DNA of 64,000 bases from Pontibacillus sp. HMF3514 (GTDB lineage Bacteria; Bacillota; Bacilli; Bacillales; BH030062): contig NZ_CP047393.1 in the NCBI RefSeq assembly GCF_009858175.1, positions 2,356,001-2,420,000 on the forward strand, given 5' to 3'. This document shows positions 1-64,000 of the stretch, one piece after another. The notes under the pieces are model-generated. The model made no database searches and was not told the DNA's origin. It saw nothing but the letters and a program-made list of their open reading frames with translations. Each line of letters begins with the position of its first letter. Within the stretch, counting starts at the first letter, position 1. The position numbers and the translations under genes were made by a program.

Positions 1-38
1 ATTTACATTAGGGTACGGTCTTTCACAATCTCCACACA

Positions 39-57
39 TATTAGCATAAATATCAAT
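39..57 (-). promoter_or_regulatory. Array promoter block C for a gene left of the window
   Basis: In minus sense this reads TTGATATTTATGCTAATATG, a variant of the extended -10 block found before other array genes. It would drive a gene lying left of base 1. Confidence 0.4.
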
Positions 58-84
58 TTATTTAGGGATGTTAACTAAAAATAT

Positions 85-142
85 AGACGCTACCATTTAT
101 TCAATGATCGCGCCCTATAGCTGAACACTCGAATTCGAGATA
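85..142 (-). repeat. Array boundary unit 1 (core A plus terminator B)
   Basis: On the + strand a GACGC...GCG hairpin region (85-112) runs into the A core (110-142) ending CTCGAATTCGAGATA. In minus sense this is the 3' end signal of the GNAT gene: A core, hairpin, then a T-rich tract. A degenerate D palindrome half (TTGAACCGTAGCACCC) lies at about 158-173, between the gene and A. Confidence 0.7.
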
Positions 143-192
143 TTCCATGTTTTGTTCTTGAACCGTAGCACCCTTTTCTTAAATAGATACCC

Positions 193-681
193 TTATATTT
201 TTAATGCCATTCTTAACATTTTAGTTATATGCCCTTCAAGATTATCATCAAATTCTGAAACCACTTGGAATCCTTTTGCACGGTAAAAATTTGTTCCTAT
301 CTTATTCTCTTTCTCTACACTAATATAGACTGACTTTGCTCCATTTAATTTCTTTATACCTTCTTGAAGCAATGCAGTCCCAATTCCTTCACCTTGATAT
401 TCAGGAAGCAAGTAAATAGCCCCTAATTCAACTATTCCTTCTTCTTTTACAGGAGAGAAATTAGCGAATCCAACAATCTTTCCATCTTTTTCAGCAATAT
501 ACAACGAAGAAACATCTAAACGTTTTAACATCATTTCATCATTATAAGCGGAGTTTAAAAAACGTTCTTGGATATCAAGAGGAATTAAACCCTCATATGT
601 GAAATTCCAACTTGTTTTAGCAACTTCCTGAACTTCATTTATATCTTTATTTTCCATTTCGCGTATAGTGTACTCCATCAT
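193..681 (-). CDS. GNAT family N-acetyltransferase
   Basis: This is a cytoplasmic acetyl-CoA-dependent N-acetyltransferase of about 162 residues, the usual GNAT size; its substrate is unknown. The acetyl-CoA binding motif is visible as LPEYQGEGIGTALL (Q/R-x-x-G-x-G/A type) in the middle, followed by a typical NKIGTNFYRAKGF strand-helix segment. AAGGGG stands before GTG TTA ATG ATG; the ATG at 681 has the best spacing, although GTG at 687 is open. It is an array gene with its own promoter (763-780) and D palindrome upstream and an A/B unit downstream. Family assignment is secure. Confidence 0.85.
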   Translation of the reverse strand: MMEYTIREMENKDINEVQEVAKTSWNFTYEGLIPLDIQERFLNSAYNDEMMLKRLDVSSLYIAEKDGKIVGFANFSPVKEEGIVELGAIYLLPEYQGEGIGTALLQEGIKKLNGAKSVYISVEKENKIGTNFYRAKGFQVVSEFDDNLEGHITKMLRMALKI

Positions 682-713
682 TAACACCCCTTAAGTTATA
701 CAACCTTTTGTTC

Positions 714-752
714 CATAATTCTGCTTCGTTATCTTAAGTACATTTATTCAAA
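714..752 (-). repeat. D palindrome, degenerate, in the GNAT leader
   Basis: The + strand carries TTCTGCTTCGTTATCTTAAG, the degraded form of the D palindrome (TTCAACTATCCTGCC-CGTTAGTTGAA). It sits in the 5' untranslated leader between promoter C and the GNAT start. Confidence 0.5.
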
Positions 753-762
753 TCTAACTCAA

Positions 763-780
763 ATTTTAACACAAATATCC
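763..780 (-). promoter_or_regulatory. Array promoter block C for the GNAT gene
   Basis: In minus sense it reads GGATATTTGTGTTAAAAT, an extended -10 (TGTTAAAAT) without a clear -35. The same block occurs before several other array genes. Confidence 0.5.
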
Positions 781-818
781 AAGTGATAATTCACTTTATT
801 TTTTCGCTCAAGACAAAC

Positions 819-878
819 AAAAAGGACTCTCCTTATTCCAGGAAAGTGTTCTATAAATGAATACTTGAAATTGAGATA
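819..878 (-). repeat. Array boundary unit 2 (A plus terminator B, type ii)
   Basis: The terminator hairpin (CTTTCCTGGAATAAGGAGAG followed by TCCTTTTT in minus sense) adjoins a degenerate A core at 847-878. No minus-strand gene precedes it; the neighbour at 960-2679 is on the + strand. Confidence 0.65.
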
Positions 879-1054
879 AAGAAATACTATTGATTTCATA
901 TTTATTAACACATACCGATGTCAGATAGTGCAGATACTACGATGAGGGAGGTGAATAAAATGATATTAAAATTATTCGTTGCTTTACACATTCTAACTTC
1001 ATATAATGGACCCATAAATCTAGACACGAAATAAGGAGATGTTAAGGTAGGTTT

Positions 1055-1351
1055 ATGGGTAGAAGAAAAAGATATACATCAGAATTTAAATCCAAAATCG
1101 TGCTAGAAATCTTAAAAGAAGAGAAATCCATTTCCGAGATCTCTTCTGAACATGGAATTCATGTGAATCAACTACGCCAATGGCGGAAAGCAGCACTGGA
1201 ACAAATGCCACAAATCTTTGAGACCAATAATAAGAAAGTGGATCAGATGAAAGAGGAGTATGAAAACCAAATTGAGAACCTATACGCCGAAGTAGGTCGT
1301 TTAACCACGCAGTTGTCGTGGCTTAAAAAAAAATCTGGCATTAAAGACTAG
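1055..1351 (+). CDS. IS3-family transposase OrfA (copy 1)
   Basis: The 98-residue helix-turn-helix DNA-binding subunit has N-terminal GRRKRYTSEFKSKIVLEI and HTH segment ISEISSEHGIHVNQLRQWR. A C-terminal leucine-rich helix (YENQIENLYAEVGRL) suits dimerisation. It ends just past a run of nine A residues (1325-1333). There the frame can pass into orfB only by a net +1 (or -2) shift; a -1 shift meets a stop at 1342. The RBS is AGGAGATGTTAAGGTAGG upstream. Confidence 0.92.
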   Translation: MGRRKRYTSEFKSKIVLEILKEEKSISEISSEHGIHVNQLRQWRKAALEQMPQIFETNNKKVDQMKEEYENQIENLYAEVGRLTTQLSWLKKKSGIKD

Positions 1352-1367
1352 AGCTGAACGAGTCTCC

Positions 1368-2174
1368 ATGATCGATTGGGAAGGCTCTGACCTCTCCATT
1401 AAAGCGCAAGCAGAATTACTCAGCTTAAATCGAACCAGTCTTTATTATAAGCCTGTGGAGCCTTCACCTGAGGAGTTGATGATTAAGCATAAGATTGATG
1501 AAATCTACACTAAATATCCGTTTTTTGGATCCAGGCGAATCAAGGAGTTTCTTAAAAACGAAAAGATTTTCGTTAATCGAAAAACTGTGCAAGGTCATAT
1601 GCGAGAAATGGGTATCGCTGGTATTTCACCTGGTCCAAACCTCAGTAAAAGGAATCAGCAGCATCGCATTTATCCTTATTTACTCAGAGGTCTGGCCATC
1701 ACGCACCCCAATCACGTTTGGGGGATTGATATTACCTATATTCGATTAGAGAAAAACTGGATGTATTTAGTCGCAATCATAGACTGGTATTCTCGGTATG
1801 TAATCAGTTGGGAACTGGATCAAACACTTGAAATGGACTTTGTATTAGAAACTGTTAATAGGGCGCTATCTAATCATCAACCGATTATTTTAAACAGCGA
1901 TCAGGGAAGCCATTTTACGAGCCCGCAATATACAGATTTACTTAAGGAAAACGATATTAAAATCAGTATGGATGGGAAAGGGCGAGCCCTTGATAATATT
2001 ATTACTGAGCGACTCTGGCGAACAGTCAAGTATGAAGAAGTCTATTTAAAAGATTATACGAGCCCGAGAGAAGCCCGCAATGAGATTAATAGTTTTTTAC
2101 ATTTTTACAACCAAGAACGCCCTCACCAATCTTTAGGCTATCAACCCCCTGCCACTGTTTTTAGCCAATCTTAG
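1368..2174 (+). CDS. IS3-family transposase OrfB, rve integrase core (copy 1)
   Basis: This is the catalytic DDE subunit of 268 residues. The HTH_21-like N-terminal part (YPFFGSRRIKEFL) is followed by the integrase core. Its three acidic residues are visible in WGIDITYI, NSDQGSHF and ITERLWRTVKYEE. The open frame extends upstream of the ATG through KNLALKTRAERVS to the A9 run, so the active protein is probably an OrfAB fusion made by slippage there; ATG 1368 is only the first internal Met. Confidence 0.92.
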   Translation: MIDWEGSDLSIKAQAELLSLNRTSLYYKPVEPSPEELMIKHKIDEIYTKYPFFGSRRIKEFLKNEKIFVNRKTVQGHMREMGIAGISPGPNLSKRNQQHRIYPYLLRGLAITHPNHVWGIDITYIRLEKNWMYLVAIIDWYSRYVISWELDQTLEMDFVLETVNRALSNHQPIILNSDQGSHFTSPQYTDLLKENDIKISMDGKGRALDNIITERLWRTVKYEEVYLKDYTSPREARNEINSFLHFYNQERPHQSLGYQPPATVFSQS

Positions 2175-2709
2175 GAGAGTCCTCCTCTCGTAAGAATCTA
2201 TGATAGACATGAATCATCAAAGGTGGAATAATACAATAAACCCCAGAACTCTCCTAGGTTCGTGTCATAGAAGTATTACCCCACCTTAAAAATTCAAATT
2301 CCGTGTCTTGACGAAAGGGTCCACCTTATCAAGCCAGTCACTTATTAGTTTTGAAAGTGTACCTGATCCTGATATTAAAAGTATAGAAACTGACTACCCT
2401 AAAAGCGGTAATTGGGTACAGATACCCTCGGGAACAGATGAAATCACATTTAGTGTTAAAGCTGAAAATACAGAAACCGTATTATTTTGGTTAATTCCAA
2501 CAGGGACTCAAACATGGACTGAAAGAAAGTTAATTGGATATGACATAAACGAAGGGGATAATGATTTCACTTTGACTTGGAAAATCGATAAAGATTCGCT
2601 TCATGATCATTTAAAAGTTCAGGCTTTAGGTGAAAATAAAATTATGAGTGATATTATCAACTTGTTTATGGAACAATGAAGTTTTAATTTTATTAGAAGT
2701 TCCACTATA

Positions 2710-2742
2710 GCGCCCTAATATAGAAGACTTGAATTCGAGATA
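2710..2742 (-). repeat. Array core A, unit 3
   Basis: GCGCCCTAATATAGAAGACT and then TGAATTCGAGATA follow the 3' end of the minus-strand gene at 2784. No clear terminator hairpin is attached. Confidence 0.65.
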
Positions 2743-2783
2743 ATTGTAATTATAGAACTAAATTTTTCTCGTCTTAAACACAT

Positions 2784-3323
2784 CTATGTAATCTTGCTAA
2801 AGTATTTTGAATTCAGTAACTGTGGGTTAACATTCCTTATTTCTTCAATAAACATTTTTGTGCTTTTTTTAATTTCATGATGAAGATCAGCTTTTGGCGT
2901 TATAATTTCCCTAATTGCACCATATTTAGCACCACTTAAGAATTCTTTATTTATACATAATAGACTATCAAGCTCTATAATCTCATATTCCAACTCACTT
3001 ATTTTAATTAAACCTTCGTCTACCTTCACAAATTCAAGCCAACTCCAATGGTCTTCAATATATTTTAAAGCTACATAATCATAATTATTTAATAATCTAT
3101 CTACTTCGTTTAAAAGTTCAAAATGTGATAGAATCAGTTCGGAAAAAATTTCTTTTGCTGATACAGGCAAATCATCCGAAGGGTATGGAATGAATTCATG
3201 TTCTCCAACAATTATAGTAAAAGGTCCATAGACCTGATTGTATTCTTTATCAAACGTTGAAAGGCCTATTTCACTTAATTCTTCCTTATAATCTTCAAAG
3301 ATTTCATATTTTATTTTAAACAA
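2784..3323 (-). CDS. Hypothetical array protein, 179 aa
   Basis: An acidic soluble protein with no signal peptide or membrane segment; I do not recognise its family. The start is TTG at 3323 (MFKIKYEIFED) behind GAGGTGATATATA. The size and acidic composition resemble polymorphic-toxin immunity proteins, but no diagnostic motif is visible, so this is only a suggestion. An A core lies only about 30 bases upstream (3351-3382) with no block C between, so it may depend on transcription from further upstream. Confidence 0.6.
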   Translation of the reverse strand: MFKIKYEIFEDYKEELSEIGLSTFDKEYNQVYGPFTIIVGEHEFIPYPSDDLPVSAKEIFSELILSHFELLNEVDRLLNNYDYVALKYIEDHWSWLEFVKVDEGLIKISELEYEIIELDSLLCINKEFLSGAKYGAIREIITPKADLHHEIKKSTKMFIEEIRNVNPQLLNSKYFSKIT

Positions 3324-3350
3324 TATATATCACCTCACTTTTCCATTGTT

Positions 3351-3382
3351 GCGCCCGTTTGCGGAAGACTTGAATTCGAGAT
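3351..3382 (-). repeat. Array core A, unit 4
   Basis: GCGCCCGTTTGCGGAAGACT followed by TGAATTCGAGAT. In minus sense it follows the D palindrome that trails the lipoprotein gene (5066-5809) and directly precedes the RBS of the 179-aa gene. Confidence 0.7.
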
Positions 3383-3393
3383 GATCTTACTTA

Positions 3394-3417
3394 GGATCTT
3401 CAACTAACGCACCCGTT
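3394..3417. repeat. D palindrome, left part, interrupted by IS110 copy 1
   Basis: TCTTCAACTAACGCACCCGTT stands left of the IS110 element and AGTGAAATAAAC stands right of it (from 5050). Joined, they form an imperfect palindrome with arms CACTAACG and CGTTAGTTGAA. The break is at CGTT/AGT, as at IS110 copy 2. Confidence 0.75.
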
Positions 3418-3677
3418 CGTATTATAAGGTTAGCCAGAATGCTAATTATTTCTGGTTGACCTTATTTTATATGGTCTTATTATAGCAGTAGCCAGGGTAG
3501 AACGTAAGCACCCGTGGGACTTAGATCCCGTCAGTTAAACCGTTCACCCCCTACTGGTAGAAACATGTTTAAGGCTGGTTGGGACTGACATGAGATCTCG
3601 TATAACAAGCGAAGCTATGATACTACTAGGAGGAGTTAGGGGTTACTGGCAAGTAGAATTTAAGGAGGAGATATAGA
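3418..3677 (+). ncRNA. IS110 leader, probable bridge RNA region
   Basis: About 260 noncoding bases precede the transposase and contain several hairpins (for example GGGACTTAGATCCCG). They show blocks conserved with the leader of copy 2 (GTAGCC.GGGTAGAACGT, GTTCACCCCCTACT, GCTGGTTGGGA) interleaved with variable loops. A promoter TTGACC-n16-TATTAT lies near 3456-3483. In IS110-group elements this region encodes the bispecific bridge RNA that selects target and donor DNA; assignment here is by position and pattern. Confidence 0.55.
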
Positions 3678-4913
3678 ATGAATCCAGTTGTTGGTCTGGA
3701 TGTTTCAAAAGGAGAAAGTGAAGTTCAGGCATTTCTAGATAAGGGAAAACCTTACCTTAGAAGCTTTAGTATCAAACATGACCTTGATGGGCTACGATCA
3801 TTACTCGAGTTTCTGGAAGATTTAAAAAATAAAACAGGAGCACAACCTTCGGTTGTGTTGGAAGCAACTGGACATTACCATGCACCTGTGGTTCAGTTTC
3901 TAGAGGAACATCAGTATTTATTAATCATTGTCAATCCATTGATCTCACATAGAGCCAAAAGCTCTAGTTTACGAAAAGTAAAAACGGATGCCATTGATGC
4001 CTATCGTCTTTGTGAGCTTTACTATAAAGAAGATTTAGAGCCATATAAGAAACGAGGGATTCAACTTTTGAATCTTCGTAATCTTACAAGACAACATGAG
4101 AATATTACAGGAATGTACGCGCAAACCAAGCTACAATTTCAAGCAGTTCTTGATCAAGTATTCCCTGAATACAGAGGCGTTTTTGGGGACTTATACTCAG
4201 TTGTGTCTTTGCGTATTCTACAAGAGTATCCAGCATCAGAAGATATTTTAACAATTAGTGATGATGCGTTGGCGAATAGAATAAAAGAATTATGTAAAAG
4301 TCGTTCGAAAAGATGGGCGGTAGAAAAATCCCAAAAGCTAAAAGCAGCAGCTGCGAGAAATCCATTTCAAAAGACACTATATCAGAGTCATTTATTAAGT
4401 CTTAGTATGTATATAAATATGCTTATTCAATACAAAGAGCATCTATCAGAGTTGGACGCTGAGATAGATACTCTCGCTAAAGAAATTGAAGAATATAAGA
4501 TTATCCAATCTATCCCTGGTATTGGAGAAAAGATCGCGGCAACGATCATTTCTGAAATTGGAGAGATAGATCGGTTTAATCACCCAAAAAAGCTTGTAGC
4601 ATTCGCTGGAGTAGATCCAGAGGTTTTCGAGTCAGGGAAATTCAAGGCAAGTCTGGTTCGCATAACAAAACGTGGATCAAGTAGGTTGCGTCATGCCTTA
4701 TATATGGCTGTTCGTTCTGGTATTCGTGATTGTCGCAAACAGAAAACCACGGATGAAATCATCCCTAGAAACAAAAAATTAAGAGCGTTTTACGATAAGA
4801 AGCGAGAAGAAGGCAAACTTTATAAAGTAGCCGTTATTGCTTGTGTAAATAAGCTCTTACATTGGATTTATGCCATATTAAAAAACAGAACCACTTTCCA
4901 AGATATAGCCTAA
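3678..4913 (+). CDS. IS110-family transposase (DEDD)
   Basis: A 411-residue recombinase. The N-terminal RuvC-like DEDD domain shows GLDVSKG, VVLEATGHYH and KTDAIDAYRL. The C-terminal Tnp_20 domain has SIPGIGEKIAATIISEIG and a GSSRLRHAL segment containing the serine used in strand exchange. The start ATG follows AAGGAGGAGATATAGA. Full length, no disruption. The second copy (22730-23968) is a clear but diverged homologue. Confidence 0.95.
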   Translation: MNPVVGLDVSKGESEVQAFLDKGKPYLRSFSIKHDLDGLRSLLEFLEDLKNKTGAQPSVVLEATGHYHAPVVQFLEEHQYLLIIVNPLISHRAKSSSLRKVKTDAIDAYRLCELYYKEDLEPYKKRGIQLLNLRNLTRQHENITGMYAQTKLQFQAVLDQVFPEYRGVFGDLYSVVSLRILQEYPASEDILTISDDALANRIKELCKSRSKRWAVEKSQKLKAAAARNPFQKTLYQSHLLSLSMYINMLIQYKEHLSELDAEIDTLAKEIEEYKIIQSIPGIGEKIAATIISEIGEIDRFNHPKKLVAFAGVDPEVFESGKFKASLVRITKRGSSRLRHALYMAVRSGIRDCRKQKTTDEIIPRNKKLRAFYDKKREEGKLYKVAVIACVNKLLHWIYAILKNRTTFQDIA

Positions 4914-5065
4914 TTAAGATTTTCAAGTAAATAAGGCAAAACCTTCCATTCATTAGTTAGTGGAAGGTTATTTGGCATGCGCACTTTTAGTATAGCATGA
5001 AATAATTTAAGTTTTTATTGAAAAATGTTGACAAACTATTAGCTGGTTTAGTGAAATAAACATAT

Positions 5066-5809
5066 TTAATCAGAAATCATTTCAACAAATGTCGCATAAT
5101 CAGAGGAGTGACTTTCTGCAATGTAGACTGAATTGTAATTTTTAAAAACAGCATGAATTGATTTGATCTCACCAATTGATAAGTCTTCTCCTAGAGCTTC
5201 TATAAATGCTTCTTCATTTTTAATTTTAAAGGATATTGTTCCATTTGTTATATCATACATTGTGTGAGGTACTTGGTTAAAATGCTTATTGTTTACTGTG
5301 AATACATATCCGCCATGTGCTTCATCTAATCTCACCGTACCAGTTAATTCTAATTCCCCGTTAAAATCAATTCGATATCTTCTAATTTCCTTATTCTGTT
5401 TCTCCATTTTAATATTCTGCACAGTAACAGCACCAACCTGAGAATCTTCCGTTATACTCTCTGGTTTGAATAGACCCAATATTTTAAAGGCTTTATTCTC
5501 ACCAATTTCATTCCCCATAACCTCATAGGTTTGTTGTAAGAGTGCTTGAAGACTGTTAATCTTATTTGATTTGAATTGAAGCTCACTATTTTTTATTTCA
5601 TTGTCATTTTTCAATGTATCCAATTCATTTGCGAGTTGACGATTTTTTTCTTCTGCCTTTTGTAAGTCGTCCTGATACTCTTCTAGTGAAGCTTGTTGCT
5701 CTTTGGTTTTGTTCTCAAGTTCATTTGATACCTTTTCTGAAGAATCTTCAGTACAGCCTACTAATACTAAAAATATTGATGAACACAGAAATACGAAAAT
5801 TCCTTTCAT
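5066..5809 (-). CDS. Putative lipoprotein with coiled coil
   Basis: A 247-residue surface lipoprotein. The signal peptide ends in a lipobox with Cys at residue 19 (LVLVGC). A long charged coiled coil follows at about residues 25-95 (ENKTKEQQASLEEYQ and similar heptads), then a C-terminal beta-rich domain. The start ATG has AGGAGGAGGTTTT upstream. The leader holds promoter C (5947-5964) and the best D palindrome of the window (5884-5928). IS110 copy 1 lies just behind its stop. Function unknown. Confidence 0.75.
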   Translation of the reverse strand: MKGIFVFLCSSIFLVLVGCTEDSSEKVSNELENKTKEQQASLEEYQDDLQKAEEKNRQLANELDTLKNDNEIKNSELQFKSNKINSLQALLQQTYEVMGNEIGENKAFKILGLFKPESITEDSQVGAVTVQNIKMEKQNKEIRRYRIDFNGELELTGTVRLDEAHGGYVFTVNNKHFNQVPHTMYDITNGTISFKIKNEEAFIEALGEDLSIGEIKSIHAVFKNYNSVYIAESHSSDYATFVEMISD

Positions 5810-5883
5810 AAAAACCTCCTCCTAAATCAGCAAAATTTCAGATAATACACTGAGTTTCTTAAGCTAAATCTTTCTGGAAATAC

Positions 5884-5928
5884 GGTGTTCCTTATTCAAC
5901 TATCCTGCCTCGTTAGTTGAAGAACACC
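5884..5928. repeat. D palindrome, intact 45-bp example
   Basis: GGTGTTC at 5884-5890 pairs with GAACACC at 5922-5928. Inner arms TTATTCAACTA and CGTTAGTTGAAGAA pair imperfectly around CCTGCC. The folded strand resembles an integron attC hairpin with bulges. It lies in the 5' leader of the lipoprotein gene. Confidence 0.8.
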
Positions 5929-5946
5929 AAATCTAAATCCCTTCAT

Positions 5947-5964
5947 ATTTTAACATAAATATCC
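5947..5964 (-). promoter_or_regulatory. Array promoter block C for the lipoprotein gene
   Basis: In minus sense it reads GGATATTTATGTTAAAAT with an extended TGTTAAAAT -10 and no convincing -35. Confidence 0.5.
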
Positions 5965-6000
5965 AGAAGGCGATCTGATATATTTATGATCAAGACAAAT

Positions 6001-6062
6001 AAAAAGGGGGCTCCCCTTATTCCAGGAAAGCGCCCGTTTACTGAAGAATTGAATTCGAGATA
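6001..6062 (-). repeat. Array boundary unit 5 (A plus terminator B type ii)
   Basis: In minus sense the A core (6030-6062) runs into CTTTCCTGGAATAAGGGGAG and then CCCCCTTTTT. A trailing D palindrome (TTCTTCCACTAACGCACTCC) stands at 6075-6104, directly behind the gene at 6118. Confidence 0.75.
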
Positions 6063-6117
6063 AATTACAAATATGTTCTTCCACTAACGCACTCCGGTAG
6101 CAAAAGATGAAATTGTA

Positions 6118-6594
6118 CTATCCTTCTTCACTTAACGTTTTTGCTTTATCTCGAAATTCTTCAACCTGTGGTAACAGTTCATCAATTATTTTCTCAAATT
6201 GTTCCTGGTCTAATATCTCGTCATCATAAGAGGTTACGGTTTGAAAAATAATATCTAAATTATTTTTTATTTCATTATAGTTTGAAGTTTTAGTAGTAAG
6301 TAAATATCGAAGTCCTTGTTCGTAAGACGATAATACTAATTGAGGTTTTGTATCAATATATTTTGAATGGAAGGTTTCAAATGTATTTAATCTTAATAAT
6401 GTATCTTTCATAAGAACATTATTCTTTGAATCAACTGCTCTAACAGTACCACTTATGTGGTTTTGAAAGATAAGTAATTCTTTTTTTAGTATCGCACTTT
6501 TAGCTTCTACATTTTTTTGGTATAGATTGATAGACAATACACCCAATAAGACTATAATAAGTGCCATTAGCACAAAATAAATACCTTTTCGCAT
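6118..6594 (-). CDS. Membrane-anchored hypothetical protein
   Basis: About 158 residues from the ATG at 6594, chosen because AAAGGGGGGAGTCG stands directly before it; an upstream extension to 6621 has no better signal. An N-terminal transmembrane helix (GIYFVLMALIIVLLGVLSI) anchors a helical extracytoplasmic domain (NHISGTVRAVDSKNN, DEILDQEQFEKIIDELL). The architecture recalls short sensor-like or surface proteins, but I recognise no family. Array gene with promoter C (6666-6683) and a degenerate D in its leader. Confidence 0.65.
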   Translation of the reverse strand: MRKGIYFVLMALIIVLLGVLSINLYQKNVEAKSAILKKELLIFQNHISGTVRAVDSKNNVLMKDTLLRLNTFETFHSKYIDTKPQLVLSSYEQGLRYLLTTKTSNYNEIKNNLDIIFQTVTSYDDEILDQEQFEKIIDELLPQVEEFRDKAKTLSEEG

Positions 6595-6665
6595 CGACTC
6601 CCCCCTTTTTTTATTAAACAATACTGCTTCTTTAGTTTAAGATCATCTTTTCACAATGCCCCTCC

Positions 6666-6683
6666 ATTTTAACATAATTCCCC
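6666..6683 (-). promoter_or_regulatory. Array promoter block C for the 6118-6594 gene
   Basis: In minus sense it reads GGGGAATTATGTTAAAAT with extended -10. A degenerate D (CTTAAACTAAAGAAGCAG in minus sense) lies between it and the start codon. Confidence 0.45.
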
Positions 6684-6730
6684 AATTAGATTGAGCAGGG
6701 AATTATTCTGTCTTTACATTCTGAAAATAA

Positions 6731-6791
6731 AAAAAGACGCTAATTCTTATTAAAGAATCGCGCCCTATTCATGAAGATTTGATATCGAGAT
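6731..6791 (-). repeat. Array boundary unit 6 (A plus terminator B type i)
   Basis: A perfect terminator in minus sense: GCGATTCTTTAATAAGAATT then AGCGTCTTTTTTT, starting inside the A core (6760-6791). Confidence 0.75.
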
Positions 6792-6840
6792 TTTCTTTAA
6801 TTTATCCTGAGGTTATAGTACGCGATTGTAGAACAAATCA

Positions 6841-7512
6841 TTATTTCTTTATAGCAGGATGCTCTTTAATTTCCACAGTCTTTGTAACAGTATCAATTAT
6901 TCTCGTTCGTGTATCATCTTTTGAGAGCATAATAGTTTCTCCGTTTTCATCAAAGCAATATGCAATTGGAATTGAAAAACCACAATTTTTGTAAGAACCG
7001 TCTGCGTGACTAGCTCCTAATACTAATGTTTTCTGTTGAACGGCAATTTTTTTTGCTTCCCCTGACCAATCGGAGAATTGTTCTTCGCTGAACATCCCGA
7101 CTCCAATAGGGTTAAAGATAAGGTCTATCGAATTTTCATCTTTTAGACCTTCTAATCCCTGAAAGACTTCTCTGCAAAGTAGATATCCATATGTCATACC
7201 TTTATCTTCAACCGTTGAAGGAGTGTACAACTCACCTTCTTCTGGTGTTTTTGCTCTCTCTAAAATAACCTTACCATCACTATTGATAACGAGAACTCTA
7301 TCTAGATCATAATTATCCTTGTAACCTGTAATAATTGCTGTATTATATTTTTCAGCTAATTCACATGCTTTTTCTAAGTAACTTTCCTTAAAATAGCTTT
7401 CAGGATAAAGGATTAAGTCTACTGAGGGACTATTTTCAATTTCAGTTTCAAGTTGCTTCAAATCTTGCTCCCGTTTAGGTTGACCAATAAGTATTTTCAC
7501 TTTTATAAACAC
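6841..7512 (-). CDS. Carbon-nitrogen hydrolase (nitrilase-like) protein
   Basis: A compact 223-residue member of the nitrilase superfamily (usual length about 260-330). The Glu-Lys-Cys triad is visible: Glu in LILYPESYF (about residue 38), Lys in ERAKTPEEGEL, Cys in YLLCREVFQG. The protein hydrolyses or transfers amide or nitrile carbon; the substrate cannot be read from sequence. The start is GTG at 7512 with AAAGG upstream; another GTG lies four codons in. The array leader contains a weak D remnant (TTTTGTTAGTCGAAGAACG). Confidence 0.75.
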   Translation of the reverse strand: MFIKVKILIGQPKREQDLKQLETEIENSPSVDLILYPESYFKESYLEKACELAEKYNTAIITGYKDNYDLDRVLVINSDGKVILERAKTPEEGELYTPSTVEDKGMTYGYLLCREVFQGLEGLKDENSIDLIFNPIGVGMFSEEQFSDWSGEAKKIAVQQKTLVLGASHADGSYKNCGFSIPIAYCFDENGETIMLSKDDTRTRIIDTVTKTVEIKEHPAIKK

Positions 7513-7667
7513 ACACCTTTTAAAAATGTCTATAAACCTACTTCTACAACTAAAAACTAAATACCTCTATAAAAATCACGTTTTGTTAGTCGAAGAACGC
7601 CATTTCTAAACACCTATCGTTCAACATATATTCAACAGAATTAGTCGGTTTTATTAAACCTTTTAAC

Positions 7668-7729
7668 AAAAAGACGCGAATCCTAATTAAAGAATCGCGC
7701 CCTTATCAGGAATACTTGAATTCAAGATA
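7668..7729 (-). repeat. Array boundary unit 7 (A plus terminator B type i)
   Basis: A core 7697-7729 (GCGCCCTTATCAGGAATACT, TGAATTCAAGATA) and minus-sense hairpin GCGATTCTTTAATTAGGATT followed by CGCGTCTTTTTG. Confidence 0.75.
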
Positions 7730-7738
7730 ATAATGCTA

Positions 7739-8497
7739 TTACAAATAGTCATGAATTGAGTGAACATGAAATTGACCACTACCTTCAAAGAAGTGATCCA
7801 GTAAATATTTATGGCCTACACCATAAATCACAAGAATTCGTTCATCAGAATTATTAACGAGTTGTTTTACATTATTAAAGATAATAAGATTCCTACGATG
7901 CCAATAATTTGCAAGCCATTCAATTCCAAGATAATAATCATTTACGGAAGCTAAAGCTAATTTCAAATATGTCTCTTGTTGTTTTTTTAATTTTTCTGGG
8001 TGGTTCATCGCAACCAATACTTCCCTTATAGACTTTGTATTTATTAATTCTTGTTGGTGTTTATTATTTTCTTCACCATCTTCAATTAATTCCTTATACA
8101 GATCTTCGTTAGTTTCTTTTAAAAATTCATAAACAAACCCCATAGGAACACCGCCGGCTGGACGATTCCAATCTACTGGATAAATTTCTTTATGACCTAG
8201 TTCTTCTGCAATTCGAAACCCAAATTGATGTATTTCATCTGTTTCCAAATCTTCTTCTAGTTCTTTGCTTATGTATTTTTGATATTGATCTTCTAAAATA
8301 TCTGCTCTTACAGTCTCAAATTCGACGGCAATTTTTGTAGGTTTATATGCTTTAATACATTCTATAACTTCACGAATCTCTGATTGTTTCTTATCACTAT
8401 TTATATTATTTGAATTTAGTTGATAAAGGTCTCTGTTTCCACGATCACCCATATGATATGTCCCAAAAACCAGGACGGAAGGTTTTGTATCAGTCAT
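7739..8497 (-). CDS. DUF5694-like (TraB/Tiki-fold) protein
   Basis: A 252-residue soluble protein opening with PSVLVFGTYHMGDRGN; the G-x-x-H motif and the later KIAVEFE glutamate are those of the TraB/ChaN/EreA-like superfamily. The family name rests on memory of DUF5694 proteins (VLVFGTYHM start). No signal peptide. A hydrolytic or metalloprotease role is possible from the fold but not shown. Array gene with promoter C at 8571-8588; RBS AAAGGAGAGTAAAA before ATG. Confidence 0.6.
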   Translation of the reverse strand: MTDTKPSVLVFGTYHMGDRGNRDLYQLNSNNINSDKKQSEIREVIECIKAYKPTKIAVEFETVRADILEDQYQKYISKELEEDLETDEIHQFGFRIAEELGHKEIYPVDWNRPAGGVPMGFVYEFLKETNEDLYKELIEDGEENNKHQQELINTKSIREVLVAMNHPEKLKKQQETYLKLALASVNDYYLGIEWLANYWHRRNLIIFNNVKQLVNNSDERILVIYGVGHKYLLDHFFEGSGQFHVHSIHDYL

Positions 8498-8570
8498 TTT
8501 TACTCTCCTTTATTCTCTACTTCAAGAACTTATATAATCAAACAAAATAGTTGCACCTGACTCTAACAAC

Positions 8571-8588
8571 ACTTTAACATAAATATCC
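8571..8588 (-). promoter_or_regulatory. Array promoter block C for the DUF5694-like gene
   Basis: In minus sense it reads GGATATTTATGTTAAAGT, nearly identical to the block before the lipoprotein gene. Confidence 0.45.
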
Positions 8589-8654
8589 ATTTATTGATTG
8601 GTGTCTTATCATCTTTTAACATTAACTCAAATACGTACATAATTAACCATATAT

Positions 8655-8712
8655 AAAAAAGACGCGTTATTAAAGATTCGCGCCCTATAGCTGAATACTT
8701 GATTTCGAGATA
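8655..8712 (-). repeat. Array boundary unit 8 (A plus terminator B type i)
   Basis: A core 8680-8712 and minus-sense hairpin GCGAATCTTTAATAACGCGT with a CTTTTTT tail. Confidence 0.7.
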
Positions 8713-8733
8713 TTTTATAGAATTAATGAAATA

Positions 8734-8949
8734 CTAATCATTATCTTTCTGAGGTGACACCAATATACTCAGACCTTTTTTGTCTCCATAATCCCACATT
8801 TTCACCCAAGGATAAGTATTCTCAGGTAAATAAAATGTTCTTTCTTCGTGTGGTTTTATAAGATCCATACTACATCTAATACCGTTCATTTCCGTTCCTG
8901 GATGAATACTCACTTCTCTTCCAGTATCATTATAGTATTTAAACTTCAT
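8734..8949 (-). CDS. Small hypothetical protein, 71 aa
   Basis: A short soluble protein (KFKYYNDTGREVSIHPGTEM start) with a beta-rich look and conserved-seeming Trp (YPWVKMWDYG). Family not recognised. It lies 46 bases downstream of the SMI1 gene in minus sense, separated by a degenerate A core (8957-8982), and may be cotranscribed with it. Confidence 0.55.
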   Translation of the reverse strand: MKFKYYNDTGREVSIHPGTEMNGIRCSMDLIKPHEERTFYLPENTYPWVKMWDYGDKKGLSILVSPQKDND

Positions 8950-8956
8950 AATATCC

Positions 8957-8982
8957 CCGCCCTTATGATGAAAACTTATAAG
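8957..8982 (-). repeat. Degenerate core A, unit 9
   Basis: CCGCCCTTATGATGAAAACT followed by TATAAG lies in the short gap between the SMI1 gene and the 71-aa gene. It has no terminator. Confidence 0.45.
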
Positions 8983-8995
8983 CCCTTAAATACAA

Positions 8996-9412
8996 TTAGG
9001 AATCTAGTCCCTGTATTATAAATTCATATAAGTTATCTGCTTCTTTATCACCAATTTCTTGGCCCTGGTACCAAGCCACTATTGGACATTCCCCCTGCTT
9101 GTGGTTTTCTGTATCCAAACAATAAACCCAATCAGCTCCGGGTTCGAATATGACAACATATCCACCTGGAATACCGTAGTCTTGCCAATCTTCTGTATTA
9201 GCTAAACTGATATGAACATCGTTTAAACCAACCCCATCAATATCCATACCATCAAAGCTAACTGAACCATACTCCTTTAATAACCATTTATAACTTTCAG
9301 GTAAAGTGACATTTAATTTATCCTCTATTTCTTTCACTTTAACTTCAGATGTACCTTTTAACCTATGAACACTTCTAGACTCTATAAGTTGTTTTAGTTC
9401 AATTTCGTACAA
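8996..9412 (-). CDS. SMI1/KNR4 family protein
   Basis: A 138-residue single-domain member of the SMI1/KNR4 (SUKH) superfamily. Visible hallmarks are IEDKLNVTLPESYKWLLKEYGSV, the central GYVVIFEPGADWVYCLD and the C-terminal NLYEFIIQGL. Many bacterial members are immunity proteins for contact-dependent or polymorphic toxins; no toxin gene is visible nearby. The start is TTG at 9412 behind GAGGTGAATTAA. Confidence 0.8.
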   Translation of the reverse strand: MYEIELKQLIESRSVHRLKGTSEVKVKEIEDKLNVTLPESYKWLLKEYGSVSFDGMDIDGVGLNDVHISLANTEDWQDYGIPGGYVVIFEPGADWVYCLDTENHKQGECPIVAWYQGQEIGDKEADNLYEFIIQGLDS

Positions 9413-9462
9413 TTAATTCACCTCAAAAGTAATATCGTAAGCTGTGGATATTTATTAAAGTA

Positions 9463-9525
9463 AAAAAGAGCGCCTCTGTTTATTCCAGAACTGCGCCCTA
9501 AACCGGAATACTTGAATTCGAGATA
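9463..9525 (-). repeat. Array boundary unit 10 (A plus terminator B)
   Basis: A core 9493-9525 (GCGCCCTAAACCGGAATACT, TGAATTCGAGATA); minus-sense hairpin GCGCAGTTCTGGAATAAACA, then GAGGCGCTCTTTTTT. Confidence 0.7.
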
Positions 9526-9540
9526 AAATAAACTTGATCT

Positions 9541-10308
9541 TCAACTCTTTAATAAGTTCTGAACATTATCCGAAATATAGTTTCCTAACAATACGAGATC
9601 ATCTTTTTCTAAGTCATAAGTATGTTTATGACCCGCATAACATTCAGCTACTTTTTTAACAGTAATACTAAACTCTTCGGGGAATGTTGATATTCCCCAG
9701 TTACCAGCTTCTTGCTTCGAACAAATTACACCTTCTTTTAGGTACCAAAACACTCTAATTAAATTGAGGGTACAATAAATGGGATCTTCTTCGATATTTT
9801 CTATACAGTCCTTAAAATCTCCTAATATTGAAGAGATATAATCTGTGCGTGGAATTAAAGGAAAAGCTTCAACAATTGGTTTGCCTACAATACAAATCCC
9901 TTTATTATTAGTTAGAGTTATATGGGCTGCTAAATCTGGATCAGTGTTAATCTCTCCATTTAAATAAATGTGTGTTTCTCTTAACAAATCTTTTTCATAC
10001 CGTTCTCTCCAAAACTCACTATAATGAAAATCAAAAGGACATGGGTGTTTCCAGTCTTTTAGTTGATCTTTATTTAAAAAACTAATTTCGACTGGATATG
10101 GAGAATTAGAATGCTTTACAAAGAGCTTAGCTAATTCCCTTTTTGTTTGAACTGTTATAGAGTTTTCCGTGACAACCAACACATCAATATCACTGCTGTT
10201 CGGGTTAAACCCTCCCATCGCCAAAGAACCGTGTATATAAAAACCAACCAAATCATCATTTATTATTTTGGTAATCTCTTTTTGAAGATTAAAAATAAAT
10301 TCTTTCAA
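9541..10308 (-). CDS. Aminoglycoside nucleotidyltransferase-like protein (DUF4111 C-domain)
   Basis: A 255-residue member of the AadA/ANT(9)-like nucleotidyltransferases, normal length for that family. The N-terminal nucleotidyltransferase motif GSLAMGGFNPNSSDIDVLVV supplies the GS...D-x-D signature. The C-terminal half (ICIVGKP, NLIRVFWYLKEG, SKQEAGNWGI) matches the aminoglycoside adenylyltransferase helical domain. The family transfers AMP to streptomycin or spectinomycin; activity against a given drug cannot be inferred. Only a 24-bp gap separates it from the upstream gene at 10333, so the two form an operon. Confidence 0.75.
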   Translation of the reverse strand: MKEFIFNLQKEITKIINDDLVGFYIHGSLAMGGFNPNSSDIDVLVVTENSITVQTKRELAKLFVKHSNSPYPVEISFLNKDQLKDWKHPCPFDFHYSEFWRERYEKDLLRETHIYLNGEINTDPDLAAHITLTNNKGICIVGKPIVEAFPLIPRTDYISSILGDFKDCIENIEEDPIYCTLNLIRVFWYLKEGVICSKQEAGNWGISTFPEEFSITVKKVAECYAGHKHTYDLEKDDLVLLGNYISDNVQNLLKS

Positions 10309-10332
10309 GATATTAAATAAACTTCACCTAAC

Positions 10333-10788
10333 TTACCTTTGTTCTCTTTTCACTTCTGTAATAATTGGATTTGAAGATGACACAACATTAATAACATGAT
10401 CAACACATGACATTCCAAAATGCTTAAAAGGGCCAGGATAATCTTCCGAAGCAAATGTATGGGCCTTTACATAATCAAGAAAATGTGAATTACTATATAT
10501 TCTGAATGCATTTCCTTCAAAATTCTCATATTCTTTCCATGTTGTGAACGACTCATTTGTTATAGAATAACTTATATAATCCTCAAAATCTATTTGTATT
10601 ATAGGTAGTTGGTTATTAGTAACTAAAGGTTTTGCTTCGAATGACGTATCACCTAATTCAAGTATTTCACTAGTCACACTAACTTTACGTCTTTCGAAGA
10701 AAAGTCTAAGTGAATTGACATGAGGCTCCGTATTTCCAATTAAATCAATGTTTCTAATGTTCAATAAATCATGATATTTCAATTTCAC
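10333..10788 (-). CDS. Hypothetical protein, 151 aa, cotranscribed with the nucleotidyltransferase
   Basis: A soluble protein (YHDLLNIRNIDLIGNTEP near the start); no family recognised. The start is ambiguous: GTG at 10788 with GATGAGG upstream or TTG at 10782 with GAGGGGTG upstream. A candidate promoter TTGAAA-n19-TATAAT lies about 20-55 bases upstream instead of the usual block C. It forms a two-gene unit with the nucleotidyltransferase. Confidence 0.55.
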   Translation of the reverse strand: MKLKYHDLLNIRNIDLIGNTEPHVNSLRLFFERRKVSVTSEILELGDTSFEAKPLVTNNQLPIIQIDFEDYISYSITNESFTTWKEYENFEGNAFRIYSNSHFLDYVKAHTFASEDYPGPFKHFGMSCVDHVINVVSSSNPIITEVKREQR

Positions 10789-10910
10789 CCCTCATCGATT
10801 TTTGTTCTCATTTTTATTATATCTTTTTCAATACACCAACTTTCAATTCTTATATAAAAAAGTTATATTCACCTCAAATACACAAGAACCAAAGTGTATC
10901 TTCCAGTTTT

Positions 10911-10942
10911 GCGCCCTTATCCGGAAATCCTGCATTCAGAAT
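10911..10942 (-). repeat. Core A, unit 11 (degenerate 3' half)
   Basis: GCGCCCTTATCCGGAAATCC followed by TGCATTCAGAAT. It sits between the 85-aa membrane protein gene and the promoter of the 10333-10788 gene. Confidence 0.6.
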
Positions 10943-10953
10943 AATTATTAATA

Positions 10954-11211
10954 TTATTCTTCGCTTTTTTTATATAAATCGTAACCTTTAAAACTTCCAT
11001 ATACACCTATAGCTAATCCTACCAACATACTTAAGAAACCTGTTAACAAGTTGTTAAGTAACACGAAACCCCCATATATTGTTAAATGAATGCCGAATAG
11101 TTGTATTTGTACAGTTGTTGGTTTTATAAAACTAGCAGAGTAAAAAAAGATAAAAGTAATTACAATAATAAGAATTATAACAAATGAAATAAGTCCAATA
11201 ATTTCCGCCAT
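10954..11211 (-). CDS. Small membrane protein, 85 aa
   Basis: Two hydrophobic segments are plain: residues 1-28 (IIGLISFVIILIIVITFIFF) and about 45-75 (GGFVLLNNLLTGFLSMLVGL), with a charged tail KGYDLYKKSEE. Likely a small inner-membrane protein; function unknown. Array position after unit 11. Confidence 0.6.
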   Translation of the reverse strand: MAEIIGLISFVIILIIVITFIFFYSASFIKPTTVQIQLFGIHLTIYGGFVLLNNLLTGFLSMLVGLAIGVYGSFKGYDLYKKSEE

Positions 11212-11578
11212 TATATTTATTTCCCCCAGCTACAGATCAAGCGCTATTCTCGATCAAAATAATCTTATTCGCAAAGCTCTTCATTGCCACATTAATCATA
11301 GCTTCCACACATAAGCCTTCTCATTATTTATGATGTCATATGCCCATCAGTTCTTCTTATACCAATTATTTCAAGGACTTCCTCAATATTTTCACTATAA
11401 AGAAGGACTTTCCTTATTCCAGGAAAGCGCCCTAATATTTAAGTCCTAATTACGAGATGATTCAAATATGATTATCAGTATAATCTCTTTTACTTAAAAA
11501 CTTGGTTTCAAGATACTGCGGTTTGTACAAACTATTTGTGAAAGTTCTCTATTTACCAACATTTATCTAATAAATAAC
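11212..11578 (-). other. Gene-free stretch with an A/B unit and a second A-like segment
   Basis: No open frame was recognised. It contains array unit 12 (11402-11458) and, next to the peptidase stop, an A-like segment AAAAACTTGGTTTCAAGATA at 11497-11516. The rest (11220-11400) has no promoter C or D palindrome that I can see. Confidence 0.5.
11402..11458 (-). repeat. Array boundary unit 12 (A plus terminator B type ii)
   Basis: A core 11427-11458 with minus-sense hairpin CTTTCCTGGAATAAGGAAAG followed by TCCTTCTTT. Confidence 0.65.
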
Positions 11579-12019
11579 TTATACCCTCTCTTTGAAGCAA
11601 TCTTCTATGGCTATATTCAGGTCTATATCTTGTTCTAAATGCGATGGTGTCCACGGTAAATAGACATTAGGTTGTATCCCTACTCCGCTCATCCCATTTC
11701 CTTCATCAACACGAGATGACTTTGATGTAGGGTACATAAGTTGAAATTTATTATCCCATTCTTTGAAAGCAACATTTGCGTAATCATTCATTCCTAACGT
11801 AGGTCGCCCTATTACAGTTACCTTTGAAGAATACTTACATGTTTCAACAAATGAATCCCCTGAACTTCCACAGTAAACATCTGATAAGATTATAACTTTC
11901 TTAGGTCCTTGTTTCGTTTCAAAGACGAGATCCTCTTCTAATTTTGACAAATTAAGTTCAACAAACTATAATGGACCCATAAATCTAGACACGAAATAAG
12001 GAGATGTTAAGGTAGGTTT

Positions 12020-12316
12020 ATGGGTAGAAGAAAAAGATATACATCAGAATTTAAATCCAAAATCGTGCTAGAAATCTTAAAAGAAGAGAAATCCATTTCC
12101 GAGATCTCTTCTGAACATGGAATTCATGTGAATCAACTACGCCAATGGCGGAAAGCAGCACTGGAACAAATGCCACAAATCTTTGAGACCAATAATAAGA
12201 AAGTGGATCAGATGAAAGAGGAGTATGAAAACCAAATTGAGAACCTATACGCCGAAGTAGGTCGTTTAACCACGCAGTTGTCGTGGCTTAAAAAAAAATC
12301 TGGCATTAAAGACTAG
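12020..12316 (+). CDS. IS3-family transposase OrfA (copy 2)
   Basis: The translated product is identical to OrfA of copy 1 (98 residues, N-terminal helix-turn-helix, C-terminal leucine-rich helix). The A9 run before the stop is also kept. Confidence 0.92.
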   Translation: MGRRKRYTSEFKSKIVLEILKEEKSISEISSEHGIHVNQLRQWRKAALEQMPQIFETNNKKVDQMKEEYENQIENLYAEVGRLTTQLSWLKKKSGIKD

Positions 12317-12332
12317 AGCTGAACGAGTCTCC

Positions 12333-13139
12333 ATGATCGATTGGGAAGGCTCTGACCTCTCCATTAAAGCGCAAGCAGAATTACTCAGCTTAAATCGAAC
12401 CAGTCTTTATTATAAGCCTGTGGAGCCTTCACCTGAGGAGTTGATGATTAAGCATAAGATTGATGAAATCTACACTAAATATCCGTTTTTTGGATCCAGG
12501 CGAATCAAGGAGTTTCTTAAAAACGAAAAGATTTTCGTTAATCGAAAAACTGTGCAAGGTCATATGCGAGAAATGGGTATCGCTGGTATTTCACCTGGTC
12601 CAAACCTCAGTAAAAGGAATCAGCAGCATCGCATTTATCCTTATTTACTCAGAGGTCTGGCCATCACGCACCCCAATCACGTTTGGGGGATTGATATTAC
12701 CTATATTCGATTAGAGAAAAACTGGATGTATTTAGTCGCAATCATAGACTGGTATTCTCGGTATGTAATCAGTTGGGAACTGGATCAAACACTTGAAATG
12801 GACTTTGTATTAGAAACTGTTAATAGGGCGCTATCTAATCATCAACCGATTATTTTAAACAGCGATCAGGGAAGCCATTTTACGAGCCCGCAATATACAG
12901 ATTTACTTAAGGAAAACGATATTAAAATCAGTATGGATGGGAAAGGGCGAGCCCTTGATAATATTATTACTGAGCGACTCTGGCGAACAGTCAAGTATGA
13001 AGAAGTCTATTTAAAAGATTATACGAGCCCGAGAGAAGCCCGCAATGAGATTAATAGTTTTTTACATTTTTACAACCAAGAACGCCCTCACCAATCTTTA
13101 GGCTATCAACCCCCTGCCACTGTTTTTAGCCAATCTTAG
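12333..13139 (+). CDS. IS3-family transposase OrfB (copy 2)
   Basis: Identical in translation to OrfB of copy 1, with the D, D, E residues in WGIDITYI, NSDQGSHF and ITERLW. Intact and probably active with OrfA as a fusion. Confidence 0.92.
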   Translation: MIDWEGSDLSIKAQAELLSLNRTSLYYKPVEPSPEELMIKHKIDEIYTKYPFFGSRRIKEFLKNEKIFVNRKTVQGHMREMGIAGISPGPNLSKRNQQHRIYPYLLRGLAITHPNHVWGIDITYIRLEKNWMYLVAIIDWYSRYVISWELDQTLEMDFVLETVNRALSNHQPIILNSDQGSHFTSPQYTDLLKENDIKISMDGKGRALDNIITERLWRTVKYEEVYLKDYTSPREARNEINSFLHFYNQERPHQSLGYQPPATVFSQS

Positions 13140-14336
13140 GAGAGTCCTCCTCTCGTAAGAATCTATGATAGACATGAATCATCAAAGGTGGAATAATACA
13201 ATAAACCCCAGAACTCTCCTAGGTTCGTGTCATAGAAGTATTACCCCACCTTAAAAATTCAAATTCCGTGTCTTGACGAAAGGGTCCACCTTAAACCCTT
13301 CTCCCCTATGAGACTCTAACTCCTCAATCATAAAATAAATTTGATCACGAGTTTCTTTATCCTCAATTGAATCCAACGCCCCCTGAAGCATTTGAAGTCG
13401 TATACTTACATTTCTTTTTGTACAATTAGTCAAAGTTGTTTCATTTGAAAAATTACGTATATCTACTTTTTCTCCATCAAATACATAAGGTAATAATTCA
13501 AAATAAGCGAGATCGCTTCCCCCTCTGTTTACTCGGACATCTATTATCAAGTACGGATATGTTGATATTTTGTCTTCATTATTACGAATCAATTGATTAA
13601 GGGCATCATGATTCATAAAATCAGTCAACTTCATATATAGAATATCCTTCTGTAACTGTTGAACTGAATACTCTGGGTCATATGGGGTAGGGTCATATGT
13701 ATTTAGTTCTAAGATTCGTTTATCTCCTTGTTTCGTTTCGATTTCAGCTTTTTGAAAGAGAGACAATACAGATTCCCACTTTTGCCTTTCATGTACATCA
13801 GTTCTAAGCTGCTTTTCATTTTCCTTAGCAATTTCTGAGATACCTTTTCCATCTAGAGCAATAACTTTATCCCCCATCTTTAATCGTTCCTCTTTTTTTA
13901 TAGAAGTGATATAAAGGTGGTCTTCAAATCTTCGAACCGTAAATCCAATATCTTTTTTTGGTTTATTAATATAGTCAAACCCAGTATGTAGATCCTTGAA
14001 ATCCAACAGATATTCTTGTACAAGGTCGACAAATTTATTGTCGTCGATATCCTTTATTTGACCTAAATAAAAGTCAGGCTGGTCCCAATCAGCCTTATCT
14101 TCACACCCTGCGTAATCATTGTGCATTATATCTACGATTTCATTAAACACTTTTCTATACGTTTCATCACATTCCTTACCGATTTTACTACTAATTTTTT
14201 GTTGGTTCATGCTATTCACCTACTCCTTAAATCATTATGCTATTAATACGAAATAGTTATTGCTATAGTTTCAAAAAACCTATCATTTCAAAACTGACCC
14301 TTTCACCCTCTCCCTTATATCTAAAAAAATTCAATC

Positions 14337-14370
14337 TTATCTCGATTCCAAGTCTTCAACATAATGGCCC
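14337..14370 (+). repeat. Inverted core A facing unit 13
   Basis: TTATCTCGATTCCAAGTCTT followed by CAACATAATGGCCC is an A core in the reverse orientation. Together with unit 13 it makes A cores in inverted orientation around a terminator hairpin. Confidence 0.7.
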
Positions 14371-14379
14371 GAAAATAGA

Positions 14380-14443
14380 TAAAGAGCGCAAACACCTTTA
14401 CTCCAGGTTTGCGCCCAAATCCGGAAGACTTGAATTCGAGATA
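14380..14443 (-). repeat. Array boundary unit 13 (A plus terminator B type iii)
   Basis: A core 14411-14443 (GCGCCCAAATCCGGAAGACT, TGAATTCGAGATA). The minus-sense hairpin GGGCGCAAACCTGGAGTAAA then GGTGTTTGCGCTCTTT is the strongest terminator of the series. Confidence 0.75.
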
Positions 14444-14455
14444 TTTACAAATTAG

Positions 14456-14489
14456 ATATTCAACAAACGCTCCCCGTTAGTGTAATAAC
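14456..14489. repeat. D palindrome behind the 94-aa gene
   Basis: GATATTCAACAAACGCTCCC followed by CGTTAGTGTAATA. It lies between the stop of the 14496 gene and core A 13, the same place as the D at 3394 and 6075. Confidence 0.65.
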
Positions 14490-14495
14490 CTTTAG

Positions 14496-14780
14496 TTAAA
14501 TATCATAAGTGATTTCAAAAACGAATCCATTATTTATAGGACTCTCTATAAACTTGATTGCTAACGCCCAATTTCCATCATCATTATTATTAATTGAACA
14601 ATCTAATGTTTCCTTTGGCTTTATTCCTTCTTGAATAACCTCAAATGAATCAATTCCAAGAATGGTAAAGTTCCGCGCTTTGCATCTTTTGATAACCTCA
14701 ATTGCTTCTGATTTTTGAAAGAGCATATTACTACTTCGGATTATTGCTTTATCTCTCAATTCCTTTTCTAAAAAATCCAT
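14496..14780 (-). CDS. Hypothetical protein, 94 aa
   Basis: A short soluble protein (FLEKELRDKAIIRSSNMLF, then FTILGIDSFEVIQEG) ending in a beta strand FVFEITYDI. Not recognised. A D-like segment (CTATCGGGTGCGAGAGTTTAAC in two blocks) precedes it in minus sense, with no A core between it and the 67-aa gene upstream. Confidence 0.5.
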   Translation of the reverse strand: MDFLEKELRDKAIIRSSNMLFQKSEAIEVIKRCKARNFTILGIDSFEVIQEGIKPKETLDCSINNNDDGNWALAIKFIESPINNGFVFEITYDI

Positions 14781-14837
14781 TTGTTATTTCACCATCCATT
14801 GTTAAACTCTCGCACCCGATAGTCCAAGAAGGTTTTC

Positions 14838-15041
14838 CTAACAATAGTAAAATGCTATGTCTTGAATTATAGTTTTTGACTTTGTTGAATACTCCTTAGC
14901 TTTATTCATTTCAATCTCAGCTAAAATATATTTAGCTTTTGGTTCATCTAGTGTTTCTATAAGTTTATTAGCTAAAGCAGCATCCTCCACATATTCTTTT
15001 ATGAGGGCATTTAAATGCTCTCTTAATTTATCTTTATCCAT
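14838..15041 (-). CDS. Hypothetical protein, 67 aa
   Basis: A small helical charged protein (DKLREHLNALIKEYVEDAAL, KAKEYSTKSKTIIQDIA). RBS AGAGGGGATTTTAAAAT before ATG. First gene after promoter C 15171-15188 and the D palindrome 15116-15150, so probably cotranscribed with the 94-aa gene 57 bases downstream. Confidence 0.5.
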   Translation of the reverse strand: MDKDKLREHLNALIKEYVEDAALANKLIETLDEPKAKYILAEIEMNKAKEYSTKSKTIIQDIAFYYC

Positions 15042-15115
15042 ATTTTAAAATCCCCTCTTTATGATAAGTCGCTGTTAATTAAGGACACCTTTTTTTAATC
15101 CCATATTCTTTAACT

Positions 15116-15150
15116 TTCTTCAACAATCCTGCACGTTAGCTTAAGTACAT
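15116..15150. repeat. D palindrome in the leader of the 67-aa gene
   Basis: CTTCAACAATCCTGCACGTT followed by AGCTTAAGTACA; well-preserved leader-type D. Confidence 0.7.
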
Positions 15151-15170
15151 CACTTCACAATTAAACATTC

Positions 15171-15188
15171 ATTTTAACATAAATTTCC
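15171..15188 (-). promoter_or_regulatory. Array promoter block C for the 67-aa gene
   Basis: In minus sense it reads GGAAATTTATGTTAAAAT with the extended TGTTAAAAT -10. Confidence 0.5.
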
Positions 15189-15225
15189 GATTGATAACCC
15201 GCTTTATTATACGATTAAGACAAAT

Positions 15226-15285
15226 AAAAAGGACTTTCCTTATTCCAGGAAAGCGCCCGTTTACGGAAAACTCGATTTCAAGATA
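15226..15285 (-). repeat. Array boundary unit 14 (A plus terminator B type ii)
   Basis: A core 15253-15285 and minus-sense hairpin CTTTCCTGGAATAAGGAAAG followed by TCCTTTTTA. Confidence 0.75.
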
Positions 15286-15312
15286 AATTGTGTTTTTCAA
15301 GCTTAATTTAAA

Positions 15313-15861
15313 TCATATGTAACTAATTAAGTCTTTTAAATTATCAAGCTTTTTAATTCTTGGATCTGTTGCATCTACCCCTATTCCAAAACCTTTCATA
15401 TTCAGGTTTATGGCTAAATTTATATCGGCTTTAGAATCACCAATCATAAAGGATTGATTTATATCTATATTAGAGTATTTGTTAATTGCTTTATAAATCA
15501 TGCCAGTCCGAGGTTTAATACAATTACAGCCTTCATCTCTTCTATGAGGGCAATAAAATACATCGAGAACCTTGATTCCCTGAGAAGATAACCTTTCAAT
15601 CATTAACTTGTTAATTTGCTCATACTGTTGCAATGTTATGTAACCTTCATTAATTAAATATTGATTGGTTATTATAATAATCTTATATCCTTTTTCTTGT
15701 ACTTTTTGTAATGTGTTAATAGAATTTGAAACAAATTCGGGAGCAGTTATACTTGACCATTTTTCGTCAGGATAATCTTCAATTATTGTGCCATCTCTAT
15801 CAAAGAAAGCAACTCTTATTTTAACCACCTCCAACAGTGTGTTAACCATAGACGCAACCAT
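15313..15861 (-). CDS. HAD-IIIA family phosphatase (GmhB/histidinol-phosphatase type)
   Basis: Haloacid dehalogenase phosphatase; the nucleophile and acid/base are in AFFDRDGTIIED. Motif II is in IIITNQ, the later motif in FMIGDSKADINLA. The zinc-binding loop CPHRRDEGCNC marks the GmhB/HisB-N subgroup. Substrate unknown. The true start is unclear: GGAGGTGG stands closest to an ATA codon that would begin IRVAFFDRDGT, while the open frame continues upstream to 15861 through array-boundary DNA. It lies directly downstream of a truncated GrpB gene. Confidence 0.75.
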   Translation of the reverse strand: MVASMVNTLLEVVKIRVAFFDRDGTIIEDYPDEKWSSITAPEFVSNSINTLQKVQEKGYKIIIITNQYLINEGYITLQQYEQINKLMIERLSSQGIKVLDVFYCPHRRDEGCNCIKPRTGMIYKAINKYSNIDINQSFMIGDSKADINLAINLNMKGFGIGVDATDPRIKKLDNLKDLISYI

Positions 15862-15899
15862 CTATTCAACTTTCGCGCTGTCTTATCAGGAAATCCAAA
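15843..15899 (-). repeat. Array boundary unit 15, fused into a GrpB gene
   Basis: A degraded unit (GACGCAACCATCTATTCAAC, then GCGCTGTCTTATCAGGAAAT) whose left part follows directly on GrpB coding DNA. It marks the breakpoint of that gene. Confidence 0.55.
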
Positions 15900-16057
15900 A
15901 TGGGCATTGCCGGGAGGCCTTTAACTGAAGTACTTCCAACGTGTTCAACATCTAAAATCAACTGCCCTATACATCTACTTATAACTTGTTTTATTGAGTT
16001 AAATTGTTCGACCCACCTTTCATCGAAATCAACCACTTCTATAGCATAATGTGTCAA
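15866..16057 (-). pseudogene. GrpB (UPF0157) family protein, 3' truncated
   Basis: The first 55 or so residues match the GrpB/UPF0157 start: VDFDERWVEQFNSIKQVI, then LILDVEHVGSTSVKGLPAMP and ILD. The frame then enters A-core DNA and stops after eight foreign residues. The family normally has about 170 residues, so over half is lost. TTG start at 16057 behind AAAGGAGAGGACTACAA; promoter C at 16088-16105 remains. Confidence 0.75.
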
Positions 16058-16087
16058 TTGTAGTCCTCTCCTTTAAAATGTCCCTCT

Positions 16088-16105
16088 ATTTTAACATAAT
16101 TAACC
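16088..16105 (-). promoter_or_regulatory. Array promoter block C for the truncated GrpB gene
   Basis: In minus sense it reads GGTTAATTATGTTAAAAT with extended -10. Confidence 0.45.
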
Positions 16106-16153
16106 AATTATATTGGAAAGAGAATTCTTCTGCCTTTACGTTTCCGAAGACAC

Positions 16154-16216
16154 AAAAAAGACGCTAATTCTTATTAAAGAATCGCGCCCTTAACCAGAAG
16201 ACTTGAATTCGAGATA
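16154..16216 (-). repeat. Array boundary unit 16 (A plus terminator B type i)
   Basis: A core 16184-16216 and perfect minus-sense hairpin GCGATTCTTTAATAAGAATT, then AGCGTCTTTTTT. Confidence 0.75.
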
Positions 16217-16344
16217 AATTTGTTTTTTCAACTTTCTATACTAGTTTTTTGAACAAGGAAAGCACTAATTAGTTTAATATAACAAACATATTATAATGGA
16301 CCCATAAATCTAGACACGAAATAAGGAGATGTTAAGGTAGGTTT

Positions 16345-16641
16345 ATGGGTAGAAGAAAAAGATATACATCAGAATTTAAATCCAAAATCGTGCTAGAAAT
16401 CTTAAAAGAAGAGAAATCCATTTCCGAGATCTCTTCTGAACATGGAATTCATGTGAATCAACTACGCCAATGGCGGAAAGCAGCACTGGAACAAATGCCA
16501 CAAATCTTTGAGACCAATAATAAGAAAGTGGATCAGATGAAAGAGGAGTATGAAAACCAAATTGAGAACCTATACGCCGAAGTAGGTCGTTTAACCACGC
16601 AGTTGTCGTGGCTTAAAAAAAAATCTGGCATTAAAGACTAG
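16345..16641 (+). CDS. IS3-family transposase OrfA (copy 3)
   Basis: Translation identical to the other two copies; helix-turn-helix protein of 98 residues ending next to the A9 run. Confidence 0.92.
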   Translation: MGRRKRYTSEFKSKIVLEILKEEKSISEISSEHGIHVNQLRQWRKAALEQMPQIFETNNKKVDQMKEEYENQIENLYAEVGRLTTQLSWLKKKSGIKD

Positions 16642-16657
16642 AGCTGAACGAGTCTCC

Positions 16658-17464
16658 ATGATCGATTGGGAAGGCTCTGACCTCTCCATTAAAGCGCAAG
16701 CAGAATTACTCAGCTTAAATCGAACCAGTCTTTATTATAAGCCTGTGGAGCCTTCACCTGAGGAGTTGATGATTAAGCATAAGATTGATGAAATCTACAC
16801 TAAATATCCGTTTTTTGGATCCAGGCGAATCAAGGAGTTTCTTAAAAACGAAAAGATTTTCGTTAATCGAAAAACTGTGCAAGGTCATATGCGAGAAATG
16901 GGTATCGCTGGTATTTCACCTGGTCCAAACCTCAGTAAAAGGAATCAGCAGCATCGCATTTATCCTTATTTACTCAGAGGTCTGGCCATCACGCACCCCA
17001 ATCACGTTTGGGGGATTGATATTACCTATATTCGATTAGAGAAAAACTGGATGTATTTAGTCGCAATCATAGACTGGTATTCTCGGTATGTAATCAGTTG
17101 GGAACTGGATCAAACACTTGAAATGGACTTTGTATTAGAAACTGTTAATAGGGCGCTATCTAATCATCAACCGATTATTTTAAACAGCGATCAGGGAAGC
17201 CATTTTACGAGCCCGCAATATACAGATTTACTTAAGGAAAACGATATTAAAATCAGTATGGATGGGAAAGGGCGAGCCCTTGATAATATTATTACTGAGC
17301 GACTCTGGCGAACAGTCAAGTATGAAGAAGTCTATTTAAAAGATTATACGAGCCCGAGAGAAGCCCGCAATGAGATTAATAGTTTTTTACATTTTTACAA
17401 CCAAGAACGCCCTCACCAATCTTTAGGCTATCAACCCCCTGCCACTGTTTTTAGCCAATCTTAG
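16658..17464 (+). CDS. IS3-family transposase OrfB (copy 3)
   Basis: Translation identical to the other two copies; intact DDE integrase core of 268 residues. Confidence 0.92.
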   Translation: MIDWEGSDLSIKAQAELLSLNRTSLYYKPVEPSPEELMIKHKIDEIYTKYPFFGSRRIKEFLKNEKIFVNRKTVQGHMREMGIAGISPGPNLSKRNQQHRIYPYLLRGLAITHPNHVWGIDITYIRLEKNWMYLVAIIDWYSRYVISWELDQTLEMDFVLETVNRALSNHQPIILNSDQGSHFTSPQYTDLLKENDIKISMDGKGRALDNIITERLWRTVKYEEVYLKDYTSPREARNEINSFLHFYNQERPHQSLGYQPPATVFSQS

Positions 17465-17644
17465 GAGAGTCCTCCTCTCGTAAGAATCTATGATAGACAT
17501 GAATCATCAAAGGTGGAATAATACAATAAACCCCAGAACTCTCCTAGGTTCGTGTCATAGAAGTATTACCCCACCTTAAAAATTCAAATTCCGTGTCTTG
17601 ACGAAAGGGTCCACCTTATATAATTGGGTATTAAATTTAAATGA

Positions 17645-18046
17645 CTAGTTAGTAAAGCTATTTTCAACGTACTCTCTAATTTTCTTCCATTCATTATTTT
17701 CTTTACGGAAAGTTTCTACAAAAAGTAATTTTACATCAGTCATTTCTCCATCAAGTTTAAACCTCACCCAAAATACAGCTACACCTTCTTTTTGCTTATT
17801 GATATCTATCAGTACATCTTCAAATATCCACTTAGGGTTTCTTCCTTGATACTGCTTGTACGCTTGAACCCAACCTTGTTTAGCCTCTTCGTTGCCCCAA
17901 TCTGAAACAACTGCATCAGGATTAGCCCATCTAACTTCTAAATCCTTTGATTGATGTGCTGACATCCTTTCTGAATTTGAACTATTCCAAGATGCCCTGT
18001 ACTCTACTAAAAACTTTTTAAACTCATCTAATATTGTTTGTTCCAT
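17645..18046 (-). CDS. NTF2-like (SnoaL/DUF4440-type) protein
   Basis: A 133-residue single-domain protein with the NTF2-like pattern: N-terminal helix FKKFLVEYRASWNSSN, the W-A-N-P-D loop, and C-terminal strands GVAVFWVRFKLDG and LLFVETFRKENNEWKKIR. Members are small-molecule-binding or enzymatic domains; the ligand is unknown. It is the last gene of a three-gene unit with the ArsR regulator and the SRPBCC-PDZ protein (32-bp gap). Confidence 0.6.
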   Translation of the reverse strand: MEQTILDEFKKFLVEYRASWNSSNSERMSAHQSKDLEVRWANPDAVVSDWGNEEAKQGWVQAYKQYQGRNPKWIFEDVLIDINKQKEGVAVFWVRFKLDGEMTDVKLLFVETFRKENNEWKKIREYVENSFTN

Positions 18047-18078
18047 CCATAAAACTCCCTTTTATTTAGAAAATATAT

Positions 18079-18801
18079 TTACCACTCAACTTTTGTTCGG
18101 TAATCTACTGGATACCGTACAGTCATACTGCGGAGTTCCTTTACACTTTCATTTCGTTCTACGGTAAGTGATAAATAACTATTAACTTCTGTGGTCGTTA
18201 ATAAGTATTCCAGATCGTCAAATGTTCCAATTTGTTCGCCATTAACAGTAGTAATAATATCACCTACTTCTAACCCTGCTTGTTCTGCAGGAGTTCCTTC
18301 TTTAACACTAATAACAACAGACCCTAGTTCTTTCGTGCTTTCTAATTTTGAAGTAGTATGTTGTATGCCAATCCATGACTTCCAAAACACTGGTCTTAAA
18401 TCTTCCTCTTTCTCAAGAACACTCTTTAAATTTGTCATAAATTGATACGTGCCAAATGCCATATTTTCTTTTATACCTGGTTCATTTTCCAAACTTGGAA
18501 CTTCATATTCAATCGTGACACGAACTCCACTTTTTTCAGGAGTCAATGTTGTGATTGTTCTTTCATGTACACCCGTACGCAGAACAAATTTTTCAAATTC
18601 AACAATTTCTTCAAATATTCCAGAGGTCCAAGCACCCCAGCCATGGTTATAATTTCCTGTACCACCCTCACTAAAATTAATCTCACAGTCCCAGGTGTAC
18701 CAGCGTAATAACTCTTTTTCTTCAGTTAAAGCTTTCCATACTTTCTTAAGTGAGCTATCAATCCAAATGCTTCGCTTAACGTTTTTTGATTTAATCATCA
18801 T
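18079..18801 (-). CDS. SRPBCC (AHSA1-like) domain fused to a PDZ domain
   Basis: A 240-residue protein. Residues 1-140 form an AHSA1/SRPBCC ligand-binding domain (SIWIDSSLKKVWKALTEEKE, LLRWYTWDCEINFSEGG). Residues about 155-225 form a PDZ domain (VISVKEGTPAEQAGLEVGDI, VNGEQIGTFDDLEYLL) like those of HtrA proteases, but with no protease and no signal peptide. The ATG overlaps the 3' end of the arsR gene by 11 bp, so translation is coupled. SRPBCC plus ArsR pairs are common; the PDZ fusion is unusual. Confidence 0.8.
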   Translation of the reverse strand: MMIKSKNVKRSIWIDSSLKKVWKALTEEKELLRWYTWDCEINFSEGGTGNYNHGWGAWTSGIFEEIVEFEKFVLRTGVHERTITTLTPEKSGVRVTIEYEVPSLENEPGIKENMAFGTYQFMTNLKSVLEKEEDLRPVFWKSWIGIQHTTSKLESTKELGSVVISVKEGTPAEQAGLEVGDIITTVNGEQIGTFDDLEYLLTTTEVNSYLSLTVERNESVKELRSMTVRYPVDYRTKVEW

Positions 18802-19123
18802 CTTCCTCCTTATTTTCTACATAATGTTTTAAGTCCATCAATGTTTGATCTAACATTGTACCGATTTCACCAACCATCTGGCGATAAGCAACTTCAAATG
18901 TCTCCCTTTCTAAAGAATAATAACGGTATCGTCCCGATTTCCTTACATGTATAAATCCTTCTTCTTTAAGGATTTTGAGTTGTTTATTAATAGCAGGTTG
19001 CGAAATATTAAATTCTTTCACAATATCTGATTGTGTCTGTTCTCCTTTTGATAAAAGATTAAGGATTTCTCGTCTTGTTGAATCCGCTAGAGCACGGTAA
19101 ATATTCTTGGTCGTTCTAAACAC
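18791..19123 (-). CDS. ArsR family transcriptional regulator
   Basis: A 110-residue winged-helix repressor: ALADSTRREILNLLSKGEQ, recognition helix ISQPAINKQLKILKEEG, wing VRKSGRYRYYSL. No metal-binding Cys pair is seen, so it is not a classic metal sensor; it is of the type paired with SRPBCC proteins. The GTG at 19123 overlaps its GGGAGG ribosome site, so the exact start is unsure. It follows a strong promoter with a dyad at the start region, implying autorepression of the three-gene operon. Confidence 0.85.
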   Translation of the reverse strand: MFRTTKNIYRALADSTRREILNLLSKGEQTQSDIVKEFNISQPAINKQLKILKEEGFIHVRKSGRYRYYSLERETFEVAYRQMVGEIGTMLDQTLMDLKHYVENKEEDDD

Positions 19124-19138
19124 CTCCCAAAATTATAC

Positions 19139-19183
19139 ATAACCGAATGGTTATATAATATAAAAACCGATTTATAATGTCAA
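19139..19183 (-). promoter_or_regulatory. Sigma-A promoter and dyad operator of the arsR operon
   Basis: -35 TTGACA (19183-19178), 17-bp spacer, -10 TATTAT (19160-19155). The dyad ATAACC-GAAT-GGTTAT covers 19139-19154, just downstream of the -10, a usual place for an ArsR-type operator. Confidence 0.75.
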
Positions 19184-19468
19184 CAATTTTCTGAATATTA
19201 ATCCCCGTTCTTTCTGTTCTTTAGTACTATGGAAATCTAATAGGAGTTGTGAAAAAGTTTTAAAATGCAGTTGCTTTTCTGGTGAAAATAACCTAAGGGA
19301 GCGGAATTTGAGGTAAGTAAATATAGACTTTAATTTGAATAAGGTCTTCCCAGTTCGATTTGAGGTTACTCTGCAAAAGGAGATGACCCTTGCATTTTCT
19401 ATTGATAATAAAAATAAGATGTGAACACTTTACTATATTTCTTTAAGGGTTAATCATATAAACATGCA

Positions 19469-19530
19469 TTATCTCGAATCCAAGTCTTCAACATAATGGC
19501 CCTAATCATGAAGACTTGGATTCGAGGTAA
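19469..19530. repeat. Palindromic double core A (unit 17)
   Basis: Arms of 21 bp, 19469-19489 (TTATCTCGAATCCAAGTCTTC split after 20) and 19510-19530, are reverse complements with one mismatch. They flank the 20-base loop AACATAATGGCCCTAATCAT. Each arm is one A core, so this is two A cores head to head. Confidence 0.8.
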
Positions 19531-19690
19531 TTGAATAAATACTATTCTTTATACATTTAAATGGGCGTTTATTTATTCCGCTTTTCTAATAAACATACTA
19601 CCAAAACCTACATAAATTAAATGCCAAATACACTTTGTTAGTACAATAGGCACTTCTCAACTCATTTTAACATTAAATCCACACCGAACA
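19531..19690 (-). other. Empty array slot: promoter C and D remnant without a gene
   Basis: Minus sense: promoter C (19664-19680, GGATTTAATGTTAAAATG) leads into a D remnant (TGCCTATTGTACTAACAAAG) and then directly to the double A core with no open frame. The gene appears lost. The stretch 19190-19468 also holds no gene that I can recognise. Confidence 0.5.
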
Positions 19691-20246
19691 TTAAAATAAA
19701 CTTCTCTTTCCCTTCCCTTTAACAATTGCTGAATTACTTCCCCAGTTAATGCTATCACGATCAAGGTTTACAATTTCTCCTATACGACAACCAGTTGAAA
19801 ACATAAATTCAAATAAGGCTTTTTCCATTGATGAATAACACGCATCACGCAAGTGCTCAATTGTTCTGTTAAGAATTTCGGAATCCGTTTTCCGACTTTT
19901 GTTTCTTTAATTTTTCTTGCAGGATTACTGCTAAGATGATCTAAGCTAGATGGTTTTATTTGACGCTTGAATCGGCTAAATATTGCTTTAAACCACTTGT
20001 AGTAATGTCCTAAATTTGGATATTACTAAAATAGTTTATGAGCAGTTTCATTTGAATTTCATATGCCCTTAGTGTCTGTGGGGAAAAGCCTTCAATTCTT
20101 TTGTCTGCTTCATATGATTCGGCAGTTTCGGATAATAACAAATCGATCACTCATAATACTTTTTTGTATTAAGGATATCCGAATATATTGAATTAAAGAA
20201 TTTTTTCCATATCTAACTCTTCCCATTTACTTTTACGCCCGACCAT
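19691..20246 (-). pseudogene. Tyrosine integrase, decayed and truncated
   Basis: Begins MVGRKSKWEELDMEKIL and then runs through several frame changes. The core-binding part is recognisable (EGFSPQTLRAYEIQMKLLIN, NPARKIKETKVGKRIPKFL), as is the start of the catalytic domain with the first Arg (ALFEFMFSTGCRIGEIVNLD, AIVKGKGK). It stops there, replaced by array DNA at promoter C 19664-19680. The H-x-x-R and Tyr box are gone. XerC/phage-type integrase by motif. It is the only integrase-like sequence inside the cassette-like array. Confidence 0.75.
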
Positions 20247-20254
20247 TACATAGT

Positions 20255-20295
20255 CACTCCCTCCAATAAAAAAACACCCCTTTTTAAAGAAGTGT
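20255..20295 (-). terminator. Terminator behind the HNH gene
   Basis: Minus sense: AACACTTCTTTAAAAAGGGG followed by TGTTTTTTT, a hairpin with T-run directly after the HNH stop codon. Confidence 0.65.
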
Positions 20296-20898
20296 TAACT
20301 GTTTATTTGATTTAATATATTCAAGAACTTTATTTTTTCTTGATTCATCATATATTGTGTTTTGTTCAGGGTACCATTCATTAAATATCCTATCTCGCTT
20401 ACTACTGTTACACTGGCGACAACAAGGGATAATGTTACCTTTCATAAAACCTCCACCTTTTGAAAATGGATGGAAGTGATCATAGGTTAACTTACTTTCT
20501 GAACCACAGTAAGCACACTTATAACCGAAGTACCTTTTTACTTCTTCCCATTCCTGATCATTTAAAGCAAAATCATCACGTTTTTGATGTCTTCGTTCTT
20601 GATTTTTTTTAGCATAGCTTTCAATTTGTTCCTGCTTTTTATATAACAAGCATTTGTATTCGTCTTTGTCTTCTATTATGTGCCAAATTTTTATATTATC
20701 TTTTAGGTGTGGCTTGATTGAATGTATGTTCCAAGCTACCTGCATTTTGTCACTTTCTTTAGTTGACAAGAGATACAGTTGGAATAAATTTAAAACTATA
20801 TACTTAAACATTTTTTCTCCATCATTAACATCTATTTCTTTACGGTTTTCTTTATTCACGTATTCAATGAACTTCTTTTGACGTTCCGATAATACCAT
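20284..20898 (-). CDS. HNH endonuclease, 204 aa
   Basis: The N-terminal half is helical (residues 1-115). The C-terminal HNH nuclease shows CAYCGSESKLTYDHFHPFSK, then GNIIPCCRQCNSSKRDR: a zinc Cys pair before and after the D-H/H...N...N core. Such proteins cut DNA as free-standing nucleases, in phages or as defence effectors. RBS AGGAGGTTCTAAGTA before ATG 20898. Neighbours are an AbiGi-like gene upstream and a decayed integrase downstream. Confidence 0.8.
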   Translation of the reverse strand: MVLSERQKKFIEYVNKENRKEIDVNDGEKMFKYIVLNLFQLYLLSTKESDKMQVAWNIHSIKPHLKDNIKIWHIIEDKDEYKCLLYKKQEQIESYAKKNQERRHQKRDDFALNDQEWEEVKRYFGYKCAYCGSESKLTYDHFHPFSKGGGFMKGNIIPCCRQCNSSKRDRIFNEWYPEQNTIYDESRKNKVLEYIKSNKQLTLL

Positions 20899-20980
20899 TA
20901 CTTAGAACCTCCTGAAAGTTATACTTGTATATTATGTAAGGGAAGGTTGATTAGATTCGGGGTCCGTCCTTATAAACAAC

Positions 20981-21610
20981 TTAGCTTAATACAGGATCTA
21001 AAACTGTTATTCCACCTATTCCATTAATGATGGACTGATCTACTTTATTTACAAAATTGCCATATGTTTTGTGTTGCGTTAATAATACAAATGCTTCTTT
21101 TAAGTCGAATTCAAAATCACCCGGATGGCGCCACTCTCTTTCGTGTGTCCAATCTACAATCATATCAGGGTTTGATAAATCAAAATTAACAATCCTCCAC
21201 CACTCTTCTTGTGGAATAAATGACTTGGCCTTTTCTTTTCTTTCATAAATCACCGGTCTTCCACCTTTATTAAAAACATATTCTTTCCTAAATGCTATCC
21301 CTATAGGCTTATACCTTACTTTCATTCCAGTATGTAACTCTCTTAAGTTCTGTTCATAAAAGCTATTTTGAGATGCCCCGTATACAGGAACATCTTGAAA
21401 ACAAACAGCACCTTGATTCCCTATTATAAATCCTTCTCTTGGATCACTTTGATATAAGGTTTTATCTTCTAATATCTTAATTAAGTTATTCATACCAGTG
21501 TTGCCATCATACTCCTTAGTTAGGTGAATTAAATATCCTGACATATCACTTCTATTTCTGATTCTTTTACTCCATTCATCTCGATTATAAATAAATGCCA
21601 CAATCCCCAT
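20981..21610 (-). CDS. AbiGi-like abortive-infection family protein
   Basis: A 209-residue soluble protein with a pattern I associate with AbiGi/DUF2971-type proteins: SGYLIHLTKEY, NLIKILEDKTLY, GAVCFQDVPV, YKPIGIAFRKEYVFNKGGRP and DWTHEREWRHPGDFEF. The last, with paired Glu and Arg, is the most diagnostic. The AbiGi name rests on recall of the family pattern. Upstream GAAAGGAGATGGGG ribosome site. It lies in a run of probable defence genes. Confidence 0.5.
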   Translation of the reverse strand: MGIVAFIYNRDEWSKRIRNRSDMSGYLIHLTKEYDGNTGMNNLIKILEDKTLYQSDPREGFIIGNQGAVCFQDVPVYGASQNSFYEQNLRELHTGMKVRYKPIGIAFRKEYVFNKGGRPVIYERKEKAKSFIPQEEWWRIVNFDLSNPDMIVDWTHEREWRHPGDFEFDLKEAFVLLTQHKTYGNFVNKVDQSIINGIGGITVLDPVLS

Positions 21611-21747
21611 CTCCTTTCTCGATTTACTTCGATAAAAAAAGATGTATTCCTTCTCTATATAACAAATCTCCTAGATAATGTGAGGTGGTTGGCTCGCTTT
21701 TGGATGCTCTGTAAGCAAATATGAAGAAAGCACCCCTTTTTGGGATG

Positions 21748-22200
21748 CTATTTCTTTAATTGTTTAATTAACTTTTCGTGTTTTTTACTAAAACCCTCGA
21801 ACAATTTTTTGTCTATCTCTTGGACTTCACCTTTATCTATTAATTCTTTGTACCTTGAATAAAAATAGTAAATATCATCAGCTAATTCTGGGTGTCTTTC
21901 TGCAACCGCCATCTTTATTTCATCCCAGTTTTTAGTTGTAAAGGGGCGCGTTGATTCATTAAAACCATATTGAACATTAAGCTTCTCTTTTTCGAGTATA
22001 TTTATTAAAGAGTTACCGTGAGCATCCTCCCGTTCATAAATTTCATAATTCTTTTCTAATTCATCCAATAGAGATATTTTAGCAATCCATTTAGCTCCAT
22101 TTTTATTTTTCTCTGTTGCCCATAACTCCTTGAAGGTATGTAGTAAAGCTCCGCCACCCAAACCAGATAATATACTTATTAATACTTCACCAACAGTCAA
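21748..22200 (-). CDS. Hypothetical protein with N-terminal membrane segment, 150 aa
   Basis: Residues 4-22 (GEVLISILSGLGGGALLHTF) could be a membrane anchor. The rest is charged and helical (EIKMAVAERHPELADDIYYF, FSKKHEKLIKQLKK). No family recognised; similar small anchored proteins occur in phage and defence regions. RBS GGGGGTGTGAAATTT upstream of ATG. Confidence 0.55.
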   Translation of the reverse strand: MTVGEVLISILSGLGGGALLHTFKELWATEKNKNGAKWIAKISLLDELEKNYEIYEREDAHGNSLINILEKEKLNVQYGFNESTRPFTTKNWDEIKMAVAERHPELADDIYYFYSRYKELIDKGEVQEIDKKLFEGFSKKHEKLIKQLKK

Positions 22201-22253
22201 ATTTCACACCCCCTATTTCATCTAATAATTCGACAAAAGAGGATATTTTCCTT

Positions 22254-22451
22254 CTAAACGTAATGTATTCGTTTTATTCTCGTATCAGTATATTCAAATA
22301 TCTCAAATTCCTCATAAGCTAATGTATAACTTTGATCATCGTGCCATTGATCTGTCCTTGTTCCGCTCCCTAACTCTCTTACGATCACACCATCAACATC
22401 ATTTAATATCTCAATAGGTTGTTGCTTTAAATAATCACAATAATTTCTCCT
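22254..22451 (-). pseudogene. Remnant of a small array gene
   Basis: An open frame of 66 codons (CDYLKQQPIEILNDVDGVIV, then GSGTRTDQWHDDQSYTLAYE) ends at TAG 22254 but has no start codon. An ATG with a ribosome site (GGAAAATTATGAAGGAG region) lies one frame off at its 5' end, so a one-base indel is likely. The D palindrome struck by IS110 copy 2 is immediately upstream. Confidence 0.5.
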
Positions 22452-22462
22452 TCATAATTTTC

Positions 22463-22489
22463 CTTATTGTTCAACTCTTCTGCCGCGTT
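22463..22489. repeat. D palindrome, left part, interrupted by IS110 copy 2
   Basis: CCTTATTGTTCAACTCTTCT followed by GCCGCGTT stands left of the element and AGTTGAATAACG right of it (from 24105). Joined, it is a leader-type D palindrome. The break is at CGTT/AGT as for copy 1. Confidence 0.75.
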
Positions 22490-24102
22490 CGTAATATAAG
22501 GTTAACCAGTTTTTACTGGTTGACCATTTTTTATATGGATCTATTATAACAGTAGCCGGGGTAGAACGTCTCTGCCCGTGGGGTTTGACCCCGTAAACTA
22601 AACAGTTCACCCCCTACTTGTAAAAACATGATTTAGCTGGTTGGGACCCTAGATCCCGTTTAACAAGCGAACCTGTGACATTACAAGGAGGATTAGGGGC
22701 ACCGGCAATATTTTTTGAGGAGGAGAATTCGAATGAATCCAGTCGTAGGTCTGGATGTATCTAAAGGGGAAAGTCAGGTCCAAGCATTCTTGGACAAGAA
22801 AAAGCCATATCGTAAGAATTTTAAAGTAGACCACACGCGAGATGGTTTAACGACGCTTCACGAATTTTTAAAGCATTTAAAGGAAGTTACGGGTCAAGAT
22901 CCAGCAATTGTTTTGGAGGCAACGGGACATTATCATGCGCCTGTTGTTCAATTTCTGGAGGAGCATAATTATTTATTAATCATTGTAAATCCATTGGTTT
23001 CTTTTAGAGCGAAAAGCTCTAATTTACGAAAGGTGAAAACTGATGCAGTTGATGCTTATCTTCTTTGTGAACTTTACTATAAGGAAGATTTAGAGCCTTA
23101 TAAAAAGCGAGGAGTTCAACTTTTAAACCTTCGTAATTTAACTCGGCAACATGAAAATATTACTGGGAACTTTATTCAAACAAAGTTACAGTTCCAAGCT
23201 GTATTGGAACAAGTATTTCCTGAATACAAAGGGGTTTTTGGTGAGCTATATTCTTTTGTTTCTTTACGGATCCTCAAAGAATATAAGTCCTCGGAAGATA
23301 TTTTAAGGACTAGTGAAGACAGACTGGCAAATCGAATAGCTGATTTATGTACAAGTCGTTCTGAAAAGTGGGCTTATGAAAAAGCACAAACTCTGAAAGC
23401 AGCAGCTGCTCGTAATCCTTTTAAAAAGACACTGTATCAAAGTCACCTATTAAGTATGGGAATGTATATTGATATGCTTCTTCAATTTAAAGAGCATCTA
23501 TCAAAGTTAGATGCAGAGATAGATACTCTAGCTAAAGAAATTGAAGAATATAAGATTATTAAATCTATCCCTGGTATCGGAGAAAAGATCGCTGCCACGA
23601 TTATTTCTGAAATTGGGGAAATAGATCGATTTAATCACCCTAAAAAGCTTGTGGCTTTTGCCGGTGTTGATCCAAGTGTGTTTGAATCAGGTCGCTTTAC
23701 AGCCAGTAATAATCGCATTACTAAAAGAGGTTCTAGTCGCTTAAGGCACGCTTTATATCTGGCTGTCTGTTGTGCGATTAGAGACAAACGGAAAAAGAAA
23801 ACAACCGATGAAATACTCCCTAGAAATAAGAAATTGAGAGAATTTTACGATAAGAAACGAAACGAAGGTAAACCTTTTAGAGTAGCAGTCATCGCTTGTG
23901 TTAATAAGCTTTTACATTGGATCTATGCTCTTTTAAAAAGCAGAACTAACTTCCAAGAAATAGCTTGATAACTATATCTGCCTATATAGAACAAAACCTT
24001 CCAATATAGTTTTAATGGAAGGTTATTTGGCATGTTCTTTTTTATTTTATCATGTCTTTTTTCAGTTTTTTATTGAAAAATGTTGACAAACTATTAGCTG
24101 GT
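22490..24102 (+). mobile_element. IS110-family element, copy 2 (about 1.61 kb)
   Basis: Left end CGTAATATAAGGTTA and right end TTGACAAACTATTAGCTGGT match copy 1. The leader of about 240 bases before the transposase carries the same conserved blocks (GGGTAGAACGT, GTTCACCCCCTACT) and is the probable bridge RNA source. Same orientation and same target step in a D palindrome as copy 1. Confidence 0.85.
22733..23968 (+). CDS. IS110-family transposase (DEDD), diverged copy
   Basis: About 411 residues from the ATG (MNPVVGLDVSKGESQ) behind GAGGAGGAGAATTCGA; the frame also opens six codons earlier without a signal. DEDD residues are in GLDVSKG, VLEATGHYH and KTDAVDAYLL. The C-terminal IPGIGEKIAATII and GSSRLRHAL segments are kept. 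Differs from copy 1 at many positions, so the two arrived separately or long ago. Confidence 0.95.
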   Translation: MNPVVGLDVSKGESQVQAFLDKKKPYRKNFKVDHTRDGLTTLHEFLKHLKEVTGQDPAIVLEATGHYHAPVVQFLEEHNYLLIIVNPLVSFRAKSSNLRKVKTDAVDAYLLCELYYKEDLEPYKKRGVQLLNLRNLTRQHENITGNFIQTKLQFQAVLEQVFPEYKGVFGELYSFVSLRILKEYKSSEDILRTSEDRLANRIADLCTSRSEKWAYEKAQTLKAAAARNPFKKTLYQSHLLSMGMYIDMLLQFKEHLSKLDAEIDTLAKEIEEYKIIKSIPGIGEKIAATIISEIGEIDRFNHPKKLVAFAGVDPSVFESGRFTASNNRITKRGSSRLRHALYLAVCCAIRDKRKKKTTDEILPRNKKLREFYDKKRNEGKPFRVAVIACVNKLLHWIYALLKSRTNFQEIA

Positions 24103-24228
24103 TTAGTTGAATAACGATCTTTAATTCATTTTACCATATTATTACCAAAAACCCTCTAAATCACATAATTAGTGATGCAAATTTACATGCAGTTTACCCT
24201 ACAATTTCGACTACATTTTCACACAAAA

Positions 24229-24284
24229 AAGTAGTTCAATTAGGGGTACAAATTGCAATATTGTACTCCAAAACTGAACTACTT
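24229..24284 (-). terminator. Long hairpin, terminator-like in minus sense
   Basis: AAGTAGTTCA (24229-24238) pairs with TGAACTACTT (24275-24284), with an inner GGTACAA/TTGTACTCC pairing; a run of T follows in minus sense. The surrounding 24103-24465 holds no gene, only a promoter-C-like segment near 24130. Confidence 0.5.
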
Positions 24285-24465
24285 AGTAAAATATGACATA
24301 GTTTTTACAAACACTTGTTATGTTTTACTGTCTGTCATTTAACTATTTACCTTTTTAACGCCAGCTTTTTGAAAATCAACGTTTCTACTTTAGATAGCAT
24401 GAGCTTCGTCACAATGAAACAATCTAGGGAGTGTCACACATAAGAATCTATGTTCTTAGTCTAAA

Positions 24466-24495
24466 CAAAAAGAACTTGAAAACAACAAGTCCCTC
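24466..24495 (-). terminator. Terminator of the 24.5-26.6 kb operon
   Basis: Minus sense: GGACTTGTTGTTTTCAAGTT followed by CTTTTTG, just behind the stop at 24503. Confidence 0.6.
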
Positions 24496-24502
24496 CTCCA
24501 AG

Positions 24503-25318
24503 TTATCCAACGAACCCACCCAAAGTATCAGCTAATTCACTTCCCAAATTAAAAAGAGTTGTACCAGTGGTTGCTATCTCATTGATTCCTCTAACTTTTC
24601 CCATAGCAGTTTTCAAAATTGCTTTTTTAGGCTTTTCACTTTCTGCTTCTTGAACTGCTGCTTCCAAAAATTCAACTGCTTCCTCTTTTTCTTCAATTGG
24701 AATAGTTTCATCCTTTTGAAGTTCCTTAACAAATTTTTCAGCTACTTCCTTTAAACCCTCAATGTTTCCCTCATTATAGTTTTGATGAGCGGTTACTTGA
24801 CCTTGACCTTCAGCATGGTTGAATTGACCTTTGAAGTCACGATTGAAGGTGAAATGTGTTCCTGATTTCTTATCAAGTCCCATGTCTATTTTCATCTCCC
24901 CTAAATAATTCACTATGTGGTCAACCAGAGGTTGAACAACTTGATTATTGAAGCCTTCCATATGGTCCTGAAGTTTATTTGAACTACCATAACCATATGC
25001 AATGCTGAGAATATCGAGTTGATTGTCTGAAATGTACTTCAACATTTGATAAATGAAAGCAATTTCTTCTGACTCTCGAATTGGCAATTGGTATCGGTCA
25101 TGGTAACCTTTTTCTTGAATTTCTTTCTCGATGTCAAATTCCTCCACGTTATTCTCTTGAATAAAATCATTTATTGTCGGTGATTCTTCAATAAAGAGAA
25201 GGAACCTTTTCAGGTTTTCATTGTAATCTTGAAAGTTACAATTCAAGAACCTACTCGCCACTCTCCTAAAACTCAATGAAAGTTTCTGAAACTCTTTTTC
25301 TGTCAATGCCTCATTCAC
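24503..25318 (-). CDS. Hypothetical protein, 271 aa, third gene of a defence-like operon
   Basis: The N-terminal helical domain (FRRVASRFLNCNFQDYNENL) is followed by a Gly/Asn/Gln-rich linker (GQFNHAEGQGQVTAHQNYNE). Then come a charged helix and a C-terminal hydrophobic Gly-rich segment (TTLFNLGSELADTLGGFVG) that could touch a membrane. The linker resembles those in effectors of defence systems. The start lies one base after the zinc-ribbon gene stop region (1-bp gap), so translation is coupled. Family not recognised. Confidence 0.55.
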   Translation of the reverse strand: MNEALTEKEFQKLSLSFRRVASRFLNCNFQDYNENLKRFLLFIEESPTINDFIQENNVEEFDIEKEIQEKGYHDRYQLPIRESEEIAFIYQMLKYISDNQLDILSIAYGYGSSNKLQDHMEGFNNQVVQPLVDHIVNYLGEMKIDMGLDKKSGTHFTFNRDFKGQFNHAEGQGQVTAHQNYNEGNIEGLKEVAEKFVKELQKDETIPIEEKEEAVEFLEAAVQEAESEKPKKAILKTAMGKVRGINEIATTGTTLFNLGSELADTLGGFVG

Positions 25319-25319
25319 T

Positions 25320-25754
25320 TTAGTTCACCCCGCAAAATGGACAATAGATTGTTTCTCTTGTTTGGTCTGCATGTACCTTGATGGTCTTTTCGCAACAATG
25401 AAGTTCAATCTGATCTAACTGTTCATCTTCTTTCAGTTCTTTGGGCTGCTCCTCTTTCATTTCTTTGAAGTCAAAGCTGATTCCAGAGCCTTTCATGTTT
25501 CTATTGGTGTTTTTAAATGTCTTGTTCAATTGTTGTTTCAGATGATTTATTGCAAGTGTTTGAGCATGTTCAATTACGTCTTGAGATACAAAACTATTGC
25601 TTTCGTCAACCAAACCACAAGATGGACAGAAAAGTTCTAAAGTGTCTTCAGAGTCTATGTCTCCCCCTAAAGACTTGAACCTCTCTCCACAATAGGGACA
25701 CTCTAACGAGTAATATCCTTCGCTATCAGTAGGAATTGAGATTTTCTCATTCAC
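25320..25754 (-). CDS. Zinc-ribbon protein, 144 aa
   Basis: Two zinc-ribbon halves at the N-terminus (LECPYCGERFKS and LFCPSCGLVDES) and one Cys pair at each side of a C-terminal ribbon (LHCCEKTIKV, IYCPFCGVN). The middle is helical (VIEHAQTLAINHLKQQLNKT). Likely a nucleic-acid or protein binding adaptor; second gene of the three-gene unit. RBS GGAGGTGTTATGAGTGA upstream. Confidence 0.65.
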   Translation of the reverse strand: MNEKISIPTDSEGYYSLECPYCGERFKSLGGDIDSEDTLELFCPSCGLVDESNSFVSQDVIEHAQTLAINHLKQQLNKTFKNTNRNMKGSGISFDFKEMKEEQPKELKEDEQLDQIELHCCEKTIKVHADQTRETIYCPFCGVN

Positions 25755-25820
25755 TCATAACACCTCCAAGTCAATGATACCATTATATCACCCAAATGTT
25801 ATTTTTTGGATTTTTAACAC

Positions 25821-26615
25821 TTACTCTTTTTGAAAACTCTCTATCAAATAAATGCACATGGTTCCGCTCAAATTAATAGCAAACTTAGCATGTCTCTCAC
25901 TAGGTTTTGCATTCTTAATACCTTTACCGTGTGAATCGCTAAACTCATTTCGTAAGGAACCAAGTCCCGTGACAACCCCATTTATTGAGCCAAGGATTTT
26001 CTTAAATATGCCTTCACTGTGTTGATCGGGAGCCATGTTCAATATATGAGAGACCTGTTTATACAATTGACTTAAACTATCTCCCTTTTTGTACTCCTCA
26101 CCTTTCTCATCAAGTATCCATTTCAAAGTGCTCTCAATCATGGATAATGTAGATGTAATTGCGTCTTCAGGATCTGACTTTGATTGATTTAGAGCACGTT
26201 GCCAATCCGTCTCCACATGCTCGATGCTATATTGATTTGTGTACTCTTCTATTTCACTTGGAATGAATGTAGAATTGATATATTTAATTTTGTCACCAGA
26301 AAATAAATATCCATCACGTTCAAGTAATTTAAAAAACTGATCCAACCTTTTATCTCCCCAAACATTATGGTGAATACCTACTTCAATAAAGAACATCTCA
26401 AAAACGTTAAAAAGTTTTCGTAAGTCATTGGGGTTCATTAAGTTTAAAGATGCAACGTATGTATCCGCAAGTGACCTTCTACTCCCACTCATTTTGCTAG
26501 TGTATTCATTTTGTTGATATATCCCTTCACTTTCAAATAATGTTTCAATTTTGTTTAGAGTGCTATATTCAGTCAACAAATCGTAGAAAACATGTAACGT
26601 CCGTTCACTAACCAT
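25821..26615 (-). CDS. Abortive infection protein with Abi_C domain
   Basis: 264 residues. The C-terminal Abi_C (AbiJ-type) domain is visible: ITSTLSMIESTLKWILDEKG, SLSQLYKQVSHILNM and LGSLRNEFSDSHGKG with RHAKFAINLSGTMCIYLIE at the end. The R-N...D-x-H-G-K-G motif is the family hallmark. The N-terminal 130 residues are helical. Abi_C proteins take part in abortive phage defence. First gene of the unit; RBS GGAGGTATTAC before ATG. Confidence 0.75.
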   Translation of the reverse strand: MVSERTLHVFYDLLTEYSTLNKIETLFESEGIYQQNEYTSKMSGSRRSLADTYVASLNLMNPNDLRKLFNVFEMFFIEVGIHHNVWGDKRLDQFFKLLERDGYLFSGDKIKYINSTFIPSEIEEYTNQYSIEHVETDWQRALNQSKSDPEDAITSTLSMIESTLKWILDEKGEEYKKGDSLSQLYKQVSHILNMAPDQHSEGIFKKILGSINGVVTGLGSLRNEFSDSHGKGIKNAKPSERHAKFAINLSGTMCIYLIESFQKE

Positions 26616-26852
26616 GTAATACCTCCATGTATGATACTGCTCCTACTATCTTATCAAAATATGGAATTAATTATAATCTTGATTAACCTCTTATTTTCAA
26701 TAAAATAAGACACTAATCCTTCTTTAGATGTGTTTGGTATGTATGAAATGGCAGTATGGTTTTTTGCATATTAAAACAGACTTCAAAATAAGAGTTTTGT
26801 ATAAAACTTTGCACATTTTGCGGTCTATTAATTTACTTATTATTCCACCCCC

Positions 26853-26887
26853 GACACCCAATAGCTGAATATTTGAGTTCGAGATTA
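26853..26887 (-). repeat. Core A, unit 18 (degenerate)
   Basis: GACACCCAATAGCTGAATAT followed by TTGAGTTCGAGATT stands directly behind the PIN gene. It shows that the array pattern reaches at least 26.9 kb. Confidence 0.6.
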
Positions 26888-26900
26888 TTCAATAATTTGT

Positions 26901-27686
26901 TTAAAATGCAGGCTCATGTGTAGCCATATGTTCATAGTATTCTTCATTTACTTGATCAGATGTTATTATCTCCTGGGAGAAATTCTCTTTCAAAGTTTTA
27001 AGTAAGAATATAGAATAATTTAGTTCCATATCATACTCACCTATAAACTCCATTTGTAATTGAGGATGGAGTTTAGTTTTATCATCGGGAGCACTAAAAT
27101 CTGTATAATTGTTAGTAATAAAGTAAACCTGATCTTCGTCACTCCAAACATCAACTAATCGTTTCATTTGTTTAATTGACTCATATACTACCGCATCACC
27201 ATACTCTTCTTTTATATGACATGGCGCAGCCTTAAAAATTTTCCTTTTCATTGCTTGAGAAATAATTGGATCATCAGCAACAATATGAAGGTTGTCTGTT
27301 CTATTCATTAAAGATTTAATTTTTTTACCTTGGGTTTTCTCAATTATATCTTTTTTATCTTTAAGAACTTCCTTTTTCCTCTTTAGTTCTTTCACAAATT
27401 CTTCGAAGTATCTTCCATCATATTTGCTGTTTTCAACATTCAACCAATTTATCCCTTTCATTTTTTCAATGACTTCATCTAGGTCTCTTATTAAATCACG
27501 CATATAATTCTTTGTATTCCTATTAACCTCACTCAATACTATCTCAGGAACTACCAGTTTAACTTCGACATTATCCGCTAACATGTCAAACAATACTTTA
27601 TGCGTATTAGCATTCACACTCGTATCTCTATTTATTATCATATTAATATAAATGTTTGAATCTAAAACCAGATATTTCACGAACAC
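26901..27686 (-). CDS. PIN-domain ribonuclease-like protein (DUF4935 type)
   Basis: 261 residues. The N-terminal PIN fold carries acidic residues in LVLDSNIYIN, VPEIVLSEVNR and IVADDPIISQAM, and a late acidic segment FITNNYTDFS. A long helical insert with KKKEVLKDKKDIIEK is typical of DUF4935-like PIN proteins. No partner antitoxin is adjacent, so a toxin-antitoxin role is unlikely; tRNA or mRNA cleavage on infection is possible. RBS GGAGGGGTGTTC before GTG/ATG start. Confidence 0.7.
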   Translation of the reverse strand: MFVKYLVLDSNIYINMIINRDTSVNANTHKVLFDMLADNVEVKLVVPEIVLSEVNRNTKNYMRDLIRDLDEVIEKMKGINWLNVENSKYDGRYFEEFVKELKRKKEVLKDKKDIIEKTQGKKIKSLMNRTDNLHIVADDPIISQAMKRKIFKAAPCHIKEEYGDAVVYESIKQMKRLVDVWSDEDQVYFITNNYTDFSAPDDKTKLHPQLQMEFIGEYDMELNYSIFLLKTLKENFSQEIITSDQVNEEYYEHMATHEPAF

Positions 27687-27796
27687 CCCTCCAAAATAAA
27701 TTTTAAAGCATTAACAAATATAGAAGTCCACCCCAAAACTGAGGATACCTAAATTTTTAATTTCGCTGAAATTTGTAAAAGTCCTTCTAACAAAAA

Positions 27797-27830
27797 TCAC
27801 GCCGCCAAAAATTTGGCAGCGTAATACAAT
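27797..27830 (-). terminator. Terminator of the controller-like regulator gene
   Basis: Minus sense: ACGCTGCCAAATTTTTGGCG followed by GCGTGATTTTTG, a strong hairpin right behind the regulator stop. Confidence 0.75.
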
Positions 27831-27832
27831 GA

Positions 27833-28072
27833 TTATATTTCTTCATTCTTTAATAATATACCTTCTACTTCAGTAATAAAATTACTTGGCTTGACTTTTA
27901 GTTGATCGCAAATAGTAAAAATTGTATGCACCGTAGCCCTTCTCTTCCCTCTCTCTAACAATGATATGTATGTTCGATCTAAGTCACATCTTAAAGCTAA
28001 TTCTTCTTGAGATAAACCAGCACTTTTTCTATATCGCTTTAGTACATCTCCAATTACTTCCTCTAATTTCAA
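27833..28072 (-). CDS. Controller-protein-like XRE regulator, 79 aa
   Basis: A small Cro/C1 helix-turn-helix protein with GLSQEELALRCDLDRTYISL as the HTH and LERGKRRATVHTIFTICDQL after it, closely like the C proteins (for example C.PvuII) that time restriction-modification gene expression. It is divergent from the RAMP-like/HNH genes, and dyads in the shared intergenic region match the C-box form GACT-n3-AGTC. It probably activates and later limits those genes and itself. Start ATG 28072. Confidence 0.75.
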   Translation of the reverse strand: MKLEEVIGDVLKRYRKSAGLSQEELALRCDLDRTYISLLERGKRRATVHTIFTICDQLKVKPSNFITEVEGILLKNEEI

Positions 28073-28126
28073 GTAATAGTCACCTTCTATAATAGTTACT
28101 TAATACTTTGATTGTTCAAAAAATGT

Positions 28127-28188
28127 GACTTATAGTCCACAGACTATAGTATTCAAATCAAAAAATTGGCTATAATGATGACTATAGT
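28127..28188 (+). promoter_or_regulatory. C-box-like operator dyads and promoter of the RAMP-like/HNH operon
   Basis: GACT-TAT-AGTC (28127-28137) is followed after four bases by GACTATAGT (28142-28150), and ACTATAGT recurs at 28181-28188. A -10 TATAAT (28171-28176) has no good -35; the paired dyads lie where an activator would replace it. The third dyad is at the expected transcription start. Confidence 0.65.
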
Positions 28189-28213
28189 AAACAAATAATA
28201 GGAGGTATTATAC

Positions 28214-28810
28214 ATGGCTATTGTATTGGCTGAGGTAGAATTTGAAGGGATAAAACCACTTCTATATAATAGTTTTACTGTAGAGGCATTGTCTTTAAAA
28301 AGGCCTGAAATGAAAGGGTCTGCAGGTAATAATCCAGAAGAGTGGAAGAGTTCTGTAAAAGTTACAGAGTCAGGTCAGTTTTATTTACCTTTTTCGTATG
28401 CATTTGCTTGTGCGCTTAATGGCGCAAAAATGCTTCGCAAGGGAAAAGGGACATACCAAAAAGATGTAGCAGCTACTCTAGAAATACTTGATGAAAAGAT
28501 TTTGTTAAACAGAAACCTACCGAAAGACATTTTATCAAAATCAGAATTAGATGATGTTTTTTTAGATGTTCGAGGAGTAACAAATAAAAATAGTAGGGGA
28601 AGCAAAAATATAAGGTACAGAGTTTGTTTAAACCCTGGTTGGTCTGGTAAATTCAGAATTCAATTTGATAATACAATTGTAGGCAAAGAGCATATGGAGC
28701 AAATCTTTATTGATGCAGGGAAGTTTTCAGGCTTTGGTGATGGTAGAAGTATTGGCTTTGGGAAATTTTCTATAAAGAAATTTTCCTATATTGGTGAGAA
28801 GATTGCCTAA
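28214..28810 (+). CDS. RAMP-like (Cas7/Cas5-like fold candidate) protein, 198 aa
   Basis: The N-terminal strand FEGIKPLLYNSF is followed by FYLPFSYAFACALNGAKML, a central NIRYRVCLNPGWSGKFRI, and a C-terminal Gly-rich loop AGKFSGFGDGRSIGFGKFSI. This layout matches a phage/island family I recall with GxxPLLM starts and IGLGDFRP..GPFGKF ends, which looks like a RAMP ferredoxin-type RNA-binding fold. Start ATG 28214 with AGGAGGTATTATAC. The overlapping HNH gene indicates a functional pair. RNA binding is inference. Confidence 0.55.
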   Translation: MAIVLAEVEFEGIKPLLYNSFTVEALSLKRPEMKGSAGNNPEEWKSSVKVTESGQFYLPFSYAFACALNGAKMLRKGKGTYQKDVAATLEILDEKILLNRNLPKDILSKSELDDVFLDVRGVTNKNSRGSKNIRYRVCLNPGWSGKFRIQFDNTIVGKEHMEQIFIDAGKFSGFGDGRSIGFGKFSIKKFSYIGEKIA

Positions 28811-29093
28811 AAACAGATTAGATTCAGAGTTATGGAGAGATGTAAGAAAAAAGATATGGAATAGGGACGGCGGAAAATGCACTAAGTGTTTGGAGAGTGT
28901 AGACCTCAATTCCTGTCATATAGACCATAAGAAATCTGGCTTGATGGGTACGAACAAAATGAAGAACTTACGTACATTGTGTCGAAGGTGTCATGTACTT
29001 CGTGCTGACATAAGACATCAGGGTATGATTGATAGAGCATTACAAGATGGAATTATTAATCCTGGATGGAGGGATAATGTTTGGGATGATTAA
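28803..29093 (+). CDS. HNH endonuclease, about 96 aa, coupled to the RAMP-like gene
   Basis: Compact HNH nuclease: WNRDGGKCTKCLESVDLNSC, HIDHKKSG, then NLRTLCRRCHVLRADIRH give the H-x-D-H, Asn and second His plus two zinc Cys pairs. The start is TTG 28803 with GGTGAG just upstream, overlapping the RAMP-like stop by 8 bases; TTG 28791 and GTG 28794 are also open. It is followed in the same transcript by the pentamer array. The controller-type regulation suggests its activity must be delayed on entry to a host. Confidence 0.8.
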   Translation: MPKNRLDSELWRDVRKKIWNRDGGKCTKCLESVDLNSCHIDHKKSGLMGTNKMKNLRTLCRRCHVLRADIRHQGMIDRALQDGIINPGWRDNVWDD

Positions 29094-29110
29094 GTAACAA
29101 TAAATTTATG

Positions 29111-29180
29111 CGGTGTGGTCTGGTGCGGTGCGATACGGTATGGCGTGGTGTGGTGTGGTCTGGTTTGGTACGGTTTGGCC
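29111..29180 (+). repeat. Tandem degenerate pentamer array (YGGYN)14
   Basis: Fourteen consecutive 5-base units without gaps. Position 1 is C or T in all 14, position 2 is G in all, position 3 is G in 13 (A in unit 5), position 4 is T in 12 and C in 2, and position 5 is any base. It starts 17 bases after the HNH stop and lies inside the same transcript, upstream of a terminator. No coding sense is evident. Confidence 0.85.
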
Positions 29181-29191
29181 TCAATAATGAA

Positions 29192-29226
29192 TATCTCATT
29201 GGAGACCGATCCAGTCATTTGAGATA
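29192..29226 (+). ncRNA. Stem-loop behind the pentamer array
   Basis: TATCTCA (29192-29198) pairs with TGAGATA (29220-29226); an inner TTGGA...TCCAG pair is possible. It lies between the array and the terminator and could mark the 3' part of an RNA derived from the array. Confidence 0.4.
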
Positions 29227-29245
29227 GAAACAAAACAACTTCTTT

Positions 29246-29288
29246 GGCTGCCATTTTTTCCAACCGGAAAGTGGTAGCCTGTTTTTTT
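29246..29288 (+). terminator. Terminator of the RAMP-like/HNH/pentamer transcript
   Basis: GGCTGCCATTTTTTCC pairs with GGAAAGTGGTAGCC around AACC, followed by TGTTTTTTT. It ends the + strand transcript after the array. Confidence 0.8.
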
Positions 29289-29687
29289 GTTTTATAGTTT
29301 TCTACCTTCTTCAATGGCACTTTCTACTTCTTGCTCATTTTGTGGTTCATTTTTATATAAATTCACGACATTTCTCACCCTTTTTTATTGTTTACATACA
29401 CAATCAAGAACTATAATTGCCTCTCTCTTTCATAGATATTATATAACTATACTCTTTATGCCCCTACTTTGTTAATTAAGAAACTAAAAGTGATGGGTAC
29501 CTGTTCACCTTGAATTAAGGATAGGTATAGTACTATTGCTGTTATTTGATAAGCTATACACACAAGATTGCTTTCGCTTATGTACTGATACATTTGAAAA
29601 GGCTGTCGAAAAAATTATTTATATCCTCAAGGAATAAAAGGACATTTTTCTTTTGACGTAGAATACCCTTTGAAAGGAGGAGTAACT

Positions 29688-29981
29688 GTGTCGAAACTAA
29701 TTACTGTAGAAAGAGCACAAAAGGAAGTAGAACGACTCCAACATTATTTGAAATTGGTGGAGGAGTATGAAGTGGATACTCTAGATAAATGGATAATCAA
29801 ACAATATGCCATAACTAACAGCATAAAGAGGGTGATAGAAAAGGCTCATGAACAGTACTTTGTAGAAATCGAAAGAGAGTATGTAGTTAGTGTAATTAAA
29901 AGTAAACCCAAAGATGAATTACATAAGACAATAAAATCAGGATATATGTTGAAAACAAGACCAAATAGAAGAAAATATTGA
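29688..29981 (+). CDS. Hypothetical protein, 97 aa
   Basis: Starts at GTG 29688 behind AAAGGAGGAGTAACT. All-helical and charged (ITVERAQKEVERLQHYLKLV, NSIKRVIEKAHEQYFVEIER) with a basic tail KTRPNRRKY. Not recognised. The 29289-29687 stretch before it holds no gene that I can see. Confidence 0.55.
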   Translation: MSKLITVERAQKEVERLQHYLKLVEEYEVDTLDKWIIKQYAITNSIKRVIEKAHEQYFVEIEREYVVSVIKSKPKDELHKTIKSGYMLKTRPNRRKY

Positions 29982-30266
29982 TAAATGATAGGTACATTCA
30001 TCTAAAGCACTAAGACAATTAGGATATGGTTCCAATGATATTCGTCTTCATGGGAGATTCTGAGCAACATATTGAATCTCCTCAATTAAACAATCATTCC
30101 CACTGAGTTGATTTACATTCTAAAGTTCCTTTCAATCATTTCTTCAAATTGAACTCGAAATTCCACTGATTAGATCAATGGGTTATAACTAAATTCTATG
30201 TACTTTAAGGTGAGTTTAATATGGTTCGTCGTATCATTGAACGATTTTTGACCTATAACATTCCAT

Positions 30267-30324
30267 GAGAAAACCACCTCTAAATGCAGATCATTTCACA
30301 TGCAATTCTGGAGGTGGTTTTCTC
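30267..30324 (-). terminator. Large inverted repeat behind the R-M-like operon
   Basis: GAGAAAACCACCTC (30267-30280) and its exact complement GAGGTGGTTTTCTC (30311-30324) surround 30 bases. It probably ends the minus-strand operon whose last stop is at 30368. The stretch 29982-30266 shows no gene. Confidence 0.6.
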
Positions 30325-30367
30325 ATATTATTGGTTCATTTTATTCTTTTATTTATCCCATTAAAAA

Positions 30368-31555
30368 TTAAGCAAGGTGTACCAGACTGGCCGTTTTGGG
30401 ATCATATACCACGTTAGTAATAGAACCATCCATAATACGCTCTACTGCTTCATCAATTACATGTATCGGCACGAGAAACCATTCCTTAGGGTGTACAGGG
30501 TGGCCAAAGCGATCAAGGATGGTGAGGTCTATATGAGCTGGGGTAAAGATACGGTGTAATATGCCCTCAAGCTTTGTCCGTTTGATCCCGGCCAATTTGT
30601 AGGTAGCAATGACTTCGACATCAGCCATAAGATATGTGGCATCGTTTTTTGCATTGGCTATACGGGTTTCTAATTTTCCACCCGTAACTCCGATCTTGTG
30701 AATTAGTTCCCTGTGCTCAATAACGAAGGGATGATTGGAAAAACTTCGTAAGACATAGATTGTACCACTCTCAATATCTTCTTCATCCCAGGTTGCGCTG
30801 AAAAATGAACCTAAATCAGGATCTGTCAAACGGCGCCCAACCTCATCTTTGTACAGGGCGCGCTGCAAAGACCTAAGGAGGAGGTTATTCTCGGTCCCAT
30901 TGGAATAGATAACCCTTAGTCGAGCATCAGGTTGCCCATTTGGTGCTTTAAATTCTTCCCCCTTCTCAGCCACGTACACAAGTTGGCCACCTAAAATGAA
31001 GAAGTTACCAGTATTTACACTTGTATCCTTACCAAATGGCCTTGCTTGTCGCACCCCTGTACTGAGTTCATACTCAGCTTTATCAAACAATGGTTGGAAG
31101 CGACTGAACTCACTACACTTCTCCCTTTTAGCGATTTCCTCCGCCGCCTTTATTTCAGTTTGGGAACGTACATGGTTTAATTCTGAGATATCGATATCGG
31201 AATTGTTATCCCTATCTTCAAGTTCGGAAAGCAAATCATCGTCATCCATTGTTTCTTTTGAATCTGTTGTTGAAACTTCATTTTTGTTCAATAGACCTTG
31301 ATAATCGAGTGAAGAAAGAAGAGCTCTACATTCTTCCTGTGCTCGCAAGCTATCGAGTCGCACGGCGTACATTCTTTCAAATACTTCATCTACTTCTCCA
31401 TGTTGAGGAAGACGTTCGTATCTCTCGACAAATCCCTGAATCTCCTTAAAACCAGCAATGATGTGTTCTTCGCGCGACGAGTATGAGTTTGTCTTCACTT
31501 TCTCCTTCTCAACACCAAGTTCATCTAGTAAATCATCATCAGAAAGCCTAGTCAT
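30368..31555 (-). CDS. GIY-YIG nuclease family protein (third gene of R-M-like operon)
   Basis: 395 residues from ATG 31555, chosen for GGAGGGAATAGAA before it; it overlaps the helicase stop by 8 bases (ATGACTAG). The N-terminal half is acidic and helical (DDDLLDELGVEKEK, DDDLLSELEDR repeated motif). The C-terminal GIY-YIG-like nuclease (T5orf172/Mug113 type) shows GTIYVLRSF, HKIGVTGGKLETRIANAK, KLEGILHRIF and the HPKEWFLVP end. Probably the DNA-cutting subunit of the system. Confidence 0.75.
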   Translation of the reverse strand: MTRLSDDDLLDELGVEKEKVKTNSYSSREEHIIAGFKEIQGFVERYERLPQHGEVDEVFERMYAVRLDSLRAQEECRALLSSLDYQGLLNKNEVSTTDSKETMDDDDLLSELEDRDNNSDIDISELNHVRSQTEIKAAEEIAKREKCSEFSRFQPLFDKAEYELSTGVRQARPFGKDTSVNTGNFFILGGQLVYVAEKGEEFKAPNGQPDARLRVIYSNGTENNLLLRSLQRALYKDEVGRRLTDPDLGSFFSATWDEEDIESGTIYVLRSFSNHPFVIEHRELIHKIGVTGGKLETRIANAKNDATYLMADVEVIATYKLAGIKRTKLEGILHRIFTPAHIDLTILDRFGHPVHPKEWFLVPIHVIDEAVERIMDGSITNVVYDPKTASLVHLA

Positions 31556-33641
31556 TTCTATTCCCTCCAGCGCCATTTTCTACCGTCTGTTTCGCTCGGT
31601 AGCGTCTTAAGGCTGCAACACCTTCGGCCATGCGTTTTTCCCATGGATCTTGGGCGTTAATATCGGGTAATCGTCCAATTTCCTTTTTGAATTGAAGAGC
31701 TCTCTCAGCTAGCGCTCTAGCCTCTTCGTAAGAAATACTTACACGTTTAGCAGTAATCACTTCCGAAACCTTTTTTAAGCTGTCCTCATTTATAGATTTG
31801 GAAAGAATGGCATACGCCTCACTAAATGGATTGATTCTATCAATAAGATCAATGTCCAATTCACGCACATCCATTATAAATTTACGCACACCATCTACGA
31901 GAGCAGTGTTGGAGTGAGGATCATTACTACCACCTGTAGAGCCTCCTTGTGCAGTCTGTTTAGCCTGCTGAGTAAGGTTAAGAGCAGCGATGGCTTGCTG
32001 GCGTACTGCTTCGTGATCCTCTGCGTCTAGGTTAGGGTACTTTTCATTGATTATTTTGCCCATTCTAACCTGGGTCAATTCCTCAGGAACTACTTCGTAG
32101 TCAAATAAGCCTCGCTCAATTGTTGTTTTGTCTTGAACGAATGTCGCAATAACTTCGTTCAAGTCTTCACGACAAATACGCACAGCTTCCTCGCTCTTAG
32201 GCTCGGAGAGCCCATTTATCTCGATTTCTAATTGACCTGTATCATGGTTGAAGCCCACATTACACTTTTCCGGGTCATAACCAGTAGCCCCATAGTCAAC
32301 CCCAGGCTCCGGACCACTTGTTGTACTCTTAGACTTAAACTCAAACCGTGGAGCAAGTACTGACTCCATCAGCAAGCTAGCAGTAATAGCCTTCAGTGTA
32401 TCGTTAACTGCCTCTGTAACAGCCTGCTCAGAAGCGTCCAGTTCCGCAATCAGATTAGTGAAACGGGCACGGGTTTTACCTGGAGCATCACGAGTAGCAC
32501 GACCAATTATTTGAACAATCTCTGTGAGACTAGCACGATAACCGACCGTAAGCGCGTGCTCACACCAAATCCAGTCAAATCCTTCCTTTGCCATTCCAAG
32601 CGCAATGATGATGTCTACATAGTCACGGTTGTTTTTATTTGAAGGATCTTTTAATGCAGTGGATACACGGTCGCGCTTCGTCTGGTCATCATCAACCAGG
32701 TCGGCAATTCGAAGAATTCTGCCAGAAGACATCTTTACTAGCTGAAAGCCAGTAGAAGGATCAGTTCCCTGCCATTCACCTAGTTCTTCAATAATGTGTT
32801 CGACTTCCTTAATCTTGTTCTTCGTGCTTTCACGCGAATTAACGTTCGGTATGTGGATGATAGTCTTTTCAAGCGGATCTAGCACTTTAAGGATGTCATC
32901 TATATATGAATTCTTATAAAAAAAATAGCCAACATCTAGTTGCTTAAGGTACTCGTAGCCGTTGAGTTGCTCATAATAAGTATAGGTAACAGTATCGAAC
33001 TTAGACTCGTCCTGAGGAGCCAACACTGCCTCAGCGTCACCTCTGAAGTATGAACCGGTCATAGCCACAATATGGACCCGATCACGAGAGATGAACTCCC
33101 CAAGATGAAGGCCGAGTTTGTTGTCGGGGTTAGCCGAAACGTGATGAATTTCATCCACGGCAATTAACCTATTATCGAACGCTTCAACCCCTAATTTATC
33201 AACTGAAAACCGGAAGGTAGCGTGAGTACAAATCAATACTTCGTCGTCACTATCAAGAAAAGCTTCTACAGAACCAACCTTCCCCCCATTATCAGTACCG
33301 GGCGCGTTACATAAGTTCCATTTCGGCTTCACTCTCCAATCGGCCCAAAACCCAAATTGGCCTAAGGGTTCATCATTGAAACTGGCACCAATCGACTTTT
33401 CTGGCACCACTATTATTGCCTGCTTAAGCCCTTGGTTATATAGCTTGTCAAGGGCAATAAACATCAGTGCTCTACTCTTCCCGGATGCGGGCGGCGACTT
33501 TATAAGTAAGTACTGCTCACCTCTACGCTCATACGCTCGTTCCTGCATTGGTCGCATACCCAACTCATTGGTCTTAGTGGAACTTTGGTTACGGGCATAG
33601 GACACAGAAATTGAAGTGTTTGATTTATTTCCGTTGGTCAT
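31548..33641 (-). CDS. SF2 DEAH-type helicase (second gene of R-M-like operon)
   Basis: 697 residues. Walker A in SPPASGKSRALMF, motif II in LIAVDEIHHVS, motif III in VAMTGSYFRG, motif VI in EIVQIIGRATRDAPGKTRAR. The C-terminal 270 residues are helical and family specific. It is an ATP-driven translocase in the manner of type I/III restriction enzymes. It overlaps the methyltransferase gene by 17 bp and the nuclease gene by 8 bp, so synthesis is coupled. RBS GGGGAGGAAGACGC. Confidence 0.85.
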   Translation of the reverse strand: MTNGNKSNTSISVSYARNQSSTKTNELGMRPMQERAYERRGEQYLLIKSPPASGKSRALMFIALDKLYNQGLKQAIIVVPEKSIGASFNDEPLGQFGFWADWRVKPKWNLCNAPGTDNGGKVGSVEAFLDSDDEVLICTHATFRFSVDKLGVEAFDNRLIAVDEIHHVSANPDNKLGLHLGEFISRDRVHIVAMTGSYFRGDAEAVLAPQDESKFDTVTYTYYEQLNGYEYLKQLDVGYFFYKNSYIDDILKVLDPLEKTIIHIPNVNSRESTKNKIKEVEHIIEELGEWQGTDPSTGFQLVKMSSGRILRIADLVDDDQTKRDRVSTALKDPSNKNNRDYVDIIIALGMAKEGFDWIWCEHALTVGYRASLTEIVQIIGRATRDAPGKTRARFTNLIAELDASEQAVTEAVNDTLKAITASLLMESVLAPRFEFKSKSTTSGPEPGVDYGATGYDPEKCNVGFNHDTGQLEIEINGLSEPKSEEAVRICREDLNEVIATFVQDKTTIERGLFDYEVVPEELTQVRMGKIINEKYPNLDAEDHEAVRQQAIAALNLTQQAKQTAQGGSTGGSNDPHSNTALVDGVRKFIMDVRELDIDLIDRINPFSEAYAILSKSINEDSLKKVSEVITAKRVSISYEEARALAERALQFKKEIGRLPDINAQDPWEKRMAEGVAALRRYRAKQTVENGAGGNRND

Positions 33642-36414
33642 GCGTCTTCCTCCCCTTTGTTTTTCTTGTATTAGTTGAATTTGTCATTTTGGTATAAAGA
33701 TCAAACATTTTCTCCAATCGCTCTGTGTCGTTAAGGAAACGACGGCCTATAAAAATGCGCTCCAACACCTCATCATTCCGCTCGTGTGCCTGACGCAAAT
33801 CCTCAGGCATTTTCTCGGAATCATAGAGATCGGCGATCGTTTTCGGGAAGTGCGCTTCACGAGCGAGTAGTATGTCCTCTGCGCAACGGGTCAGATCTGC
33901 TTTGTTTTTTTCGGTCAATGCAGGAACAGGAAATGTGTTCCACCCGAGTGTGTTGGAATAGGAGAATCGCATTTCTAACCTAACACAGACAGCACCTATC
34001 CATACCCAGTGCATGCGTGAAGCTATCAGGGCGAGGTTCCAGAGTGGCGCATCCAGTAAGGCAAAATTCTTGTTACTAACTATACTGCCGGATGGGAGTA
34101 ATCCAACTGGTAAATATGACCGATCCTCTGAGCTCACCCCAGGGACAACTATAATCTGCTCGTCTCCGCTTTGACGTACCTCGCCAAAACGATAAGGGAA
34201 ACTAGCAAGATCTTGTGTGGCTTTTCTGTTAGAGTTCTCTCGCTTCTTCCGAACGCTCTCAAATCGTGAGAATAGCCACTCATTTGCGATCGCCTCCTCA
34301 CTATCACTTTCCTTAACCCATATACATCTTCGTTCTCGACCTCGAATATATTCCTGCGATCCGAAAAATGGGCGAATAAAATGAGCCGGGACATTATGCA
34401 TTTGTATAGCTCTCTCGGCTTCTTCAAGGTCTAATAACAAGCCACCACCATCGTTAGGCATGTTACCGAAGGTCATTTCGTTAATCTCGCTTAACGGCTT
34501 ACTCCGTGTACCAACTATCGTGTTCGAGCCTGGTACAAGGTAAGCGTTGATGTGCCCAGTAGATTTTGCAATAACTCCACCATCTGGAGTTTCACTGTAA
34601 ACTTTCCGGTTTTTAACTGGCTTGTTAGAAATACCTACGATAACCACTGTTACCCCAGCATTCTTACTTGCGAGGTTGGCCCACTTAAACGATGTATGAG
34701 CGAAAGCAATTTGTTGTCCAGAATCAAAGATCAACGACCACAAGTTTTTCACTTGTCTCCCTTGAGATATTGAATTAGTGGCCACAAATGCTGAAACTGT
34801 CGGAGTATTCATACCATAATCCGTTGCTTTCAAAAACCAACCGGAAACGTAATCTAATGACTTCCAGTTTTTAGTTCTTCCGGCGAATATTAAACGAAGA
34901 TCCTCTTTCTGTTCCTCTGATTGCCATTGACTCCCTCTATAAGGAGGATTTCCACAAATATATGTCTCCCCACCCTCATTTTCGAAGTCTATTTCCACTT
35001 GATCCAATGGGGTGCTAAAAAGGTCGTCGGCATGGTGCTTCACATTTGTTCCTGTTGGTGGACAAATACTAAGCCAATCCAACCGAAGCGCATTACCACA
35101 TGTGATCCAGTTTTTCTTTGATAATGGCAAAAACTCAGAAATAGCTAGCGTCATTCCACGATAAAGAACGTCACACTGGAATTCAGCAATTATGAGGGCC
35201 AAACGAGCAATTTCGGCTGAAAAGTGACGTAGCTCGATGCCGCGAAAATTGGTAAGTGGAATGTCACTCTTACGACCTTCTTCATCTCGTCGCTCGTTAA
35301 TCGTGTTTTCAATTTCCCTCATCTTCTTGTAGGCGATTACCAGGAAGTTACCTGATCCGCAAGCTGGATCAAATACCCGAATTTTCGATAAACGCTTACG
35401 TAAATTAAGTAACATTCGAGGGTTGTCACCAGCTATTTCAAGCTGCTCATGCAGATCATCCAAAAACAGTGGATTAAGTACCTTCAAGATATTTGGCACA
35501 CTCGTGTAGTGCATTCCGATCATACCACGTTCGTCCTCGTCAGCAACTGCCTGAATCATAGAACCGAAGATGTCAGGATTGATTTTAGTCCAATCGAGAT
35601 TACCGATGTGCAGAAGGTAGGACCTTGCGATTTTGCTAAATCTAGGCACTTCGGTACCGCCAGTGAAGAGTCCTCCGTTCACGAATGGGAATCTGTCCGC
35701 CCAACGTGGTAGTTTTTCTGCCTTACGGTTTGGAATTTTTGTACTCATAGCACGGAAAATTTCACTGATTACCTCATGCATGTTTGAGGCATCACTCGCA
35801 CTCATCTGCTCGATGGTTTCAGTAAACATACCACTCCTTCTAAAAATACCTGTGTCTTCGGCAAAGAAGCAGAAAATCAACCGAGCCATGAAGTGGTTCA
35901 TTTCGGTGCGCCGTTCGGTAGTTCCCCATTCTGGGTTGTATTTTAATAACTCAACATATAACCTATTCAACCGACTTGTTGCTCTTATATCGAAAGAACT
36001 GTCACGTACCTGCTTTACGGTCGTGATACCAGCAAGCGGGAGAAAAAAGCCAAAATGATCTGGTAAATCCTCATAAGCACAAACAATTGTTTCTCCGGAC
36101 TCCAGTTCCTCTGATTCTATATATTCACCGTCTGTAGCGAGGATATAACGCGCTTTTGACTTGGTCGTTGCTCGGCTTTCTTTTAGATTAGAAAGGGTCT
36201 TCGTTACTTCACCAAGTGGGGCAACCGCAATATGTATGTTGTTAGTCTGTAGAACTCCGCCCAGATCGGATTTATTCGTTTCCCCTGAGCGCAAGCGTTT
36301 GATTGTTGTCTCTTTGTTTCCAAATGCCCGCAGAAAGACAAAGGGAAAATCCTCCTTATCAAAAGGCTGGGATATCAACTCGGAGACTGCTTCTTCAATT
36401 TCAACTGGATTCAT
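33625..36414 (-). CDS. MmeI-family class I SAM DNA methyltransferase
   Basis: 929 residues. The MmeI-like helical spacer (MNHFMARLIFCFFAEDTGIF, NGGLF, MIGMHYTSVPNIL) precedes the catalytic domain with SAM motif I VFDPACGSGNFL and motif IV ICGNPPYRGS (NPPY, amino-methylating N6A or N4C type). A target-recognition region and C-terminal helices follow. The N-terminal PD-ExK nuclease of true MmeI is not evident; instead a short different domain is present, fitting a separate nuclease subunit. RBS GGAGAGGAGATACAG before ATG. Confidence 0.85.
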   Translation of the reverse strand: MNPVEIEEAVSELISQPFDKEDFPFVFLRAFGNKETTIKRLRSGETNKSDLGGVLQTNNIHIAVAPLGEVTKTLSNLKESRATTKSKARYILATDGEYIESEELESGETIVCAYEDLPDHFGFFLPLAGITTVKQVRDSSFDIRATSRLNRLYVELLKYNPEWGTTERRTEMNHFMARLIFCFFAEDTGIFRRSGMFTETIEQMSASDASNMHEVISEIFRAMSTKIPNRKAEKLPRWADRFPFVNGGLFTGGTEVPRFSKIARSYLLHIGNLDWTKINPDIFGSMIQAVADEDERGMIGMHYTSVPNILKVLNPLFLDDLHEQLEIAGDNPRMLLNLRKRLSKIRVFDPACGSGNFLVIAYKKMREIENTINERRDEEGRKSDIPLTNFRGIELRHFSAEIARLALIIAEFQCDVLYRGMTLAISEFLPLSKKNWITCGNALRLDWLSICPPTGTNVKHHADDLFSTPLDQVEIDFENEGGETYICGNPPYRGSQWQSEEQKEDLRLIFAGRTKNWKSLDYVSGWFLKATDYGMNTPTVSAFVATNSISQGRQVKNLWSLIFDSGQQIAFAHTSFKWANLASKNAGVTVVIVGISNKPVKNRKVYSETPDGGVIAKSTGHINAYLVPGSNTIVGTRSKPLSEINEMTFGNMPNDGGGLLLDLEEAERAIQMHNVPAHFIRPFFGSQEYIRGRERRCIWVKESDSEEAIANEWLFSRFESVRKKRENSNRKATQDLASFPYRFGEVRQSGDEQIIVVPGVSSEDRSYLPVGLLPSGSIVSNKNFALLDAPLWNLALIASRMHWVWIGAVCVRLEMRFSYSNTLGWNTFPVPALTEKNKADLTRCAEDILLAREAHFPKTIADLYDSEKMPEDLRQAHERNDEVLERIFIGRRFLNDTERLEKMFDLYTKMTNSTNTRKTKGRKTHDQRK

Positions 36415-36818
36415 CTGTATCTCCTCTCCAGATTTCTAATACTAATTTGAAGGAACACTAGACTAAAAGTGGCATTAATACCACCATTCATACAATACGC
36501 GACTATCAATACATTCGATAGTCGCGTGTGTCTATATTTTAGTATTCAATCTAATAAGGCCAGATTCACAACGAATCTAAGCTCAATTTTACTTATAATT
36601 ATAGCAATACCAAAATTAGAAGTCTAGCATGTGGTGACCTCAAGAAACACACTACCTTAGAGGAATATTGAACTCTCTTTGTATCCACATAGTTCCTACT
36701 CAAATATAGGTTAAAAATAAAGCGATTGATTCATTTATTGTCAAAATATTTATTGTGCTTACTAAGAAAATAATTGAGAAGGATATATTGTTTGATGGAT
36801 GGAAATATTAGTTTAGCT
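36415..36818. other. Gene-free stretch with an 11-bp hairpin
   Basis: Contains the promoter region of the methyltransferase operon and a perfect hairpin ACGCGACTATC (36497-36507)/GATAGTCGCGT (36517-36527) with a 9-base loop and no T run; it may be an operator or a weak terminator. No gene seen. Confidence 0.5.
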
Positions 36819-37373
36819 CTATCTACTTTTTTCCTTCATTAAAGTAATTCCTTCTTTTAAATTAGACGCTATTCCAGATACTGATAATTTTTTTATAGCA
36901 AGGATTTCATCGCATGCTATTAATAACCCTTCAAGTTTTTCTATTGTATCCTCATTTTCTCTGCGTTCTGTTTTCATTACCTCAATCCGTGATAATAATT
37001 GTTCAATTTTTTCATCCTTCTTTTCTATTTTTGCTTCATTTTTCTTAATTATTTTTCGAAGATTTATAACTTCTTTAGTCAATTCTTCAATTTCTTTTCC
37101 ATGCTCTTCAATCTGTTCTAACTCATGATTTTTATTTTTTTCTTCCCATTTTGAAGGATTCCATATTTTAAGATATTCATCTTTATACAAAGTGGCCGGT
37201 GCAACCATAGGAATCCCAGTATCGTCATCTTTTAGCATATTTAATAGCAGTTTTCGAGTTATAGGAGTATGAGGATTACTCATTCTAATAGCCTCAACTG
37301 CATCCATGACCAGTTGAAGGGTTTCTTTATGCTTCTCTTTTTGATACTTTTTCACGCCTTGGTTATACCCCAT
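36819..37373 (-). CDS. TnpC-like coiled-coil protein of a Tn554-type module
   Basis: 184 residues. The N-terminal basic segment (YNQGVKKYQKEKHKETLQLV) and SNPHTPITRKLLLNMLKDD, with VAPATLYKDEYLKIW, suit a DNA-binding part. Residues about 80-150 are a strong coiled coil (KEIEELTKEVINLRKIIKKN). Position behind three tyrosine recombinases matches TnpC of Tn554, which helps orient transposition; TnpC itself is shorter. 17-bp gap from the upstream gene. Confidence 0.65.
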   Translation of the reverse strand: MGYNQGVKKYQKEKHKETLQLVMDAVEAIRMSNPHTPITRKLLLNMLKDDDTGIPMVAPATLYKDEYLKIWNPSKWEEKNKNHELEQIEEHGKEIEELTKEVINLRKIIKKNEAKIEKKDEKIEQLLSRIEVMKTERRENEDTIEKLEGLLIACDEILAIKKLSVSGIASNLKEGITLMKEKSR

Positions 37374-37390
37374 AAAATTCCTCCCCTATG

Positions 37391-39100
37391 TTATTTCCAA
37401 TCATATACTGTTTCATGTTCTATCCCTTCGACTACTTGTTGTTTATACTTTTCTATGCCATGATCACATATATTAATCACACGTTCTAAAAGAGCCATGT
37501 TACGGACGGCATTTTCATAAGTCGCAGCTAACTCGGAGTTACCTCTCGCTTTTTCACTCCGCTCTTTCCAATACTCATAATCCTCCTTGTAATCTCCGTA
37601 CTTATCTGCTAAAGGAACAAACCAATTACAAGCATAGCATTCATATTTAATAGGAGTTCCATCAGGAGCACATTGATCCACAGCAGTTTGACTGCACACC
37701 CCTACAGTTTGTCCTGGTTTCTTCAATCTTCCAACAAGATAAGGAGCGATTCCTTTTTGTTTTAAAGCTTTCTCAGTAAATTGATTTTTCATGTTTATTA
37801 TTGTTCCTTTGAATAACACTGGTGACGAATCAATTGGGTTCAGCTCTTTTGTAACCGTATTATGCACGGACTTAGTATAGTTTTCATCTATATGTTCGTA
37901 ATTCCTCAACATCGTTTTACTTTTATGCTTTGTTCGATGCATTGTTTGTTCATCTGTAAAACCAAACTTAGAACGAGAAGTAACACTATTATGTCGAAAA
38001 CGGTGTGTTGTTATGTGATCCTTAATTCCCAAGTGCTCACAAGCTTGTTTTAAGATTTCGTTTGCTTTCCAACTCGCATATAGACGAGGAACTGTTTTCA
38101 CTTGTCTTCTAACTTTAATTTTTCCAGTTGAATCTGTTTTTAATCCGAAACCTACACCATATAAGAATAAATAGTTAGTTAAATCTATCCCCCTCTCATC
38201 AACTTTTTCATTTATATACGGGTGAAGGGCTTTTGTTTGCTCTTGCAACTCTTTAATCATGTCGATATATATTTTTGTGATTCCATGATATCCTACAGTA
38301 ATTGCTTTAGTTTCTGGAACTCTATGCCCTCCATTTGTTTTCCACGATGGTATTAGTAGGATATAATGATTAAAGTGTGGTGTTAAACAATCAAGCTTCA
38401 TACCACTCACTTCATTAACACGGTTGGGAAATAACCTCATTGTCCAGTAGTGCACCCTAACAACAAGTGGAATATCATTAGATCTATCAAACATTAAATT
38501 GTCCAATTCCTCTATGTCTTCAGTGGCTATCGGCTTTCTTCTATTCTGTTTTCTTTCTTTTTTGTTTATTGTAAAAGGGTTGTCCCTTCTAGCTATAGTT
38601 ATAAAAGGTACACCTGAAACCCCAGCCATAACTTTAAAAAAAGATTTCACACTCACCCAAGCATGATTCTTAGAAGTTTTGCTCAAATTTGTTATTGTTA
38701 AGTACCTCTTAAAGTTATTTATAATTTCAGGTGTTATCCCACTAATTAAACAGTTAGAATCAACTAAATCTAGATATTTAAAGAAGTGGTTTAAAAATGA
38801 AATTACTTGATTTCTAGTACTAACTTCCTGATCTGCAAACATCGCGTAAAACTTTACAAGTTCTTTGTGCTTCTCGGGTGTCTGGTTAAAGTAAATCATA
38901 AAAGCTTGTTTATCAATTCTTTCTCCCATTAGTTTATGAAAAAACCAAACATCATCTTCAAATTTAAAATCCCCAAATAATATTGTTGATTTTTTAGCTT
39001 CCTTAAGGTAGTCTTCATCGATCACGGAAGGTATGACCAAAGGGTTCTCTACAGAATCATCTAAATCATTTTGATTAGTTAAGATATTTTTTGTGTTCAT
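37391..39100 (-). CDS. Tyrosine recombinase, 569 aa (third of three)
   Basis: Catalytic residues: first Arg in LFPNRVNEVSGMKLD, H-x-x-R in ITTHRFRHNSVT, Tyr in KTMLRNYEHIDENY. An N-terminal SAM-like core-binding domain (about 60-180) precedes them and a C-terminal Cys-containing tail follows (GVCSQTAVDQCAPDG, YECYACNWF). It overlaps the 742-aa recombinase gene by 26 bp. It acts with its two partners in integration and excision of the island. Confidence 0.85.
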   Translation of the reverse strand: MNTKNILTNQNDLDDSVENPLVIPSVIDEDYLKEAKKSTILFGDFKFEDDVWFFHKLMGERIDKQAFMIYFNQTPEKHKELVKFYAMFADQEVSTRNQVISFLNHFFKYLDLVDSNCLISGITPEIINNFKRYLTITNLSKTSKNHAWVSVKSFFKVMAGVSGVPFITIARRDNPFTINKKERKQNRRKPIATEDIEELDNLMFDRSNDIPLVVRVHYWTMRLFPNRVNEVSGMKLDCLTPHFNHYILLIPSWKTNGGHRVPETKAITVGYHGITKIYIDMIKELQEQTKALHPYINEKVDERGIDLTNYLFLYGVGFGLKTDSTGKIKVRRQVKTVPRLYASWKANEILKQACEHLGIKDHITTHRFRHNSVTSRSKFGFTDEQTMHRTKHKSKTMLRNYEHIDENYTKSVHNTVTKELNPIDSSPVLFKGTIINMKNQFTEKALKQKGIAPYLVGRLKKPGQTVGVCSQTAVDQCAPDGTPIKYECYACNWFVPLADKYGDYKEDYEYWKERSEKARGNSELAATYENAVRNMALLERVINICDHGIEKYKQQVVEGIEHETVYDWK

Positions 39101-41303
39101 GCTCTGGGATCTTCTCCTCTACAAACTTGATTAATTGATTCAAACCATCTTTAATCAATTCAAGATAATCCAGTTCACTTTGGAAATCTCGATATGTTAG
39201 ATATTCTTTCTTTTTAATCCCCATTAGGTCAAATTGTTTTTCCAAATTGGAGATATAGTTCTCATGTTCAGCAAGTAATTCTCTATAGTGAGGGATTTGC
39301 TCAGGGGCTGTCACAAGCATTCTACAACCTATACATCTACTTTTAATACAAGGTCCGAAAACGACGTGTTTACCACAGTAACCATTTCCATCAGGGGCTT
39401 TACGAGAACCTCGTTTAATTTCCATTCGTATTGCTTCTAATTCTTGTTCAGATAATGAATCGCCAAATTTGGGTTTAAATAGGTGAGTAAAAGCTTCATC
39501 AAAAAAAGCTGTTTCCATTTCAGCAATTTTCTTTTCTTCTAACCCAAAGTATGAATGAAGAATTGTTTCTGGTGTATTGCCTGTGACTTTCGAGATTTCT
39601 TCAACAGAAAGGCCCTCTGTTAGCAAGGTTACAATCAAGCTTTTTCTACACATATGATTTGAAAATCGAAAATCTACCCCTATTTGAGTTAAAATTCTAT
39701 TTACAGCATAAGATAAAGAATCCCTAGCCATAATTTTAATGCCGTTAAATTTATGGATAAACAAAGTTTCAAAACCGGAAGCTTTTCTAATCTCTTCGGT
39801 AGCTTGCAATTGACTATTAAAAGCAGCTCTTAATGCAGGAGTTGCATATACTTCATGATATATATCCTCTTGTTTGATACGTTTTTCTTTCTCTTGTTTA
39901 ATAGGAATATACTTTAATTGCCATTGTTCATTTTTTTCATTCCAGTAAAGCCCATCACACTTTAGATTAATTAAATCTGAAGCCCTCATCCCCGTGTTCA
40001 TTAGTATAATCCAAGCATTCTGGTGCATAGGACTAAGTCGTTTAAGATTATCATTAATGATCTCTACAATTTCCTCCGGGATTGCTTCTATGTGTTTTAC
40101 ATCGAGGTTAGCATTTTTAAATCCCACCAGATGAAAAGGGTTGGGAACTTTTTTGTTATGTTTTTTGGTGTACCATGTGAAAAACCTGGCCATTGCACCA
40201 TAAGATCTTGAAATTGTACCGATTTTGTAATGTTCTTCTAAGTCTGCTTTAAACAATAATAGGTGGGGGGTGTATCTTATTTTACTTATATCCTCTGAAA
40301 TCCCCTGGAATATATTAACTTTTTCATTCTTAACACTAGCATTACTCGTTTTTTGTAAATGAGTTACAAATATTTTTATATAATTGACAGTACTTTGAAG
40401 CGAAATCAATTCATATCCTTCTTCAACCACGAGATATTTTATGTAATCTTTTATCTCACTTTTCAATGGTTCAAATAGATCTTCAAAGTAAATATTTACA
40501 ATTTTGAATTGACCGGTTTCCTTCTCTATATAAGAAGTCCAAACATCGCTTTTGAAGTCTATTTTTAGACTTTTCATTTTTGAAATATATAATGGTTTTA
40601 CTTCTAATGCAACACAATCGCATAGATACCTTTCATGTTTATAAGCTTCGGAAGTAAATTCTCGTTTAGGGAACAATCGTCTGTGGAGTGAATGAGGGTC
40701 TGGTTCGATAAAAGATTCTATATCTTCCTCTGCCAATTTCTTAATAAGTTCTAATGCTTTTTCATCTGAAAATTGCATGTTTGAATACCCCAGAAAACTT
40801 AGTCGGGATTGAAGTCTTTTAATCTCAGGTACATTAAAGTCATCAATAGCTTTTTTAAGCCATGACAAAGTTAACTCATCAACTATCTTTCTAATATCTG
40901 CCCAAATATGATGAATTTCTTTTGATTTACTACCAAACATCTTGTTACTATTGATAGCATCGCCCATAGTTGGCAACTCTTTTGGGTATTTACTTTCAAA
41001 ATAAAACCTTACTAGTTCTAAGAGTTTATCATGCCAAAAGTGAATGCTTAGTTTTAGTGAAATACTCTTATGCTTGACATTTATCTCCCTGAAGGTTTTT
41101 AAATCTTTATCCACTAACGCTTTGTGTACAGACCTTACAAGGCAAATTATCGATTCTTTATCATTTTCCACGCTACCTAATTTCATTAGTGGATAAGATT
41201 TCAAAATATATGTTTCTCCATCGACACAGATCGCTAGATTTTTGTTCATTTTAATACCACTGTGTGGTAATTCTTTTATAGTTATCTCCATAACATCCTC
41301 CAA
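39075..41303 (-). CDS. Tyrosine recombinase, 742 aa (TnpB-like)
   Basis: A large recombinase. First Arg in LMNTGMRASDLINLKCDG, H-x-x-R in FSNHMCRKSLIV, Tyr in ETILHSYFGLEEKK. Zinc-like Cys cluster near the C-terminus (GYCGKHVVFGPCIKSRCIGC). The long N-terminal 320 residues are family specific, as in Tn554 TnpB (about 630 aa). RBS GGAGGATGTTATGG overlaps the start. Second gene of the module; 5 bp behind the 401-aa recombinase. Confidence 0.85.
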   Translation of the reverse strand: MEDVMEITIKELPHSGIKMNKNLAICVDGETYILKSYPLMKLGSVENDKESIICLVRSVHKALVDKDLKTFREINVKHKSISLKLSIHFWHDKLLELVRFYFESKYPKELPTMGDAINSNKMFGSKSKEIHHIWADIRKIVDELTLSWLKKAIDDFNVPEIKRLQSRLSFLGYSNMQFSDEKALELIKKLAEEDIESFIEPDPHSLHRRLFPKREFTSEAYKHERYLCDCVALEVKPLYISKMKSLKIDFKSDVWTSYIEKETGQFKIVNIYFEDLFEPLKSEIKDYIKYLVVEEGYELISLQSTVNYIKIFVTHLQKTSNASVKNEKVNIFQGISEDISKIRYTPHLLLFKADLEEHYKIGTISRSYGAMARFFTWYTKKHNKKVPNPFHLVGFKNANLDVKHIEAIPEEIVEIINDNLKRLSPMHQNAWIILMNTGMRASDLINLKCDGLYWNEKNEQWQLKYIPIKQEKEKRIKQEDIYHEVYATPALRAAFNSQLQATEEIRKASGFETLFIHKFNGIKIMARDSLSYAVNRILTQIGVDFRFSNHMCRKSLIVTLLTEGLSVEEISKVTGNTPETILHSYFGLEEKKIAEMETAFFDEAFTHLFKPKFGDSLSEQELEAIRMEIKRGSRKAPDGNGYCGKHVVFGPCIKSRCIGCRMLVTAPEQIPHYRELLAEHENYISNLEKQFDLMGIKKKEYLTYRDFQSELDYLELIKDGLNQLIKFVEEKIPEHEHKKYLN

Positions 41304-41308
41304 AACTA

Positions 41309-42514
41309 TTACTCTTCAATTTGCTTTTGTGGTTGCAAAGACTTTAACGATTGCAAAGGAGTACGGCTGTCCAATACTTCTTTAGTTTTGGATTTATATC
41401 TAGCTTTGAGCGACTTTTTATAGTGTTTAAAAGAGCGCTCTTGTAGCCCGAGGACCTCCTCCATAAACTTTATACTTACTCCAGGAACGCCTTCATCAAT
41501 TAATTCAAGTAATCTTTGGATCGTCGTGCTCCTACCACTATGTGTACGCATTTCACTTTCTTCAAAACCTGCCCTTTTACCAGCACTTTTCAATATACGC
41601 AAGTAATTCCTGGTACCCATTGCCTTTCCTTTTGTTGGGCCTTGATGTGTTAAAAAGAGATAATGTTCATTAGATTCATCATGGGATGCAACCTCAATAC
41701 GTTCAGATTCAAGGTAAAATAAAATAACTGAAGACAGAAGTGGGCTAATTGGAACTATTCGCCCACCTGTTTTGGCTCCTGTATCATTTTCTGTGTTCTC
41801 GGTGTCTTTTATAATTAAAAGCTGCTTGTTATAATCAAATGATGATAGTCGTAGCCCGAGAATTTCACCTATCCGCATTCCTGTTTCAATGGAAATTAAG
41901 AAAATCACTTTATCCCTGTATCTATTAAAAGTGGAACAAATCATTTCTATTTCAGCTGTAGTGTACCATTTTAACCAATGTCTAGTCTCTTTGTATGTAA
42001 GGTTTCTGGAAAGTATAGTTTTTTCTGAATCTCTATTACTGACTATACCATTTAAGAATGCTTCAGCGTTATTCTTCCTTCCCTTACTAGGAACGTAAAA
42101 AGGATTTATGGAAGTTTTATTTGCTGTAATTAAATAATCATAGAAATTTGCTAAAGAATATACTATAGTCTTTAATGCTGAAAAAGATTTTTGCGTTTCT
42201 TTAGAACTTAAAACACTACTGTTTGATGGGGACCAAAGAAGGAGCTTTCTAATATACAGTTTCGAAACTTCTCTGTCCACCTCCGTGTAATGCACTTCCA
42301 GTTCTTTTAAAAAACGAAGGTATGCTGCTATCACATAACCGTATTTCTCTGATGTAGAAAGAGAACCATCTGCTTTCTCTAATAAAAAATTATTAACATC
42401 TTGCATGGGTAATCCATCCTCAGTGACATACCATCTATGTACCCACTCTTTATTTCCTTTATAATACTGGCACTTACTTATCCTAATACTACATGCTTTA
42501 TCCCTTCTTGACAT
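41309..42514 (-). CDS. Tyrosine recombinase, 401 aa (TnpA-like)
   Basis: Start ATG 42514 (MSRRDKACSIRISK) behind GGTGACTTA; the frame opens 14 codons earlier without signal. First Arg in SIETGMRIGEILGLRL, H-x-x-R in RTHSGRSTTIQRL, Tyr in QERSFKHYKKSLK. Size and place match TnpA of Tn554-type elements. First gene of the four-gene transposition operon at the island's right end. Confidence 0.88.
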   Translation of the reverse strand: MSRRDKACSIRISKCQYYKGNKEWVHRWYVTEDGLPMQDVNNFLLEKADGSLSTSEKYGYVIAAYLRFLKELEVHYTEVDREVSKLYIRKLLLWSPSNSSVLSSKETQKSFSALKTIVYSLANFYDYLITANKTSINPFYVPSKGRKNNAEAFLNGIVSNRDSEKTILSRNLTYKETRHWLKWYTTAEIEMICSTFNRYRDKVIFLISIETGMRIGEILGLRLSSFDYNKQLLIIKDTENTENDTGAKTGGRIVPISPLLSSVILFYLESERIEVASHDESNEHYLFLTHQGPTKGKAMGTRNYLRILKSAGKRAGFEESEMRTHSGRSTTIQRLLELIDEGVPGVSIKFMEEVLGLQERSFKHYKKSLKARYKSKTKEVLDSRTPLQSLKSLQPQKQIEE

Positions 42515-42556
42515 TAAGTCACCACTCTTCCCCTGTTTACTGATGTATTCTAGCAA

Positions 42557-42831
42557 TACTTACATAATATAATAACTAATTATTAGAATTAGATAAATCA
42601 ACTACTAAAAGTCATACACTATATGAATATATATAACTTTCTAATTGTTTAAAGTAATTGGTACCATCTCTTTTTACATATTGCCAAATCTTCATAAACT
42701 ATTACATATATAATATAACTATATCTTATAATATAAAGTCAAAAGATTATCCACAATATATATAACTAGCAATAAAGCCTTTTAATAGTTATTGTCTACA
42801 CTTAAGTAATAATAGATAAAAAGTTAACTGA
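42557..42831. other. AT-rich right end of the island
   Basis: No gene. Very AT-rich (TATATAATATAACTATATCT) and expected to hold the tnp operon promoter and the recombinase binding sites. The junction with guaC is at about 42829-42835, where a TGA stop precedes the guaC codons ACA AAG ATT AAA ACA GGA. Confidence 0.6.
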
Positions 42832-43287
42832 ACAAAGATTAAAACAGGATTTGGCACAGGTGGCTGGCAGCTAGCAGCGCTCCGTTGGTGTGCAAAAGCA
42901 GCTAGTAAACCTATTATTGCAGATGGTGGCATTCGAACACATGGGGATGTTGCAAAATCAATCCGCTTTGGAGCTTCGATGGTCATGATCGGTTCGCTTT
43001 TTGCAGGGCACGAAGAATCCCCTGGAGAAACAATTGAAAAAGACGGTAAGTTATATAAAGAATACTTCGGTTCCGCTTCCGAATTCCAAAAAGGTGAAAA
43101 GAAAAACGTAGAAGGAAAGAAAATGTACGTTGAGCATAAGGGATCTTTAAAAGACACTTTAGAAGAAATGGAGCAAGATCTTCAGTCCGCAATCTCCTAT
43201 GCTGGGGGCAGCACGTTGGATGCAATTCGTCACGTAGATTATGTTGTCGTGAAGAACTCTATATTTAATGGAGATAAGGTTTATTGA
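42832..43287 (+). pseudogene. guaC: GMP reductase, 3' fragment (guaC)
   Basis: The frame reads [20 protein letters not shown] to the natural end [11 protein letters not shown], plainly the last ~150 residues of Bacillaceae GMP reductase (about 326 aa, converts GMP to IMP with NADPH). The upstream half, including the catalytic Cys of the KVCITK motif, is replaced by the island. The break falls between the Ile and Thr of CITK. The 5' half is not elsewhere in the window; it should lie beyond the island's left end. Confidence 0.92.
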
Positions 43288-43298
43288 ACTATTTTCAG

Positions 43299-43330
43299 GT
43301 GAGCAATAAATTGCTCACCCTTTCTATTAT
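43299..43330. terminator. Terminator between guaC and the GyrI-like gene
   Basis: GGTGAGCAA (43299-43307) and TTGCTCACC (43311-43319) followed by CTTTCTATT; can serve both converging genes. Confidence 0.65.
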
Positions 43331-43815
43331 TCTTTTAATACAGGAACCAATATATCAAAATGAGGGTCTTCTAACTCCCGATCAACTGGATAGCCTTCAT
43401 GTTTGATCGGTAACTTATCATAGTACTCTACCTCTTTCTCTTGAAAAGGAACATACCCGTTCTCTTGAATCCATTGATATATATCTTCATAGGACTGACC
43501 AATATTCTGCCCCTTTTCATGTTCCGCGATTAAGTAAGTCATCTCTGGAACTTGGAATTCGATCATACCGTTAGGAATAACTTGATCGTCAGTGACTTCA
43601 TATCCTGAATAATGGACAAATCCATCTTTTCGTAGATGATAAGACAAGCCTAATTGAAGTTTTGGATTAACAGCATATTCTAACTCTTTCAAACGATCAC
43701 TCACAGTAGCTATAACTTCCTTCAAATGTTGAACCTCCGAGTAAGGTCCCTCCCACTTCATCCCAATCACTCTGTATTCTGGTATTGTTACAATCTTGTA
43801 ATCGTTTCTCTTCAT
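43327..43815 (-). CDS. GyrI-like/AraC effector-binding domain protein
   Basis: 162 residues; starts YKIVTIPEYRVIGMKWEGPY, the opening strand-loop of the GyrI-like small-molecule binding domain, and ends with HFDILVPVLKE. Stand-alone members bind hydrophobic ligands or hydrolyse cyclopropanes; the ligand here is unknown. RBS GAGGTGCAGTAAT before ATG. Confidence 0.75.
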   Translation of the reverse strand: MKRNDYKIVTIPEYRVIGMKWEGPYSEVQHLKEVIATVSDRLKELEYAVNPKLQLGLSYHLRKDGFVHYSGYEVTDDQVIPNGMIEFQVPEMTYLIAEHEKGQNIGQSYEDIYQWIQENGYVPFQEKEVEYYDKLPIKHEGYPVDRELEDPHFDILVPVLKE

Positions 43816-43965
43816 ATATTACTGCACCTCTGTCTTTTTATAGTTTCTATTACTTTCTACTTTCAGATTACATACTCCTTCTTAGAGGGAATTCTGTCCC
43901 ATTCTAAAAAGAGTAAAGATTTAACCTGTTTTATATACCATCAATTTTCTCGACATCAACAAAAA

Positions 43966-44008
43966 GACCCCCGCTCTACTTTAAACTGAGCGGAGGTCTT
44001 TTTGGCTA
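43966..44008. terminator. Bidirectional terminator
   Basis: AAAAAGACCCCCGCTC pairs with GAGCGGAGGTCTTTTT; runs of A and T at both ends. Confidence 0.75.
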
Positions 44009-44010
44009 TC

Positions 44011-44042
44011 GCACCTATAACAAAAGACATGAAATCAAGGTG
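44011..44042 (-). repeat. Core-A-like segment outside the island
   Basis: GCACCTATAACAAAAGACAT followed by GAAATCAAGGTG matches the A consensus at most positions and stands behind a hairpin, in the same order as in the array. It lies 1.2 kb to the chromosome side of the guaC junction. Confidence 0.4.
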
Positions 44043-44122
44043 AATTTATTATATTTTAAGTTCGTCCTAGCTTTTTCAACGAATAGCCGCTGGAATAGTA
44101 GCTTAATGATGCCTCACAAACA

Positions 44123-45505
44123 TTAAATCTTATTGGATAAAACTCGATCAAACGCTTCAAGAGTATCATTAATTTCTTTATCTCCATGAGCAGTAGACAT
44201 ACTATATCGATTTAATGGCTTCGTATAAACCCCTTCGTTAAGGAGATGAAAATCAATCTTTTTGCGTAAAGAAAAGTTCGATTCTTGAAGATCACGGTAA
44301 TTACGAACATGATCTTTTTCTGTAATGATAATGTTAAAAATGGAACCTAATCCTAGTGTTTGCATGGCAATACCTTTAGAAGCAAATAACTCACTTATTC
44401 CATTTTTTAATTTTTCAGTATTCGACATCACTTGATCCATTTCTTGCTCTAGAACGTTTAACACGGCTAAGCCTGCAGACAAAATGGTAGGGTGGCCATT
44501 ATACGTACCACTATGGAAGAGTACATCCTTCGCGCTTGATTTCGTACTTGTACTACTATCAAATACATCAGATTCAGCTATTGGAGCGCTAACCATCATG
44601 ATTTCTTTCTTACCACCAATAATACCTACTGGAAAGCCTCCACCAATGACTTTACCTAAAGTAGTAATGTCAGGCTTTATACCGTACACCGATTGAGCTC
44701 CACCAATACCCATACGGAAACCGGTCTTCACCTCATCGAAAATCAAGAGTATTCCTAATTCTTCTGTGATCTTGCGTAATCCTTCCATAAAGGATTGTTC
44801 AGCCGGGATAAAACCAGATTGTACAGGCTCCAGCATGACCGCTGCGATTTCATCTTTATTCTTCTTCAATATTTCTGCACATGCATCAAGATTATTGAAT
44901 GGTAATACAATTGTATTTTCTGCTTGTTCAGGTTCTATTCCTTTAGACTCAAAGATACCCTTTGGCTCATGCTCTGGTCCCGCTTCTGCGACTGGTGGGT
45001 TCACACTAAGCAAGACATTATTGTAACCACCGTGATAGTGCCCTTCTATTTTGGCAATTTTATATTTTCCTGTAAAAGCGTACGCCATACGAATGGCCAA
45101 AAGTGTTGCTTCAGTCCCTGAATTTGTATACCGAAGCATCTCCATGGTTGGATAATATTGTTGAATTTTTTTCCCCATTTGTAGTTCAAGTTGATGTGGT
45201 GTGCCAAAGAGGGCTGTTCCATCTTCTTCTAATTGATTATGAATCGCTTTAGATATAGATGGGTGACCATGACCAAGCATTAAAGCTCCGTAAGATAGGA
45301 GATAATCAATGTATTGATTTCCATCCAAATCTGTTAAATACGCACCTTTCCCACTTTCCATGACTATGGGATAAGGGTCGAAAAATTTTATATTAGCTGT
45401 CACTCCTCCAGGGATAATTTCCTTTGACTCCTCAATAAAAGCTTGTGACTTAGGTGTTCTTTCTTTCAGTTTTGTATAAGCATTTTCCAATGTTAGATTT
45501 TCCAT
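44123..45505 (-). CDS. Class III (GSA-aminomutase-like) aminotransferase
   Basis: 460 residues, fold type I PLP enzyme. Visible: SYGALMLGHGHPSISKA, YTNSGTEATLLAIRMA, PLP Asp in LIFDEVKTGFR and Schiff-base Lys in TTLGKVIGGGFPVGI. Similar to glutamate-1-semialdehyde aminomutases, but the place beside a TRAP transporter and RpiR regulator fits a catabolic amino-acid or amine aminotransferase, not haem synthesis. Divergent from the regulator; operator-like dyads lie in the shared 358-bp intergenic region. Confidence 0.8.
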   Translation of the reverse strand: MENLTLENAYTKLKERTPKSQAFIEESKEIIPGGVTANIKFFDPYPIVMESGKGAYLTDLDGNQYIDYLLSYGALMLGHGHPSISKAIHNQLEEDGTALFGTPHQLELQMGKKIQQYYPTMEMLRYTNSGTEATLLAIRMAYAFTGKYKIAKIEGHYHGGYNNVLLSVNPPVAEAGPEHEPKGIFESKGIEPEQAENTIVLPFNNLDACAEILKKNKDEIAAVMLEPVQSGFIPAEQSFMEGLRKITEELGILLIFDEVKTGFRMGIGGAQSVYGIKPDITTLGKVIGGGFPVGIIGGKKEIMMVSAPIAESDVFDSSTSTKSSAKDVLFHSGTYNGHPTILSAGLAVLNVLEQEMDQVMSNTEKLKNGISELFASKGIAMQTLGLGSIFNIIITEKDHVRNYRDLQESNFSLRKKIDFHLLNEGVYTKPLNRYSMSTAHGDKEINDTLEAFDRVLSNKI

Positions 45506-45566
45506 CGATTACACCTCTCGCTTTCCATTTATTTTCACAATAAAGATTAGATATTTATAAAAAATA

Positions 45567-45582
45567 TGAAATTTTTATTTCA
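45567..45582. promoter_or_regulatory. Operator-like dyad TGAAAT-n4-ATTTCA, site 1
   Basis: TGAAATTTTTATTTCA, about 60 bases before the aminotransferase start. The same dyad recurs at 45677, 46814 and 46919, on both sides of the RpiR gene. Confidence 0.6.
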
Positions 45583-45676
45583 TTTCAAACTAAAAAAATA
45601 GATGATTTATGGTTATTTTCCAATATATCTGAGCACCAAATAAATTTCAATAATAATTTCACGTAATAATATTGAA

Positions 45677-45692
45677 TGAAATTTTTATTTCA
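45677..45692. promoter_or_regulatory. Operator-like dyad, site 2
   Basis: TGAAATTTTTATTTCA, identical to site 1, in the aminotransferase-RpiR intergenic region. A half site (TAATAATTTCA) lies at about 45651-45661. Confidence 0.6.
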
Positions 45693-45863
45693 CAATTAAA
45701 TAAAAAGATTCTCCTATAACTTTACTTCTGAATTGCAGTAACTAATTTCTCTTGAATACAAGTCCACTAGTATGTAGAACCTCTTTTGTGTTATCTTTTT
45801 AACCAAGAATATATAATTTCACCCATATTTCTTTATTCTGAAATTTTCGGAGGTTAATTAATC

Positions 45864-46712
45864 ATGCAAAATGTCTATCAGCATATTTCGGCTAAAATTC
45901 CTGAAATGAGTAAATCCCAAAAAAGGATAGCTACATACATCCTAGAAAATCCTAATACGGCACCTTTTCTAAACGTTGCCAAATTAGCAAAATTGTCTGG
46001 AGTAAGTGAAGCAACAACCGTTAGATTTGCCAATTTCCTAGGCTTTTCCGGGTACCCTGAACTTCAGCAGCAATTGCAGCAATCTGTACAGCAGCAATTA
46101 ACGACCTACGAAAGATTAGAAATGTCCACTCAGGTCTACGATGACGAAGAAAAAGGGATCTATGAAATTTTCCAAGATGATATGACGAATATCAAAACAA
46201 CCATGGAAAAATTGGACTTACATTCGTTTCATCAGATTGTAGATATTCTTCTTAATGCTGATAGAGTATTTATTGTAGCTAATCGAAGTGCCTTGTCATT
46301 AGGGGTTTTTCTTCAATATTACTTAAATATGATTTTGGGGAATACCGAGTTAATACAAACCATCGAAACCAAAACAGAAAGCTTAAATACACTTAACGAG
46401 AATGATGTAGTGATTGGTATGAGTTTTGCCAGATACACCAAAAGCACGATTGATATTATTCAATATGCTAGAGAAAAAGGCGCTTCTACTGTCGCAATTA
46501 CCGATCATTTATTGTCTCCGCTCGTCCCTTATGTAGATTATTCACTTGTAGCTTCTACTAAAATGCCAACATTTCTTGACTCCTTTGTTGCACCACTAAG
46601 CCTAATTAATGCTTTAGTTACCTATGTTGGCAAGCATAAGACGAAGGATTTTCAAGAGCGTCTAAAACAGTTAGAAGAAACCTGGAATCACTTTGATATT
46701 TTCATAAAATAG
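45864..46712 (+). CDS. MurR/RpiR family transcriptional regulator
   Basis: 282 residues. N-terminal HTH_6 domain (ISAKIPEMSKSQKRIATYIL, LAKLSGVSEATTVRFANFLG) and a C-terminal SIS sugar-phosphate-type binding domain (RVFIVANRSALSLGVFL, NDVVIGMSFARYTKSTIDII). Likely repressor of the flanking aminotransferase and TAXI-TRAP genes through the TGAAAT-n4-ATTTCA dyads. ATG 45864 behind CGGAGGTTAATTAATC. Confidence 0.88.
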   Translation: MQNVYQHISAKIPEMSKSQKRIATYILENPNTAPFLNVAKLAKLSGVSEATTVRFANFLGFSGYPELQQQLQQSVQQQLTTYERLEMSTQVYDDEEKGIYEIFQDDMTNIKTTMEKLDLHSFHQIVDILLNADRVFIVANRSALSLGVFLQYYLNMILGNTELIQTIETKTESLNTLNENDVVIGMSFARYTKSTIDIIQYAREKGASTVAITDHLLSPLVPYVDYSLVASTKMPTFLDSFVAPLSLINALVTYVGKHKTKDFQERLKQLEETWNHFDIFIK

Positions 46713-46813
46713 CTCATCTGGGAATTGAAAAATTCCCTTTTTAGATTAATCTGTTTGGTTAAAAAATTAAATGTTTAAGTGTAACTTTAGATATTGAAAT
46801 TTTAAGAATTTTA

Positions 46814-46829
46814 TGAAACAATAATTTCA
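46814..46829. promoter_or_regulatory. Operator-like dyad, site 3
   Basis: TGAAACAATAATTTCA in the region between the RpiR gene and the TAXI gene (46713-47049, otherwise gene-free). Confidence 0.55.
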
Positions 46830-46918
46830 CATTCAACTACTATAATGTATAGCTTTCTTCAAATTTTTTAGTAACTATATTAGGAGCCATCGGGAAACAT
46901 TATTTTTTTGGCCATTAA

Positions 46919-46934
46919 CGAAATAATAATTTCA
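46919..46934. promoter_or_regulatory. Operator-like dyad, site 4
   Basis: CGAAATAATAATTTCA, about 115 bases before the TAXI start. Confidence 0.55.
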
Positions 46935-47049
46935 TGAATGAAAAATTAAGAAACACATCATTCAAAATCCATCCGGTGGTTTATAGTTGTTGGCACTCAT
47001 TTCTTTACAAAGGGTACCTAAAAAGAAAAAAACGGTAGGAGGAATATTT

Positions 47050-48057
47050 ATGACAAAAAAGAAATGGCTTTTAGGTTTGATACTGTTATTTACGATTCAA
47101 ACGGTTCTTACTGCTTGTGGCGAATCTAGTGAAGGTAGTGCAAGTAAAGAAAGTGATCAAGGTGATTTTGTTAAGGACCTACAGCTAGGTACCGGAAGTA
47201 CAGGTGGTACCTATTATCCACTGGGAACAGAGATGTCTACCATACTTAATAAAAATGTAGATGAGAAAGACTTTAATGTAAGCGCTGTTTCAACAGGAGC
47301 TTCAGTAGACAACATTTCACGAATTGGCCGTGGCGAGTTACAGCTGGGGATGACTGTTCATATTCCTGCTCAAAATGCTCAAGCAGGTAAAGGTGAATTT
47401 GATGGGATAAAAGTGGAAAACTTCGGATTCATGGGACAAATCTATCCAGAAATCATGCAAGTTATTACATTGGAGTCTACAGGAGTAGAATCAATAGCAG
47501 ACCTTAAAGGTAAAAAAGTGGCGATTGGACCTCCAGGAAGTGGTACCCAAGCAGCCGCAAAAGCCATTTTAGCAGCACATGGTCTTAAAGATGGTGATTA
47601 TAAAGCTTATGAAGAAGGCTTTGGTGACGCAAAGAAAAAACTCCAGGATGGTCAAATTGATGCAACTTTTGGTTTCTTAGGACTCCCAGCATCTTCAATT
47701 AATGAATTACATGCTCAAACCAAAGATGTTAAATTCCTTGAAATCAAAGGAGATGCTTTGAAAAAGATTCAGGAAAACACAAAATACAAACCTCTAGAAA
47801 TTTCAGCTGACTCATACGAATGGTTAGAGAAACCAGCACATACGATCACAGCCTATGCCATCTTAGTAGGTTCAACGGATCAAGTGAGTAAAGAACTCGG
47901 ATATAAAATTACAAAGGCATTATATGAACATGCTGATGAAATTTCACATTCACAAGCAAAATATATTTCCAAAGAAAACGCACTCAAAGGTTCTGAAGAC
48001 TTAAAAATGCACCCAGGAGCAAAGAAGTATTTCAAAGAAATTGGACTGTTGAAATAA
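47050..48057 (+). CDS. TAXI-family TRAP transporter substrate-binding lipoprotein
   Basis: 335 residues from ATG 47050 (RBS GGAGGAATATTT); the longer frame to 46987 lacks a signal. Lipoprotein signal MTKKKWLLGLILLFTIQTVL ending in TAC with the lipid Cys. TAXI features: LGTGSTGGTYYPLGTEMSTI, IADLKGKKVAIGPPGSGTQA. It captures a small organic acid (glutamate-like or 2-oxo acid in characterised members) and passes it to the permease encoded downstream. Confidence 0.88.
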   Translation: MTKKKWLLGLILLFTIQTVLTACGESSEGSASKESDQGDFVKDLQLGTGSTGGTYYPLGTEMSTILNKNVDEKDFNVSAVSTGASVDNISRIGRGELQLGMTVHIPAQNAQAGKGEFDGIKVENFGFMGQIYPEIMQVITLESTGVESIADLKGKKVAIGPPGSGTQAAAKAILAAHGLKDGDYKAYEEGFGDAKKKLQDGQIDATFGFLGLPASSINELHAQTKDVKFLEIKGDALKKIQENTKYKPLEISADSYEWLEKPAHTITAYAILVGSTDQVSKELGYKITKALYEHADEISHSQAKYISKENALKGSEDLKMHPGAKKYFKEIGLLK

Positions 48058-48091
48058 AGAGAGTCGAGTATAAAATCTAGTTTAAAATCTA

Positions 48092-48133
48092 TAACACACA
48101 TGATAATTAATTACTGATTACTTATCATGTGTG
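48092..48133 (+). terminator. Hairpin between the TAXI and permease genes
   Basis: ACACACATGATAA pairs with TTATCATGTGTGT; followed by a weak T-rich stretch. It probably gives partial termination so that the binding protein is made in excess over the permease. Confidence 0.6.
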
Positions 48134-48185
48134 TAACCTTTTGCTTTTTATTAATTTCTTCTATTAATAAGGCGGTGAAGAAAGT

Positions 48186-50132
48186 TTGTCAGAAACACAG
48201 AATGTTAATCAACAAGACTTGCTATCTAAATATGATAAAGAACATGCCTATCGAACGAATTTAGGCAAGTGGGCCTGGATCATTTCTTTTATTGGGATAT
48301 CCCTTACTTTTTTCCATCTATTCACTGGATTACGAGGAGTTTATCCTTCACAAATTCAAGGGCCGATACATTTAGGTACAGGCCTCGGCCTAATTTTTTT
48401 ATTGTATCCGGCTAAAAAAACATTAATCAAACACCGTGGCATAGCATGGTATGATGTCATACTAGCCTTTGCCGCCATGTTTACGAATTATTATATAGTC
48501 TTCAATTATAATCGAATTGTAAGTAAAGCCATTATTATGGGTTATAACAATACGGATATCGTTGTTGCTACAATTGCTATTGTTCTTCTGTTGGAAGCAA
48601 CCAGGCGAGCCGTTGGTTTACCAATAGTTGTTATTGCTAGTATTTTTATTGCATACGGATTATGGGGCAAGGGTATTCCTATTTTCGGACATGCTGGGTT
48701 TGATTGGAGCAGTCTAAGTACTGAACTGTTCTTTAAAACGAATGCTATATTTGGGATCCCTATTCAAATTTCATCACAGTATATCTTTTTGTTTTTATTC
48801 TTTGGTGTGATGTTAGTCAAAACGAATATAGGGATGTTTTTTAATGAGCTTGCTTTTGGATTAACAGGGAGATTTACTGGGGGAACTGCAAAGGCAGCTG
48901 TTGTAGCAAGTGCCCTTCAAGGAATGGTTACCGGTAGCTCCGTTGCTAATACAGTAGGTTCAGGTTCATTTACAATCCCTATGATGAAGCGCGCAAAGTT
49001 CAAACCCGAATTTTCAGCTGCAGCAGAAGCCTCTGCATCAACAGGAGGACAACTTATGCCTCCCATTATGGGGGCAGCCGCATTTATAATGGCTGAATAT
49101 ACTGGAACTACATATAGCCAAGTCATTCTGATCGCCATCATACCAGCAGCTTTATACTTCTCAGGGATCTTTTTTGGAACACATTTTGAAGCAAAAAAGC
49201 AAGGGATTTTAGGAGTTAGCAAAGAGGAGCTTCCTAAATTAACAGACCTCACAAAAAAATTAGATTTATTGCTTCCGCTAATCGTGATTATCGGAACTTT
49301 ATTATCAGGAAAAACAGCCACTTTTGCTGCTTTGTGGGGAATTGTAACAGCTTTCGTTGTTAGCTTTTTTAGAAAAGAAACACGTCTCTCCTTTAGAGGA
49401 ATTTTAGAAACCCTTGAGAAAGGAGCACGAGCAGCGTTACCAGTTATTGCAGCTTGTGCGACTGCGGGAATTGTTGTTGGAATTGTCACATTAACTGGCT
49501 TAGGTGGAAAAATTGCAGGAGGAATTGTTGAACTAGCTCAGGGACAATTCTTTTTAATTCTCTTTTTCACAATGATTGCAAGTATTGTCTTAGGAATGGG
49601 ATTGCCAACTACAGCGAATTATGTGGTTACTGCCTCCATGGCTGCTCCTGCAATCCTTCAAGCATTCCCTGATATTCCGGTTATCGCTGTTCACTTGTTT
49701 GTGTTTTATTTTGGGATTATTGCAGATATAACCCCACCTGTTTGTCTTGCAGCATATGCAGGTGCCGGAATAGCCGGAGCAAACCCAATGAAATCAGGGG
49801 TAAATGCAGTAAAATTAGCCATAGCTGCCTTTATTATTCCTTATGCTTTCGTTTCAAATCCTGTTTTAGTTCTCCAGGATGGCGCAAACTTTGCTACCGT
49901 TACTCCAGCTTTATTAACCGCATTATTAGGTATGGCTGGAATAAGCGCATCCATGATGGGATTCTTCTTTAAGAAAGCAGGAGCAATCGAACGCATCCTT
50001 TTATTTACTGCTGGGATTATGCTTGTCTATCACAATATAATCATTTCTATGATTGGCTTGCTAATCTTGGTTGCAGTCGGACTGTATCAACATTATTTGA
50101 AGAAAAATCACATACCAGCACTATCCGCTTAA
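48186..50132 (+). CDS. TRAP transporter fused 4TM/12TM permease
   Basis: 648 residues with many transmembrane helices. DctQ-like helices at the N-terminus (WAWIISFIGISLTFFHLFTG and following) are fused to a DctM-like domain with GMVTGSSVANTVGSGSFTIP and LGMGLPTTANYVVTASMAAP. Sodium-coupled uptake of the TAXI-bound ligand. TTG start 48186 behind AAGGCGGTGAAGAAAG. Operon with the binding protein. Confidence 0.9.
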   Translation: MSETQNVNQQDLLSKYDKEHAYRTNLGKWAWIISFIGISLTFFHLFTGLRGVYPSQIQGPIHLGTGLGLIFLLYPAKKTLIKHRGIAWYDVILAFAAMFTNYYIVFNYNRIVSKAIIMGYNNTDIVVATIAIVLLLEATRRAVGLPIVVIASIFIAYGLWGKGIPIFGHAGFDWSSLSTELFFKTNAIFGIPIQISSQYIFLFLFFGVMLVKTNIGMFFNELAFGLTGRFTGGTAKAAVVASALQGMVTGSSVANTVGSGSFTIPMMKRAKFKPEFSAAAEASASTGGQLMPPIMGAAAFIMAEYTGTTYSQVILIAIIPAALYFSGIFFGTHFEAKKQGILGVSKEELPKLTDLTKKLDLLLPLIVIIGTLLSGKTATFAALWGIVTAFVVSFFRKETRLSFRGILETLEKGARAALPVIAACATAGIVVGIVTLTGLGGKIAGGIVELAQGQFFLILFFTMIASIVLGMGLPTTANYVVTASMAAPAILQAFPDIPVIAVHLFVFYFGIIADITPPVCLAAYAGAGIAGANPMKSGVNAVKLAIAAFIIPYAFVSNPVLVLQDGANFATVTPALLTALLGMAGISASMMGFFFKKAGAIERILLFTAGIMLVYHNIIISMIGLLILVAVGLYQHYLKKNHIPALSA

Positions 50133-50186
50133 AGGAGTGCCTGTCACTCCCCGTTTTTGTCGAGTAATCTTCATGTCTAAAGTAAA

Positions 50187-50220
50187 GCACCTGCAAGTTT
50201 ATGCAGGTGCTTTTTTAAAT
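50187..50220. terminator. Bidirectional terminator behind the TRAP operon
   Basis: AAAGCACCTGCAAGTTTATG followed by CAGGTGCTTTTTTAA; shared with the converging RNase H gene. Confidence 0.8.
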
Positions 50221-50227
50221 GTTTTTT

Positions 50228-50884
50228 TCACGTGATCTCAATCGTACTCGATACTTCCACACCCTTTAAAGCTTGAGAGGCTAGCCTATCAGCCTCATTG
50301 TTTTCTTTTCGAGAAACAGCATTATATTCTGGAGTTATATTGATCTCCCCCATCTTCTCTTCAATCCGATCTGCCCATCTAGATAACTCTTCTTCTAGTA
50401 CAGGCCATTCGTCTGTTAATTGATTAATAACAACTTTAGAATCACCGATCACTTCTACTGATTGGTGTTCCACTCCTAAAAACTCTAATTCTTGCAGGCC
50501 AAGATGAAGGGCTGCGTATTCAGCTTCGTTATTCGATTCTAGCTCTTGCACTTGAGCATTTTTTCTCAATCGATACGACTTCCCACTCTGCTCATAGTAA
50601 ATTACACATCCCAGCCCTGAGTTTCGTGTTTCAAGATTATATCCACCATCAAAATAGAGTTTAATGTGATGTGGTTCTGTTTGTATTCCTTTCATAAGCT
50701 CTTTTAGTTCTTTTAGGTTCCATGTATGTTCTTTAGAATCAATAAAGGTTACATCTTTCATTCGCCCTGTCTTTTCAATATCTTCAGCTAATACGAGCGC
50801 TTTACCCGCTAACATCTCTTCAGAAATAAATGTTGTTTCCGTCCCTTTTGGTGATTTATAGGTTAACTCCATTTTTACATTCAT
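50228..50884 (-). CDS. RNase H-like (YpeP-type) protein
   Basis: 218 residues. The N-terminal 70 form an accessory part; the C-terminal RNase HI fold shows IKLYFDGGYNLETRNSGLGC, ESNNEAEYAALHLGLQEL, VEVIGDSKVVINQLT and NNEADRLASQAL, giving the Asp, Glu, Asp and Asp catalytic residues. Degrades RNA in RNA-DNA hybrids, or serves an unknown role as for B. subtilis YpeP. RBS AAAGGTGGTCTTTAAACG. Confidence 0.8.
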   Translation of the reverse strand: MNVKMELTYKSPKGTETTFISEEMLAGKALVLAEDIEKTGRMKDVTFIDSKEHTWNLKELKELMKGIQTEPHHIKLYFDGGYNLETRNSGLGCVIYYEQSGKSYRLRKNAQVQELESNNEAEYAALHLGLQELEFLGVEHQSVEVIGDSKVVINQLTDEWPVLEEELSRWADRIEEKMGEINITPEYNAVSRKENNEADRLASQALKGVEVSSTIEIT

Positions 50885-51035
50885 CGTTTAAAGACCACCT
50901 TTCACATGTATCTATTGTACCCTGCATTATACATGATTATTTTTCCTAGGGTCTGATGAGTAAACCGTTATCTTTGAATCTCCACTTTCCAAACCTTACA
51001 CTTATCCTTAAGAAATAAAGAAAGGGAGTTGAACC

Positions 51036-51758
51036 ATGGGACAAGATATAAGAGGCAAAGTTGCATATATCACAGGTGCTGGCAGTGGAATCGGACGCTC
51101 TACTGCACTGGAGTTTGCTAAAGAAGGTGTACATGTAGGATTAATTGCTCGTACGGAAAGTAAGCTAAAAGAAGTTGCAGAAGAAGCAAAAGCACTTGGC
51201 GTTAACGCCAGCTATGAGACAGCGGACATTGCTGATATGGAGCAAGTAAATCAAGCAGTGGCTAATTTACAACAAAATCTTGGCTCTGCTGATATTCTGA
51301 TCAATAATGCAGGGATTGGTTTACATGGATCTTTCTTAGAGATCGACCCAGAAGACTGGAAACGAACATTTGAGGTTAATGTTTATGGTACCTATCACGT
51401 TACACGCGCTGTTTTACCGCAAATGATTGAAAAAGATCAAGGAGATATCATCAATATCTCATCAAGTAATGGATTGAAAGGCACTGCTGGTTCAACTTCC
51501 TATAGTGCATCCAAATTCGCTATACAAGGTATGACTGAAGCACTTATGCAAGAAGTACGCAAAAATAACATTCGCGTATTTACGCTTAACCCTAGCCTTG
51601 TCGCTACAGAACTAGCTTTTGGAGATAAACTTGATGAACAGGATAAAGAAAAATTCATGCAGCCTGAGGATATGGCGGAGTATATGGTGTCTCAACTGAA
51701 GTTACACCCTCGTATATTCATTAAACAGTCCTTACAGTGGGCGACGAATCCGTTCTAG
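51036..51758 (+). CDS. SDR family oxidoreductase (3-ketoacyl-ACP reductase-like)
   Basis: 240 residues. NAD(P) motif ITGAGSGIGRS, structural NNAGIGLHGS, catalytic INISSSNGLKG Ser and YSASKFAIQG Tyr/Lys. Similar to Bacillus YoxD/FabG-like proteins of unknown substrate. RBS AAAGGGAGTTGAACC before ATG 51036. Confidence 0.88.
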   Translation: MGQDIRGKVAYITGAGSGIGRSTALEFAKEGVHVGLIARTESKLKEVAEEAKALGVNASYETADIADMEQVNQAVANLQQNLGSADILINNAGIGLHGSFLEIDPEDWKRTFEVNVYGTYHVTRAVLPQMIEKDQGDIINISSSNGLKGTAGSTSYSASKFAIQGMTEALMQEVRKNNIRVFTLNPSLVATELAFGDKLDEQDKEKFMQPEDMAEYMVSQLKLHPRIFIKQSLQWATNPF

Positions 51759-51778
51759 GGATTAACGATTTTGTAAAA

Positions 51779-51840
51779 AAAGGTGTCTGCTCCTTATTTA
51801 TTGTGTTAAGTTTCAAGTTAAATAAGGAACGGACACCATA
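51779..51840. terminator. Terminator behind the SDR gene
   Basis: AAAGGTGTCTGCTCCTTATT pairs with AATAAGGAACGGACACC around a 25-base loop. Confidence 0.6.
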
Positions 51841-51859
51841 TTTTAATGTATAGGATTAT

Positions 51860-51991
51860 TTATTTCACTGACTCTTCAGCTCTATCTTTATATTTGGAAT
51901 CAAAAGCAATTAATACAACATCATGCTTATCCTCTAATTCCTTAAGATCCTTTAGTTTTTCTTCAGATAAATTTGCATAATCAAAAGACAT
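51860..51991 (-). CDS. Small protein, 43 aa
   Basis: Starts MSFDYANLSEEKLKDLKELE behind a near-perfect AAAGGAGGGATATC ribosome site and ends DRAEESVK. A helix and a strand (DVVLIAFDSKY). Highly charged and soluble. Unknown; too short for usual gene calls, but codon use and RBS support it. Confidence 0.65.
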   Translation of the reverse strand: MSFDYANLSEEKLKDLKELEDKHDVVLIAFDSKYKDRAEESVK

Positions 51992-52076
51992 GATATCCCT
52001 CCTTTAATGATATTGTGAACATTAAAGGATTAGGTTATACCACTTACCTCTAAATTATGCACCATAGATAACGTTT

Positions 52077-52442
52077 TTATTTAATGATAAATTTATCAAT
52101 CGTTTCTCGATCATCACCAATAGAGTAAGTTGTAAACGTGACCTCATCACCATCTTTTACATCCTCATTCTCAATTTGAGCTTTAGCATCTTCGGATAAT
52201 CGGTACGTAACATCTTGCCCATCTACTGTGATGACAACAACATCTTTAGACTCAATCCCCTTCAAAACGCCTTCTTGTTCAGGTGCTTCTTGACCAGCAG
52301 GCATTGTTCCCTGCTCATTTCCAGTATCGCCCCCACCCATTTCTTCATGTTGCTCTACAGTAAAACCACAAGCTCCTAATATGACTAAGGTAAATACACT
52401 AATCATGAGTACAGCCAGCTTTTTGACTTGTAACATTTTCAT
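52077..52442 (-). CDS. Putative lipoprotein, 121 aa
   Basis: Signal peptide with lipobox LVILGAC (Cys about residue 25), a Gly/Glu-rich linker (GGGDTGNEQGTMPAGQEAPE), and a C-terminal beta domain (DVVVITVDGQDVTYRLSEDA). Surface-anchored; function unknown. RBS AGGAGGTC before ATG. Confidence 0.7.
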   Translation of the reverse strand: MKMLQVKKLAVLMISVFTLVILGACGFTVEQHEEMGGGDTGNEQGTMPAGQEAPEQEGVLKGIESKDVVVITVDGQDVTYRLSEDAKAQIENEDVKDGDEVTFTTYSIGDDRETIDKFIIK

Positions 52443-52540
52443 GACCTCCTATTTTTATTTCATTTATATAGACGTTGTTACAGCAAAAAGGTTTACTCTT
52501 TTTTTAAAAATAGGCCAATAGCACCAATCTTCCTTCATAA

Positions 52541-52571
52541 AAAAGGCTAAATCGCAAGCGATTTAGCCTTT
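52541..52571. terminator. Bidirectional terminator
   Basis: AAAAGGCTAAATCG and CGATTTAGCCTTTC around CAAG, behind the 657-aa gene stop. Confidence 0.8.
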
Positions 52572-52598
52572 CTTAACCTTATTCATAGCCTTATCTTT

Positions 52599-54572
52599 TT
52601 ATACTTTGTAACTCACCCATGAGTAATCTTTCCCCCAGGATGATTGAGCAAGCTCTGTTACTTTTTTTACTTCTTCCTGTTCTACTGCAAAGGCTTCTCC
52701 CTGTTCATAAGGATTATAATGAAACGCATATAGCCTTGAAGCAAACTCATGGAATTTAAGTGAGCATTCACCTTCTTTTTCTCCATTGTTCATAACTGTA
52801 GGGATTATCCCCTGTCCCCAGTTTTGAGAGCTATCATTATTCGGGTTATAAAAGTACACCCTCATGTCTCCAGATGGATCTTCTGCGACTCTCAGAATGG
52901 ATACAGCATGGAACCCAAGAAGCTTTCCATGCACATTTGTTATGAAAATCCCCACTGGATTCGGATAAATCAAATCATGATCATCGTTGTAAGCAGGATG
53001 GTGTGTGGCATAGAATAAACGAACAAATCCAGAGTGATCTGACACACTTCCTGTTAATGGATTTATAACAGTGCTAAATCCAGTCTGTACCCAATCCCCA
53101 TAAAAAGCAGGGTTCACCCATCGATGTCCATCTTCTCCTCGCAGGAGTACTTTTTTCATCATTTCATTATAAATCTTATCTAAGTGTGGGACTAATACCA
53201 AAGAAACAGGGTCTAACTCCGTATGCAAATCTGGAGCTAAGCCACCTGATAAATGTTTAGAATGAATCACAGTTCCTTCAAAACGGAAATCGATATCCCC
53301 GTCTCGAGCAGCTCTTGGTATTAATTCAAGCAAGTAGCCTGGTGCATGCTGCGCCCACAAACTGATCCCTCGAGCAGACTGACATGTAGGGTTTAATCCT
53401 TGGCCGACTCCTAGCGGTTGCCCAAGCACACTTAACACACCTGATAAGAGAATAGTATTTGCCGTTAAACCATCAGATTCCTTAACGGAATGTATCAATT
53501 CCTCTCGAACTTCCGGCCTGATATCTAACTCAATCAAACGCTTCAACCCAGGAATAACTGGAGAAGAAGAGAGCACACCACGTTCAAGCATACAAGCTAA
53601 ACCATAGATACATTGTCTTGTAGCTGGATATACGGCAACCTTTATGATTTGGGTGATTAAGTCATAATGCTCTTCAAAATTGGCTAACCCCTTATCTGAC
53701 AAACGTAAAGCAGTTGGCACAAGTTGAGGATACCTTCTTATTAGAAAGCGTAACAGGATAGCATGATGAGAAGATACCAGCCCTGTTTCCCTCATGGAAC
53801 TTGCGAGACTTATACATTCTGAACGTAATTCCTTCACTTTAGCATCCTTCAATTTCACTCGATAAGCTTTTAAATCTTGATACTTCTTACTTAATGGTGA
53901 TGGCCCTTCAATGGATGAAATGAGCTTTTCTAAGTCTTCACGATTCTGCACTGAAGCTTCTGCATTCAGCATTTCTTTCGCCATTTTAATCATGGATACT
54001 GTTCGAGTAACCATAATGGGGCGTTGAGCTGTGAGTCTTTCAATCTCTTTTGTAAGTGTTTGAATAAGTGCTTTAGGTGATAGGTAGATAGAAATAAATT
54101 GTAATAACTGATGAGATACCTCTTTGTTCTCTACACTTTCTATTCTTGTACTCTCTGTAGCATTTGGAAATAATAAATCAAGGTTAAGAGCAATCACTTC
54201 ATTCAAAAACACTTCTGCTTCATTAGCAGATAATACATCATGCTCATATTTTCCATTTGAAATAGCTAAAATTCGTAAATTGCTAAGTACTTCAATAACA
54301 CTGGTTAAGCCTTTAGTTTGTAATGAGCCAGCAACTAGTGGCGGCTGCAATTTCTCAGCCCTCTCCCAAGGTCCATCATGAAAAACCCCTGCTTCATCAA
54401 AGAGGTGGGCGAACTGAAACAGTTTCTCCACACCATCCTCATGTTTCAGTAAGCGTTTAGCTTCTTGATAGACATCCTGTTGGTAGAGAGATTTAGCATA
54501 TGGTGCGGCTTCTTGAAGTTTTCCAAGAGATCTAGAAAACCGATTAACTAGTTTATTGGACTGTTCTTGCAC
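52599..54572 (-). CDS. Uncharacterised protein, 657 aa, paired with an ATP-grasp enzyme
   Basis: A large soluble protein. The N-terminal 400 residues are helical (RLLKHEDGVEKLFQFAHLFD, SKKYQDLKAYRVKLKDAKVK). The C-terminal part has NPAFYGDWVQTGFSTVINP, NPVGIFITNVHGKLLGFHAV and VYFYNPNNDSSQNWGQGI, which suggest an enzymatic or papain-like fold but no clear catalytic set. No family recognised. 41 bp behind the ATP-grasp gene, so one operon; a peptide or ester modification pathway is possible. Confidence 0.55.
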   Translation of the reverse strand: MQEQSNKLVNRFSRSLGKLQEAAPYAKSLYQQDVYQEAKRLLKHEDGVEKLFQFAHLFDEAGVFHDGPWERAEKLQPPLVAGSLQTKGLTSVIEVLSNLRILAISNGKYEHDVLSANEAEVFLNEVIALNLDLLFPNATESTRIESVENKEVSHQLLQFISIYLSPKALIQTLTKEIERLTAQRPIMVTRTVSMIKMAKEMLNAEASVQNREDLEKLISSIEGPSPLSKKYQDLKAYRVKLKDAKVKELRSECISLASSMRETGLVSSHHAILLRFLIRRYPQLVPTALRLSDKGLANFEEHYDLITQIIKVAVYPATRQCIYGLACMLERGVLSSSPVIPGLKRLIELDIRPEVREELIHSVKESDGLTANTILLSGVLSVLGQPLGVGQGLNPTCQSARGISLWAQHAPGYLLELIPRAARDGDIDFRFEGTVIHSKHLSGGLAPDLHTELDPVSLVLVPHLDKIYNEMMKKVLLRGEDGHRWVNPAFYGDWVQTGFSTVINPLTGSVSDHSGFVRLFYATHHPAYNDDHDLIYPNPVGIFITNVHGKLLGFHAVSILRVAEDPSGDMRVYFYNPNNDSSQNWGQGIIPTVMNNGEKEGECSLKFHEFASRLYAFHYNPYEQGEAFAVEQEEVKKVTELAQSSWGKDYSWVSYKV

Positions 54573-54612
54573 AACGCTTAAACCTCCTTAAGAAAAACGC
54601 AAACACCCTATC

Positions 54613-55890
54613 TTATTTATAGAAATTATAGTTCTCGTACATCTTTAACAGATCTAGCATTTCCTCACTATCTGTCCCATTTAAGAAGATGGTTCCATAG
54701 TGATTTCCAAATCCGACTCGTTCAGCAACCTTTCCTTGTGACGGCATAATGAGATCATGCTTTTCAAAGTAAGGGTGATTTTCTAACTCTTCTGGAACAT
54801 CTAACGTATTGAAATAGTTCACATGCGGGTGAACCATAAGACATCCTGCATAGCCATTCTTCGCTTCATAAGAATCAGGGAAGAATTCTTTGAGTTCTTC
54901 TTCGGTGGTGTTTGGATCACTACACATTATTTGAGCCTGATAAGCACTAAATCCATAAGCCTTTTCAATCAGGTCAAAAATATGTCCACCAGGTACTCGT
55001 GCTGCAACCTCTCCAAAGTGAAGAGTTCCATCCGGCATAATGAAATACTCTGGATGAATTACACCATATTCAATTTCGAATGCATCAATGAGCTTTTGGA
55101 CTTCTTGATGTATTAATTCACGTTTACTCTCTAACTCAGGAGAAGCAGGTACAAAATTCGAATACCCCAAACGTACGTACTCTGTAATATTTAAAAACTG
55201 AACTTTACCTTTATGAACAAAAGCTTCACAAGAAAATTCCTGACCATCTAAATGACTTTCCATTAATAATGGAAAATCTTGATCAGACAATAAATCAATA
55301 GCTTCTGGTTTATCAATAACACGATGTCCCACAGAACCAGCTTTATCGATAGGCTTCACATGAATAGGATCATTCGGATCACCTTCAAGCTTTAACAATG
55401 CTTCATTCACACGCTTTAAGAAACGACGAACATCATCTTTATCATGAGCTTCTTCAAAAACACCGACTTTAATGCCCGAAATTTGTGCTTTCCTTTTCAT
55501 CATCCCTTTATCACGAAGGAGTAATGAACGATTAAACACTTTTGGATCATTGCGAAAACGTGCATTTAACGTTCCAGCCCATTCTACACATTCTTCGTAC
55601 AGCGGCACAGCAAGCTCTGCTCCAAATGCTTTTAATTGCTTATACAAGTGGTCAGAGTCTTCATTGATTCGATTAAAATCCCAACCAATAAACGGAATAT
55701 CATGTTTCTCTGCATAGGACTGAAAATCAGGTGGTCCTACCACAATAAAAGGTCGGTTCAATTTGTCACAAGCCTCAATCGCAGGTAAGCTCCACCCAAT
55801 TAAGGCTGTAATACAATGTTGCTTTTCAGGAGATACCTTTTCTTTCTCAACTCCAGTTACCTTCTCTACCTGTTCTAACTCTAAATCCAT
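54613..55890 (-). CDS. ATP-grasp domain protein
   Basis: 425 residues. The N-terminal Rossmann-like part (HCITALIGWSLPAIEACDKL, PFIVVGPPDFQSY) is followed by an ATP-grasp core (NRSLLLRDKGMMKRKAQISG, IHVKPIDKAGSVGHRVI, LMESHLDGQEFSCEAFV) and the metal-binding VIHPEYFIMPDGTLHFGEVA. Ligates a carboxylate to an amine or thiol using ATP. The partner gene downstream is an uncharacterised 657-aa protein. RBS AGGAGAGGTTAGA. Confidence 0.8.
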   Translation of the reverse strand: MDLELEQVEKVTGVEKEKVSPEKQHCITALIGWSLPAIEACDKLNRPFIVVGPPDFQSYAEKHDIPFIGWDFNRINEDSDHLYKQLKAFGAELAVPLYEECVEWAGTLNARFRNDPKVFNRSLLLRDKGMMKRKAQISGIKVGVFEEAHDKDDVRRFLKRVNEALLKLEGDPNDPIHVKPIDKAGSVGHRVIDKPEAIDLLSDQDFPLLMESHLDGQEFSCEAFVHKGKVQFLNITEYVRLGYSNFVPASPELESKRELIHQEVQKLIDAFEIEYGVIHPEYFIMPDGTLHFGEVAARVPGGHIFDLIEKAYGFSAYQAQIMCSDPNTTEEELKEFFPDSYEAKNGYAGCLMVHPHVNYFNTLDVPEELENHPYFEKHDLIMPSQGKVAERVGFGNHYGTIFLNGTDSEEMLDLLKMYENYNFYK

Positions 55891-56295
55891 TCTAACCTCT
55901 CCTTTAAAATTGACTTAAAAAAGCAATTGTTTCAACAAATAAGAACACCTTATATATAACCGTAACAAACTAGACGCAGGAAGGTAACTTTTATATGGCC
56001 CATTCGCTATAATTCGACAAAAGAAGTTAAATTTTTTAAAACAATCTGTGATTCTGTGACATATCCATTCCACTTCTCCCGTATTCAAGACTTCTTTAGT
56101 CCCAACTATCTCTACTGTAAAGCACCTACAGTTTTAATTGTGATAAAACTGGTATCTATGGTAATATAAAAGTAATAAAAACATAAATTAAAAATGACCG
56201 TAGCTGCAACTACGGTCACTAGATAAACGTTCCCATTAGGGATCGGCCTATATGAAAGTAGACCTCGCCCGTCCAATTAGCTGTTGAAGGGAGGT
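55891..56295. other. Intergenic region with hairpins next to a toxin gene
   Basis: No protein gene. Contains hairpin GACCGTAGCTGCAACTACGG (about 56196-56216), with a T-rich tail in minus sense that could end the toxin mRNA. A candidate + strand promoter TTGTGA-n18-TAATAT lies at about 56137-56166 and could make an antisense RNA toward the toxin gene. Confidence 0.45.
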
Positions 56296-56305
56296 CTACT
56301 TTTTA
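56256..56305. terminator. Long hairpin overlapping the toxin 3' end
   Basis: AAAGTAGACCTC and GAGGTCTACTTTTT surround 22 bases. The right arm overlaps the last codons and stop of the toxin frame; with TTTTTATT after it, it would end a + strand RNA. Confidence 0.6.
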
Positions 56306-56409
56306 TTATTCTTCAAGAATTCAGATACTAATTTCACGACGAAACTTAGAGTAGCGATCATGAAAAGCCCAAAAGTGAATAGTACCATCAAGACCTCATA
56401 CGCATTCAA
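56296..56409 (-). CDS. Putative holin-like toxin (type I toxin-antitoxin, Hol_Tox-like), 37 aa
   Basis: Starts TTG 56409 behind GGGAGGGGATGCC: MNAYEVLMVLFTFGLFMIAT, then LSFVVKLVSEFLKNNKK. One hydrophobic helix with a charged lysine-rich tail, the pattern of small Bacillales holin-like toxins (N-terminal M-x-x-Y/F-E-A/V-L-M). Such toxins are held off by an antisense RNA from the other strand, and hairpins and a promoter on that strand are present. Confidence 0.65.
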   Translation of the reverse strand: MNAYEVLMVLFTFGLFMIATLSFVVKLVSEFLKNNKK

Positions 56410-56881
56410 GGCATCCCCTCCCTTCTCCAGAGGGTAGCCGACCACCTTCAAGTAGAACGTTATCTATTTACGATATTACCATAAACTGTTCGTTTTTAAC
56501 AGAACATATGTTCCCTAAACCTTAAATATAGTACATCTTTCATATTTAATCACATTTTTCCATTTCTAATATTTTAGGAAGTCAATGCATCTCAGGAGGC
56601 TGTGTACCTTAGTTATGATCACTACTTTCACACAAGTATCACAACTAGAATTAGGTAATATTTCACATGAGCAATTCTTTTCCATTATTCATTTCCTTCA
56701 TCATAGAATCCCTTTAATAAAGAGTTACAATCTTATTTGAAAATGATTAATATAATTCAGATCAGTTTTGTTATTTGGTTAAAGGGTACATATCCAATAA
56801 GCACCAATACTTTTTTTATATAATAAAGTGTAAAGTGTTAGTAAGCTGACACTTTAGTGTGAAGAAGTTTGGCGTTATTTT
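56410..56881. other. Gene-free stretch upstream of the toxin gene
   Basis: Promoter region of the toxin and of the 104-aa gene; I see no further gene, repeat or RNA structure with support. Confidence 0.4.
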
Positions 56882-57196
56882 ATGGAGGGATTTCAAAAGA
56901 AACAAATGCATGATAAGAAGAGAAAAGTAATTTTTGACAACCATAGGGGGCTTATCTTGGAGCTTTTACAGTTTCTAGAGGACGAAAATTATTCTGTTCT
57001 AGGGTACCATCAAGAAGAACATGAACCAGAAACGTTTATCAAGTTGGAAGAAGTTCAAACGAATGAACACCTTCTAACACAGTTACAAATTGTGCCTATT
57101 CGAATGGAGTACTACCCTTTTGATCGAAAACCTTGCATTGTTTGCTTTGACAATGATCGCTGCCAAAAAGTATTTCTTTATAAAGCCAATAAATAA
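56882..57196 (+). CDS. Hypothetical protein, 104 aa
   Basis: Basic helical start (FQKKQMHDKKRKVIFDNHRG), then ILELLQFLEDENYSVLGYHQ and PCIVCFDNDRCQKVFLY. No family recognised. The ribosome site is weak (TTATTTTATGG), so the start is uncertain. Followed by a bidirectional terminator shared with the helicase gene. Confidence 0.55.
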   Translation: MEGFQKKQMHDKKRKVIFDNHRGLILELLQFLEDENYSVLGYHQEEHEPETFIKLEEVQTNEHLLTQLQIVPIRMEYYPFDRKPCIVCFDNDRCQKVFLYKANK

Positions 57197-57230
57197 AGAA
57201 AGGGGTACAAATCATGTACCCCTTTCTTTA
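57197..57230. terminator. Bidirectional terminator
   Basis: AAAGAAAGGGGTACAAATCA followed by TGTACCCCTTTCTTTATT, between converging genes. Confidence 0.85.
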
Positions 57231-58352
57231 TTATGCATCCTGTATTTCGCCTTTATAGAAAACCTTTTTACTTACTGGGATTTCCAAATCACGACTAAAC
57301 TTCTTCAGCATTTTTTCTTCCTTAGGCGTAACCACCGAAATGACTGTGCCAGATGTTGATCCTAACCTACCTGTTCTTCCCGAACGGTGAATATATTGAT
57401 TTATATCTTCTGGAAGGTCAACGTGAATGATGTGGGTTAAATCTGTGATATCTAACCCTCTTGCTGCAACGTCCGTTGATAGTAGCAAAGGTAGGTTTCC
57501 AGCACGGAAATCCTTAAGTGTATTTGCCCGGTCTTGTTTATTGGAATCACTGTTCAATACGCCCACAGAAAGACCTTTATACTCAAGCTTCTCAGCCATA
57601 GCTTGCAGATGACTAATTTCTTTAAGGAATGCAAGAGCCTTAACACCGCTGTGCCTTGCAACTTTTCTAACGATATCAATTTTGTCTCGAGCTTCACATA
57701 CAAAATAGATATGCTCTACTTCTGGCTTGTTAATTTCCTCTTCTGATACTTTTATCACTTCAGATTCCCTCATGAAACCCTTTGCTTCTTGTTCTGTGTT
57801 CTCACTAAGAGTGGCTGAAAACAAGAGAATCTGTCGGTCATTTAATGTGCTTTTGACAATACCTTGAATCGTTTTGCGATGCTCAGGTACAAGAAGCTGA
57901 TCTCCTTCATCTAAAACTAGGGTTTGCACCTCATGCATCTTTAATTTCTTTTGATTAATTAATTCAGATACACGCCCAGGTGTTCCAATAACCACATTTG
58001 GCTTTTTCTTGAGCTTCTCGATCTGGCGTTTCATATTGGCTCCACCGATTAATGTCGTACTGGAAATACCGCTTCCCTGCGTCCACTTTTGAACTTCTTG
58101 ATGAATTTGCATCACTAGTTCATGTGATGAGGCCAAGATCACCACTTGAACATGTTTTTTCTCAGTGTCGACCTTATTCAGTAGTGGCAAAAGATAAGCT
58201 AGTGTTTTACCGCTTCCTGTCGGTGATTTTGCAATTACATCTTTCCCATTATGGATTGGAGCGCTTACTTTCGTTTGAATTGCTGTAGGTTCTTCAAATC
58301 CCGATTTCTCCCAAGCACCGTGTATAAAAGACTTCCATTCAATTTGTTCCAT
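57231..58352 (-). CDS. yfmL: DEAD-box RNA helicase (YfmL type)
   Basis: 373 residues, the length of Bacillus YfmL. Q motif GFEEPTAIQTKV, Walker A AKSPTGSGKTLAYLL, motif II LVLDEGDQLL (DEGD in place of DEAD), SAT in LLFSATLSE, motif VI YIHRSGRTGRLG. YfmL helps early 50S ribosome assembly. The DEGD variant is also seen in YfmL-like proteins as I recall. Constitutive housekeeping gene; RBS AAAGGAAATAACG. Confidence 0.85.
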   Translation of the reverse strand: MEQIEWKSFIHGAWEKSGFEEPTAIQTKVSAPIHNGKDVIAKSPTGSGKTLAYLLPLLNKVDTEKKHVQVVILASSHELVMQIHQEVQKWTQGSGISSTTLIGGANMKRQIEKLKKKPNVVIGTPGRVSELINQKKLKMHEVQTLVLDEGDQLLVPEHRKTIQGIVKSTLNDRQILLFSATLSENTEQEAKGFMRESEVIKVSEEEINKPEVEHIYFVCEARDKIDIVRKVARHSGVKALAFLKEISHLQAMAEKLEYKGLSVGVLNSDSNKQDRANTLKDFRAGNLPLLLSTDVAARGLDITDLTHIIHVDLPEDINQYIHRSGRTGRLGSTSGTVISVVTPKEEKMLKKFSRDLEIPVSKKVFYKGEIQDA

Positions 58353-58464
58353 CGTTATTTCCTTTCTATCAAAGGGTTAAAATAAATATTATGACTCCTT
58401 ATTATGTCATGAAACGAGTCATAAACATACACTTATTAGCAAAATACATGGCCAGTTCCCTAGC

Positions 58465-59022
58465 TTAAACTTGAAAATAACGACTCAAATGATCCTTAAG
58501 ATCTTTTTTATAAAAGTCAATATCAGGGTTCTTTTTAACATCAAAACAAGAAAATGTCTTCAGCCCTTTCATACCCGTATATTTATGGATTAGGTGCAGG
58601 TGGAATAAAACATCCTCTACATTACGCCCTTCAAAAAACTTATTACGGTCATTAAACGCCTCTGCTGGAGCATTCCAAGTGGTTGAAAACATATATTTCT
58701 TGCCTTCTAACAACCCACCTCCAATGCCATATTCTTTTGTTTTCCCACGAAAATAGACTCCATGCTCATGGGTTTGATCTAGATATTTTTTAAAGACAGC
58801 TGGGACACTATAATTATAAATCGGTGTTTGATAGATCACTGCATCAGCCCATAGCATTTTCTCTTGTTCTTCCTTTTTATTAAAACCATCCTTTAGAACA
58901 GTGGTTTTTACATTATAGTGAGGTTCTAATAATTTTACGGTAGCATCAAACATTGTTTTATTTAGTTCGCCTCTTGAATGCTCATAGTATTCATGTCCAT
59001 TTAGTACTAGGATATTTTCCAT
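58465..59022 (-). CDS. NAD(P)H-dependent quinone oxidoreductase (MdaB-like)
   Basis: 185 residues with flavodoxin-like fold: NILVLNGHEYYEHSRGELNK, ADAVIYQTPIYNYSVPAVFK, YGIGGGLLEGKKYMFSTTWN. FAD/FMN-dependent two-electron reduction of quinones is the family role. Monocistronic; RBS AAAGGAGAGAGAAGA before ATG. Confidence 0.82.
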   Translation of the reverse strand: MENILVLNGHEYYEHSRGELNKTMFDATVKLLEPHYNVKTTVLKDGFNKKEEQEKMLWADAVIYQTPIYNYSVPAVFKKYLDQTHEHGVYFRGKTKEYGIGGGLLEGKKYMFSTTWNAPAEAFNDRNKFFEGRNVEDVLFHLHLIHKYTGMKGLKTFSCFDVKKNPDIDFYKKDLKDHLSRYFQV

Positions 59023-59139
59023 TCTTCTCTCTCCTTTTATCTTGGTTGCTTATCAATATTTTACTCCACATTAGCTTTACATTCTAATAGTACACATGAA
59101 TCATAATTATAAAAATTTTTTAGAATCTTTGAAAAAGCA

Positions 59140-59168
59140 TTGAATCTTTCTCTGCTACTTGCTACAAT
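59140..59168 (+). promoter_or_regulatory. Sigma-A promoter of the threonine operon
   Basis: TTGAAT (59140-59145), 17-bp spacer, TACAAT (59163-59168). The short leader (59169-59236) shows no T-box or riboswitch. Confidence 0.7.
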
Positions 59169-59236
59169 GTCCTCTATAAATAAACATGTGTACACGCCAA
59201 AAAGACATTAACTAGTCAGGTTAGGAGAGGATTTTA

Positions 59237-60565
59237 ATGAAACAGCAAGCATTAAACCAGAATGAACAAAGCGAATTGCAACATATACGTATTGGCCTAT
59301 TAGGACTTGGAACGGTGGGTACTGGTGTTTACCGAATGATTGAGGATTATCAAGAAGATTTACAACATAAAACGGGTTGCCAAATCTCCATTAGTAAAAT
59401 TCTAGTGAATTCACCAAATAAATTAAGATCTATTGAAATCAACCCAGATCTATATACAACAGATCCAAATGAAGTGTTACAAGACCCAAATATCGATATG
59501 ATTGTTGAAGTCATGGGTGGAGTTGAAGAAGCTCGTGAATACATCACACATGCGTTAAAAAGCAAAAAACATGTGGTGACAGCAAATAAAGATTTAATCG
59601 CCTTATATGGTGGTGAGTTGTTAAGTCTAGCAGGTGAACAAAATTGTGACTTATTCTACGAAGCTAGTGTTGCAGGTGGAATCCCTATTTTAAGAGGTTT
59701 AGGTGATGGTTTTTCATCCGACCGAATCACGAAAATGTTAGGAATTTTAAATGGAACAACAAACTATATGCTATCGAAAATGGCTCAGGAAGGTGTGGAT
59801 TATGATACATGTCTAAAAGAAGCACAAGACCTGGGGTATGCTGAGGCAGATCCAACATCAGACGTTGAAGGGTTGGACGCAGCCAGAAAAGTCGCGATTT
59901 TAGGAACTCTAGGATACAACACACAATTCTCTCTAGATGAAGTTGACGTTCAAGGAATTTCTTCTATTGACCAAAAAGATGTTCAATACGGAAGAGAGTT
60001 CGGATATGAACTCAAACTATTAGGAATCGCAGACAAACAAGATGAAGAAGTTGAGCTGTCTGTTCAACCTACTTTCATTAAAAAATCTCACCCTATTGCC
60101 AATGTAGATGGAGTAAATAATGCTGTTTACGTTCATGGTGAATCCGTTGGTGAAACCATGTTTTATGGACCAGGTGCAGGTGAATTACCTACAGCCACAG
60201 CCGTTACATCTGACTTGGTTACAGTTGTTAAAAACATCAAGCTCGGAGTTAATGGTAGAGGAAATGTTGCCCCATTCAACGTTAAGAAAATGAAACCTAA
60301 AGAACGCCGCAATCATCGCTATTATGTTCGTTTGCTTGTTCAAGACGAACCAGGTGTAATGGCTACGATCGCAAACTCTCTTGCAGAAAATAATATGAGC
60401 ATTTCGAATATGGTGCAAAAACCATATAGTGACGAGAAAGCGGAATTGGTCATCGTAACGCACGAAGTTTCCTTAGCCGCTTTAGAAGATTGGAAAGACA
60501 AAATCAACGCTCTAAACCCAACATTAGAACTAGCAAGCTGTTACGCAGTTGAAGGTGGCGAATGA
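59237..60565 (+). CDS. hom: Homoserine dehydrogenase
   Basis: 442 residues. NAD(P) motif [17 protein letters not shown], homoserine dehydrogenase signature [20 protein letters not shown], and a C-terminal ACT domain ([20 protein letters not shown]) for feedback inhibition by threonine. Reduces aspartate semialdehyde to homoserine. ATG behind GGAGAGGATTTTA. First gene of hom-thrC-thrB. Confidence 0.96.
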
Positions 60566-60566
60566 A

Positions 60567-61625
60567 ATGTCAAAAGGGATTATAGAACGATATAGCAACT
60601 ATCTACCCGTCTCAGAACAAACACCTCGAGTAACACTAGGTGAAGGCAATACCTCTCTACTTTATGCGGATTCCCTATCAGAACTATTATCCGCCCATGT
60701 CTATATGAAAGTAGAAGGTTTAAATCCTACAGGTTCATTTAAAGACCGTGGAATGGCTATGGCTGTAGCAAAAGCAAAAGAAAAAGGGGCTAAAGCGATC
60801 ATTTGCGCCTCTACAGGTAACACATCTGCTTCTGCTGCAGCATATGCAGCACGAGCTGGAATGGAGTGCTTTGTTGTCATTCCACACGGATATGTAGCGT
60901 TAGGAAAACTAGCTCAAGCGATCCAATACGGGGCAAAAATCATTTCAGTTGAAGGCAATTTTGATCAAGCTTTAGATATCGTAAGGCAATTAGGAGAAAA
61001 ATATCCTTTAGAGATTGTGAATTCTATCAACCCCTACCGACTTGAGGGACAGAAATCAGCCTCTTTTGAAATCATTGAACAGCTCGGCCATGCACCTGAT
61101 GTCCTTGCCCTACCCGTAGGAAATGCAGGAAACATTTCTGCTTACTGGAAGGGGTTCAAAGAAGCACTAGATCATCAATTGTGTTCCTCCTCCCCTCAAA
61201 TGTGGGGATTTGAAGCAGAAGGTGCAGCTGCCATTGTCAATAATAAAGTATACGAAGAACCCGATACCTTTGCTACCGCTATTCGCATTGGTAATCCGGC
61301 AAGTTGGCAACTAGCTATTCAAGCAAGAGATGAATCAAAAGGGATCATTGATGAAGTATCAGATGATGAGATCCGAGAAGCTTATCAACTCTTAGCTGAA
61401 AAAGAGGGAGTTTTTTGCGAACCAGCTTCAGCCTCTTCTCTTGCAGGACTAATTAAACAATCCAAGCAAGGCAAAATTCCTGAAGGGTCTACGATCGTTA
61501 CAGTTCTTACAGGAAATGGCCTAAAAGATCCAGATGCGGCCATGTCTAACATCCAACAGGAAATGAAGCCTGTACCTGCCACAGAAGCAGACTTAGTACA
61601 AAATATATTTGGCAACGAGGAGTAA
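60567..61625 (+). CDS. thrC: Threonine synthase
   Basis: 352 residues from ATG 60567 ([14 protein letters not shown]); the frame from 60549 overlaps hom and lacks support. PLP Lys in [13 protein letters not shown], Gly loop [14 protein letters not shown], and [10 protein letters not shown] near the end. Converts O-phosphohomoserine to threonine. It overlaps or abuts hom (TGAAATG). Confidence 0.96.
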
Positions 61626-61630
61626 TGATT

Positions 61631-62602
61631 ATGTCTCAAGAAAAAATTAAAGTGAGGGCACCTGCAAGTACAGCTAATTTAGGATCAGGTTTTGATTCAA
61701 TTGGCATTGCTTTAGATATGTACACGGAAATTGAGATGTCTTCACATAATCAGCTTCAATTTGAATGGGTAGATGAGCACGGAAACAATACTCCTTTCCC
61801 TTTTACAAATGATGAGAACTTAATTTACCAGGCTATGAAGCAAGTTTGTGAGCTTCTTCAAAAGGACATTCCAAATGTGAGAGTGTTGGTTAAATCAAAT
61901 ATTCCTTCTACTCGAGGCTTAGGAAGTAGTGCTTCAGCCTTTGTTGCTGGGCTTGTTGCTATAAATAAGTGGTTAGGAGGAACTTTATCTAAAGATGATC
62001 TTCTTTGGCTGGCAGCAGAAAAAGAAGGTCACCCGGATAATGTAGGAGCATCCTTATTCGGTGGTGTATTTGTAGGGGCTATGGATTGGGAAGCTAAGAA
62101 GGTCCAGCACAACTATATTCCCTTTCCTAACAAATGGACATGGTTAGCAGCTATTCCTTCTTACTCTTCGTCTACGACAAGTGCTCGAAAAAGATTACCT
62201 GACTCCTATCAAAAGCAGGATGTCATATTTAATTTAAGTCGGTATGGTTTGTTGGTTTCCTCCATCATGTTAGGAGATGAAGAAGGATTGAAGACAGGCT
62301 TTTTTGATAAACTCCACACACCTTACCGCCAAGACTCGATACCTGGGCTCGACCACTTAATGAACAGTCAAGAAGAAGTAGGAGCTTTAGGATTTATGAT
62401 TAGTGGTGCAGGACCAACTGTCTTAGGACTTGTGCCACAGCAGGCAAATCTAAAAAAAGCTCAATTATATATGGAGCAATTTTTAAAATCTGATGCACAT
62501 GACGTCAATGTCATTCCATTAAACGTCGATCATTTTGGTGTGCAGGTTTACGTTGGTGAAGATTTAGAATATTTATGTAATACAAAAGCATTTATGGCAT
62601 AA
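61631..62602 (+). CDS. thrB: Homoserine kinase
   Basis: 323 residues. GHMP kinase ATP loop IPSTRGLGSSASAFVAGLVA and N-terminal KVRAPASTANLGSGFDSIGI are diagnostic; MISGAGPTVLGLV is motif 3. Phosphorylates homoserine. The second ATG (61631) fits the GAGGAG spacing better than the first (61625), which overlaps the thrC stop. Confidence 0.96.
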   Translation: MSQEKIKVRAPASTANLGSGFDSIGIALDMYTEIEMSSHNQLQFEWVDEHGNNTPFPFTNDENLIYQAMKQVCELLQKDIPNVRVLVKSNIPSTRGLGSSASAFVAGLVAINKWLGGTLSKDDLLWLAAEKEGHPDNVGASLFGGVFVGAMDWEAKKVQHNYIPFPNKWTWLAAIPSYSSSTTSARKRLPDSYQKQDVIFNLSRYGLLVSSIMLGDEEGLKTGFFDKLHTPYRQDSIPGLDHLMNSQEEVGALGFMISGAGPTVLGLVPQQANLKKAQLYMEQFLKSDAHDVNVIPLNVDHFGVQVYVGEDLEYLCNTKAFMA

Positions 62603-62621
62603 AGCTTGTACAGAAATACAA

Positions 62622-62658
62622 AGAAACGTCTAGGATTCTAACCCTAGACGTTTCTTTT
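62622..62658. terminator. Bidirectional terminator behind thrB
   Basis: AAGAAACGTCTAGGATTCTA followed by ACCCTAGACGTTTCTTTT; serves thrB and the converging YfhO gene. Confidence 0.85.
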
Positions 62659-62662
62659 ATCC

Positions 62663-64000
62663 CTAATCATTTAAGCCCTTTCTTCTGCGAACTTGTTGCG
62701 TATATAAAACCCATAGAATGGAGCACAAGAGCGATAGAATAGACACTGCTAACAGGACCTTAAAATAAGGTGGGTAGTAGGTAAAGGAAATATGATTAGT
62801 CCCCTCTTCAAGCTCCACTCCTAAAAACGCAAAATTCGTTTCTTGGACTTTTTTCTTCTCTCCATTCACCTCTACATCCCAACCCTTTTCATAAGGAACC
62901 GGGATAGTGAGATAACGGTCATTTTGATCATTCTCTACTTCGATCTGAATGTGATTCCCATCTATCTTTACATCAGAGGCCGGATAAGATTTCTTTTCAG
63001 CACGCTCCAAGGTACTGTAGTCTTCATGATAAAGATCTAATTCCTTAAGTGTGTAATTACCTTTTGGAACCCTTATGGAGATCTGATCATCTTTAGGCAC
63101 TCTGATTGTAATATCGTTCATCCCAGTACGATAAAAAGACGAGCGTGATTTTCTAGCTGTTTCAAAATCATTTACATATAACTGAAACAATGGAGCGTCC
63201 TTGTCGTTGTTTTGCAGGTAGAACGATACATACAGATCCTTTACCTCTTCCGGCAGAGAAGATATATTCAGATCAATTCCACCTTTTTCTTCAGTTACCT
63301 TGAGCTGCCCATCTTCATAAGTAGCTCCTACAGCTTCAACTTCAGCTTGATCCATTAAATTTGGGAGATCATTTGGCTGCATTGTCTTACCCTCTGGATC
63401 TTTTAAAATCACACCATCAAGCATGGCTTGCTCCCTGGCTACAATCGGGAACTTCTCTAATGATTTTTCACTATATACATTACTTGTCGTACGTACAAAC
63501 GGGAGTACATTGGTATTGCGATAGACTTGATATTTTTTATTCTCCATATATGGTTCAAAACCATAAGGGATATTCCGATCATCCCCTTTTTTCACCATAA
63601 AATACTTCCCTCGAAGCAAGCTAAATACATTAGCGCGATCTCCAAACCCTGAGTATCTACTAATACTTTCATGCTTCATATCAATTTCTAAATCCTTGTA
63701 ATACCAAAAGAGAATGTTTTGATTCAATATACTTGAATACACACTAGTCCCATGAAAATCCTGGATAAGAGGAATATTATTTCGTTCATCCGTTCCTCTC
63801 CATTGGAATCTGTAAAACGGAGAAGTATCCCGCTTCTTCACCTGTTCAACGATCTCCCTTTGAGCTTGGGAATTGTATCCGTCACTAATGATATATTGTT
63901 TAGTTGTATCCTCTACTCCTGCCGCCTTATATATTTTGTCATATTGATACACGTTCACCATTCCAACATTCGCAATTAACACCATCACACACGAAGTGAT
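62663..64000 (-). CDS. YfhO family membrane protein, C-terminal part (5' end outside window)
   Basis: At least 441 residues; the frame stays open to base 64000. The segment GDRANVFSLLRGKYFMVKKG and VPYEKGWDVEVNGEKKKVQE match the extracellular C-terminal domain of YfhO/bacterial membrane proteins. A final helix (FKVLLAVSILSLLCSILWVL) and a basic tail (QQVRRRKGLND) follow. YfhO-family proteins (about 860 aa, many membrane helices) act in glycosylation of lipoteichoic acid in Bacillales. Confidence 0.8.
   Translation of the reverse strand: MTSCVMVLIANVGMVNVYQYDKIYKAAGVEDTTKQYIISDGYNSQAQREIVEQVKKRDTSPFYRFQWRGTDERNNIPLIQDFHGTSVYSSILNQNILFWYYKDLEIDMKHESISRYSGFGDRANVFSLLRGKYFMVKKGDDRNIPYGFEPYMENKKYQVYRNTNVLPFVRTTSNVYSEKSLEKFPIVAREQAMLDGVILKDPEGKTMQPNDLPNLMDQAEVEAVGATYEDGQLKVTEEKGGIDLNISSLPEEVKDLYVSFYLQNNDKDAPLFQLYVNDFETARKSRSSFYRTGMNDITIRVPKDDQISIRVPKGNYTLKELDLYHEDYSTLERAEKKSYPASDVKIDGNHIQIEVENDQNDRYLTIPVPYEKGWDVEVNGEKKKVQETNFAFLGVELEEGTNHISFTYYPPYFKVLLAVSILSLLCSILWVLYTQQVRRRKGLND

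Follow-up and report, generated by a model that had tools for sequence, protein, structure and literature searches.

A locus in the chromosome of Pontibacillus sp. HMF3514 is, on the evidence of its sequence and of a predicted protein fold, a chromosomal VIPR of a nuclease-bearing type, i.e. a member of a known family. The window is the whole stretch of 64,000 nucleotides which was analysed (2,356,001-2,420,000 of NZ_CP047393.1, a one-contig genome of 3.98 Mb). VIPR loci, described in a 2026 preprint, combine a small RAMP protein (Vipr) with an accessory gene and with vrRNAs built of 9-16 YNNGG units (PMC13142463). The sequence-only reading had proposed a new system, a claim which this description supersedes; beyond the preprint, a full-text literature search found no further VIPR description. 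Present at the locus are the gene set, homology to Vipr, a RAMP fold in the structural model, the pentamer tract, an intact HNH motif, a C-like protein and a C-box-like site. We consider it very probable that the locus is a controller-switched operon for RNA-guided HNH attack on invading DNA, for which we infer vrRNA production, cutting, timing and target. What the sequence adds beyond the main text of the preprint is a C-like divergent regulator with a C-box-like site at a VIPR locus; none of the terms HNH, controller, C-box and helix-turn-helix is used in that main text. The following features were determined in the window (basis in brackets):

27796-27825, minus strand: terminator-like site past the regulator gene (terminator scan)
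27833-28072, minus strand: C-protein-like HTH regulator of 79 amino acids with a TTG start (ORF; HTH_3 with E 1.9e-14)
28123-28148, plus strand: C-box-like putative operator, comprising ATGTGACTTATAGTC at 28123-28137, overlapped by the palindrome TATAGTC-CACA-GACTATA at 28131-28148 (sequence)
28171-28176, plus strand: TATAAT, a possible -10 box of the vipr-HNH operon (by eye)
28180-28188, plus strand: GACTATAGT half-site, 3' of TATAAT (by eye)
28200-28205, plus strand: ribosome site AGGAGG ahead of vipr (by eye)
28214-28810, plus strand: vipr, encoding a RAMP protein of 198 amino acids with a Gly-rich loop (ORF, profile and AlphaFold2 fold)
28791-29093, plus strand: HNH nuclease of 100 amino acids, likely the vipr-accessory protein, overlapping vipr (PF01844)
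29110-29181, plus strand: vrRNA guide tract of 14 GGYNN units, with an NN at 29110-29111 in front (sequence)
29192-29226, plus strand: predicted hairpin 3' of the tract, a possible vrRNA tail (folding)
29246-29289, plus strand: terminator-like site with a stem at 29246-29279 and a T-rich tail (terminator scan)

The regulator, the RAMP-like ORF, the overlapping HNH ORF, the pentamer tract, the stem-loop and the terminator-like site, as listed by the sequence-only reading, were all confirmed to be present. The TATAAT at 28171-28176 was unlisted in the promoter scan, which requires a -35 box too. The terminator scan gave no terminator-like site between HNH and the tract; therefore, a single predicted transcript carrying vipr, HNH and the tract is plausible. 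The hairpin region had a folding z-score of -3.38 for 29175-29290, terminator included, and of only -0.76 for 29094-29290. Rfam gave no match at an E-value of up to 1 on positions 20000-40000 of the window and just a sub-threshold rliE match (E 0.13) when 29060-29320 was searched.

A profile of 40 sequences (the window protein and its relatives) was compared with solved structures. Its sole significant match was the Vipr of SUSP1 (PDB 36pp, E 3.3e-10); the homology spans profile positions 64-195 and includes the Gly loop, yet the two proteins are distant. An AlphaFold2 model computed from the same alignment had a pLDDT of 90.3 and a pTM of 0.84. Foldseek placed the Csm chain 6xn3_F first (E 2.8e-7, TM 0.61), and each of the best 50 of 676 matches was a structure from a CRISPR effector (Csm, Cmr, type VII and Cas7-11). 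Hence, the model and the structure search agree with the earlier expectation that the product of 28214-28810 has a RAMP fold. From homology and predicted fold, the window protein is a RAMP protein of the Vipr family. A PHROG match, phrog_4652 (E 1.5e-11), has no annotated function. The window protein has the fold and the Gly-rich loop in common with the RAMPs of the Cas7/Csm3 and Cas6 kind, and its oligomer would, by analogy, be scaffolded by RNA as theirs is. Unlike those systems, the locus has a single RAMP gene and a guide of five-base repeats with no spacer. Signals in the family libraries were weak, namely TIGR01877 with E 2.8e-5 (24.7 bits, cut-off 58.65), Pfam RAMPs with 0.015 (16.2 bits, cut-off 22.1) and PADLOC Cas6 with 2.8e-6. 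They would fit a remnant of Cas6 or CRISPR, a reading to which we give next to no probability: the matches lie under the curated cut-offs where such exist, no adaptation gene or other cas gene was named among the neighbours scanned, and the only significant solved match of the profile is a Vipr. It was set aside.

The tract consists of 14 units with exact five-base spacing (29112-29181), the first GG lying 18 bases past the HNH stop codon. One unit is altered and has GA for GG (29132-29136, GATAC). The period-5 GG score of the tract was 11, which is the best in the window; Markov simulations of the window (n = 200) reached no more than 4, and the real window scored at most 4 at periods 3, 4, 6 and 7. 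With 14 units, the tract falls inside the range of 9-16 given in the preprint (PMC13142463). Unit statistics were calculated for 5746 units from 377 tracts, whereby only units starting with GG, in tracts with at least eight such units, were counted. Across the family, the unit is GGY followed by NN, with C or T at position 3 in 93% of the 5746 units and mixed bases at positions 4 and 5. The unit YGGYN, as formulated before, is true within the window tract, where all 13 scored units have C or T as second N; it is not the rule of the family, the general unit being GGYNN. An all-pyrimidine second N was found in three of the 377 tracts, the window tract among them.

Regular repeats in a transcript may also serve self-regulation, for which TRAP is the model. 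The tract would then be a regular site for the RAMP protein on its own transcript and NN a mere spacer. The five-base spacing and the position of the tract directly 3' of the coding genes are in keeping with this. In several relatives, multiple tracts are present and lie on both sides of vipr, the bases at positions 4 and 5 vary over the 5746 units, and in the VIPRs described NN specifies the target (PMC13142463). All this makes self-regulation very improbable, and it was set aside.

The association of tract and gene was examined in the opposite direction by searching viral contigs for (GGYNN)x11+GGY, ignoring genes, which gave at least 120 stretches. A Vipr homologue was detected in 88 of the 120 stretches listed, using a profile from three rebuilding rounds on ORFs of the collected loci, those same stretches included; with the window protein alone as query, the count was 29 of 120. 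The 32 stretches without a Vipr homologue include some short ones and some truncated at the tract. No Vipr homologue was present in the 23 control stretches, which form a narrow control (0.17 Mb vs 1.08 Mb): they are matches of one unrelated pattern (the 3' seed of the target search below) and seemingly derive from few phage gene families, with many sharing one. The gene and the nearest tract were on the same strand in 86 of 88 cases, at a median distance of 16 bases and within 1500 bases in 87 of 88. The proportion of 88/120 against 0/23 and the agreement in strand and distance indicate that tract and vipr belong together.

In other VIPRs, vrRNAs co-purify with Vipr, GGY serves as scaffold, and it is NN that reads double-stranded DNA, one base being skipped (PMC13142463). 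The earlier proposal that the RAMP-like protein holds an RNA derived from the tract, with the variable bases conferring specificity and GG the register, fits these data on relatives by analogy. For the window locus, the divergently encoded controller would bind the C-box in the promoter and switch the operon, which would yield Vipr, the HNH nuclease and a single vrRNA. The subunits of Vipr would align on the vrRNA tract at its GGY elements, double-stranded DNA would be read by the NN pairs with one target base passed over at each step, and HNH would nick or cut the matched invader DNA. Upon entry into a new host, the controller would hold back the nuclease, like C proteins with restriction enzymes. 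The preprint distinguishes several types. Four vrRNAs are present in SUSP1, whose type has predicted DNA-binding accessories and no nuclease; in type II VIPRs, the accessory is a predicted DNA-binding protein; the surroundings of the nuclease types III and V are rich in defence genes, and these types are linked to host defence (PMC13142463). The window locus resembles the nuclease-bearing types (III or V) in Vipr, an accessory DNA enzyme, a GGY/NN tract of 9-16 units, the single-vrRNA layout and the defence-gene setting.

The HNH ORF matches PF01844 with E 9.9e-7 (29.3 bits, cut-off 21.4). In 12 of 12 aligned HNH sequences, D45, H46, N55, H68 and the cysteines 30, 33, 64 and 67 are invariant. 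Since the HNH proteins of relatives mostly start with MPK or MPR at the place matching TTG 28803, this codon is the likelier true start than the listed TTG 28791. The gene is likely a vipr-accessory (vap) gene with a predicted DNA-related function. Its neighbourhood contains PDC-M14A/B, an AbiJ-like gene with an Abi_C domain, a PIN_12-domain gene and a type IIG MmeI-like enzyme, furthermore a helicase-like gene, a T5orf172-domain gene and a run of three tyrosine recombinases. Several defence-model matches were obtained within 15 kb of the locus.

The VIPR activity tested in the preprint is repression, phage repression included, and not cutting (PMC13142463). HNH is present in 22 of the 35 distinct virus-borne loci of the clade and, hence, the nuclease is not confined to hosts. 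Both facts would suit a silencer, in which Vipr and vrRNA keep the target from being transcribed and HNH acts as a non-cutting helper, as in type II VIPRs. We hold this to be unlikely, as the invariant metal-site and catalytic residues would be needless for a pure tether and the locus has a defence-gene setting; RNA-guided attack by HNH is preferred.

The best solved matches of the regulator are controller proteins of restriction systems, namely C.BclI (8.9e-10), the R-M controller protein 3clc (2.1e-8), which we take to be C.Esp1396I, and C.AhdI (6.3e-7). The regulators of the relatives L008 and L006 have the same top families as that of the window. With a C-box-like site adjoining, the description of the regulator as C-protein-like was borne out. 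The sequence ATGTGACTTATAGTC (28123-28137) had 0 occurrences in 100 shuffles, and its 15 bases are identical to the start of the 25OL operator oligonucleotide of C.Esp1396I given in PMC3758141. The palindrome at 28131-28148 is perfect (7+4+7); a search allowing two mismatches expects 0.23 such palindromes by chance, and 0.67 chance occurrences of the box GACTnnnAGTC are expected in the window, so that palindrome and box alone are weak evidence. Eleven promoters, window included, were compared by raw counts: the exact GACTnnnAGTC box was found in two (window and L008), that of L001 carries GACTATAGTC, another palindrome, ACTTATAAGT, is present in six, and two have neither. Taken together, the C-box-like site in the promoter is probably the operator of the regulator.

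The normal partner of a C protein is a methyltransferase. None is present within the window operon, and the only methyltransferase-type gene among the neighbours scanned encodes the type IIG MmeI-like enzyme at 33625-36414, on the strand opposite to the operon. A restriction-modification system was set aside for want of a paired methyltransferase in the operon, in which the locus differs from type II restriction-modification. The window locus is like C.BclI, C.Esp1396I and C.AhdI in having a small HTH regulator of a nuclease operon and a GACT-type box. Unlike C proteins of type II restriction, the window regulator adjoins a predicted RNA-guided nuclease and is encoded divergently from the gene of that nuclease. 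In a new host, C proteins postpone the expression of the endonuclease (PMC4041747), and by analogy the regulator may do so here.

The clade of the window protein comprised 60 rows corresponding to 59 loci (L143 was present twice), after repeat fetches of one record had been dropped. L226, L229 and L230 are DNA-identical to L010, L006 and L007 and were left out of counts. There were 20 distinct cell- or plasmid-borne loci with HNH downstream, besides a Vipr fragment without HNH (L217). For the virus-borne loci, the HNH count given above does not comprise L146, whose HNH match is outside the distance limit of the script. The order of regulator, vipr, HNH and tract is repeated in relatives at 35-46% identity. 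As had been expected for homologues, pentamer tracts were found nearby, namely in 15 of the 20 distinct cell-borne HNH loci by an automatic threshold, which misses L002 (Nostoc), L003, L005, L009 and L225; L003, L005 and L009 have degenerate tracts by eye. Virus-borne loci without a tract by this threshold are L011, L013, L154, L159 and L169.

A divergent HTH regulator at most 1200 bases upstream was present in 15 of the 20 distinct cell-borne HNH loci, many of the regulator-bearing ones belonging to one Bacillota group and, hence, not being independent (L001, L002, L004 and L008 are outside). Among the virus-borne HNH loci with enough upstream DNA, one of 21 had a regulator (L011), the profile used having been built on 12 found regulators, mostly cell-borne. 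At a stricter cut-off in an earlier set, the regulator was found in 12/39 HNH loci vs 5/98 Vipr loci without HNH. A Pfam search of the longest divergent ORF near vipr gave an HTH_3-type family in 0 of 19 virus-borne loci, by a rule that can overlook a short regulator (in the window, it chose the PIN gene); the matches obtained include genes for portal, tail and RusA proteins, besides a single ribbon-helix-helix protein. In the comparison set, i.e. 19 cell-borne loci and the virus-borne L011, for which the known regulator was chosen, HTH_3 was found in 15 of 20. Because the regulator is present in 15/20 cell-borne vs 1/21 virus-borne loci and HNH is also virus-borne, these sequences suggest that regulation, and not the nuclease, is the host-side addition.

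The NN series of the window tract reads, from 5' to 3', GC GT CT GC GC AC AT GT GT GT CT TT AC TT CT. Neither the 11-NN core nor the 9-NN 5' seed, each used with the skip-1 rule, matched any viral contig (0 in both cases). The 3' seed had 23 matches with flanks agreeing at just 0-3 of 12 bases, and the middle seed had nine matches, the best with 23 of 30 bases. The peptide predicted from the series had no match in phages and one weak match in 21 genomes (E 1.1, 22 of 30 bases); the own genome was covered through the peptide only. In addition, 382 tracts were matched against the collected loci. At ≥ 85%, skip 1 gave 17 best matches, whereas skips 0, 2 and 3 gave 9, 9 and 4; at ≥ 90%, the numbers were three for skip 1 and 3, 1 and 3 for the others, so that skip 1 is favoured slightly at most. 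Four perfect skip-0 or skip-3 matches, from L087, L129 and L131, were taken for low-complexity repeats. The lack of a skip-rule target, the cross-match being not clearly skip 1, the long branch of the window Vipr (see below) and the GA unit were counted against the reading of the locus as a VIPR.

Because every second N in the window tract is a pyrimidine, the guide can be read like codons. If the skipped base is the wobble base, the NN series of this one tract would read as A-V-L-A-A-T-I/M-V-V-V-L-F/L-T-F/L-L, i.e. as a hydrophobic stretch resembling a transmembrane helix. We tentatively propose, with somewhat less than even confidence, that cell-borne HNH-VIPRs are an RNA-guided form of restriction which has recruited the controller circuit of R-M systems, gained on the move from phage to chromosome to delay the guided nuclease, and that the window guide is aimed at an invader gene which encodes a membrane protein. 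In 2026, VIPR was put forward as a precursor of CRISPR; its passage from a weapon of phages to a defence of hosts is likewise a proposal (PMC13142463), for which test cases are needed. Being compact and chromosomal, with an intact HNH motif, a single guide and a controller of the restriction type, the window locus makes this passage directly testable.

Vipr relatives were sparse, being present in 5/398 genomes of the phylum, 9/398 of the class and 7/397 of the order, with the own genome counted each time; none was found in eight genomes of the same genus or family (0/8). Because relatives are sparse and absent from these close genomes, the spread is, judged from sequence, that of a gene which moves horizontally. 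In the tree, the window Vipr groups with mostly cell-borne relatives with no starred support (87/90) and has the one long end branch (1.19). A tblastn search with the window protein gave no match in phages and two records in plasmids.

At the tract of the window, no hammerhead motif was detected by either the motif script or Rfam; therefore, the 5' end of the vrRNA would form otherwise. The missing hammerhead, the 5/20 cell-borne relatives tractless by threshold, the narrow control and the missing methyltransferase were also counted against the VIPR reading. A decayed copy, recognisable as a VIPR while a working guide is no longer made, would account for the long Vipr branch, the GA unit, the missing ribozyme and the missing target. 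This is rather improbable, given that the ORFs, the ribosome site, the HNH motif, the Gly-loop residues and the terminator-like and C-box-like sites are present, and that the ribozyme motif is missing in 9 of the 20 distinct cell-borne HNH loci, window included. The reading of the locus as a VIPR directing HNH against invading DNA is retained.

Arrays interspersed with hammerheads are mentioned in the preprint, the word hammerhead occurring once in its main text (PMC13142463). In several relatives, a GAAAC-hairpin-hairpin-CTGATGA motif is located directly ahead of the tract. Such a hammerhead-like motif was found in 11 of 20 distinct cell-borne HNH loci vs one of 22 virus-borne loci (L141). 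At its gathering score, Rfam gave no hammerhead in 16 other loci, eight of them motif-bearing by script. One copy in L214, searched alone, matched Hammerhead_II with 55.4 bits (gathering score 37); the remaining hammerhead calls rest on the motif script and on single-sequence folds. The motif is also located 3' of the tract in L001 and L141, and five copies are present in L214.

The chromosomal VIPR locus lies in a neighbourhood rich in defence genes; the following defence genes, mobility genes and repeated ORFs were recorded in the window:

1368-2174, 12333-13139 and 16658-17464, plus strand: three ORFs of equal length (268 aa)
24503-25754, minus strand: PDC-M14A/B, a candidate two-gene defence system (PADLOC E-values 8.1e-51 and 3.1e-101)
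30368-36414, minus strand: MmeI-like type IIG enzyme, then a helicase-like gene, then a T5orf172-domain gene
37391-42556, minus strand: three consecutive tyrosine recombinase genes, close to defence genes

The type IIG, helicase-like and T5orf172-domain genes overlap in an operon-like fashion. The recombinase trio is possibly the mobility module of this island. An identical TTTTTACA tandem is found close to the end of each 268-aa ORF, and the three ORFs are possibly copies of a single insertion element.

One contig (L143) carries two vipr-HNH pairs, and one Gottfriedia strain has two loci (L007, L010), the tracts of which differ from each other. Virus-borne relatives without HNH (L015, 5612-6097; L012; L016) have long or multiple tracts, several of which are terminated by GGTTTTA or a similar sequence; the unit of L015 is GGANN and not GGYNN.

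Downstream of vipr-HNH in another locus, L214, five hammerhead-II-like motifs are found around 2370-3161, each followed by periodic GG. Judged by eye, loop I of these motifs could pair with the bases immediately 3' of the core, and both sides of this candidate pairing vary among loci.
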